Shown: positions 1 through 31,937 of the stretch, piece by piece
Numbering within the stretch: position 1 is the stretch's first letter
Layout: each line of letters begins with the position of its first letter
DNA from: a virus
Length of the DNA: 31,937 nt
IMG/VR virus record: IMGVR_UViG_3300044641_005221
Span: 1-31,937 of that record
Reading direction: 5' to 3' (one strand)
Notes under the pieces: generated by a model
The model's input: only the letters and a program-made list of their open reading frames with translations
The model's database searches: none
What the model was told of the DNA's origin: nothing
Position numbers and translations under genes: made by a program

Positions 1-876
1 GCAGGCAAAAGCTTTATCTGCTCAGGAAATCTGGTTAAGAACGCACAAGAACAAGGTATATATGTTATTCTTATCGATACTGAAAACGCACTCGACGAGG
101 CCTGGCTTCACGCACTCGGCGTCGATACTTCTGAAAACAAGCTTCTCAAACTCAACATGGCAATGATTGATGATGTTGCCAAAATGATTACAGAGTTCGT
201 CAAAGAGTACAAAACACTTCCAGAAGACCAGCGTCCCAAAGTCTTAATCGTATTAGACAGTTTGGGTATGTTGCTAACTCCAACAGATGTCAATCAGTTT
301 GAAGCCGGTGATCTAAAAGGCGACATGGGTCGTAAGCCCAAGGCACTTACAGCACTTGTACGTAACTGTGTTAACATGTTCGGTAGCTTGAACATCGGTT
401 TAGTTGCCACAAATCATACCTATGCCAGCCAAGATATGTTTGATCCAGATGACAAGATCTCAGGCGGACAAGGCTTTATCTATGCAAGCTCGATCGTTGT
501 TGCAATGAGGAAACTCAAACTCAAAGAAGACGAAGATGGCAACAAGATTTCAGAAGTAAAGGGTATTCGTGCAGCTTGCAAGATCATGAAAACACGCTAT
601 GCCAAACCGTTTGAAAGTGTGCAGGTCAAGATTCCGTATGAGTCTGGTATGAATCCGTATTCGGGTCTAGTTGATATGTTCGAAGGCAAAGGATTATTGC
701 AAAAAGAAGGCAACAGTCTTAAATACACGCTAGCAGATGGTACCGTTATCAAACAGTTCCGCAAGGCATGGGAACGCAATGATGATGGTAGTTTGGATCG
801 TGTAATGAAAGACTTTACTGCTAACCCGCATAAAGATACCGCTGCTGTTCAACCAGAAGAGGAAACTGTCGAATGA
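1..876 (+). CDS. uvsX: UvsX RecA-like recombinase (5' end cut off by window)
   Basis: This is the phage RecA-type strand-exchange protein that coats ssDNA and drives recombination-dependent replication and repair. The open frame runs from base 1 and the gene starts outside the window; 291 residues are visible against about 390 in T4 UvsX. The first residues (AGKSF) are the end of the Walker A loop. They are followed by VILIDTENALDEAW, a Walker B strand VLIVLDSLGM, and a GDMGRKPKALTALVRN segment leading to LVATNHTY, typical of UvsX. The C-terminus is acidic, as in ssDNA-binding recombinases. The stop overlaps the next ATG (ATGA), so the genes are translationally coupled, and UvsY follows one gene later. 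Confidence 0.95.
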   Translation, partial: AGKSFICSGNLVKNAQEQGIYVILIDTENALDEAWLHALGVDTSENKLLKLNMAMIDDVAKMITEFVKEYKTLPEDQRPKVLIVLDSLGMLLTPTDVNQFEAGDLKGDMGRKPKALTALVRNCVNMFGSLNIGLVATNHTYASQDMFDPDDKISGGQGFIYASSIVVAMRKLKLKEDEDGNKISEVKGIRAACKIMKTRYAKPFESVQVKIPYESGMNPYSGLVDMFEGKGLLQKEGNSLKYTLADGTVIKQFRKAWERNDDGSLDRVMKDFTANPHKDTAAVQPEEETVE

Positions 877-1094
877 GCATTGATGTTGAAGTCTTAATCG
901 AATCTTATATTACGCTTAAAGAATACATTCCTGCCAAGGAACGGCAAGCCGCTGCCGACAACTTGGTCAGTCTGCTAGTGGATAACCTAAGCGATAAAGA
1001 ATTAAGAGAATTTGGTGGCACTGATAGTTATACCAAACGTGCCATTGAAGAATATCTTGATGACGAAGACGAAGAAATTGATTACGAAGACTGA
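873..1094 (+). CDS. Small acidic conserved phage protein between uvsX and uvsY
   Basis: This 73-residue protein has a helical N-terminal half and a very acidic tail (EEYLDDEDEEIDYED). No catalytic motif is visible. It starts inside the uvsX stop (ATGA at 873) and its last base is the first base of the uvsY start, so it lies in a tight recombination operon. The acidic tail could bind a basic or DNA-binding partner such as UvsY, but that is inference from position and charge. I do not recognise a named function. Confidence 0.75.
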   Translation: MSIDVEVLIESYITLKEYIPAKERQAAADNLVSLLVDNLSDKELREFGGTDSYTKRAIEEYLDDEDEEIDYED

Positions 1095-1552
1095 TGTGGT
1101 ATAATCGTGTTGTTGCTGACCTTGGAGAAATTCCGGCCTTCATTGATTATTATGAAGGCGAACTCGCACAGGCAAAAACAGAAACATCAATAAGAGGCAA
1201 TGTCGAAAAGTCCGCTGCCAATTTACCGGGTATTACAGAGCACAGATTTAACCAGCTACAGGAGATCGAGGCTGTACTCAACTATCTTAATATACAACTT
1301 CGCAAGATTAGACGACGGCATTTTCAAAAGTACTTGGAATCTTATGCCCGAGCTCTTACAAGTCGCGACGCTGAGAAATATACAGATGGTGAGGACGAAG
1401 TCATTGACTTTGAAACTATCATTAACGAAGTTGCTTTGCTTAGAAACAAATGGCTTGGAGTTATGAAAGGTATAGAAACTAAGGCATTTCAAATAAATAA
1501 TATTGTTAGACTCCGCGTTGCTGGAATGGAGGATATTAGTTTAAGAGACTGA
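1094..1552 (+). CDS. uvsY: UvsY-like recombination mediator
   Basis: This 152-residue protein matches my recollection of marine T4-like UvsY, which loads UvsX onto gp32-covered ssDNA; T4 UvsY is 137 residues. Recognisable blocks are MWYNRVVADLGEIPAF at the start, a basic helix LRKIRRRHFQKYLESY (about 69-84), the segment ALTSRDAEKY (about 87-96) and a C-terminal INEVALLRNKWLGVMKGIE block with FQINNI after it. The basic helix fits ssDNA binding. It directly follows the small acidic gene in the uvsX operon, which supports the call. The gene is intact although a homing endonuclease begins 3 bases after its stop. Confidence 0.85.
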   Translation: MWYNRVVADLGEIPAFIDYYEGELAQAKTETSIRGNVEKSAANLPGITEHRFNQLQEIEAVLNYLNIQLRKIRRRHFQKYLESYARALTSRDAEKYTDGEDEVIDFETIINEVALLRNKWLGVMKGIETKAFQINNIVRLRVAGMEDISLRD

Positions 1553-1555
1553 ATA

Positions 1556-2359
1556 ATGATATTACCATATGTGTATAAGTTAACCAATAAAATTACAGGT
1601 GAGTTTTATTTTGGTTATAGAAGTAAAAATGTATGTTTAAATTTAAAAGCCGAACATGATATTGGAAAAAAATATTTTACTTCATCTAAATATGTAAAAA
1701 ACAACTTTTACAATTTTCACATTGAAATTTTAGCTGAATTTTTTTCTAAAAATGATGCGTATGATTTTGAACAAGAATTAATTGAACAAAATTTTAACAA
1801 TATAAAATGTTTAAATAAACATTATCAAAAAAAAGGTGATAAAAGCAGATTTAAACATGATAAAACACACTCAGAAAAAAGTAAAGAAAAAATGCGAGGA
1901 CAAAGAGGAAAGATAAACAGGACCAAACCTGGACATCCTGCCTGGAATAAAGGTCTTTCCAAAGAAGTTGATATAAGAATTGCTATTATGGCAACTAATA
2001 GACATTTAGCAGGAAACAATCACCAATTTGGTTTAAAATACTCTAAAGATAGAATAGATAAAATAAAACAAAAATTAACAGGACGCAAAATGTTGGATTG
2101 TCAAATACAAAAAATGTCCCAAGCAAAAAAAGATAAAACATGGGAGGAAATTTATGGAGCTGAAGGAGCAGCACAACGCAGAGAAAGCAGTGCAAAAAGA
2201 TCAGGAAATAATCATGTTAACTCTAAGAAAATATCTACACCTTATGGAATTTTTAATTCAATAACAGAAACTACTAAACATTATAATTTAAGCGATTATA
2301 CAATTAGAAAAAGATGTTTAAGCAAAAAGGAAAAATGGAAAGATTGGTTCTACTTATGA
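1556..2359 (+). CDS. GIY-YIG homing endonuclease with NUMOD-type DNA-binding repeats
   Basis: This is a Seg-like free-standing homing endonuclease of 267 residues. The catalytic GIY-YIG domain is at the N-terminus: YVYKLTN (5-11), FYFGYRS (17-23, with Arg22) and a downstream Glu in FEQELIEQ (71-78). A NUMOD3-like segment follows (THSEKSKEKMRGQ, 104-116), then HPAWNKGLS (127-135). The C-terminal TPYGIFNSITETTKHY...TIRKRC resembles a NUMOD1/IENR helix-turn-helix. The gene is visibly more AT-rich than uvsX/uvsY. It starts 3 bases after the uvsY stop and its own stop overlaps the next ATG, so it sits between genes without breaking one. Confidence 0.9.
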   Translation: MILPYVYKLTNKITGEFYFGYRSKNVCLNLKAEHDIGKKYFTSSKYVKNNFYNFHIEILAEFFSKNDAYDFEQELIEQNFNNIKCLNKHYQKKGDKSRFKHDKTHSEKSKEKMRGQRGKINRTKPGHPAWNKGLSKEVDIRIAIMATNRHLAGNNHQFGLKYSKDRIDKIKQKLTGRKMLDCQIQKMSQAKKDKTWEEIYGAEGAAQRRESSAKRSGNNHVNSKKISTPYGIFNSITETTKHYNLSDYTIRKRCLSKKEKWKDWFYL

Positions 2360-2607
2360 ATCACAAAGAATACGCTAATAATATTTTACGAGAATGGGCA
2401 CTTTGTTCTCATGCCCGACCAAAAAATAATGCTGTTGATATACAAATTGAAAAAGACACTTGCGGTCGCTGGGCTGTCAATTTGATTCACAATCTCAATT
2501 GGGGATCAGAACGAGAGATTGCTGAAGCATGCTACCAGCTTGAATCTAGATTAAAGCCACTGAAAGAAAAAATAGTTATCGAGGTACTACAAAATGGGTC
2601 AGTTTAA
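2356..2607 (+). CDS. Small hypothetical protein
   Basis: This 83-residue protein has no motif I can name. It contains a helical N-terminus (NHKEYANNILREWALCSHARP), a central strand-like stretch and a predicted C-terminal helix. An in-frame upstream ATG exists at 2314, but the start at 2356 forms an ATGA overlap with the endonuclease stop. That is the usual coupling in this operon, so it is preferred. Its end overlaps the next gene by 14 bases. It was probably coupled to uvsY before the endonuclease arrived. Confidence 0.7.
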   Translation: MNHKEYANNILREWALCSHARPKNNAVDIQIEKDTCGRWAVNLIHNLNWGSEREIAEACYQLESRLKPLKEKIVIEVLQNGSV

Positions 2608-3355
2608 AAACGCAGAGGCCAGTTACGATCACACACAATTTGTTAGAGATTTACTGTATCAATATGACAGCTTTCTAGACAGTTTAGAAGTGATTGCTGA
2701 TTTTGGCTGCGGTGAGGGCTTGAACATAGAATGGTGGGCCAATCTTCATACCAGAGATGAACCGCCGGAACCCAGGAACTATCTTTGTTATGCAGTAGAT
2801 AGAAACATAAAACAAATCAGAAATAACATTTTGAATTCACCAAATGTTAAGCCCGTTCAAGCAGATCTAGAAGATCCAGACAGATTTATTTCTAGACAAA
2901 TTGATTTAGTTTGGTGTCATGACACTTTTCAATATATTACCAATCCAGTCTATACTTTGCGTCAATGGAATGACATGATGAGTGTCAATGGAATGTTGAT
3001 CATCAGTGTTCCGCAATCTGTGTATTATGCAAATAATAGATTAAACAATTCTAGTTCAAATGGTTCTTATTTTAATCACAATGCAGTTAATATGATGTAC
3101 ATGTTGGCGGTAAATGGTTTTGACTGCCGCGATGCTTATTTTTACAAAAATGCCAACGACATGTGGTTGTATATTGCTGTATATAAAAGTGAAATACCAC
3201 CGTTTGATCCACAAAAAACCTCATGGCATGATTTGATTGACAACAATCTAGTAAATGAAAGTGTTAAAAATTGTGTCAGCAAGTATGGTTATGTACGACA
3301 AGAAGAAATACTTACAACTTGGTTGGATAAAGACTATTATAGAGTGAGAGAATGA
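2594..3355 (+). CDS. Class I SAM-dependent methyltransferase
   Basis: This 253-residue protein has a Rossmann methyltransferase fold. Motif I is VIADFGCGEGLN (33-44), followed by an acidic strand end YAVDR (66-70). The post-motif region is DLVWCHDTFQYITNP, and then comes a strand MLIISVPQSVYY typical of small-molecule methyltransferases. The substrate is not evident. It overlaps the nucleotidyltransferase-cupin fusion by 4 bases (ATGA), so a sugar or sugar-nucleotide substrate is possible. A protein, lipid or nucleobase substrate cannot be excluded. Confidence 0.8.
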   Translation: MGQFKNAEASYDHTQFVRDLLYQYDSFLDSLEVIADFGCGEGLNIEWWANLHTRDEPPEPRNYLCYAVDRNIKQIRNNILNSPNVKPVQADLEDPDRFISRQIDLVWCHDTFQYITNPVYTLRQWNDMMSVNGMLIISVPQSVYYANNRLNNSSSNGSYFNHNAVNMMYMLAVNGFDCRDAYFYKNANDMWLYIAVYKSEIPPFDPQKTSWHDLIDNNLVNESVKNCVSKYGYVRQEEILTTWLDKDYYRVRE

Positions 3356-4104
3356 AAGTAGTTCTTGCAACTGGAGGATTTGATCCGGTACATTCTGGTC
3401 ATATCTCATACTTGAAACAAGCCAAGACACTTGGCGACATGTTAATCGTAGGGCTTAACAGCGACGAATGGCTTGAACGAAAAAAAGGTCGCGCTTTCAT
3501 GCCATGGAACGAACGTGTTTGTGTAATTAATAATCTGGCCATGGTAGATGAAGTTTATACTTTTGATGATGAGGATGGATCAGCTAGACATTTCATACAG
3601 CAGGTACGAGCCCATTATCCTGATGCTAGATTGATATTTGCCAATGGTGGTGATAGAACTGCAAAAAATATTCCAGAACTGGATGAACCTGGAGTTGAAT
3701 TTGTATTTGGAGTAGGTGGCCACAGTAAAAAAAATAGCAGCAGCGATATATTACGGCGTTGGACCTCATTGGAAGTAGAAAGATCCTGGGGTTCCTATAC
3801 TGTACTAAACGAGATACCCGGTGCCAAAGTCAAAACATTAACAATTAGACCAGGTCAAACATTAAGCATGCAGCGTCATCGACATCGCAGTGAATATTGG
3901 ATGGTCACATCGGGCATGTGCATGATCAACATGGCCTTGCCCGGAGACATGAGCAAGCCACCCAAAATACTTGAAAAATACGACGAATGGCGTGTGCCAG
4001 CCAATGCTTGGCACCAACTTACTAATCCTTTTACTAAACCATGTACAATTATTGAAATACAATACGGTGATAAATGCATAGAAGAGGACATAGAGCGTCT
4101 CTAG
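3352..4104 (+). CDS. Nucleotidyltransferase-cupin fusion (HldE-C/TagD-like plus PMI-II-like cupin)
   Basis: This 250-residue protein has two domains. Residues 1-110 are a cytidylyltransferase-type nucleotidyltransferase: TGGFDPVHSGHISYL carries the HxGH signature (14-17), and NSDEWLERKKGRAFM resembles HldE-C and glycerol-3-phosphate cytidylyltransferases. Residues 140-250 are a cupin like the C-terminal domain of type II phosphomannose isomerases: SMQRHRHRSEYWMV supplies His176, His178 and Glu181, and a later His221 completes the metal site. The expected roles are activation of a sugar or polyol phosphate and sugar binding or isomerisation. The exact substrate is unknown. It is coupled to the methyltransferase upstream. 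Confidence 0.85.
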   Translation: MKVVLATGGFDPVHSGHISYLKQAKTLGDMLIVGLNSDEWLERKKGRAFMPWNERVCVINNLAMVDEVYTFDDEDGSARHFIQQVRAHYPDARLIFANGGDRTAKNIPELDEPGVEFVFGVGGHSKKNSSSDILRRWTSLEVERSWGSYTVLNEIPGAKVKTLTIRPGQTLSMQRHRHRSEYWMVTSGMCMINMALPGDMSKPPKILEKYDEWRVPANAWHQLTNPFTKPCTIIEIQYGDKCIEEDIERL

Positions 4105-4113
4105 ACACAGCGC

Positions 4114-4121
4114 GGTAAATA
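4114..4121 (+). promoter_or_regulatory. Weak late-promoter-like motif
   Basis: GGTAAATA matches the T4 late box TATAAATA at 6 of 8 bases and ends 7 bases before the ATG at 4129. The spacing is the same as for the late-type box in front of the gene at 31828. No good sigma70 -35 accompanies it. This is suggestive only. Confidence 0.25.
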
Positions 4122-4128
4122 TGTTATT

Positions 4129-5592
4129 ATGCGCGATTTAATTAACATTATACTTAACGAAGTGACCCTGTCCAAATACGGCCCTGGACAAAAGTTTATA
4201 ATTGGCGATAGCGAATTAGGAAAAACTCTTGCAGGCAGTTTAGCCAATCAAGGTTTGACGGTTGTAGGTCCAATAGAATTAACTAACAAATCCACTGGCA
4301 ACGATACTCTTACTATACGAGGTAGTTACGATCATATGGTTCAATTTGGAGCCGGCACAGATACTTACGAATTCCGTACGGAAGACGATTTGTACTTTAT
4401 TGTTAAAGGTACCACAAGTAAAATTGAAAAAGCATTAAATAAAACCGGGGAGAAAATTAGTAATCGCGGCGAAGTAAGTGAAGGTATTCTTGGCGCTGCA
4501 ATGTTTGCAAAATTTACAAAAAGACAACCCGGCGAAGAAGTAGGAGTTATTACTCCCAGCGATATCACCAATGTATTAGATACTTTACAGGCTCAAGGTA
4601 ATGACACCTATAGTGTAACAGTTAATGATGCTGAAAGTAGTGTGGCAGATACTATTAGTTTTATTTTAAGATTAAAGACTGCGCCCTATAAAGATCTAAT
4701 GAATCCATTAAAGCGTCCACTTTTAACAAATGAACTTACTAGCGCAGCAGCTTATGTAAATAGTCCAATGGCCGAAAGATACAGTAAGTATTTTTATCTT
4801 AATGGCCGAGCAGATGAAATTAATATTATGGCAGACGGTGCTGCTAGCGAAACAGAAAAAAAATCTGATGTGTGGGTAGCTATTCGAGATAAGAATGGTG
4901 CAATGCGTACCTTAAAACTAAACACAAGTTTAAAAGTAGGCGGTGTTGCACAATTTGGTCAGGTAGGAGGCAGTACATCAGAATCGATGATAAAATTATT
5001 TGGTTTTTTTGGTATAGATGTATCTCCATATCTAGATAAATTTGAACAAACATCAATCAAAGATCAGTTTAAGGCTATTGAATATATGTATAGACAGATT
5101 ACTGAAGAATTGCAGGTAAGATTGTCTGGAAATAATGATACTGAAGAAGCTCAATTTGTTGACAGTATTGCCCATGCTATTACCCACTTTGCTACATTGG
5201 GCGATTCAAATGTTGAACTAGTTGACTTTGACAAAGGCGGATTTAAAATTTTAAGATTTAAAAATTTAGAGCAGAAGTTAAGAAATATAAATCTTACGGC
5301 ATCTTATACAGGAAAAACCAGACCAGAAATAAGTATTCATGACGTAGATAATCCTAAAAAGGAGTTAGTTGCTATTCGTTGTAAAATAGAAAATAAAGAA
5401 TCTGGACCTTATATAAGAAATATTGTTGAAAAAGGACCTTTACTTGAAGAGATAACTAAAGTTCAAGAACGAAGTTTTAAAGAACTTGAATTACCAGATC
5501 CAGAAAAAACTCGAGTGCAGATTAAACATCCAGGCAGAAAACCTGTATCAAGAGAAAAAGATACAACACCCCGTCAAAAACGCGATAAGTAA
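4129..5592 (+). CDS. Large uncharacterised phage protein with a possible PD-(D/E)XK-like core
   Basis: This 487-residue protein is not one I can name. The centre suggests a restriction-endonuclease-like core. A helix with Glu115/Glu118 (RGEVSEGILGAAMFAKF) comes first. Later, KKSDVWVAI (Asp247) is followed by a turn and LKLNTSLKVGG (Ser267-Leu268-Lys269), then QFGQVGG. An acidic residue followed by an x-x-K strand is the layout of PD-(D/E)XK nucleases, here with Ser in the usual Glu position. The C-terminal 40 residues are basic and Pro-rich, suggesting nucleic-acid contact or disorder. A structural role is equally possible, since a weak late-type box precedes it. Confidence 0.75.
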   Translation: MRDLINIILNEVTLSKYGPGQKFIIGDSELGKTLAGSLANQGLTVVGPIELTNKSTGNDTLTIRGSYDHMVQFGAGTDTYEFRTEDDLYFIVKGTTSKIEKALNKTGEKISNRGEVSEGILGAAMFAKFTKRQPGEEVGVITPSDITNVLDTLQAQGNDTYSVTVNDAESSVADTISFILRLKTAPYKDLMNPLKRPLLTNELTSAAAYVNSPMAERYSKYFYLNGRADEINIMADGAASETEKKSDVWVAIRDKNGAMRTLKLNTSLKVGGVAQFGQVGGSTSESMIKLFGFFGIDVSPYLDKFEQTSIKDQFKAIEYMYRQITEELQVRLSGNNDTEEAQFVDSIAHAITHFATLGDSNVELVDFDKGGFKILRFKNLEQKLRNINLTASYTGKTRPEISIHDVDNPKKELVAIRCKIENKESGPYIRNIVEKGPLLEEITKVQERSFKELELPDPEKTRVQIKHPGRKPVSREKDTTPRQKRDK

Positions 5593-5596
5593 TCTT

Positions 5597-6457
5597 ATGT
5601 CAAGACCTACAATGGAAGTAACAACCATGATTGGTTGTCCCCTTATGTGTAATTTTTGTCCTCAGGACAATCTTAGAGATGCCTATGGACGAGATGATCC
5701 CAAGTACATGTCTTTGGAAACTTTTAAAACCGTAATAGACAAGTTACCGTGGGATATTAGAATTGATTTCAGTGGCATGGCCGAAGCATGGGTCAATCCT
5801 GATTGCACTCAAATGTTAGCCCATGCATTAGAACGTGGGCACGATGTGGCAATCTATACCACTCTTTACAATTGGACCAGCACCACTGTAGATCAGGTCT
5901 CAGATCTATTGATTGCATATAAAGATCAGATAGAAGTGTTTTCGATTCATTTTCCAGACGAGTATGGAAACATGCGAGGATGGAAATACAGTGAAGAATG
6001 GGAATATGCTTTTAGAGCAATGAGCAACATTGTTCAATATCTTGGTATCAAGCTAGAAGCTATGACCATGAGCAATCACGGTAAGATTCACAAAGACCTA
6101 CAGCATTTAGGAATACAACTGTACAATTGGTTTGGACATGACCGTGCCGGAAGCCTTAACAAAGAACAAGTAAAAGATCAACCGGTCAATTTTATTACAA
6201 AACATGAAAAACCTGTTGTTTGTGGCAAGGCAGAAAAATACAATCAAACAGTTTTGTTGCCCAATGGCGACGTAGTTTTGTGCTGTATGGATTATGATAA
6301 CAAACACATTCTTGGAAATTTACTTGTTCAAAATTACGACGATCTATTTATTGGTCCAGAAATGCAAATGATTTTGGAAGAAAATGCCAAATCCTGTTAT
6401 TCCGATCTAAGTCTCTGCAAAAGTTGTACTGATGCACGAGTGATTGACTTTGCCTAA
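5597..6457 (+). CDS. Radical SAM enzyme with SPASM-like C-terminal cluster domain
   Basis: This 286-residue protein carries the radical SAM cluster motif CxxxCxxC in GCPLMCNFCPQ (Cys14, Cys18, Cys21), followed by the DFSGMAEAW region. A SPASM-type C-terminus follows, with Cys209, then LLPNGDVVLCCMD (Cys229/230), then Cys267, Cys274 and Cys277. SPASM enzymes oxidise peptides, sugars or aminoglycosides using auxiliary Fe-S clusters. No precursor peptide gene is evident, so a sugar substrate is plausible given the neighbourhood. The frame is open back to 5486, but ATG 5597, 4 bases after the preceding stop, fits family length and avoids a 100-base overlap. Confidence 0.88.
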   Translation: MSRPTMEVTTMIGCPLMCNFCPQDNLRDAYGRDDPKYMSLETFKTVIDKLPWDIRIDFSGMAEAWVNPDCTQMLAHALERGHDVAIYTTLYNWTSTTVDQVSDLLIAYKDQIEVFSIHFPDEYGNMRGWKYSEEWEYAFRAMSNIVQYLGIKLEAMTMSNHGKIHKDLQHLGIQLYNWFGHDRAGSLNKEQVKDQPVNFITKHEKPVVCGKAEKYNQTVLLPNGDVVLCCMDYDNKHILGNLLVQNYDDLFIGPEMQMILEENAKSCYSDLSLCKSCTDARVIDFA

Positions 6458-6472
6458 TAGAAACTGTAAAAT
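6444..6472 (+). promoter_or_regulatory. Sigma70-type promoter, TTGACT-N17-TAAAAT
   Basis: A -35 box TTGACT (6444-6449) and a -10 box TAAAAT (6467-6472) are separated by 17 bases. The -10 ends only 6 bases before the ATG at 6479, so the predicted transcript begins at or next to the start codon. The -35 lies inside the end of the radical SAM gene. Confidence 0.6.
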
Positions 6473-6478
6473 AACATT

Positions 6479-6655
6479 ATGAAAATTTATCTTGCAATAG
6501 CACAAACTCAGGATGGCAATCAAATCTTGGAAAACGCTTACACAACCAAAGAAGCGGCCTTGTCGGCGGCTGATCGAATGATAAAAGATATAAGTGAAAA
6601 TACTCACGTGATGGTCATTCCGATTATTGAAGAAATGGATCTATTAGATGAATGA
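6479..6655 (+). CDS. Small hypothetical protein
   Basis: This short frame encodes 58 residues: MKIYLAIAQTQDGNQILEN, then a helix TTKEAALSAADRMIKDI, a strand HVMVIPIIEEM and an acidic tail. The beta-alpha-beta pattern and clean fit between the radical SAM gene and the MazG-like gene, whose ATG overlaps it by 8 bases, support a real gene. It has a good promoter but no Shine-Dalgarno sequence, consistent with leaderless translation. No function is recognised. Confidence 0.65.
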   Translation: MKIYLAIAQTQDGNQILENAYTTKEAALSAADRMIKDISENTHVMVIPIIEEMDLLDE

Positions 6656-6917
6656 AAAACAAAGAGAAATTTTAGTTATTACCCAGGAAGAATGTGCTGA
6701 GGTCATACAGGAAGTGAGCAAAATTTTTCGATTTGGAATTGATAAACAACACAAAGATGGTATGTTGCATCAAGAAAAATTAGAACAAGAAGTGGGCGAT
6801 GTGTTATGTATGATCAATTTATTAACCTCCCATGGACTGGTAAGACCTGAATTTGTAACACAAGCGGTAGAAAACAAAGCCAACAAATTAAAACAATGGA
6901 GTAAGATTTATGACTGA
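6648..6917 (+). CDS. MazG-like nucleotide pyrophosphohydrolase
   Basis: This 89-residue protein belongs to the all-alpha NTP-pyrophosphatase superfamily that hydrolyses (d)NTPs or related nucleotides to monophosphates. The metal-binding signature is visible: EExxE at Glu14, Glu15 and Glu18 (ITQEECAEVIQE), and ExxD at Glu48 and Asp51 (LEQEVGDVLCMINLL). The length fits a single-domain phage MazG. Marine phage MazG proteins have been proposed to sanitise nucleotides or adjust stress nucleotides; which applies here is unknown. It overlaps both neighbours by 8 bases. Confidence 0.85.
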   Translation: MNEKQREILVITQEECAEVIQEVSKIFRFGIDKQHKDGMLHQEKLEQEVGDVLCMINLLTSHGLVRPEFVTQAVENKANKLKQWSKIYD

Positions 6918-7257
6918 GCTGTACCGAGGTTTATTAGAAATACTTGTTATGCGATTTATAGAGCAAGTGGAAACATTAAGAATGCATATAAGAGCAAACA
7001 ATACAGGCACAGTCGAAAACTTTGAAATTGATATGGGTGTGACTGGTTTTTGGAATCTAATGCTGGAAACAGTATTCACCATCTTTTGTATTTTATTTTT
7101 AATTACCGGAGTCTGTTTGGCAGCGACATTGGCTATCGTTTCCTATCCATTTGCAGCGTTTATAAATTATAGCAGTTGGTTACTATCTAACACTAGAAAT
7201 CCTGGTCAAGATAAACCAATCATTATCAAACAAGACAATGACCAAGAAAAAAAGTAA
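6910..7257 (+). CDS. Small membrane protein
   Basis: This 115-residue protein has a soluble, partly helical N-terminal half. A strongly hydrophobic segment of about 30 residues follows (about 54-84, VFTIFCILFLITGVCLAATL onward), enough for one long or two short membrane spans, and the tail is charged. No family motif is seen. It overlaps the MazG-like gene by 8 bases and the DUF2452-like gene by 20. Its role may be in the host inner membrane, but nothing in the sequence points to holin or lysis function specifically. Confidence 0.7.
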   Translation: MTELYRGLLEILVMRFIEQVETLRMHIRANNTGTVENFEIDMGVTGFWNLMLETVFTIFCILFLITGVCLAATLAIVSYPFAAFINYSSWLLSNTRNPGQDKPIIIKQDNDQEKK

Positions 7258-7708
7258 TGTAGCAAAAGGACGTAACAGTTATGATGCCACCTTTGACGAT
7301 TCACTGGTGGCATTTTTTAATAAAAATGTTACACCATATGCTACCGAAGCAGGTGGTCCCAAGTTTGATCTAATCCCTGTAGAAAAACAAAAAGACATCA
7401 TGGTCAATGTTGCTCGCATGCACGCCGAGCAAGAATACAATCGCATCATGGATCTGGTAAATGTTCTTACCAAACAGGCAGCAGAATTAAAACGTAGATT
7501 GGAAATTACAGACGCTGTGCACGCCGCAAAATATGATTTTCAAATCTATCACGGACAATGTTATTGGCTGTGTTTTGACACCAAGATCAATAACACCAGA
7601 TTGACACACCAAGGACCCAGCGACTGGACGACTGGTCCTCCTGATCATTATACTTACATAGCCAAGGTAAAATGGTTAGGTGATTATACTTGGCAAGAAG
7701 TTACCTAA
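7238..7708 (+). CDS. DUF2452-like conserved protein
   Basis: This 156-residue protein resembles DUF2452 family members in layout. A helical middle (EQEYNRIMDLVNVLTKQAAE) leads to RLEITDAVHAAKYDF. The C-terminal half then has HGQCYWLCF, the GPSDW segment (126-130), and AKVKWLGDYTW at the end, matching the family pattern of x-P-x-x-W followed by VKLLxDxTW. The biochemical function of DUF2452 is not known to me. The start at 7238 overlaps the membrane protein by 20 bases. Its end overlaps the convergent minus-strand glycosyltransferase by 8 bases. Confidence 0.75.
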   Translation: MTKKKSNVAKGRNSYDATFDDSLVAFFNKNVTPYATEAGGPKFDLIPVEKQKDIMVNVARMHAEQEYNRIMDLVNVLTKQAAELKRRLEITDAVHAAKYDFQIYHGQCYWLCFDTKINNTRLTHQGPSDWTTGPPDHYTYIAKVKWLGDYTWQEVT

Positions 7709-8369
7709 CAATCAAGTTTTCGTCCAGCAGTCGCTGAGCCCTGTTTTTCCTTACATCGTGTCTTATACCGGGCCAATGTAGAATCCAATCTCCCTGTTGC
7801 CAGTAGCCTCGGTTGCCAAGCAAATCAACACGAACATCACAGTAGTCATAAATTTCAGGCTCATAAGAGTTCATGTAATTTTGAGGAACAATTTTGACAA
7901 CGTCTTGGTATTGATCTATGGTATCAATCATCACTTGTTGTTCTGCCCATTCTACATCACGATATTCTTCGGCCTTGGAACAGATCATTTCAAAATAGGC
8001 GCGACCTTCTGGACTATTTCTAATTAGGAAATTTCCAGCATTTAAATTTAATCTATCTACTGCTATAATACAGTGATAGTTGTTGTCAATTTTGTCTTCA
8101 ATTTTGACAGTCAAATTTGTTATTGTTGCATCGCATTCACAAAATAAAATCCATTCTAGCTCAGGATGTTTTTTAAACAGCTCTAGCATGTAATGCATTT
8201 TATTGAAATTCATGTATGAGGTATATTTTTCTGTTCGAAAAATCATGTCATCTTCGGAACCATGGAAAAATTTATATCCGTGGCGATTGCAATATTCAAT
8301 TTTTGGTATGTTTGTAATGTCTGCTAGATCTTTGATATCGACGGTGTTGAGGCATGCGACTGCATACAT
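7701..8369 (-). CDS. GT34-like galactosyl/mannosyltransferase-type glycosyltransferase
   Basis: This 222-residue protein is one of two minus-strand genes in the window. It resembles the GMA12/MNN10 (GT34) GT-A fold. An acidic metal-site stretch LEWILFCECDATI (71-83) replaces the usual DxD. It is followed by DRLNLNAGNFLIRNSPEGRAY (105-125), close to the family's LNAGxFlxRNs block, and AEQQVMID (142-149), matching the EQxal motif. ATG 8369 has an AAGGA ribosome-binding site 7 bases upstream and a late-promoter-like box before that. It is divergent from the GT17-like gene and convergent with the DUF2452-like gene. The sugar donor is unknown. Confidence 0.78.
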   Translation of the reverse strand: MYAVACLNTVDIKDLADITNIPKIEYCNRHGYKFFHGSEDDMIFRTEKYTSYMNFNKMHYMLELFKKHPELEWILFCECDATITNLTVKIEDKIDNNYHCIIAVDRLNLNAGNFLIRNSPEGRAYFEMICSKAEEYRDVEWAEQQVMIDTIDQYQDVVKIVPQNYMNSYEPEIYDYCDVRVDLLGNRGYWQQGDWILHWPGIRHDVRKNRAQRLLDENLIVR

Positions 8370-8395
8370 GATTGATTCCTTATTTTGTTGTTGAA

Positions 8396-8403
8396 TATTT
8401 ATT
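8396..8403 (-). promoter_or_regulatory. T4-type late promoter box AATAAATA for the minus-strand glycosyltransferase
   Basis: On the minus strand this reads AATAAATA, 7 of 8 bases of the T4 late box TATAAATA. A start about 6 bases downstream would give a leader of about 21 bases containing AAGGA and the ATG at 8369. Box, ribosome site and start codon are in the expected order. Confidence 0.5.
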
Positions 8404-8412
8404 TTACTAAGT

Positions 8413-9264
8413 ATGTGTATGAAAATATATGACTGTTTTACCTTTTATAACGAGTTTGACCTACTTGAAATACGATTAGAAGAATTATATGATGTTGTAG
8501 ATTATTTTGTCGTAGTTGAAGGTAACAAGACTTTTCAAAATCGTGACAAACCCTATTTCTTTTTAGAAAATATATCTCGATATAAAAAATATCAAGATAA
8601 AATTATTCATGTGGCTGTTGATGACATGCCAGACTCATCAGATGCCTGGGCGAGGGAAACACATCAACGTAACCAAATTAGGCAAGGTTTGAAGGATGCT
8701 CAGCCCGATGACATTATTATAATTTCCGACAGCGATGAATTACTAAGAGCCAAAACTGTTGGGCAATTGAAAACCTATAATCAAATGATTTTTCCTTTTA
8801 GGATGCCATTGTTTAATTTTAAATTTAATTACATGCGAGTACAACCCGGGCAGTATGATGTTTGGGCAATGGCTGCACGTAAATCTGTTATGGATCATGT
8901 TTCTCCTGACGAACTAAGAAATTCCAGATTTAGTTTTAATAATTTGCCCTTAAACTATCAAAATAATGAAACAAAAATACTGGAGCACAGTGGTTGGCAT
9001 TTTGGATATTTGGGCAATAAAGATTTTTTGATTGACAAAGCAAAAAGTTTTAGTCATGTTGAGAAAAATACCGAACAGTTTTTTGCTCAACTTGACATTG
9101 AAGCCAGCATCAAAGAACGCAAAGAATGGGATAGACGAGAAACTGCTCAATATGAAATTGTACAGTTCGATGACTACTTTCCGTCATTTGTGTTGAAAAA
9201 TCAAGACAAATACCAGCAATTTATTTTACAATCACATATTCCGGCCACAAACTTTTTACCGTAA
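8413..9264 (+). CDS. GT17-family-like glycosyltransferase
   Basis: This 283-residue protein resembles GT17, the family of beta-1,4-GlcNAc transferases. FYNEFDLLEIRLEEL (11-25) matches the family's FNExDLLEIRLxeL block, followed by VDYFVVVEGNKTFQNRDKPY (29-48). A later W-x-RE-x-x-x-R segment and the metal motif SDSDEL (105-110) complete the signature. It probably transfers a hexosamine or hexose to a surface glycan; the acceptor is unknown. The second ATG at 8419 is an alternative start. No strong ribosome-binding site is seen for either. Composition is AT-rich, like other sugar genes here. Confidence 0.85.
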   Translation: MCMKIYDCFTFYNEFDLLEIRLEELYDVVDYFVVVEGNKTFQNRDKPYFFLENISRYKKYQDKIIHVAVDDMPDSSDAWARETHQRNQIRQGLKDAQPDDIIIISDSDELLRAKTVGQLKTYNQMIFPFRMPLFNFKFNYMRVQPGQYDVWAMAARKSVMDHVSPDELRNSRFSFNNLPLNYQNNETKILEHSGWHFGYLGNKDFLIDKAKSFSHVEKNTEQFFAQLDIEASIKERKEWDRRETAQYEIVQFDDYFPSFVLKNQDKYQQFILQSHIPATNFLP

Positions 9265-9268
9265 CAAT

Positions 9269-9296
9269 TTGACTTTTTTACATACTGCTGTATAAT
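9269..9296 (+). promoter_or_regulatory. Sigma70-type promoter, TTGACT-N16-TATAAT
   Basis: TTGACT at 9269-9274 and a consensus TATAAT at 9291-9296 are separated by 16 bases. The box is followed by a short leader and a GGAG ribosome site at 9313-9316 before the ATG at 9322. It is the only strong promoter before the roughly 12-kb sugar polycistron. Confidence 0.8.
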
Positions 9297-9321
9297 AAAA
9301 GATCAATTAATTGGAGTAACT

Positions 9322-9474
9322 ATGTTTGAATCAATCGAAATCCGTAGAGTGAATAATGGTTTTATTGTGTCGCTTCGACTCGAAGATGATGAGCAAGAAT
9401 ACGTGTTTGATAGTTCCAGGCGTGCAATGAAATTTATTAAAGACTACATGGAAGCCAAAACCACCAATGACTGA
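9322..9474 (+). CDS. Small conserved phage protein heading the sugar operon
   Basis: This frame encodes 50 residues: MFESIEIRRVNNGFIVSLRL, an acidic turn EDDEQEYVFDSSRRAM and a helix KFIKDYMEAK. The beta-beta-alpha pattern and good codon structure, with a strong promoter and GGAG site, support a real gene. It looks like a short protein I recall as common in marine T4-like phages, but I know of no function. Its end overlaps the glf start by 8 bases. Confidence 0.75.
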   Translation: MFESIEIRRVNNGFIVSLRLEDDEQEYVFDSSRRAMKFIKDYMEAKTTND

Positions 9475-10609
9475 TAAATTTGATTTGGTTGTTGTTGGTA
9501 GTGGTTTGTTTGGTTCTGTTGTTGCCGAACAGGCAAGTAGAGCCGGTGTCCGTGTAGCAGTAATTGAAGCTAGAGATCACATAGGTGGCAACTGCTACAC
9601 GTATAATGATGCAGAAACAGGAATCAATGTACACAAATATGGTTCTCATATATTCCATACCGACAACAAAAAAGTCTGGGATTACATCAGTCAATTCACC
9701 AAATTTAACAATTATCGTCACGTTTCAAAAATAAGACATCAAGGTGAAGTCTATCCTATACCAGTCAATTTAGAAACAATCAACAAGTTTTTTAAATTGA
9801 ATCTATCTCCATCAGAAGCCAAGTCATTTGTTGAATCCAAAAAAATAAAAAATAACGATCCTAAAAATTTTGAGGAGCAGGCTGTTTCAATAATGGGGCT
9901 TGAACTGTATAAGGCCTTTTTTTATGGCTATACTGTCAAGCAATGGGGTGTTGATCCAAAAGAACTACCAGCTAGTGTAGCAAAAAGACTGCCTTTACAC
10001 ACCAGCTATAATACAAACTATTACCCCAATAACGATACATATCAAGGAATTCCAGTTGATGGATACACTCCAATATTTGAAAAGATGCTTGATCATCCAA
10101 ATATTTCTGTATTCCTAAACACAACCTGGGAGTCTGTAAAAAGTATTTTTCCTGCAGATCAATTGTTAGTCTATACAGGACCCATTGACAGGTATTACGA
10201 TTATTGTTATGGAGAATTAAATTGGCGAACCTTGGACTTTGAACATAGAGTAGAACATGTTGAAGACTATCAAGGAGTGGCAATAATCAATCACCCCGAT
10301 CAAGATATTCCCTACACTAGAGAAATCGAACACAAACATTTTTTACCTGATAGAAAACTAAACATATCAAAAACTGTAGTTTCTCGAGAATTCAGTAGAT
10401 CGGCTACAAAAAACGACACTCCTTATTATCCTGTCAAAACAACTAAAGACATGGAAATATATGAAAGCTATCGTGCAATGGCCGATCAAGAACAAAATGT
10501 AATAATTGGCGGAAGGTTAGGTGAATACATGTACTACGACATGCATCAAGTAATTGGTGCTGCCTTGTCTTGTTACAAATTAAAAATCAGTGTAAAATTG
10601 CAAAAATAA
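9467..10609 (+). CDS. glf: UDP-galactopyranose mutase
   Basis: This flavoenzyme interconverts UDP-galactopyranose and UDP-galactofuranose, supplying galactofuranose for surface glycans. At 380 residues it matches bacterial Glf (about 370-390). The FAD-binding start is DLVVVGSGLFGSVVAEQA with GSGLFG at 11-16, then ARDHIGGNCYTY and KYGSHIFHTDN. YTVKQWGVDPKELPASVAKR is a family block, and the C-terminal GGRLGEYMYYDMHQVIGAAL is diagnostic. The start overlaps the preceding small gene by 8 bases. No truncation is seen. A related furanose mutase acting on another UDP-sugar is the only serious alternative. Confidence 0.95.
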   Translation: MTDKFDLVVVGSGLFGSVVAEQASRAGVRVAVIEARDHIGGNCYTYNDAETGINVHKYGSHIFHTDNKKVWDYISQFTKFNNYRHVSKIRHQGEVYPIPVNLETINKFFKLNLSPSEAKSFVESKKIKNNDPKNFEEQAVSIMGLELYKAFFYGYTVKQWGVDPKELPASVAKRLPLHTSYNTNYYPNNDTYQGIPVDGYTPIFEKMLDHPNISVFLNTTWESVKSIFPADQLLVYTGPIDRYYDYCYGELNWRTLDFEHRVEHVEDYQGVAIINHPDQDIPYTREIEHKHFLPDRKLNISKTVVSREFSRSATKNDTPYYPVKTTKDMEIYESYRAMADQEQNVIIGGRLGEYMYYDMHQVIGAALSCYKLKISVKLQK

Positions 10610-10612
10610 ATA
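10605..10612 (+). promoter_or_regulatory. T4-type late promoter box AATAAATA upstream of the RmlB-like gene
   Basis: AATAAATA overlaps the glf stop codon and lies 29 bases before the ATG at 10642. That would give a leader of about 24 bases. It would allow late transcription of the downstream sugar genes in addition to read-through from the promoter at 9269. Confidence 0.4.
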
Positions 10613-10641
10613 CCATATCTATAAATTTTGGAAACTTCAAT

Positions 10642-11676
10642 ATGTCAAAAACAGTATTAATCACCGGCGGTGCCGGTTTCATCGCACATCATGTTATCAA
10701 TAAAATCTTAAGAGATACCGATTGGAATATTGTCAGCTTAGACAGGCTAGATATTTCTGGTAATCTAAATAGATTACATGACATGCTTCAAGATCATGAT
10801 AGCAAAACAGTCAGCCAGCGAATGCGTATTGTGTTTCATGATTTGAAAGCAGAAATCAATAGTCAAATTGCACAAGACATTGGACCAATTGATATTGTAT
10901 TGCATCTGGCAGCAGGAAGTCATGTAGATCGTTCAATTGCATATCCAATGGAATTTGTGCAAGACAATGTGGTAGGCACTGTTAATCTATTAGACTATGC
11001 AAGAAAAAATCATCCCAATCTGGAACGCTTTGTATATTTCTCAACGGATGAGATCTATGGAATTGCACCGCCTGGTGTGGCTTATAAAGAATATGATCGC
11101 TATAACTCGACTAATCCTTATTCGGCCAGCAAGGCAGCGGCTGAAGAGTTTTGCGTAGCGTATGAAAATACCTACAAAATGCCTATCATTGTTACACACA
11201 CAATGAATGTGTTTGGCGAACGACAGCATCCGGAAAAGTTTATTCCGGCAACTATTCAAAAGGTAAGAGATGGGGAAACAGTCATCATACACAGTGATCC
11301 AACGCGAACCGTGGCAGGTAGTCGAATGTATATCCATGCCCGAGATGTTGCTGAGGGTCTTATGTTCATACTCGGCCTCAAGGATTATCGTCACCAAGGG
11401 GATTACGGCCACGCCCACTGTCCCAAGTTTAATCTTGTTGGTACTGAAGAAATTGATAACCTTACCCTTGCACAAATGATTGCTAATGCCGTGGGCAAAG
11501 AGTTAAAGTACGAAATGACTGACTTCCATACCAGCCGTCCCGGACATGACATGCGTTATGCACTAGATGGTGGCTTGCTAAAGAGTCTAGGCTGGGAACC
11601 AAGAATTAAACTAAGCGAACGTATTGGCGAAATGGTACAATGGACACTCAAAAATGAAAGATGGTTAAAAAAATGA
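10642..11676 (+). CDS. NAD-dependent sugar-nucleotide dehydratase/epimerase, RmlB-like
   Basis: This 344-residue extended SDR resembles dTDP-glucose 4,6-dehydratase. It has LITGGAGFIA for NAD binding (6-15), LHLAAGSHVDRSI (88-99), and YFSTDEIYG (132-140), whose Thr-Asp-Glu is characteristic of 4,6-dehydratases. Tyr160 and Lys164 form the active pair in NPYSASKAAAEE. A C-terminal SRPGHDMRYALD block follows. The likely product is a 4-keto-6-deoxy sugar nucleotide, fitting a downstream deoxysugar C-methyltransferase. The open frame extends to 10570, but ATG 10642 starts the Rossmann fold correctly and follows glf by 32 bases. Confidence 0.88.
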   Translation: MSKTVLITGGAGFIAHHVINKILRDTDWNIVSLDRLDISGNLNRLHDMLQDHDSKTVSQRMRIVFHDLKAEINSQIAQDIGPIDIVLHLAAGSHVDRSIAYPMEFVQDNVVGTVNLLDYARKNHPNLERFVYFSTDEIYGIAPPGVAYKEYDRYNSTNPYSASKAAAEEFCVAYENTYKMPIIVTHTMNVFGERQHPEKFIPATIQKVRDGETVIIHSDPTRTVAGSRMYIHARDVAEGLMFILGLKDYRHQGDYGHAHCPKFNLVGTEEIDNLTLAQMIANAVGKELKYEMTDFHTSRPGHDMRYALDGGLLKSLGWEPRIKLSERIGEMVQWTLKNERWLKK

Positions 11677-12389
11677 AAAAAAATCTACTGATTATAGCTG
11701 CAGGTCCTGATGCCTTGTTTCAAGAATGGGGCGAGTATAAAGATTATGACTTTGATGTGGCAATTATACGTTGGGGAGACTTTGATCTAAACAATGTACA
11801 ACATGCAGCCTATTACGAATCTATTCCAGGATATAAGTTTCATATCATTGACAAATTTAGAAAGAAACATGATATATCGCAATATGAATACATCTGGTGC
11901 CTGGATGACGATTGCATTAGCACATGGGATCTAGTACAAGAAACATTCAAGTTCATGAAAGATGAAAATTTAGACATGGCACAGCCTGCACTAGAACCAA
12001 GTGGATGTTGGGCATGGGAACAAACCAAATGTGTGCTAGGTTCAAAAATGCGTATAAGCGACTGTGTTGAAATCATGACTCCTATTTTCAGCCAACGTGC
12101 ATGGCAAGTTTGCTGTGATGATATTCTTGAAAAATTACCTTTTGGTGCAGGATATTATCTTGAAGGCTATTGGAAAGCCAAATTGCAAAGCCATACAGGC
12201 ACTACAAAGTTTGGTGGCAAGGTTGCAATCATTGATCGACTGCCTGTGTATCACACAAAACCAGCTACATCTCCCGCTGAATGGGCTGCTCGTGGCCTTG
12301 ATGCAGGAGCAGATGGAAGATATTTGGTTGCTGAATTGGGTTATCAACTCGAATGGAACATTTTAGAAACTATACCAGATCATGACTAA
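11673..12389 (+). CDS. Probable glycosyltransferase, DUF707-like
   Basis: This 238-residue protein has a GT-A look. A first strand LLIIAAGPDALF is followed by strand-helix repeats and the metal-type motif YIWCLDDDCI (73-82). Then come DLVQETFKFMKDENLDMAQPAL, CWAWEQTK, and a late GAGYYLEGYW block. The LDDD context resembles DUF707 and related putative glycosyltransferases. The start at 11673 forms an ATGA overlap with the upstream stop; an ATG four codons earlier (11661) is possible. Substrate is unknown. Position between two SDR genes supports a sugar role. Confidence 0.65.
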   Translation: MKKNLLIIAAGPDALFQEWGEYKDYDFDVAIIRWGDFDLNNVQHAAYYESIPGYKFHIIDKFRKKHDISQYEYIWCLDDDCISTWDLVQETFKFMKDENLDMAQPALEPSGCWAWEQTKCVLGSKMRISDCVEIMTPIFSQRAWQVCCDDILEKLPFGAGYYLEGYWKAKLQSHTGTTKFGGKVAIIDRLPVYHTKPATSPAEWAARGLDAGADGRYLVAELGYQLEWNILETIPDHD

Positions 12390-13200
12390 GAAAATTTTAA
12401 TTACCGGAAGTGGTGGTTTTATTGGTAGTTTTTTAAAAAATCATTATGCCGGACAACACACTGTATTTGCTCCGGGTCACAGTGTTTTGGATTTGACCAA
12501 TAAAGAAACTGTTGATACTTTTTTTGAAAAAAACAATATTGACACAGTTATACATTGTGCTTTGGTTGGAAGAGATAGAATCAACGCAGTTGATCCAAAT
12601 CTAACAATGCAGAACTTGGAAATGTTTAAAAACTTATGGAGAAATAAACACAAGTTTAAAAAATTAATCAACTGCGGAACAGGTAATGAATTTGACACAA
12701 ATACCAATATATTTGGTGCTCGAGAAGATGAACTATATGAAAAACTGCCTGCGGCAAGTTATGGGTATTCTAAAAATTTAATTGCGAGAATAATTGCAAA
12801 CACAGAAAACTTTTACAACCTAAGATTATTTGGAGTTTTTCATCACACTGAAAATCCTAGAAGATTTTTTAGATTACTTAAAAACTCAAGTGAAGAAAAT
12901 CCCTGTATCATTTTTCAAAATCAATATTTCGATTTTCTAAACCTTGAAGATGTAGTACCTATGATCAACACTATTATGAATAACGAAGCTCAACATCGTG
13001 ACATCAACATGGTCTATCCAGAAAAGTATTTGTTAAGCGAGCAAGCGTATATGTTTGCGGATGAGCATGATATACCTCACAATAATATAATTGTTGAAAA
13101 TAAATCTGATATTAATTTTTCTGGCAATGGAGAAAAGTTTGCCAGTTACAATTTTAATTTAAAAGGATTGCATGATGGTTTTAGAAAGTACAAAAAATGA
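12382..13200 (+). CDS. Extended SDR, NAD(P)-dependent sugar epimerase/reductase
   Basis: This 272-residue protein has an N-terminal Rossmann motif ILITGSGGFIGSFL (5-18) and a catalytic pair Tyr127 and Lys131 in ASYGYSKNL. The short DLTNKETVDTFFEKN segment is characteristic of GDP-fucose synthase and dTDP-4-dehydrorhamnose reductase relatives. It lacks a typical long C-terminal substrate domain, so it is at the short end of the family. It probably reduces or epimerises the keto-sugar made by the RmlB-like enzyme upstream. That pairing is inference from order. It overlaps both neighbours (8 and 4 bases). Confidence 0.8.
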   Translation: MTKKILITGSGGFIGSFLKNHYAGQHTVFAPGHSVLDLTNKETVDTFFEKNNIDTVIHCALVGRDRINAVDPNLTMQNLEMFKNLWRNKHKFKKLINCGTGNEFDTNTNIFGAREDELYEKLPAASYGYSKNLIARIIANTENFYNLRLFGVFHHTENPRRFFRLLKNSSEENPCIIFQNQYFDFLNLEDVVPMINTIMNNEAQHRDINMVYPEKYLLSEQAYMFADEHDIPHNNIIVENKSDINFSGNGEKFASYNFNLKGLHDGFRKYKK

Positions 13201-13907
13201 TTAATCATTGTTTTATAGTAACTTCGGCAGTTAATAGTAAGTTTGGTGTTTATAGTGCAGATGAAAGATTATCACAAACTTTAAAAACTTTACAAAATAT
13301 TAAACACAAGGTTCCCGGCGCCAAAATTATTGTAATGGAATGTGCTGGTACTCCGATACAAGATGCACAAAGTCAAGTGCTTGAAGAAAATTGTGATTTA
13401 CTTTTAGATTTTAGTAACGACCCCGACGTGCATGCCATCTATCAAAGTGACAATTGGGATGTGGTGAAAAATTCAACAGAAATCATGTGTTTTGCACGTA
13501 CCTTGCGTATGTGCAAGCAAGACAATGATTTTCTCAATTGCGATAGAATTCATAAAATGTCCGGTAGATATATTTTAAATGACGAATTTAATTTAAATGT
13601 GTATGAACAACACAAAGATCGAATAATCATTGGACCAAAACATCAAAGTCAATTTTCGTTTCAAGTTACAGGAATTGAACTGCAATACATGGCTAGATTA
13701 TGGTCGTGGCCCGTTGATCAACTAGACACGGTGATTAAAGTTTATGAAGATAGTTTAAATTATATTGGACAAAGAGTAAGTCAAGGCGGATATGCCGACA
13801 TCGAACATGTGTTGTATAAATTTCTTCCATCAGAATTAGTTACTGAAGTCCCTGTTATGGGTGTTGAGGGTACTATAGCACCTAACGGTGTTGCTATAAA
13901 AAATTAA
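13197..13907 (+). CDS. Uncharacterised protein in sugar cluster, possible glycosyltransferase
   Basis: This 236-residue protein begins with a beta strand MINHCFIVTSAVNSKFG, then a helix and strand AKIIVMECAG that resemble the start of a GT-A nucleotide-binding domain. DCDRIHKMSGRYILNDEF-like spacing (cDRIHKMSGRY, about 115-126) recalls acceptor or donor segments in other phage glycosyltransferases. No clear DxD motif is present. I do not recognise the family securely. The gene is coupled to the upstream SDR by a 4-base overlap and is AT-rich like the rest of the cluster. Confidence 0.7.
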   Translation: MINHCFIVTSAVNSKFGVYSADERLSQTLKTLQNIKHKVPGAKIIVMECAGTPIQDAQSQVLEENCDLLLDFSNDPDVHAIYQSDNWDVVKNSTEIMCFARTLRMCKQDNDFLNCDRIHKMSGRYILNDEFNLNVYEQHKDRIIIGPKHQSQFSFQVTGIELQYMARLWSWPVDQLDTVIKVYEDSLNYIGQRVSQGGYADIEHVLYKFLPSELVTEVPVMGVEGTIAPNGVAIKN

Positions 13908-13919
13908 ATGGGTATTTGA

Positions 13920-14696
13920 ATGATTAATAATCGTGCATGGGCTGAATTGACAGAAACTTTTTTAACATCAGAACCATTCAATCATATTATCATTGATAAT
14001 TTTTTTACTGACGACGTAGCCGAAAAAATTGTTCAAGAGTTCCTTCCATATGATAGTCCTCAGTGGCGTGGTCAATGGGATAATGCAGTTGAAAATAAAA
14101 GGTTGCATAATGTATGGGACTTGTTTCCTGAAACTATATATAATGTTTTTACCTATTTGAATAGCCCAGAATGGGTTAGCACTTTAGAAACTATTGTCGG
14201 ACGTAAAAACGTATTTACTGACATTGGGTTACATGGTGGTGGACTACATTCACACAAATCTGGTGGACACCTAAATGTTCATCTTGACTATATTATTCAT
14301 CCAAAGTTAAAACTTAAAAGAAATTATAATTTGATAATTTATATGACTCCGAATTGGGATTCAGAATGGGGCGGCGGCTTAGAATTGTGGTCACATGATT
14401 CAGAAAAAAATGCACCAAAGGAATTAATTAAGACAGTTGACAATAGGTTCAACCGTGCTGTAATATTTGATACTACGCAAAATTCTTGGCATGGATTACC
14501 AGAAAAATTAGACTGTCCAGAAGGTATTACTAGAAATAGTCTGGCAATTTATTACCTAACGCAACCCGAAGGTAATACTGAACAACGTATGAAAGCATTG
14601 TTTTATCCCTACAAAGATCAAAAAGATGATCCAGCAGTTCTTGAGTTAATAAGAAAACGTGCAGATGTAAACGAAGTTAACAAAATGTATAGATAA
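13920..14696 (+). CDS. 2-oxoglutarate/Fe(II) oxygenase, prolyl-hydroxylase-like
   Basis: This 258-residue protein shows the complete metal and co-substrate set. GHLNVHLDY gives His121-x-Asp123, NSWHGLP gives the distal His191, and TRNSLAIYYL gives Arg205, which would bind 2-oxoglutarate. The spacing and the WGGGLELW segment (150-157) match P4H-type double-stranded beta helix oxygenases. Such enzymes hydroxylate proteins, sugars or small molecules. In this cluster a sugar, lipid or virion-protein target is plausible, but unproven. It starts 12 bases after the previous stop. Confidence 0.88.
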   Translation: MINNRAWAELTETFLTSEPFNHIIIDNFFTDDVAEKIVQEFLPYDSPQWRGQWDNAVENKRLHNVWDLFPETIYNVFTYLNSPEWVSTLETIVGRKNVFTDIGLHGGGLHSHKSGGHLNVHLDYIIHPKLKLKRNYNLIIYMTPNWDSEWGGGLELWSHDSEKNAPKELIKTVDNRFNRAVIFDTTQNSWHGLPEKLDCPEGITRNSLAIYYLTQPEGNTEQRMKALFYPYKDQKDDPAVLELIRKRADVNEVNKMYR

Positions 14697-15907
14697 TGAA
14701 AAATTGTAAAGAACTTAAAGAATGTATAGCCTGTGGTGGTGACGATCTATCACAGGCCATTGACTTGGGCGATCAACCGTTAGCGAATAATTTTTCTAAA
14801 ACGCCTGAACAAAATGATTTGTATCCCTTAAAAGTCAATGTATGTAATCATTGTTATCACTTGCAACTTACTCATGTGGTTGATCCAGATATCATTTATA
14901 AAAATTATGCGTATGTAAGTGGAACCAGTCGTACAAATTTAGACTACATGTGGTGGTTTGCCAAATGGACCAGAGAGTATTCTAATTTTCAATTTGGTAG
15001 TGTTCTCGATATTGGATGTAATGATGGCAGTCAGCTTGATTGCTATAAAAACTTAGGATACTTAACCTACGGTGTAGATCCAGCAGAAAATTTACTTTCG
15101 ACCAGCACAAACAAAGGCCACCAAGTGGTTTGTGGATTTTGGAACGAACAGTCTATAAAGAATTTAAACAACAAGCAGTTTGACATAGTGGTTGCGCAGA
15201 ATGCTTTTGCACACAATCCGGATCCAGTCACTTACTTGAAGTTGTTACAGCCTCTAATGAAAACCAATGGTTTGTTTTTTATTCAGACCAGTCAATCAGA
15301 CATGATAAGAAATGGAGAATTTGACACAATTTATCATGAGCATGTGAATTTTTACAATGTGAATAGCATGAATGAATTGTGTCGAAGAGCCGGATGGTAT
15401 CTAATTGATGTAATTAAAACTCCTATACATGGCACAAGCTATGTTTTTGTTCTTGGATTAAGAAATAATAGACCAGAACATATCAAAAATTTAATTGCCG
15501 GCGAATCAGATTTGTTATCAAAAAACACATACGTCAATTGGGAAAAACGTGTTTCGTATATTGCCGAAGAATTCAACTCGAGAATAACACTGTTCAAAGA
15601 ACATGGATACCACATTGTGGGATACGGAGCCGCAGCCAAGGGAATGACATTACTGAATTTTGCAAACATCAAACTGGACTATATCATTGATGACAATCCA
15701 AACAAACAGGGAACATACAGCCCAGGACAAAATATCCCTGTGGTAAGTATAGAGCATTTGGAAACTTATCAAAATGATCAAAAGATTTTATTTGTACCTT
15801 TGGCTTGGAACTTTTTTACTGAGATAAAAGATAAAATACTTGGAAAAAGAAATAATTCAAACGATAGATTTTTACGTTATTTTCCGGAGGTAGAAGTTGG
15901 AGTTTAA
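14696..15907 (+). CDS. Deoxysugar C-methyltransferase (zinc-containing, three-domain)
   Basis: This 403-residue protein matches the TylC3/NovU/TcaB9-type C-methyltransferases that add a methyl to a 4-keto-deoxysugar nucleotide. An N-terminal zinc site has Cys10, Cys13, Cys50 and Cys53. The SAM domain has VLDIGCNDGSQLD (103-115). The catalytic region IYHEHVNFY includes Tyr213, His214, Glu215 and His216. The C-terminal domain has HIVGYGAAAKGMTLLNF and YIIDDNPNKQGTYSPG, diagnostic for the family. Together with the RmlB-like enzyme upstream it suggests a branched deoxysugar. The start at 14696 overlaps the previous stop by one base. Confidence 0.92.
   Translation: MKNCKELKECIACGGDDLSQAIDLGDQPLANNFSKTPEQNDLYPLKVNVCNHCYHLQLTHVVDPDIIYKNYAYVSGTSRTNLDYMWWFAKWTREYSNFQFGSVLDIGCNDGSQLDCYKNLGYLTYGVDPAENLLSTSTNKGHQVVCGFWNEQSIKNLNNKQFDIVVAQNAFAHNPDPVTYLKLLQPLMKTNGLFFIQTSQSDMIRNGEFDTIYHEHVNFYNVNSMNELCRRAGWYLIDVIKTPIHGTSYVFVLGLRNNRPEHIKNLIAGESDLLSKNTYVNWEKRVSYIAEEFNSRITLFKEHGYHIVGYGAAAKGMTLLNFANIKLDYIIDDNPNKQGTYSPGQNIPVVSIEHLETYQNDQKILFVPLAWNFFTEIKDKILGKRNNSNDRFLRYFPEVEVGV
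15886..15890 (+). promoter_or_regulatory. Ribosome-binding site deciding a TTG start
   Basis: GGAGG lies six bases before TTG at 15897. The nearest in-frame ATG (15918) would remove the first conserved strand of the DUF6165-like protein and has no ribosome site. This supports TTG initiation. Confidence 0.7.
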
Positions 15908-16250
15908 ATTTCCTGTGATGGAACTGGTTGATCGTTATACTATTGCTCAAGTCAAACATGATAGAACTGGTGGCGCCAATCAGGCTGAACTGGATTTCTA
16001 TGAACAGCAAATGTTGGCAATTGACAAGATCACAATATGGGATGAGTTGCAGGCGTTTCGAATTTTACACAACAAAATCTGGAGTCTAGAGGATGACTTT
16101 AAAAAATGTAGGATAGATGGTACAGATCTAGCAGAAATTGGCCGACGGGCATTGGAAATTAGAAACTATAACAATTTTCGTGTACAATTAAAAAACACAG
16201 TGGCTGAAAAATTAAATGATTCAGTAAGAGAAGTGAAAACAAATGTTTAA
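15897..16250 (+). CDS. DUF6165-like protein
   Basis: This 117-residue helical protein resembles the DUF6165 family often found in glycan clusters. It starts with a short strand and ELVDRYTIAQVKHDR, followed by helices ending in HNKIWSLEDDFKKC and a final IRNYNNFRVQLKN segment. The family function is not known to me. Translation probably starts at TTG 15897, supported by a GGAGG site. It overlaps the C-methyltransferase by 11 bases and the next gene by 8. Confidence 0.75.
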   Translation: MEFKFPVMELVDRYTIAQVKHDRTGGANQAELDFYEQQMLAIDKITIWDELQAFRILHNKIWSLEDDFKKCRIDGTDLAEIGRRALEIRNYNNFRVQLKNTVAEKLNDSVREVKTNV

Positions 16251-17295
16251 TTATGAAACAGGCGAATATGATATACAATTAAAGATACCCACTGATAACT
16301 ATCAAGTGAATCATGTTTTCCCACGTCATTTATACGAATTTGAAAATTTTCTCTCACAAATTACTGTTACAGATCAAAATACTTTAATTATATTGTTAGG
16401 TGCATTTCAATGCTTAGGAGAAGCGGATTTTTGGATCAAACCTTTAGAAAAATTCAGTAGATCAATCGCCAATCCAGTAGTTTTGTTCACAGGCAAACTC
16501 ACATGCAACACAAATTATTTGAAGACTGAACTTGGTTTTAGTTATCATAGAATTTCTATGTTTGACTTAGTAAGCAATAATTATTACAATAGAAATAATG
16601 AAAATATTTTGAGAGATTGGCGAAAGGATTGCTATAATTTTAGAACAAAAAAATTTTATTGGGCAAGCAGTAAAGATTGGTACACCAGGAGATACATTTT
16701 AGCAGGTTTAATTAAGTCTAAACTATTAGATGATGGATTGGTAAATTATAAATGTATTCACACAGATATTCCAGGACCTTGGATAGAGCATCATATTGCG
16801 CCAGCACATGCACAACACATTGATGATGAATGTAGGTCAATACAATCGCAAATACCTTTGCCTAGTTTAGATAACACTGTGGAATTTCCTCAAACTGATG
16901 TTAACTTTTATCTTGACAGTTTATTGGGAATAGTGACGGACACTTTTTTTGACTTAGGTGTTTTTTTAAGTGAAAAAGTTTTTAATGCCATCAACTATCA
17001 ACAATTGTTTTTTTATATCGGATATCAAAACACTTTACAATATTTAAAAAATCAAGGATATAATACTTTTGACGATATAATTGATACTGGATACGACACT
17101 ATTGCTGAACCAGGACAAAGACTAGTGGCTGCGAGAGCGAGTCTGATAGAATTTTTAAATCGCCCAATAGAAAAAATAAGAAGTGATTATGAAAAAAGTA
17201 TTCCTGCTATACAACACAACAAAGAATTATTACAAAAACAAAGACCCGATTTAGAATTTACAAATATTTTACAAAAGATTTTAAATGAACATTGA
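16243..17295 (+). CDS. Uncharacterised large protein, possible GT-B glycosyltransferase
   Basis: This 350-residue protein is AT-rich and lacks a named motif. The C-terminal half reads FFDLGVFLSEKVFNAI, then YIGYQNTLQYLKNQGYNTF, then DDIIDTGYDTI. This resembles the 'TEKxxKp...GxxxxLxxLGFxTF...iDExYD' pattern seen in uncharacterised phage and bacterial glycosyltransferase-like proteins. The N-terminal half includes a strand LIILLGAF and SKDWYTRRYILAGLIKSKL. The position just upstream of a GT9-type gene supports a transfer role, but I cannot assign substrate or family firmly. Confidence 0.65.
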   Translation: MFNYETGEYDIQLKIPTDNYQVNHVFPRHLYEFENFLSQITVTDQNTLIILLGAFQCLGEADFWIKPLEKFSRSIANPVVLFTGKLTCNTNYLKTELGFSYHRISMFDLVSNNYYNRNNENILRDWRKDCYNFRTKKFYWASSKDWYTRRYILAGLIKSKLLDDGLVNYKCIHTDIPGPWIEHHIAPAHAQHIDDECRSIQSQIPLPSLDNTVEFPQTDVNFYLDSLLGIVTDTFFDLGVFLSEKVFNAINYQQLFFYIGYQNTLQYLKNQGYNTFDDIIDTGYDTIAEPGQRLVAARASLIEFLNRPIEKIRSDYEKSIPAIQHNKELLQKQRPDLEFTNILQKILNEH

Positions 17296-18157
17296 ACAAC
17301 AAATGCAAATACTAGTTCGTCGCCGAGCAGCACTAGGCGATGTTATCATGAGTACAGGTGTAGTTCGCGAACTTAAAAATCGTTACAACTGCGATATTGA
17401 TGTGGCCACAGAGTTTCCTAATGTGTATGATAACAATCCCCATGTGAGAGCAATTTATCATACCAATGCAATGCCAGACCTGGCCAATTATGATCTATAC
17501 ATTAATTTGGATGATGCCTACGAGCACAATCCTGTCAATCATTATCTGGACAGCTATTTCTATCGTGCTTTTGGTTCATCAACAGTGGATCACAAAGAGC
17601 CAGAACTATTCCCAAACGAATTTGATGTAGATACTGTAAATCATTTTTTCGAACATAACGAAATAGATGAGTACATTGTAGTTCATATTAGACAATGGTA
17701 TTGGCCGTTGAAAAACATGAGCTGGGACACTTGGTATGCTGTATTTGAACGACTGTTTAGTGCTCGTACAGATTTTAAGATAGTGTGTGTAGGAACCGCA
17801 CAAGATGGATCAGTTGAACATCCCCTGTTCGTTGATGCCAGAGATCGATTAAATGTGCAACAACAAAAACTTTTAATGGATCATGCCAGATGCTTTGTGG
17901 GCATAGACAGCGGCCCGTATCATATAGCTGTGGCCAGTCAAACACATATTGTAAGTTTGCATACACATTTACTGCCAGAGCGTATTGCACCACTGCATAA
18001 ACCATATACCCCCATCTTGAGTGCAGTTGATTGTGTGGGCTGCAATGACGATCAAGTACGACCGGTGAGACAGGTCGTATGCAAACACGGGGATTTTCGT
18101 TGTAAAGATGCATTTGATGCAGACAAAATAGCCAAAAACATTTTAGAATTATTATGA
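17285..18157 (+). CDS. GT9-type (heptosyltransferase-like) glycosyltransferase
   Basis: This 290-residue protein resembles ADP-heptose:LPS heptosyltransferases. The N-terminal RRRAALGDVIMSTGVVREL (12-30) corresponds to the family's xGDxxxxtPxxxxL motif, and FVGIDSGPYHIAVA (204-217) matches the GxDSGpxHxA donor-site block. It is shorter than LPS WaaC/WaaF (about 320-350). It opens a chain of overlapping genes that includes HldE and HldD homologues, so ADP-heptose is the probable donor. Four cysteines near the C-terminus (VDCVGCND...VVCKHGDFRCKD) could bind a metal, which is unusual for GT9. Confidence 0.85.
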   Translation: MNIEQQMQILVRRRAALGDVIMSTGVVRELKNRYNCDIDVATEFPNVYDNNPHVRAIYHTNAMPDLANYDLYINLDDAYEHNPVNHYLDSYFYRAFGSSTVDHKEPELFPNEFDVDTVNHFFEHNEIDEYIVVHIRQWYWPLKNMSWDTWYAVFERLFSARTDFKIVCVGTAQDGSVEHPLFVDARDRLNVQQQKLLMDHARCFVGIDSGPYHIAVASQTHIVSLHTHLLPERIAPLHKPYTPILSAVDCVGCNDDQVRPVRQVVCKHGDFRCKDAFDADKIAKNILELL

Positions 18158-18915
18158 CAAGTTTCAAACATAGCGGCACAGCCGGCGATACAATTTATAG
18201 TTTAGATATTGTACGTAAATTAGGCGGCGGTAATTTTTTTATTGCACTGAACAATATTGAAAATTGCATTTTAAAATATACCGGGAGACCCGCAGATGTG
18301 GCTCCTGAGCATCGCGGTAGATATACTCAACAAGATTTTGAATTACTACGACCTTTAATTGCTAGACAAAGTTACATAACCAATGTGGATTCTTGGAATG
18401 TTGGCGATGTAGAAGTTGATATTGATCTTGATCATTTTAGAAGTTATCTTTACAGACAGTTTGAAGGCAACATTATTGAAGCATATCATAAAGCTTTCAA
18501 TCTGCCTTGGCATGATTCAATGTACAGTGACGTATGGTTAGAAGCTGATCCAAAACGTGAAGCGCCAATTGTGATCAATAGAACTCATCGTTATCTAGAT
18601 CCTGACAGTCATTCTACTTGGCTGCAAATGTGTCAAGATGCTGATTTAAAAAACAACTCAATCTTTGTGGGCACAGAAAATGAACACAAAGATTTTGTAG
18701 AATGGACAAAGTGCGATGTACCTTATAGACCAGTCAAAGATTTCAAAGAACTGGCCGATTTAATTGCAGGGGCTGACTTATTTTTAGGCAATCAAAGTTT
18801 GGCATATAGCATAGCAACAGGCCTTGGCAAAGACACCATGTTGGAGATACATAAAATAAAACCACTTCAATATAGCGAATGTTATTTTCCTAGGCCAGGA
18901 GCCAGTTACTTTTAA
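18154..18915 (+). CDS. GT-B-like glycosyltransferase, distantly GT9-like
   Basis: This 253-residue protein appears related to GT9. It starts with FKHSGTAGDTIYSLDIVRKL (4-23), which keeps the GD-x-I-Y-S pattern, and ends with ADLFLGNQSLAYSIATGLGK in place of the GxDSGpxHxA motif. Family members with Gln-Ser instead of Asp-Ser-Gly occur among phage and marine bacterial proteins I recall. It is coupled by 4 bases to the GT9-type gene and by 1 base to the heptose kinase. It could be a second heptosyltransferase or an inactive partner. Confidence 0.7.
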   Translation: MTSFKHSGTAGDTIYSLDIVRKLGGGNFFIALNNIENCILKYTGRPADVAPEHRGRYTQQDFELLRPLIARQSYITNVDSWNVGDVEVDIDLDHFRSYLYRQFEGNIIEAYHKAFNLPWHDSMYSDVWLEADPKREAPIVINRTHRYLDPDSHSTWLQMCQDADLKNNSIFVGTENEHKDFVEWTKCDVPYRPVKDFKELADLIAGADLFLGNQSLAYSIATGLGKDTMLEIHKIKPLQYSECYFPRPGASYF

Positions 18916-19646
18916 TGAAGATTTTGCTAGTAGGCGATAATGGTATTGACCAATACCAATTTGGAACAGTGACCAGGATCAGTCCTGAAGCACCTGTGCC
19001 TGTACTAAACTATTCACATACTGTGACAAAACCTGGTATGGCTGCTAATGTCAGAGATAATTTAGAACGATTGGGTGTTGAAGTAGATTTTGTGCACGGT
19101 GTCAAAACTTGCATCAAGACCAGAGTAATAGATCAAAAAACCGGCCAGCATATAGTAAGAATAGATCAAGACATACCTAGTCGTGCCGTAAAAATTGACT
19201 ACACAGACATCAACAAGTATAATGCTGTTATTGTAAGCGATTATAACAAAGGCAGCGTAGAATATGAGACCATTGAACAGCTTAGAAAGAATTATACAGG
19301 TCCTATTTTCGTTGACACGAAAAAATCCGACTTGGCCAGATGTGAGGGTTGTTATGTTAAAATTAACCAATTGGAATTTGAAGCAGCTAAAACATTCCCT
19401 ACTGAGCTTATTGTCACACTCGGGCGAGACGGAGTACGATATAAAGAACACAAGATTTCTACTCCACAAGTAGAGGCGTTTGATGTATGCGGGGCAGGCG
19501 ATACTTTCTTGTCTGCTCTCGCATACAACTACGTTTTATCTGGAGACATATTGGCTGCAATAAGATTCGCCACTCGAGCAGCCAGCGTGACTATTCAACA
19601 CATTGGTGTGTATAGTCCCTCATTGACAGAAATAGAACAGATATGA
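18915..19646 (+). CDS. hldA: PfkB-type heptose-7-phosphate kinase, HldE N-terminal half
   Basis: This 243-residue protein is a PfkB-family kinase of the HldE-N/HldA type, which phosphorylates D-glycero-D-manno-heptose 7-phosphate at O-1. RISPEAPVPVL (21-31) is the HldE signature. GMAANVRDNLERLG (41-54) corresponds to GGAANVAxNlxxLG, and DVCGAGDTF (190-198, catalytic Asp196) is PfkB signature 2. It is about 70 residues shorter than the roughly 315-residue bacterial domain. The main gap is between VEVDFV and the CIKTRVIDQ strand, so it is compacted but keeps its motifs. It overlaps the cupin gene by 4 bases. Confidence 0.88.
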   Translation: MKILLVGDNGIDQYQFGTVTRISPEAPVPVLNYSHTVTKPGMAANVRDNLERLGVEVDFVHGVKTCIKTRVIDQKTGQHIVRIDQDIPSRAVKIDYTDINKYNAVIVSDYNKGSVEYETIEQLRKNYTGPIFVDTKKSDLARCEGCYVKINQLEFEAAKTFPTELIVTLGRDGVRYKEHKISTPQVEAFDVCGAGDTFLSALAYNYVLSGDILAAIRFATRAASVTIQHIGVYSPSLTEIEQI

Positions 19647-20011
19647 CTAGACTAGAAGGTTATGTAGCAAAAGGATGGGGTTCAGAATTGATCTGGGCAA
19701 CCAACGACAAATACTGTGGTAAAATGATGAATTTTCAGACGGGTGCCAAATTCAGTATGCATTTTCATCGAGAAAAAGATGAAACATGGTATGTATTAAG
19801 TGGAAAATTTATTGTAAAGTATATTGATACCGTAAATGCACATCAGTACGAAAAAGAATTGAACGAAGGTGATACTTGGCACAATCCGCCTTGTATGCCA
19901 CATCAACTTATTTGTGTAGAACAAGGTACTGTAGTAGAAGTTTCAACACCAGATTCCGTAGAGGACAATTATCGTGTACAACCTGGGGATAGTCAGAAGA
20001 GTAATAGTTAA
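19643..20011 (+). CDS. Cupin, PMI-II-like
   Basis: This 122-residue single-domain cupin resembles the C-terminal domain of type II phosphomannose isomerases. It starts with KGWGSELIWATNDKYCGK and has SMHFHREKDETWYVLSGK with His40, His42 and Glu47, then HNPPCMPHQLI with His87, giving a full metal site. Its place between the two HldE halves suggests a role on a heptose or other sugar phosphate, perhaps isomerisation. No GmhA is present. That role is inference. It overlaps the following adenylyltransferase by 38 bases. Confidence 0.82.
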   Translation: MTRLEGYVAKGWGSELIWATNDKYCGKMMNFQTGAKFSMHFHREKDETWYVLSGKFIVKYIDTVNAHQYEKELNEGDTWHNPPCMPHQLICVEQGTVVEVSTPDSVEDNYRVQPGDSQKSNS

Positions 20012-20393
20012 TGGCACATTTGACATACTGCATCGCGGGCACATTGAGATGCTTAACTTTGCTCGTAGTCAAGGTACCTATTTGTTGGTAGCAATAGATT
20101 CAGACAGACAGGTTCGAGAATTAAAAGGCAAAAGCCGGCCAATCAACAATCAAGAGGATAGGAAATTTCAACTTGAAAATCTCAAGTCAGTAAATGCTGT
20201 TTGGATCTTTGACACTCAAGAAGAACTGGAACATATTTGTAAAATATATAAACCACATCTCATGGTAAAAGGCAGTGACTACAGGGGCAAGCCAATTACT
20301 GGTCAGCAGTACTGTGAAGAAATTAAATATTACGAACTAGTAAAAAATTATTCAACGAGTAAAACAATTGAAAATATTAATAACCGGAAATAG
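19974..20393 (+). CDS. hldC: Heptose-1-phosphate adenylyltransferase, HldE C-terminal half
   Basis: This 139-residue nucleotidyltransferase matches HldE-C/HldC. VNGTFDILHRGHIEML carries HxGH (20-23), and ELKGKSRPIN followed by R and LENLKSVNAVWIFD is family-typical. HLMVKGSDYRGK and a terminal YSTSKTIENI match the KGgDY and STT-x-I motifs. It would form ADP-heptose from heptose 1-phosphate. The only usable start is GTG 19974, with GAGG at 19961-19964. This gives a 38-base overlap with the cupin. A cytidylyltransferase specificity (TagD-like) is the main alternative. Confidence 0.85.
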   Translation: MYNLGIVRRVIVNGTFDILHRGHIEMLNFARSQGTYLLVAIDSDRQVRELKGKSRPINNQEDRKFQLENLKSVNAVWIFDTQEELEHICKIYKPHLMVKGSDYRGKPITGQQYCEEIKYYELVKNYSTSKTIENINNRK

Positions 20394-21153
20394 AGGATTC
20401 ATTGGCAGTCACGCTGTAAGTTTCTGGCACAAGTTGGGTGGCCACGAAATCTTCACCTATGAATGGGACGAGCGTACATTACCTAGGATTGATGGATTAG
20501 ACTGGGTACTTCATTTTGGAGCCATAAGCAGCACTACCGAACGAGATGTTGCCAAGGTCATGCGTCAAAATTATGATTTTAGCGTATGGTTGTATGAGGA
20601 ATGTAGAAAACACGATGTGAATCTACAATGGTCAAGTTCGGCAAGTGTGTATGGCCTTGGACAAGATTTCACCGAAACTGCGCCCGTTGATCCGCGCAGT
20701 CCGTATGCGTGGTCAAAGTATCTATTTGAACATTATGTGGAAAAGCATCCCACGCATGTTCGGTGCCAAGGATTTAGATACTTTAATGTGTATGGCGCCA
20801 ACGAACAGCACAAAGGATCGCAAGCCAGTCCATACTATCAATTTGATATTCAAGCTCGATCCACTGGAATCGTAAAAGTTTTTGAAGGCAGTGAAAACTT
20901 CAGAAGAGACTTTGTTCCTGTTGATCAAGTACTTGGAATACAATTTCAATTCATAAATTGCAACATTGAAGAGAATGGTGTATGGAATATTGGCACAGGT
21001 CAGACACGATCCTTTATGGACATTGCTCAGGAAAAAGCCAATCAATACGGCGCACTAATTGAACAGATCCCGTTTCCTAAGCATTTAGAGTATAGTTATC
21101 AAACTTATACTTGTGCAGACTTAACAAAATTGCAACACACTTTTGGCGGTTGA
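20368..21153 (+). CDS. hldD: ADP-heptose 6-epimerase, HldD-like (C-terminally short)
   Basis: This 261-residue extended SDR matches HldD, which converts ADP-D-glycero- to ADP-L-glycero-manno-heptose. It has ILITGNRGFIGSH (3-15), HFGAISSTTE (49-58), Tyr113/Lys117 in SPYAWSKYLFEHY and GFRYFNVYGANEQHKGS (135-151). FEGSENFRRDFVPVDQV and IPFPKHLEYSYQTYTCADLTKL close it. All are close to E. coli HldD, but the last 30 or so residues of the 310-residue family are absent. The start is TTG 20368, overlapping the adenylyltransferase by 26 bases. The stop lies inside the -35 box of the next promoter. Confidence 0.9.
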   Translation: MKILITGNRGFIGSHAVSFWHKLGGHEIFTYEWDERTLPRIDGLDWVLHFGAISSTTERDVAKVMRQNYDFSVWLYEECRKHDVNLQWSSSASVYGLGQDFTETAPVDPRSPYAWSKYLFEHYVEKHPTHVRCQGFRYFNVYGANEQHKGSQASPYYQFDIQARSTGIVKVFEGSENFRRDFVPVDQVLGIQFQFINCNIEENGVWNIGTGQTRSFMDIAQEKANQYGALIEQIPFPKHLEYSYQTYTCADLTKLQHTFGG

Positions 21154-21178
21154 CAAAAACTCTTGGACCTTATATAGT
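21150..21178 (+). promoter_or_regulatory. Sigma70-type promoter, TTGACA-N17-TATAGT
   Basis: A consensus -35 TTGACA (21150-21155) and TATAGT (21173-21178) are spaced by 17 bases. The -35 contains the hldD stop codon. The predicted start, about 21185, leaves a leader of only about 2 bases before ATG 21187. Confidence 0.75.
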
Positions 21179-21186
21179 AGTCAGCT

Positions 21187-21663
21187 ATGAAATACTGGGC
21201 TTACGGAATGAATACCAACATAGCGGAAATGGCACGTCGTTGTCCTACGGCTGTGTGTCTTGGCGCTGCCTGGATCAACAACTATGAATTTGTGTTCCGC
21301 ACTCATGCTGATATTGTAGAATCTCCGGGCAGCATCTGCTATGGGGTACTATGGGATATTACACCAGCCGATCTCAAAAGCCTAGATGCACTTGAAGGCT
21401 ATCCCTATTACTACAATAGATTTAGAGTGCGGGTGAATCTTGGCGATCATTTTGTGTATGCACTCACATATCAAATGACGGATCAAACTTACATACAAGA
21501 ACCTGGCAGTGGCTACTTGGAAATGGTTCGCGAAGGCTACGAACAAAACGGTGTGCCCACTGGCCAAATTGACCAGGCTATAAATATGGTATGCTTATCT
21601 CAGGATTGGACGAGTGCGGAATACCCGTATATATGGCCTGCAACGACCAAGGCCTTTGTTTAA
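21187..21663 (+). CDS. Gamma-glutamylcyclotransferase-like protein
   Basis: This 158-residue protein has the GGCT/AIG2 fold signature. An N-terminal YGMNTN (6-11) replaces the YGSNLN binding loop and RCPTAVCLGAAWINNYEF is the second strand pair. CYGVLWDITPADLKSLDALEGYP holds the expected catalytic Glu70, and a C-terminal GYLEMVREGYEQNG helix follows. Such enzymes release 5-oxoproline from gamma-glutamyl compounds, although phage members may act on other amide-linked substrates. It is transcribed from its own promoter, not from the sugar operon alone. Confidence 0.85.
   Translation: MKYWAYGMNTNIAEMARRCPTAVCLGAAWINNYEFVFRTHADIVESPGSICYGVLWDITPADLKSLDALEGYPYYYNRFRVRVNLGDHFVYALTYQMTDQTYIQEPGSGYLEMVREGYEQNGVPTGQIDQAINMVCLSQDWTSAEYPYIWPATTKAFV
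21579..21586 (+). promoter_or_regulatory. Exact T4 late box TATAAATA
   Basis: TATAAATA matches the T4 late consensus at all 8 bases. It lies within the end of the cyclotransferase gene. A start about 21592 would fit translation from ATG 21633 or 21684 of the next small frame, or read-through to the aminotransferase. Chance occurrence in coding DNA is possible. Confidence 0.35.
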
Positions 21664-21812
21664 TTCGCACTAGAGATAGACAAATGGCCCTGTTTGTTAG
21701 TCAAGCCAGCCGCGGAGTTGATCCAGAACTTAGACTTACAGTTGGTGGCGATCCAGGTACCCATCAAGAACATCCTCCAATTTGGCAGTTCGTTAGAAAA
21801 CTAGGCAAATAA
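21591..21812 (+). CDS. Small hypothetical protein, start uncertain
   Basis: The frame gives up to 73 residues, with a C-terminal half ASRGVDPELRLTVGGDPG and HPPIWQFVRKLGK. It overlaps the cyclotransferase by 73 bases if ATG 21591 is used. ATG 21633 or 21684 would reduce the overlap or remove it, and none has a convincing ribosome site. The region after 21663 would otherwise be empty. No function is recognised, and the gene itself is moderately uncertain. Confidence 0.45.
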   Translation: MLISGLDECGIPVYMACNDQGLCLIRTRDRQMALFVSQASRGVDPELRLTVGGDPGTHQEHPPIWQFVRKLGK

Positions 21813-21833
21813 TCAAAGTCGAACAAAAAACTT

Positions 21834-21862
21834 TTGACTACGGCTAGCTAATGCTATATATT
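21834..21862 (+). promoter_or_regulatory. Sigma70-type promoter, TTGACT-N17-TATATT
   Basis: TTGACT (21834-21839) and TATATT (21857-21862) are spaced by 17 bases. The predicted start near 21869 is 36 bases before the aminotransferase ATG, and an AAGGAG ribosome site is at 21893-21898. Confidence 0.75.
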
Positions 21863-21870
21863 GACTAGAG

Positions 21871-21885
21871 CTGGACCTTGTCCAG
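21871..21885 (+). other. 5'-leader hairpin of the aminotransferase mRNA
   Basis: CTGGAC and GTCCAG form a perfect 6-bp stem with a CTT loop. It would lie at the 5' end of the transcript, about 2 bases from the predicted start and 7 bases before the AAGGAG site. 5'-terminal hairpins are known to protect mRNAs from decay; that role here is inferred. Confidence 0.55.
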
Positions 21886-21904
21886 ACCATTCAAGGAGAG
21901 CAAT

Positions 21905-23080
21905 ATGGCTGGACGTAATTTTTTATTTGTACCTGGACCTACCAATGTTCCGGACCGAGTACAACGTGCTATGGTTGTGTCAATGGAGGACCATAGATCA
22001 CCAGATTTTCCTGCACTAACTAACTCAATAATTCCACGATTAAAACGCCTGTTTAGAACAGAAACAGGCACACCATTCATCTTTCCCAGCTCAGGCACCG
22101 GCTGTTGGGAAGCTGCACTGGCCAATACACTTAGTCCAGGCGACCGTGTTCTAGCTGCAAGGTTTGGACAATTTGGTCACCTATGGATTGAGATGTGCCA
22201 ACGATTAGGATTAGAAGTTGATATCGTTGATTGTGAATGGGGCACAGGTGTGCCACTTGACATTTATCGAGACCGACTAGAAGCAGATACCGAACACAAG
22301 ATCAAGGCTGTGTTAGTTACACACAATGAAACTGCCACCGGTGTCACGTCAGATGTTGCAGGTGTGCGCCGGATTATGAACAATGCAAATCATCCGGCTT
22401 TACTGTTTGTAGATGCTGTTAGTAGTTTTGCCAGTATTGATTTACGAGTGGATGATTGGGGCATTGACATGGTGGTCACAGGATCGCAGAAAGGTCTCAT
22501 GCTGCCAGCCGGATTGGGCATTTTGTGTGCTAGTGAGAAGGCGCTTGAAATGCGCAAGAGTGCCAAGTTACCCAGAGCCTACTTCAATTTGGATGACATG
22601 CTGAACTCAAATGCCACAGGCTATTTTCCATACACTCCTGCACTGTCATTGTTGTATGGATTGCGAGAATCACTCACCATGCTGGAAGAAGAAGGTTTAG
22701 ACAATGTTGTTAAACGTCACGCATATCTAGCTTCAGGTGTGAGAGCAGCGGTACAACAAGGTTGGGGTTTAGAATTATGTGCTAGAGAACCCCAATGGTA
22801 TTCGGATACTGTAAGTGCAATTATGGTACCCGAAGGCATCAACGGTGCAGATGTGATCAGTAGAGCATACCGAAGATATAACTTATCATTGGGTGCCGGC
22901 CTATCAAAGGTTGCCGGCAAGCTGTTCCGTATTGGTCACCTGGGCGACATGAACGAGGTTCATTTGATGGCTGCTATTGCCGGAGCCGAAATGGCCATGT
23001 TGGATTGTGGAATCAAAGTTGCACCCGGTAGTGGTGTGGCAGCAGCCAGTGAATATTGGCGTAACACAACATTGCTTTAA
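21905..23080 (+). CDS. Serine-glyoxylate-type class V aminotransferase
   Basis: This 391-residue PLP enzyme closely resembles bacterial serine-glyoxylate and alanine-glyoxylate aminotransferases. It has MAGRNFLFVPGPTNVPDRV, MEDHRSPDFP, FPSSGTGCWEAALAN (60-74), THNETATGV (139-147), LLFVDAVSSFASID with Asp170, and VVTGSQKGLMLPAG with the PLP Lys196. A FRIGHLGDMNE block lies near the C-terminus. It is full-length with no missing key residue. Likely chemistry is serine plus glyoxylate to hydroxypyruvate plus glycine. ATG 21905 has AAGGAG; the frame is open to 21878. It is a likely auxiliary metabolic gene with its own promoter. Confidence 0.93.
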   Translation: MAGRNFLFVPGPTNVPDRVQRAMVVSMEDHRSPDFPALTNSIIPRLKRLFRTETGTPFIFPSSGTGCWEAALANTLSPGDRVLAARFGQFGHLWIEMCQRLGLEVDIVDCEWGTGVPLDIYRDRLEADTEHKIKAVLVTHNETATGVTSDVAGVRRIMNNANHPALLFVDAVSSFASIDLRVDDWGIDMVVTGSQKGLMLPAGLGILCASEKALEMRKSAKLPRAYFNLDDMLNSNATGYFPYTPALSLLYGLRESLTMLEEEGLDNVVKRHAYLASGVRAAVQQGWGLELCAREPQWYSDTVSAIMVPEGINGADVISRAYRRYNLSLGAGLSKVAGKLFRIGHLGDMNEVHLMAAIAGAEMAMLDCGIKVAPGSGVAAASEYWRNTTLL

Positions 23081-23100
23081 TCGTTGTCTCGTTGTACAAT
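23072..23100 (+). promoter_or_regulatory. Sigma70-type promoter, TTGCTT-N17-TACAAT
   Basis: TTGCTT (23072-23077), within the end of the aminotransferase gene, is 17 bases from TACAAT (23095-23100). The -10 ends 5 bases before ATG 23106, so any transcript would start at about the ATG. Confidence 0.5.
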
Positions 23101-23105
23101 AAGTC

Positions 23106-23369
23106 ATGAAAAAACAAACCGTAACCATGACTCCCGAGGGCGGACGCTGGTGGCGCATGCGTATAACACATTGGAGCATTCTTGCATTCCTGTTTCCGCC
23201 CGTTTTTGTTTTACTTTGTGTGTTCTTGTTAAATCCGTTGTGGTTTAGGGACGACTTGCTAATTTGGTTTGAGAATCGAATCAATGCCTTCAGTGTGTGG
23301 CGTAACAAATTACTATATCGCATCTATCTGGGCGCAGATCCCGAGATGTGGCATGCGTTAAAAGATTAA
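23106..23369 (+). CDS. Small single-span membrane protein
   Basis: This 87-residue protein has a basic, Trp/Arg-rich N-terminus (GGRWWRMR), a hydrophobic segment at about 24-46 (ILAFLFPPVFVLLCVFLL), and a Trp-rich C-terminus (WFRDDLLIWFENR, VWRNKLLYRIY). This suggests an inner-membrane protein with an amphipathic cytoplasmic tail. It has no ribosome-binding site but has a -10 box next to its ATG. No function is recognised, although small phage membrane proteins often alter host envelope functions. Confidence 0.7.
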   Translation: MKKQTVTMTPEGGRWWRMRITHWSILAFLFPPVFVLLCVFLLNPLWFRDDLLIWFENRINAFSVWRNKLLYRIYLGADPEMWHALKD

Positions 23370-23398
23370 CAACTGTTGCAAAAACAACAACAGTTGTT
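23368..23398 (+). repeat. 11-bp inverted repeat after the membrane-protein gene
   Basis: AACAACTGTTG (23368-23378) and CAACAGTTGTT (23388-23398) form a perfect 11-bp stem with a 9-base loop. It begins in the stop codon of the upstream gene and is followed by GC and eight A residues, not T residues. It is therefore not a standard intrinsic terminator on either strand. It lies 17 bases upstream of a promoter -35, so it could be an operator or an RNA 3'-end hairpin. Confidence 0.7.
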
Positions 23399-23414
23399 GC
23401 AAAAAAAACAACAA

Positions 23415-23443
23415 TTGACCATAATTCACCATTTCTGTATAAT
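23415..23443 (+). promoter_or_regulatory. Sigma70-type promoter, TTGACC-N17-TATAAT
   Basis: TTGACC (23415-23420) and consensus TATAAT (23438-23443) are spaced by 17 bases. A leader of about 24 bases with AAGGAG precedes ATG 23474. Confidence 0.8.
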
Positions 23444-23473
23444 ATTGGTATAGTAATTAACAAGGAGCCAAAA

Positions 23474-23815
23474 ATGCGTATTACACAAACTGTAACAGTT
23501 AATGTGCGTCTTCCAAAATTTGAATCCGTGTGCCGTGAAATGTGGAAGTCACAAGATGGCATGTTTACCGCTTCTGAATGGCGAGGAATTGGCATTGATA
23601 AAACAGATGCAATAGCCCGCACTATTGCGGATCCTGTGGTTCGCGAAAAGTTCGATGCTGTAATTGCCAAACTTGCGACACGCAAGAATGTTAGACAAAT
23701 GGATTTTTATGCAGAGAATATTGCTTTTGACGTAATGAATAAGTTGTCTGCTCGTCATTGGATCGTAAAGGCCAATCAAGACTTGGCTGACAAATACTAT
23801 CCATATGGGTTCTAA
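23474..23815 (+). CDS. Small hypothetical protein with strong promoter and ribosome site
   Basis: This 113-residue protein starts with a strand RITQTVTVNVRLPKF, followed by helical segments (MWKSQDGMFTASEWRGIGI, DKTDAIARTIADPVVREKFD) and a C-terminal WIVKANQDLADKYYPYGF. No known motif is seen. The frame is open to 23348, but ATG 23474 is preceded by AAGGAG with ideal spacing and by a strong promoter, so the shorter start is clear. It precedes the AAA ATPase and has its own promoter, so it may be expressed early and at high level. Confidence 0.8.
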   Translation: MRITQTVTVNVRLPKFESVCREMWKSQDGMFTASEWRGIGIDKTDAIARTIADPVVREKFDAVIAKLATRKNVRQMDFYAENIAFDVMNKLSARHWIVKANQDLADKYYPYGF

Positions 23816-23822
23816 TTTAGTG

Positions 23823-23851
23823 TAGACAATAAAGATTGATTTTGCTATAAT
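23823..23851 (+). promoter_or_regulatory. Sigma70-type promoter, TAGACA-N17-TATAAT
   Basis: TAGACA (23823-23828) and TATAAT (23846-23851) are spaced by 17 bases. A leader of about 38 bases ends with AAGGAG at 23885-23890, before ATG 23896. Confidence 0.75.
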
Positions 23852-23895
23852 ATCTGAATAATAATAACAATACAACATTTATTTAAGGAGCTGTT

Positions 23896-24933
23896 ATGAG
23901 TTTTGTTCGTATCAAATCTGGTGCATATCGTACAACTGACGTATCCGGTCGTACTTTTCAACTGGTCGAGCAGTACAAGACTGGCGTCAAAGGCGGTTAT
24001 GTAACTGTCAAGAACGGTGGCCAATTCCCTGGTTTTCCTGAAGACATCCGTGTCAAAGTGAATAGCATGAGTGATTATGAATTTGTAGGTGTCGATCAGT
24101 TTGACGGCGAGGTCATTACTGTTGATGCAGATGTACAGTCAGCAGTCAATGACAGCAAGACGGACGAAGAACGCATGGCCGAGATTGCCGAGCGTTTTGA
24201 GATCTTGCATGAGATGACCAAGGCTGCTACCAATGGTGACATCCGTGCAATGATTGTGTCGGGACCTCCGGGTGTGGGCAAGAGCTACGGTGTTGAGCTT
24301 GAGATTGAGAAGGCTACACTACTTGATCAAATTGCCGGTCGCCGACTCAGAGCCGAGGTTGTAAAAGGTTCGGCCACTGCAATTGGTCTGTATCAAGCCT
24401 TGTACAAGTATTCGGATCCCAACTGTGTTATCGTGTTCGATGACTGCGATAGTATCTTGCTCGACGATGTGTGTCTCAACTTGCTCAAGGGTGCTTTGGA
24501 CTCAGGCAAGAAGCGCAAGATTTCGTGGTTGAGTGACAGCCGGATCCTACGCAGCGAAGGCATTCCGGACAGCTTCGAGTTCAAGGGCAGTGTAATCTTT
24601 ATTACCAACTTGAAGTTCGACAAAATGAAGAGCCAGAAGTTGCGCGATCACTTGGATGCACTACAATCACGCTGCCACTACTTGGACCTTACACTAGACA
24701 CTATGCGCGACAAGGTCCTGCGTATCCGGCAGATTGCACGTAGCGGCGAATTGTTTGCGGACCTTGAGCTTACAGACATAGCACAGGACGAGATCATCGG
24801 CTTTATGGATGAGAACAAGAATCGGCTACGCGAGATGAGCTTGCGTATGGCTATCAAGATTGGTCAGCTGTACAAGAGCTTTCCTACCAAGTGGCAGGCA
24901 CTGGCTCAAAGCACTTGCATGAAATCTGCGTAA
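23896..24933 (+). CDS. AAA-family ATPase
   Basis: This 345-residue protein has a beta-rich N-terminal domain (1-75), then a P-loop ATPase. Walker A is SGPPGVGKS (122-130), Walker B is CVIVFDDCD (177-185), and sensor-like VIFITNLKF and a helical lid with RLREMSLRMAIKIGQLY follow. Similar ATPases occur in marine T4-like phages as proteins of unknown role. It is not the gp44 clamp loader, whose zinc-less RFC-type motifs differ. It forms a unit with its own promoter, AAGGAG site and intrinsic terminator. Its composition is more GC-rich than the sugar genes, consistent with high expression. Confidence 0.88.
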   Translation: MSFVRIKSGAYRTTDVSGRTFQLVEQYKTGVKGGYVTVKNGGQFPGFPEDIRVKVNSMSDYEFVGVDQFDGEVITVDADVQSAVNDSKTDEERMAEIAERFEILHEMTKAATNGDIRAMIVSGPPGVGKSYGVELEIEKATLLDQIAGRRLRAEVVKGSATAIGLYQALYKYSDPNCVIVFDDCDSILLDDVCLNLLKGALDSGKKRKISWLSDSRILRSEGIPDSFEFKGSVIFITNLKFDKMKSQKLRDHLDALQSRCHYLDLTLDTMRDKVLRIRQIARSGELFADLELTDIAQDEIIGFMDENKNRLREMSLRMAIKIGQLYKSFPTKWQALAQSTCMKSA

Positions 24934-24941
24934 GCAGACTA

Positions 24942-24974
24942 CCAGGAGTTTTTGATAGCTCCTTTTACTCCTGG
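24942..24974 (+). other. Stem-loop after the AAA ATPase gene
   Basis: CCAGGAGT (24942-24949) pairs perfectly with ACTCCTGG (24967-24974). AGGAG can instead pair with the nearer CTCCT (24959-24963), so two folds compete. It lies between the ATPase stop and the intrinsic terminator and may protect the 3' end of the message. Confidence 0.5.
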
Positions 24975-24979
24975 ACTTT

Positions 24980-25005
24980 GCCCTGCTTAGACAGGGCTTT
25001 TTTTT
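24980..25005 (+). terminator. Rho-independent terminator
   Basis: GCCCTG (24980-24985) and CAGGGC (24992-24997) form a 6-bp GC-rich stem with a 6-base loop, followed directly by eight T residues. It ends the AAA ATPase transcript, 47 bases after its stop. The end of the T run overlaps the next promoter's -35. Confidence 0.9.
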
Positions 25006-25032
25006 GACTTTTGTCTCAATAAGTATTATACT
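25004..25032 (+). promoter_or_regulatory. Sigma70-type promoter, TTGACT-N17-TATACT
   Basis: TTGACT (25004-25009), starting in the terminator T tract, is 17 bases from TATACT (25027-25032). The -10 ends 6 bases before ATG 25039. A second TATAAT at 25035-25040 overlaps the ATG but has no well-placed -35. Confidence 0.6.
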
Positions 25033-25038
25033 TGTATA

Positions 25039-26202
25039 ATGAAAAGATTCTCGTCAGTCGAAGACTACATCGAAGTAATGAACGGTGACCGTGATCCAAA
25101 TACCGGTAAAATTTACAGCCTATTCAACAGCACACCGCCAATAGTAAGCCTGGCCAGATACGATGTCCAGATATTGAGTAGCATGAGCCAGACCACACAG
25201 AGTGGTCGTGCCTTGACGGACCGGCAGGCCGAATTGGCTGCAAAGCTTGTTTTAAAATATCGTAAGCAATTGGAAAAGTTGGACATAGATGTTGGCCCTG
25301 TAGAGACACCAACCTATAGGTTAGGTATCAGGCAAATTGATCGCCGTAAAATGCTGTACGTAGAGAATGACACCATTGTACTAAAGTTTCCTTATGATAC
25401 TAGTTTGATCAATGATTTGAGAGATCTAGCAAAAATAAGTCAGGGCCGATGGAGGTTTGATCCTGCCAATCGTGCCTGGGCATTGGCCATAACAGAAACC
25501 AATGTTGTTGCTGCCAACGGCTTTGCACAGAATCATCAGTTCGAGATCGCACCTGAATTCGCACTATACGTGGAGGCTGTGCTCAACTGCGAACAAGTTG
25601 CCCACGAAATCAAACTGGTCAAACACAACAACAGATTGACTATTACCAATGCTGCAAATTCACTGATTGAAGCCATCAACAATTTGTGCGGGTTCGATCT
25701 TGACCGGCTGGATCAGCTGATAGACAATGCTGCCATATATGGTTACACGGTAGATGAAATGCTACAATTGGATACAGCACTCAAACACAATGCTCGGATC
25801 AGCAATTTGATGTTGGCACAGGAAACCAAATTTGCTCCCAACAGTGGCACGGACGTATTTGACGACATTGTTAAATATGCAGATATAACAGGCCGATATC
25901 CTATCTATGTTTATGAACCAGACATGAGCAACAAGTTGTATAACTCATTTGTGATCAGGTATTTTGCTGAATCAGATATCCATCGTGTGCAAACTCTAGG
26001 TCAATTGCACAGTGCAATTGATAAAAAAGTAATTTACTTTAACAAGTACAGTACCAAATGGGATCAACCGGTTCCGTTACTGATAAGTGGGCAAGGCATG
26101 ATGCACGGTGGAGAGAAAACCATGTTGATACAAGAGGCCGAAAAAGTTGTGTATTTTGCCGCTGAAGTGTATAATGTATCAACTATGAAGCGAAAGAACT
26201 AA
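25039..26202 (+). CDS. UvsW-linked protein with HARP-like segment
   Basis: This 387-residue protein is uncharacterised. Residues about 112-152 (TIVLKFPYDTSLINDLRDLA, then GRWRFDPANRAWALAI) resemble the HARP domain of SMARCAL1-type annealing helicases, where a fork-recognition module precedes the helicase motor. It is immediately upstream of uvsW, with a 1-base overlap. It could serve as a separate DNA-recognition partner of UvsW, which is inference. No ATPase motif of its own is seen. The start has no Shine-Dalgarno sequence and lies beside a -10 box; ATG 25078 is an alternative. Confidence 0.75.
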   Translation: MKRFSSVEDYIEVMNGDRDPNTGKIYSLFNSTPPIVSLARYDVQILSSMSQTTQSGRALTDRQAELAAKLVLKYRKQLEKLDIDVGPVETPTYRLGIRQIDRRKMLYVENDTIVLKFPYDTSLINDLRDLAKISQGRWRFDPANRAWALAITETNVVAANGFAQNHQFEIAPEFALYVEAVLNCEQVAHEIKLVKHNNRLTITNAANSLIEAINNLCGFDLDRLDQLIDNAAIYGYTVDEMLQLDTALKHNARISNLMLAQETKFAPNSGTDVFDDIVKYADITGRYPIYVYEPDMSNKLYNSFVIRYFAESDIHRVQTLGQLHSAIDKKVIYFNKYSTKWDQPVPLLISGQGMMHGGEKTMLIQEAEKVVYFAAEVYNVSTMKRKN

Positions 26203-27656
26203 TGCAGGCAAAGTTATTGATACGTGATGAAGTCAATGTCAAGATCGAAGGTCTTGAACTTGGCACTCGTACAGCCTTGGTCAAGCGATACAAGTACGAA
26301 ATACCAGGAGCCAGATATCAACCCAGTGTGCGTCTTGGTCGTTGGGATGGCAAGATTCCGTTTTTCAATCTAGGTGGCACCACCTATATCAATCTACTGC
26401 CCGAGATATTGCCTTACTTGGACGAACAAGGTTACGATGTTGAGGTCCAAGATACTAGACAGTATCGTACCACATTTGAATTTTCACCAGTAGATGAGAA
26501 CACCTATCAACACAAGACCTGGCCTCGTAATCATCCTCGAGCCGGCGAACCAATAGTACTTAGAGATTATCAACCAGAAATTATCAATAGATTCTTGACC
26601 AATCCACAGTGCGTACAAGAAGTGGCCACAGGCGCCGGCAAAACTATTGTCACAGCAGCCTTGGCTGATGCAGTCAGCCAGTACGGTCGTACCATTATTA
26701 TTGTTCCTAACAAAAGCCTAGTGACACAGACTGAAGATGATTTTGTGAATCTTGATCTAGATGCAGGTGTGTATTTTGGCGACAGAAAAGAATACGGTCG
26801 CACACACACCATTTGCACTTGGCAAAGTTTAAACAACTTGTTAAAGACAACCAAGAATGCCGAAGCAGAAATAACCATAGGTGAGTTCTTGGAAGGTGTA
26901 GTTGCAGTAATAGTAGATGAAGTACATCAGGCCAAAGCCGATGCTCTTAAAACATTACTAAGCGGTCCGTTTGCACAAGTGCCTATCCGTTGGGGACTTA
27001 CAGGTACCATACCCAAAGAAGATTACGCTAGACAGAGTATCAACTGCATGCTTGGGCCAGTGGTAGGGCACTTGAGTGCTAGCGAACTGCAAGAAGCCGG
27101 ACACTTGGCACAGTGCCATGTTAATGTTGTACAACTAATGGATCATCGAGAGTACAACAACTACCAAAGCGAATTAAAATATCTAATAGAAACTACGGAA
27201 AGACTAGACTACATTGCTCGATTGATAAGTACTATAGTTGAATCGGGCAATACACTTATTCTAGTAGATAGAATTAGCGCAGGGCGAGCATTAGCAGAAC
27301 GCCTGCCTGGCAGTGTGTTTGTGTCTGGAGCAACCAAGGCCGGGGAGCGCAAAGAACACTATGACGAAGTGGCAGAAGCTTCAGACAAAATCATCATCGC
27401 TACCTACGGCGTTGCTGCTGTTGGTATCAATATTCCCCGCATTTTTAATCTTGTTTTACTTGAGCCTGGTAAATCTTTTGTACGTGTTATACAAAGTATC
27501 GGGCGCGGAATACGTCGTGCAGAGGACAAAGACTTTGTTCAGATCTGGGACATAACCAGTACCTGTAAGTTTGCAAAAAGACATCTAACCAAAAGAAAAG
27601 CTTTTTATAAGGAAGCCAACTATCCATTTACTGTAGAAAAGGCCGAATGGGAATGA
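26202..27656 (+). CDS. uvsW: UvsW-type SF2 DNA helicase
   Basis: This 484-residue superfamily 2 helicase corresponds to T4 UvsW (about 500 residues), which unwinds R-loops and branched intermediates to shift replication to the recombination mode. The N-terminal DNA-binding part includes VRLGRWDGKIPFFN (43-56). The motor has LRDYQPEII, VATGAGKTIV (141-150, motif I), VDEVH (238-242, motif II), GLTGTIPK (motif III) and QSIGRGIRR (motif VI). A C-terminal KRHLTKRKAFYKEANYPF follows. No key residue is missing. Its end is coupled to the SGNH-like gene. Confidence 0.93.
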   Translation: MQAKLLIRDEVNVKIEGLELGTRTALVKRYKYEIPGARYQPSVRLGRWDGKIPFFNLGGTTYINLLPEILPYLDEQGYDVEVQDTRQYRTTFEFSPVDENTYQHKTWPRNHPRAGEPIVLRDYQPEIINRFLTNPQCVQEVATGAGKTIVTAALADAVSQYGRTIIIVPNKSLVTQTEDDFVNLDLDAGVYFGDRKEYGRTHTICTWQSLNNLLKTTKNAEAEITIGEFLEGVVAVIVDEVHQAKADALKTLLSGPFAQVPIRWGLTGTIPKEDYARQSINCMLGPVVGHLSASELQEAGHLAQCHVNVVQLMDHREYNNYQSELKYLIETTERLDYIARLISTIVESGNTLILVDRISAGRALAERLPGSVFVSGATKAGERKEHYDEVAEASDKIIIATYGVAAVGINIPRIFNLVLLEPGKSFVRVIQSIGRGIRRAEDKDFVQIWDITSTCKFAKRHLTKRKAFYKEANYPFTVEKAEWE

Positions 27657-28228
27657 TAGTAGTATGTGGTGACAGTTTCATGGCTCCGGATCCTGCTGCC
27701 GCCGGACAACATTTTAGTGAAATAATGGGCGCACTGAGTTTGGCCCGGCCCGGATGTGGCAATACAGATATTTGTTTTCAAATCCAAGAATCTATTAGAC
27801 TGGGTGCTGATCGTGTTATAATAGGCACAACTGACAGCGCGAGAACAGAATTGAAAATGTCGTCGGATTCGTTTCAAGAGCTCAGCTTAAAAAACTTCCG
27901 CAACGGGGATTATATAAGTGACACCATACCAACCTTGATAGGCGAAGAACCTGACATCAAAGACAAGTACAGCATACACCCGGCCAGGAGAGCAGCAGTC
28001 AAACAGTATTTGGTAGAAATGTATGACAGCGTGTTGAAACACACCACCGACATGTGGGCACTAGGATATTGGTATCAACAGTTGCAGAATCGTAAAATAC
28101 AATATGATGTGTTACCCAAGAACTTTTGCATTTACACTTATGCTCTACAGCATCCCAGTGAGCCATACACGTTTCATACCAATTTTGCCACACAACACGA
28201 GGCAGCAATTTTATTACTACAACAATGA
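27653..28228 (+). CDS. SGNH/GDSL-hydrolase-like phage protein
   Basis: This 191-residue protein starts IVVCGDSFMAPDP, where GDS fits block I of SGNH hydrolases. PGCGNTDICFQI resembles the Gly block and VIIGTTDSAR takes the place of the Asn block. A terminal His candidate lies in FHTNFATQHEA. The Asn and final Asp-x-x-His are not clear, so enzymatic activity is uncertain. The start at 27653 forms an ATGA overlap with the uvsW stop; ATG 27647 is two codons upstream. It is followed by another ATGA overlap. Confidence 0.65.
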   Translation: MIVVCGDSFMAPDPAAAGQHFSEIMGALSLARPGCGNTDICFQIQESIRLGADRVIIGTTDSARTELKMSSDSFQELSLKNFRNGDYISDTIPTLIGEEPDIKDKYSIHPARRAAVKQYLVEMYDSVLKHTTDMWALGYWYQQLQNRKIQYDVLPKNFCIYTYALQHPSEPYTFHTNFATQHEAAILLLQQ

Positions 28229-28728
28229 GAATACTGACACTAGATAACACAGCCTACGAGCTAAACGAAATACCCGACGAAGTAGAGGATCTACGCTTTG
28301 CAGTATTAGACAATTCTGATCCAAGAACACCAGACTACTTTTACATACCTTTGATCTTTTTAGAAAGCTTTAACAGCCCGGCCTTGGTGTTAAGGATTGG
28401 TGATAATGTAATCAAGATGCCAGTAGATTGGCATGTGCTCATCGGAGAACCTGATCTGGGCGACTTAGAAGTTGTCTCATTGACCAGTATAAATGATAGA
28501 GGTTTTAGTGTGTTTTGTTTTAATCCAATTTCAAGTTTCAAACCTGAATTTGAAAAGATAGAAATTATAGATATCTATCAGGATGTAAAATGGTATTTTC
28601 CCAAACTAAAACCAGGACAATTGTTAGCAGTACCTTTGACAACAGGAACAGAAAAACCACTGTGTGCTTTTTTTGTAAAAGACATATCTAGACAAAGTGA
28701 GGTAATTGATTATGCAAAATGTTGGTGA
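28225..28728 (+). CDS. Conserved marine T4-like phage protein, function unknown
   Basis: This 167-residue beta-rich protein has DLRFAVLDNSDPRTPDYFYI, LESFNSPALVLRIGDNVIKM and DWHVLIGEPDLGDLEVV, a central GFSVFCFNPIS and a C-terminal KWYFPKLKPGQLLAVPLTTG. I recall similar proteins from marine T4-like phages with no assigned role. Alternating strands and no catalytic motif suggest a structural or binding protein. It is coupled to the SGNH-like gene by 4 bases and overlaps the next small gene by 17. Confidence 0.8.
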   Translation: MRILTLDNTAYELNEIPDEVEDLRFAVLDNSDPRTPDYFYIPLIFLESFNSPALVLRIGDNVIKMPVDWHVLIGEPDLGDLEVVSLTSINDRGFSVFCFNPISSFKPEFEKIEIIDIYQDVKWYFPKLKPGQLLAVPLTTGTEKPLCAFFVKDISRQSEVIDYAKCW

Positions 28729-28984
28729 TAAATTAGAACCAGGTGCCAGTTTTATATATGAACGAGTTGACGACACTGTCTATTCAAGAAAACCTGGTTC
28801 CTCGGAAAGAACTGTGGTTGGTTTTGATTACTCAATTGATAATGAACACAAAGAAAATCAATTATGGCGTAATATAAGATTTGAAGCAAAAAGAAATCCT
28901 GCCTTGCAAGATGCCATTGATCGTGTTAAACTTATATACGAATTGAGCAAACAAGAGCAAACTGTGCCACATCATCCAGTATGA
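28712..28984 (+). CDS. Small conserved phage protein
   Basis: This 90-residue protein contains LEPGASFIYERVDDTVYSR, a central FDYSIDNEHKENQLW and a helix NPALQDAIDRVKLIYELS, ending HHPV. It resembles short uncharacterised proteins from marine T4-like phages. The frame allows TTG 28706, but GAGG at 28699-28702 is correctly spaced for ATG 28712. It overlaps the upstream gene by 17 bases. No function is recognised. Confidence 0.75.
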   Translation: MQNVGDKLEPGASFIYERVDDTVYSRKPGSSERTVVGFDYSIDNEHKENQLWRNIRFEAKRNPALQDAIDRVKLIYELSKQEQTVPHHPV

Positions 28985-29012
28985 AAACAAAAAGTTGTTT
29001 TGTAGATTTTTT

Positions 29013-29702
29013 ATGATACATTCTGTTTTTCCTTTATGTATAGGTGAATATTTTTATAATGATCATGAAGATTATAAAAAACTTTTTTTATCTAAAATAA
29101 ATTCTTTCATTGTTGATGAGCCAGACGGCAGTTTTTATTCTGGTGAAGTTACTGGTATCAATGACATACATACCGATCCAGATTTTTACTCTTTATTTAA
29201 ATTTGTATCTGATTCGTGCATACAACATTTTGAAGCACTAGATTTTGATCACAGTGTTTTTGACATAATGATCTCAAAAACTTGGCTTACCATTCTTGAT
29301 GGAAATAGTAGTCTTCCTCTACACATGCATGAAACAAGTCATTACTCGTTTGTTTATTATGTAACTGCGCCAATCAATTCAGACTTGTTAGTTTTTTTTA
29401 TGGATAGAAATCCTAACGAACCTTTTCATGGAGCATTTACTGATCAACGCGATAGTAAAGTAAAAACATTGATAAAAAATTACAATGCATTAAATAGTTT
29501 GACCTGGAGTTTTGTTCCTGAACAAGGCAAATTATTTTTGTTTCCCAGCAATGTCAAACATTACACAGAAAAAGCAAGTGAGACACAGAATGAATTGCGT
29601 TTGTCAATAGCCGGTGATATTCTTTTATGTTATAAACAAGATCAAGTGCCAAACTATCCCACTGGATTATACTCAATTAGTCAATGGAGAACATATACAT
29701 GA
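29013..29702 (+). CDS. 2OG-Fe(II) oxygenase-like protein
   Basis: This 229-residue protein resembles the 2OG-FeII_Oxy_5-type oxygenases common in marine phages. LPLHMHETSHYSFVYYV (101-117) supplies His104 and His106. GKLFLFPSNVKHYTEK gives the distal His183, and ELRLSIAGDI gives Arg196 for 2-oxoglutarate. The substrate is unknown. It is distinctly AT-rich beside uvsW and the gp62-like gene, suggesting a later insertion. The frame is open to TTG 28995, but ATG 29013 is preferred; no good ribosome site is visible for either. Confidence 0.8.
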   Translation: MIHSVFPLCIGEYFYNDHEDYKKLFLSKINSFIVDEPDGSFYSGEVTGINDIHTDPDFYSLFKFVSDSCIQHFEALDFDHSVFDIMISKTWLTILDGNSSLPLHMHETSHYSFVYYVTAPINSDLLVFFMDRNPNEPFHGAFTDQRDSKVKTLIKNYNALNSLTWSFVPEQGKLFLFPSNVKHYTEKASETQNELRLSIAGDILLCYKQDQVPNYPTGLYSISQWRTYT

Positions 29703-29739
29703 ATATGCACACATTTGAAAACCACCTGAGAATTTTATA

Positions 29740-30201
29740 ATGGATAAACTAAACATTGCCAACGAAATGCGAGCTTTTGACAACAAAGATCGCAATTTTT
29801 ATAAAGATCTAACAGACGAAGAGCGTAAAAAGTTCAGTAATTATCTGATGATTCGTTGGGGCAGCAGTGTGCAAGGCAGCACAGAATTACAACAGTATTA
29901 TTTGTTGAGTTGTAACGAAAATTTAAATAAACATTTTTTTGATCTAGCACGACATCCAGAATTGCAATGGTTGTCGGCTACCACAGTGAGTCCGGGTATG
30001 GGATCATTTAGGCATGAATGGATCAAGCAAAAGAAACGCGAAGGCAGCAATAGCAAGGCAGTAAAATTCCTAAAACAAATTTATACCACATACAGCGAAG
30101 ATGAACTGGAGTTGTTGGCGAAAATCAATACAGTAGCTGATCTAAAACAATTGGCCAAGGATCATGGGTGGGATGATAGAAGAATCAAGTCCGAACTTTA
30201 A
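29740..30201 (+). CDS. Putative clamp-loader small subunit, gp62-like
   Basis: This 153-residue helical protein resembles my recollection of the short gp62 proteins of marine T4-like phages, which act with gp44 to load the sliding clamp. Landmarks are MDKLNIANEMRAFDNKDRNF, DEERKKFSNYLMIRWGSS, NENLNKHFFDLARHPELQW, ATTVSPGMGSF and a C-terminal AKDHGWDDRRIKSEL. It shares little obvious sequence with T4 gp62, and no gp44 gene is in the window, so the name is provisional. It overlaps the zinc-finger gene by 29 bases. Confidence 0.6.
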   Translation: MDKLNIANEMRAFDNKDRNFYKDLTDEERKKFSNYLMIRWGSSVQGSTELQQYYLLSCNENLNKHFFDLARHPELQWLSATTVSPGMGSFRHEWIKQKKREGSNSKAVKFLKQIYTTYSEDELELLAKINTVADLKQLAKDHGWDDRRIKSEL

Positions 30202-30871
30202 GTGTAAATACTGTGAGCGCGAGTTTAGAAAAGAAAGCACACTCACAGCTCACCTGTGCGAGCCCAAACGACGTTGGCAACAAGAAACCGAAACAGGAGT
30301 ACAATTTGGACTTAGAGCGTATCTACAATTTTATGAAACCACACAAGGTAGCGCACAGCTTAAAAGCTATATGGATTTCGTTGCAAGTCCGTATTACAAT
30401 GCTTTTGTTCGGTTCGGCAGACACTTGGTTGCTATTCGCTGTATTAACAGCAACAGCTATACAGCTTGGTTACTAAAGAACAATAAAAAATTAGACCATT
30501 GGTGTCAGGATAAATTTTACGAAGAATGGTTACATGAATATGTTAAGAAGGAGGCAGTGCAAGACGCACTCGAGCGCGGCCTCAAAACCATGGAGGAATA
30601 CGCAAATGGAGATAGTGGCCTTGCTAGTTACAGCCATTATTTTAAGTACGGTAACCATAATAGGATTTGTCATCATATTACCACTGGTCGCACTAGTCCT
30701 TGGATTGTATTTAACTGCCGTAGTGGCATTGAGTTTCTTGAGTCTATTTCTGCAGAGCATCTGGCCATTGTTCTTCCTTGGATTGATCCTGATTACTGGA
30801 ATCGTAAGTTCAAGGATTACGTGGCCGATGTAGAGTGGTGCAAGCACGTATTGGGCGAAGCAGGACTATGA
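30173..30871 (+). CDS. Phage protein with N-terminal C2HC/C2H2-type zinc finger
   Basis: This 232-residue protein has a zinc-finger-like motif at its N-terminus: FKCKYCEREFRKESTLTAHLC with Cys11, Cys14, His27 and Cys29. The rest includes GLRAYLQFYETTQGSA, PYYNAFVRFGRHL and AWLLKNNKKLDHWC, plus a C-terminal IVLPWIDPDYW, all typical of a conserved marine T4-like family whose role I do not know. Zinc binding suggests DNA or RNA contact. ATG 30164, three codons earlier, is an alternative start. The stop overlaps the next ATG (ATGA). Confidence 0.78.
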   Translation: MIEESSPNFKCKYCEREFRKESTLTAHLCEPKRRWQQETETGVQFGLRAYLQFYETTQGSAQLKSYMDFVASPYYNAFVRFGRHLVAIRCINSNSYTAWLLKNNKKLDHWCQDKFYEEWLHEYVKKEAVQDALERGLKTMEEYANGDSGLASYSHYFKYGNHNRICHHITTGRTSPWIVFNCRSGIEFLESISAEHLAIVLPWIDPDYWNRKFKDYVADVEWCKHVLGEAGL

Positions 30872-31455
30872 AATTTACCAGTGACATCGACATAGATGTA
30901 GCCAACAGAGATCAAGCTCTTTCTGTAGTCAAGCATACTGCTGCCAGTATCATTCGCGACAGTAAAACAAACAAACATAACACCGGTGTGTATTTTACTC
31001 AAATTCCTGTTGATCCATTTACAGGTCGTGCCAGCATAGATTACCAAGCAGCCGAAGACCGAGGATACATCAAAGTAGACGTTCTTAATGTTGGATTATA
31101 TCAACAAATCCAAAGCGAGCAACATTTACAACAGATGATGCAGCAAGAGCCTGCATGGCACAAACTGTATGACGCAGAGTTTTGTAGCCAGCTTATCCAT
31201 ATAGGCGCACATTATGACACACTGATTCGAATGCCCGAGGCTGTTAACTCAATTCCAAGACTGGCCATGTTCTTGGCTGTGATAAGACCAGCCAAGCGAC
31301 ACTTGATTGGGCTACCTTGGAATCAAGTTGCAGAAACTGTGTGGGAACGACCCGCAGATGACAGCTACTATTTTAAAAAGGCACATGCAGTGGGATATGC
31401 ACATCTTGTTGCTGTCAATATGAACTTGCTCAGCCAAGCTTCCGAACAAGAGTAA
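30868..31455 (+). CDS. Stand-alone DnaE (Pol III alpha)-like fragment protein
   Basis: This 195-residue protein resembles part of bacterial DNA polymerase III alpha. SDIDIDVANRDQALSVVKH (5-23) matches the PDIDxDFxxxxRdxvixyv segment. NTGVYFTQIPVDP (38-50) matches the HaaGvvi region, and DRGYIKVDVLNVGLYQQI (64-81) matches xxGLxKxDfLGLxxLt. Most of the polymerase, including the full catalytic palm, is absent, so independent polymerase activity is unlikely. ATG 30868 forms an ATGA overlap with the zinc-finger gene. A role at the replication fork or as a decoy is inference. Confidence 0.7.
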   Translation: MKFTSDIDIDVANRDQALSVVKHTAASIIRDSKTNKHNTGVYFTQIPVDPFTGRASIDYQAAEDRGYIKVDVLNVGLYQQIQSEQHLQQMMQQEPAWHKLYDAEFCSQLIHIGAHYDTLIRMPEAVNSIPRLAMFLAVIRPAKRHLIGLPWNQVAETVWERPADDSYYFKKAHAVGYAHLVAVNMNLLSQASEQE

Positions 31456-31807
31456 TTGATCTACGTTTGCTGCGTTTGGCAGCAATTTCTTTCAGGCTCA
31501 CTTGCGGGCCAAACTTGATTTCCACATCTTTGCTGTTCATTGTTTTTACAACATTACGAAACGGCGTCCATTCTGCTTTTAGAAACACATTGATAGGTAT
31601 CAGCCTGTTGCTTTCCCACCACCAAGTTTCTGCTAGTTCTAGAAACTGTTGTTTTTGCTCTAGAGTTCTCAGCGCACCGTAATCGTAAATTGTAGTAATT
31701 ACTTCGTCAAGATTTTGTATTACGCCTATGTATTCATTGCCGCCGTATATGAGATAAGTCAAGAACGGATATTTTTTTAAAAGTTGCTGGTAATCAGGTT
31801 CGTCCAT
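31430..31807 (-). CDS. Conserved marine T4-like phage protein, minus strand
   Basis: This 125-residue protein starts MDEPDYQQLLKKYPFLTYLI, then YGGNEYIGVIQN, and has a striking LAETWWWESNRLIPINVFLK segment. Its basic C-terminus KRSKRRSITLVRKLG suggests nucleic-acid or ribosome contact. I recall similar proteins in marine T4-like phages without a function. It is convergent with the DnaE-like gene, overlapping by 26 bases at the ends. An exact late box on the minus strand lies 35 bases upstream of ATG 31807, so late expression is likely. Confidence 0.8.
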   Translation of the reverse strand: MDEPDYQQLLKKYPFLTYLIYGGNEYIGVIQNLDEVITTIYDYGALRTLEQKQQFLELAETWWWESNRLIPINVFLKAEWTPFRNVVKTMNSKDVEIKFGPQVSLKEIAAKRSKRRSITLVRKLG

Positions 31808-31812
31808 TTTTC

Positions 31813-31820
31813 AATAAATA
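31813..31820 (+). promoter_or_regulatory. T4-type late promoter box AATAAATA (plus strand)
   Basis: AATAAATA ends 7 bases before ATG 31828 on the plus strand, so the predicted start is about 2 bases before the ATG. It lies between the two divergent genes. Confidence 0.55.
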
Positions 31821-31827
31821 CAAGATA

Positions 31828-31937
31828 ATGCAAATTCTAGCTTATTTATATCCGAATACAGTCACGGTCCAAATATGGGATCAGAGTATTTTCTCACCAA
31901 GGAACAGAGTCGTGTACAGTCGCCCTATCAAAATATA
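31828..31937 (+). CDS. Start of a late phage gene (3' end outside window)
   Basis: The frame is open from ATG 31828 to the window end, giving 36 residues: MQILAYLYPNTVTVQIWD, then a turn and NRVVYSRPIKI. The beta-strand pattern and a late-type box just upstream suggest a virion protein. No closer assignment is possible from so short a stretch. There is no Shine-Dalgarno sequence before the ATG. Confidence 0.65.
   Translation, partial: MQILAYLYPNTVTVQIWDQSIFSPRNRVVYSRPIKI
31843..31850 (-). promoter_or_regulatory. Exact T4 late promoter box TATAAATA (minus strand)
   Basis: The minus strand reads TATAAATA, a full match to the T4 late consensus. It would start transcription near 31837, about 30 bases before ATG 31807. 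It lies inside the 5' coding part of the plus-strand gene. Confidence 0.65.

Follow-up and report, generated by a model that had tools for sequence, protein, structure and literature searches.

Gene content of the locus

The window, i.e. the whole stretch of 31,937 nt that was analysed (IMG/VR virus record IMGVR_UViG_3300044641_005221), contains a gene coding for a serine-glyoxylate-type aminotransferase (SGAT), together with a promoter, a palindrome and a ribosome binding site in front of it and several neighbouring genes that recur in related phages (Table 1). Direct reading confirmed the 391-residue reading frame, its start and the AAGGAG site as given in a preliminary description of this DNA. 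Genes of sugar-nucleotide, epimerase, methyltransferase and glycosyltransferase-like type make up a long island at positions 3352-21153, which is partly common to the syntenic phages; examples are a glf-like gene (at 9467) and a cytidylyltransferase-cupin fusion (at 3352). A radical SAM protein with a SPASM domain is encoded at 5486-6457, and radical SAM genes also occur near SGAT in the viral loci L003 and L194. Just 3' of the SGAT region, a terminator-like stem-loop was found on the minus strand (23377-23398).

Table 1. Features at the SGAT locus of the window
Feature	Position	Strand	Remarks
GGCT: gamma-glutamyl cyclotransferase-like upstream neighbour	21187..21663	+	PF06094, phrog_2520; adjoins SGAT in syntenic phages
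Sigma70-type promoter TTGACT-17-TATATT	21834..21862	+	Similar promoter at 10 other syntenic phage loci
Palindrome CTGGAC-CTT-GTCCAG, 5' leader	21871..21885	+	Stem kept (one G.T), 3-nt loop varies among syntenic phages
Ribosome binding site AAGGAG	21893..21898	+	Direct read; GGAG retained in nearly all viral copies
SGAT, 391 aa	21905..23080	+	ATG start 21905, TAA end 23080
87-aa protein, no assigned function, downstream neighbour	23106..23369	+	89-95% identity among syntenic phages
AAA ATPase, marker of syntenic phages	23896..24933	+	PF00004, phrog_1250
UvsW-like helicase, marker of syntenic phages	26202..27656	+	phrog_16

Protein family, fold and active site

The protein belongs to the class V aminotransferases (fold type I PLP enzymes), as it matched Pfam Aminotran_5 above cut-off (88.9 bits versus 21.5; residues 24-318) and possesses the Schiff-base Lys196 and the PLP-binding Asp170. 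Both residues had been placed correctly in the preliminary description, and they are invariant across 25 relatives. A PHROGs search with the SGAT protein retrieved no named family and one weak match of unassigned function. The closest solved relative by sequence was AGT1 of Arabidopsis (PDB 6pk1; 470 bits, next best 166), the peroxisomal, photorespiratory serine:glyoxylate aminotransferase (PDB 6pk1/6pk3). An AlphaFold2 model based on 25 relatives (mean pLDDT 90, pTM 0.89) resembled 6pk1 with a TM of 0.97 at 52% identity, so that both sequence and predicted fold are nearest to a proven serine:glyoxylate aminotransferase, with which fold, catalytic lysine and C-terminal helix are shared.

The serine site of AGT1 is made up of Pro15, Gly16, Tyr35', Arg36', Thr148, Lys201, Thr250' and Arg347 (PMC6797613), for which the phage protein has Pro10, Gly11, His30, Arg31, Thr143, Lys196, Thr244 and Arg342. 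The substrate arginines (Arg36' and Arg347) and both threonines are thus retained, and the sole change is that of Tyr35 into His30, which, together with the phage origin and the identity of 52%, distinguishes the protein from AGT1. A His-Arg pair in the same place contacts a substrate carboxylate in the phosphoserine aminotransferase of E. coli (PMC6797613). As all bacterial relatives checked, SGAT-type and BhcA-type alike, carry a histidine at the AGT1-Tyr35 position, His30 does not settle the amino donor.

That the phage encodes an enzyme of the SGAT subfamily, as proposed earlier, is virtually certain in view of the AGT1 match, the predicted fold and the conserved catalytic and substrate residues. 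The enzyme is very probably active, as far as sequence can tell, contrary to the inactive protein that the preliminary description named as a refuting outcome, given that no stop or frameshift was found, that these residues are kept and that the dN/dS of the viral copies ranged from 0.035 to 0.09 wherever dS was measurable. Family and residues strongly suggest the conversion of serine and glyoxylate into hydroxypyruvate and glycine, with serine as the likely main amino donor.

Promoter and leader palindrome

The promoter of the window matches at 10 of 12 positions, a score reached by about 4% of shuffles, and is by itself weak evidence. A TTGAC-17/18-TATA promoter precedes SGAT in all 11 syntenic loci tested, window included. 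Its distance to the ATG is 39-42 nt, save for two palindrome-less loci (17 and 25 nt), and the sequence farther upstream diverges. The sigma70-type promoter claimed for the gene is hence upheld, since the 10 further syntenic phage loci that were tested all have a like promoter, mostly at equal distance.

The palindrome CTGGAC-N3-GTCCAG is situated downstream of the -10 box and ahead of the ribosome binding site. Its stem is invariant save for one G.T, and its loop reads CTT, TGA, AGA, TCA, TCT, TCG or ATC. It occurs in most syntenic phages, L005 and L019 being exceptions, and is missing from the viral copies outside the syntenic set. Compared with shuffled versions of this short leader, its RNA fold was no better (z -0.88), so the case for this element is based on conservation, not on energy. 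It may represent either a hairpin in the 5' part of the mRNA or an operator bound by a dimeric protein. A general phage element was considered too, and was rejected by a palindrome scan of IMG/VR, in which copies flanked by a promoter and a start codon were those at SGAT, the others resembling chance matches.

Viral carriers of the gene

A search of other viral contigs, as suggested in the preliminary description, retrieved SGAT in 27 IMG/VR loci at 76-98% identity, and a profile-based scan added one close relative (L194; 72% identity). The gene order of the window is common to 16 IMG/VR contigs, with the AAA ATPase and uvsW downstream and, where the contig reaches, GGCT and an epimerase upstream; one of these contigs is 70.7 kb long and has a terminase match. 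In at least four further viral lineages, SGAT occupies other loci. It lies near a DNA polymerase gene in L003, and gene orders different from that of the window were also found in L004, in L009/L010 (on contigs of at most 220 kb that have a gp23-type capsid gene), in L012/L013/L026, in L022/L023/L024/L028 (up to 223 kb; gp23, a terminase and a UvsW of 65% identity are present on the largest contig) and in L194 (148 kb). Named phages yielded only distant SGAT matches, below 34% identity. With a G+C content of 47% and a GC3 of 38%, the gene fits phage genes, host copies having 51-66%.

The carrier had been called T4-like. Indeed, this virus record contains the T4-superfamily recombination genes uvsX, uvsY and uvsW, but its UvsX is nearest to those of XbC2, CBB and GAP32 (about 70%) and its UvsW to Phosso and the PA5oct group (51-54%), i.e. 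jumbo phages of 280-490 kb and not T4-type phages. The family query phrog_2 was a poor choice of hallmark and was left out of these results. Judged from these sequences, the carrier is better described as a large phage whose recombination genes are of the T4 superfamily and which stands closest to jumbo phages. The carriers appear to infect freshwater Burkholderiales, a host assignment made solely by gene phylogeny.

Acquisition from Burkholderiales and probable exchange between phages

Phylogenetic trees of 61 and 49 proteins, with paired support values, united the 15 main viral sequences into one clade (100/99 and 96/100, respectively), nested in a group that received strong support (100/100, 100/99) and in which the cellular sequences are from Burkholderiales. 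These sequences came mostly from metagenome bins labelled Oxalobacteraceae, Burkholderiaceae, Comamonadaceae or Polynucleobacter; the bins keep their record names, some of which are clearly mistaken (one Bordetella, one Rickettsia), so that only the broad group was used. The proteobacterial source proposed before was thereby narrowed to freshwater Burkholderiales. A single viral origin of every viral SGAT was rejected, since the one-clade result of the first tree (92/53) was lost once L194 was added. As the placement of L022/L024/L028 and of L194 relative to the hosts is unsettled, one to three captures are possible.

In a genome scan, glyA, encoding serine hydroxymethyltransferase (SHMT), was located directly before SGAT in 36 of about 51 cellular loci, ending 18-174 bp upstream; of the rest, several end at a contig edge and one group has another neighbour. 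The Burkholderiales enzymes encoded behind glyA are 74-81% identical to the viral ones, are sister to or enclose the viral clade, and bear a C-terminal tail (roughly 5 to 30 residues) missing from the viral copies; the phage genes stand alone. Neither glyA nor gcvT (GcvT) was found on the viral contigs searched, many of which are fragments, and for a hydroxypyruvate-reductase-type C-domain the search yielded no more than weak, partial hits on two phage contigs. Paraburkholderia and Methylibium fall outside the nearest host clade. The link to the serine cycle of methylotrophs is weaker than the preliminary description implied, given this position of Methylibium and the glyA-SGAT pair of the nearest hosts.

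The SGAT proteins of the window and L002 group with those of L003, L004 and L009 (100/98), which have another gene order, and apart from most syntenic contigs, although most of the latter have a neighbouring AAA ATPase and UvsW with 90-96% identity. This indicates that SGAT alleles have been transferred between phage lineages. A gene of the window near SGAT with no assigned function (23348-23815) is 89% identical in L004 (11375 onward), which otherwise does not have the window gene order; it may therefore have travelled with SGAT.

Proposed role during infection and alternatives

SGAT is a genuine phage metabolic gene, which probably encodes a functional SGAT-type enzyme, was derived from freshwater Burkholderiales and was passed among phages, and which may serve glycine and one-carbon supply and glyoxylate clearance. 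After acquisition and subsequent movement between phage lineages, the gene would be transcribed from its own sigma70-type promoter, to which its conservation points, and its product, predicted to adopt the AGT1 fold, would act as a dimer. Serine, and possibly alanine or aspartate as well, would donate its amino group to glyoxylate, yielding glycine and hydroxypyruvate, as family and residues suggest. During infection, the glycine may enter purine synthesis or, via the host glycine cleavage system, deliver one-carbon units, and glyoxylate, for instance from algal glycolate, may be cleared or salvaged. Overall, the phage probably steers host glycine and serine metabolism. Serine used by SGAT forfeits the methylene-THF that SHMT would produce from it, and the clear gain would therefore be glycine and glyoxylate removal instead of one-carbon units as such. 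Any one-carbon gain would rely on host enzymes, because the phage contigs searched have no glyA or gcvT.

Glycine supply is a plausible main benefit, albeit one that falls somewhat short of probable. With an identical reaction, the benefit may instead consist of removing glyoxylate, by detoxification or salvage of glycolate carbon, and not of glycine for nucleotides. This is rather unlikely, in spite of the pairing of cellular homologues with glyA, of the many carriers from freshwater bins and of the cellular locus L055, where phosphoribulokinase and class II fructose-bisphosphate aldolase genes adjoin SGAT, which fits a photorespiration-like role in that cell.

Another possibility concerns the substrate. 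An enzyme like BhcA, the aspartate:glyoxylate aminotransferase of the beta-hydroxyaspartate cycle, would consume aspartate and produce oxaloacetate and glycine. BhcA (NF045640) was indeed the best NCBIfam model, and the His30-Arg31 pair offers a conceivable binding place for a carboxylate side chain. The score of 592.7 bits is, however, under the equivalog cut-off of 650 bits, and the alphaproteobacterial sequences that exceed this cut-off share about 52-56% identity with the phage protein and sit on a distant tree branch. Whereas bhcB or bhcC adjoins two of these alphaproteobacterial loci, no bhcB, bhcC or bhcD was encountered in the neighbourhood of the phage gene or in those of the Burkholderiales homologues examined, which have glyA alongside. 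Score, tree position and neighbours led to the rejection of BhcA membership, and a BhcA-like reaction is considered improbable. BhcA itself accepts serine with glyoxylate (PMC9436414), so both activities overlap in the same subfamily, the use of this pair by the phage enzyme being deduced from family and residues. The safest label is that of a glyoxylate aminotransferase of the SGAT/BhcA subfamily, most likely with serine as donor.

A service of SGAT to phage surface-sugar genes is very improbable: the upstream sugar-nucleotide/glycosyltransferase island of about 18 kb, with epimerase and cytidylyltransferase-cupin genes, could suggest it, but the genes examined near SGAT in L009/L010, L022/L028 and L194 are of other kinds, and aminotransferases acting on sugars are generally members of the DegT family rather than of the SGAT subfamily. 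Misjoined host and phage DNA, the chimera named in the preliminary description as a way to refute a phage gene, or a decaying passenger gene can practically be dismissed, as nothing beyond the cellular origin of the gene speaks for it, the synteny across 16 contigs already refutes it, and the intact frame, a dN/dS far below 1 and the phage-like base composition oppose it as well.

Auxiliary metabolic gene

The gene is host-derived and metabolic, lies inside phage genomes, and is intact and under selection, as is the case for phage auxiliary metabolic genes, with which it further shares a promoter in the phage, selective retention and exchange between phages. A selective benefit is likely, because the gene recurs in several phage lineages, is under purifying selection and has exchanged alleles. 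A literature search, outside which most subscription journals fell, so that priority is unproven, found no paper joining glyoxylate aminotransferase and viral auxiliary metabolic genes, and a term search of a Limnohabitans phage paper found no aminotransferase. The enzyme and auxiliary metabolic genes are both known; the steady presence of SGAT in phages appears to be undescribed. It adds glyoxylate, glycine and serine metabolism to the pathways with phage-carried genes, in abundant freshwater bacteria, and if the substrate is glyoxylate from algal glycolate, it would bear on the redirection of that carbon during viral infection. On a tentative reading, which is less likely than not, large phages that infect freshwater Burkholderiales would repeatedly use glyoxylate-to-glycine transamination as a point of control. 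They would have taken SGAT from the host glyA-SGAT pair, would express it alone behind their own promoter and 5' palindrome to turn glyoxylate, for instance that from algal glycolate, directly into glycine for phage DNA, and would trade alleles with unrelated phages.

Further genes were observed near viral copies of SGAT, some of them for nucleotide or cofactor metabolism. A phosphate-transporter-subunit gene (phrog_5385) is present in two phage lineages (L010, 10254-11309; L022, 1963-3027), a NAD synthetase gene in L004 (15242-16042), and a thymidylate synthase gene about 6 kb 3' of SGAT on the 223 kb phage contig L028 (15096-15953).
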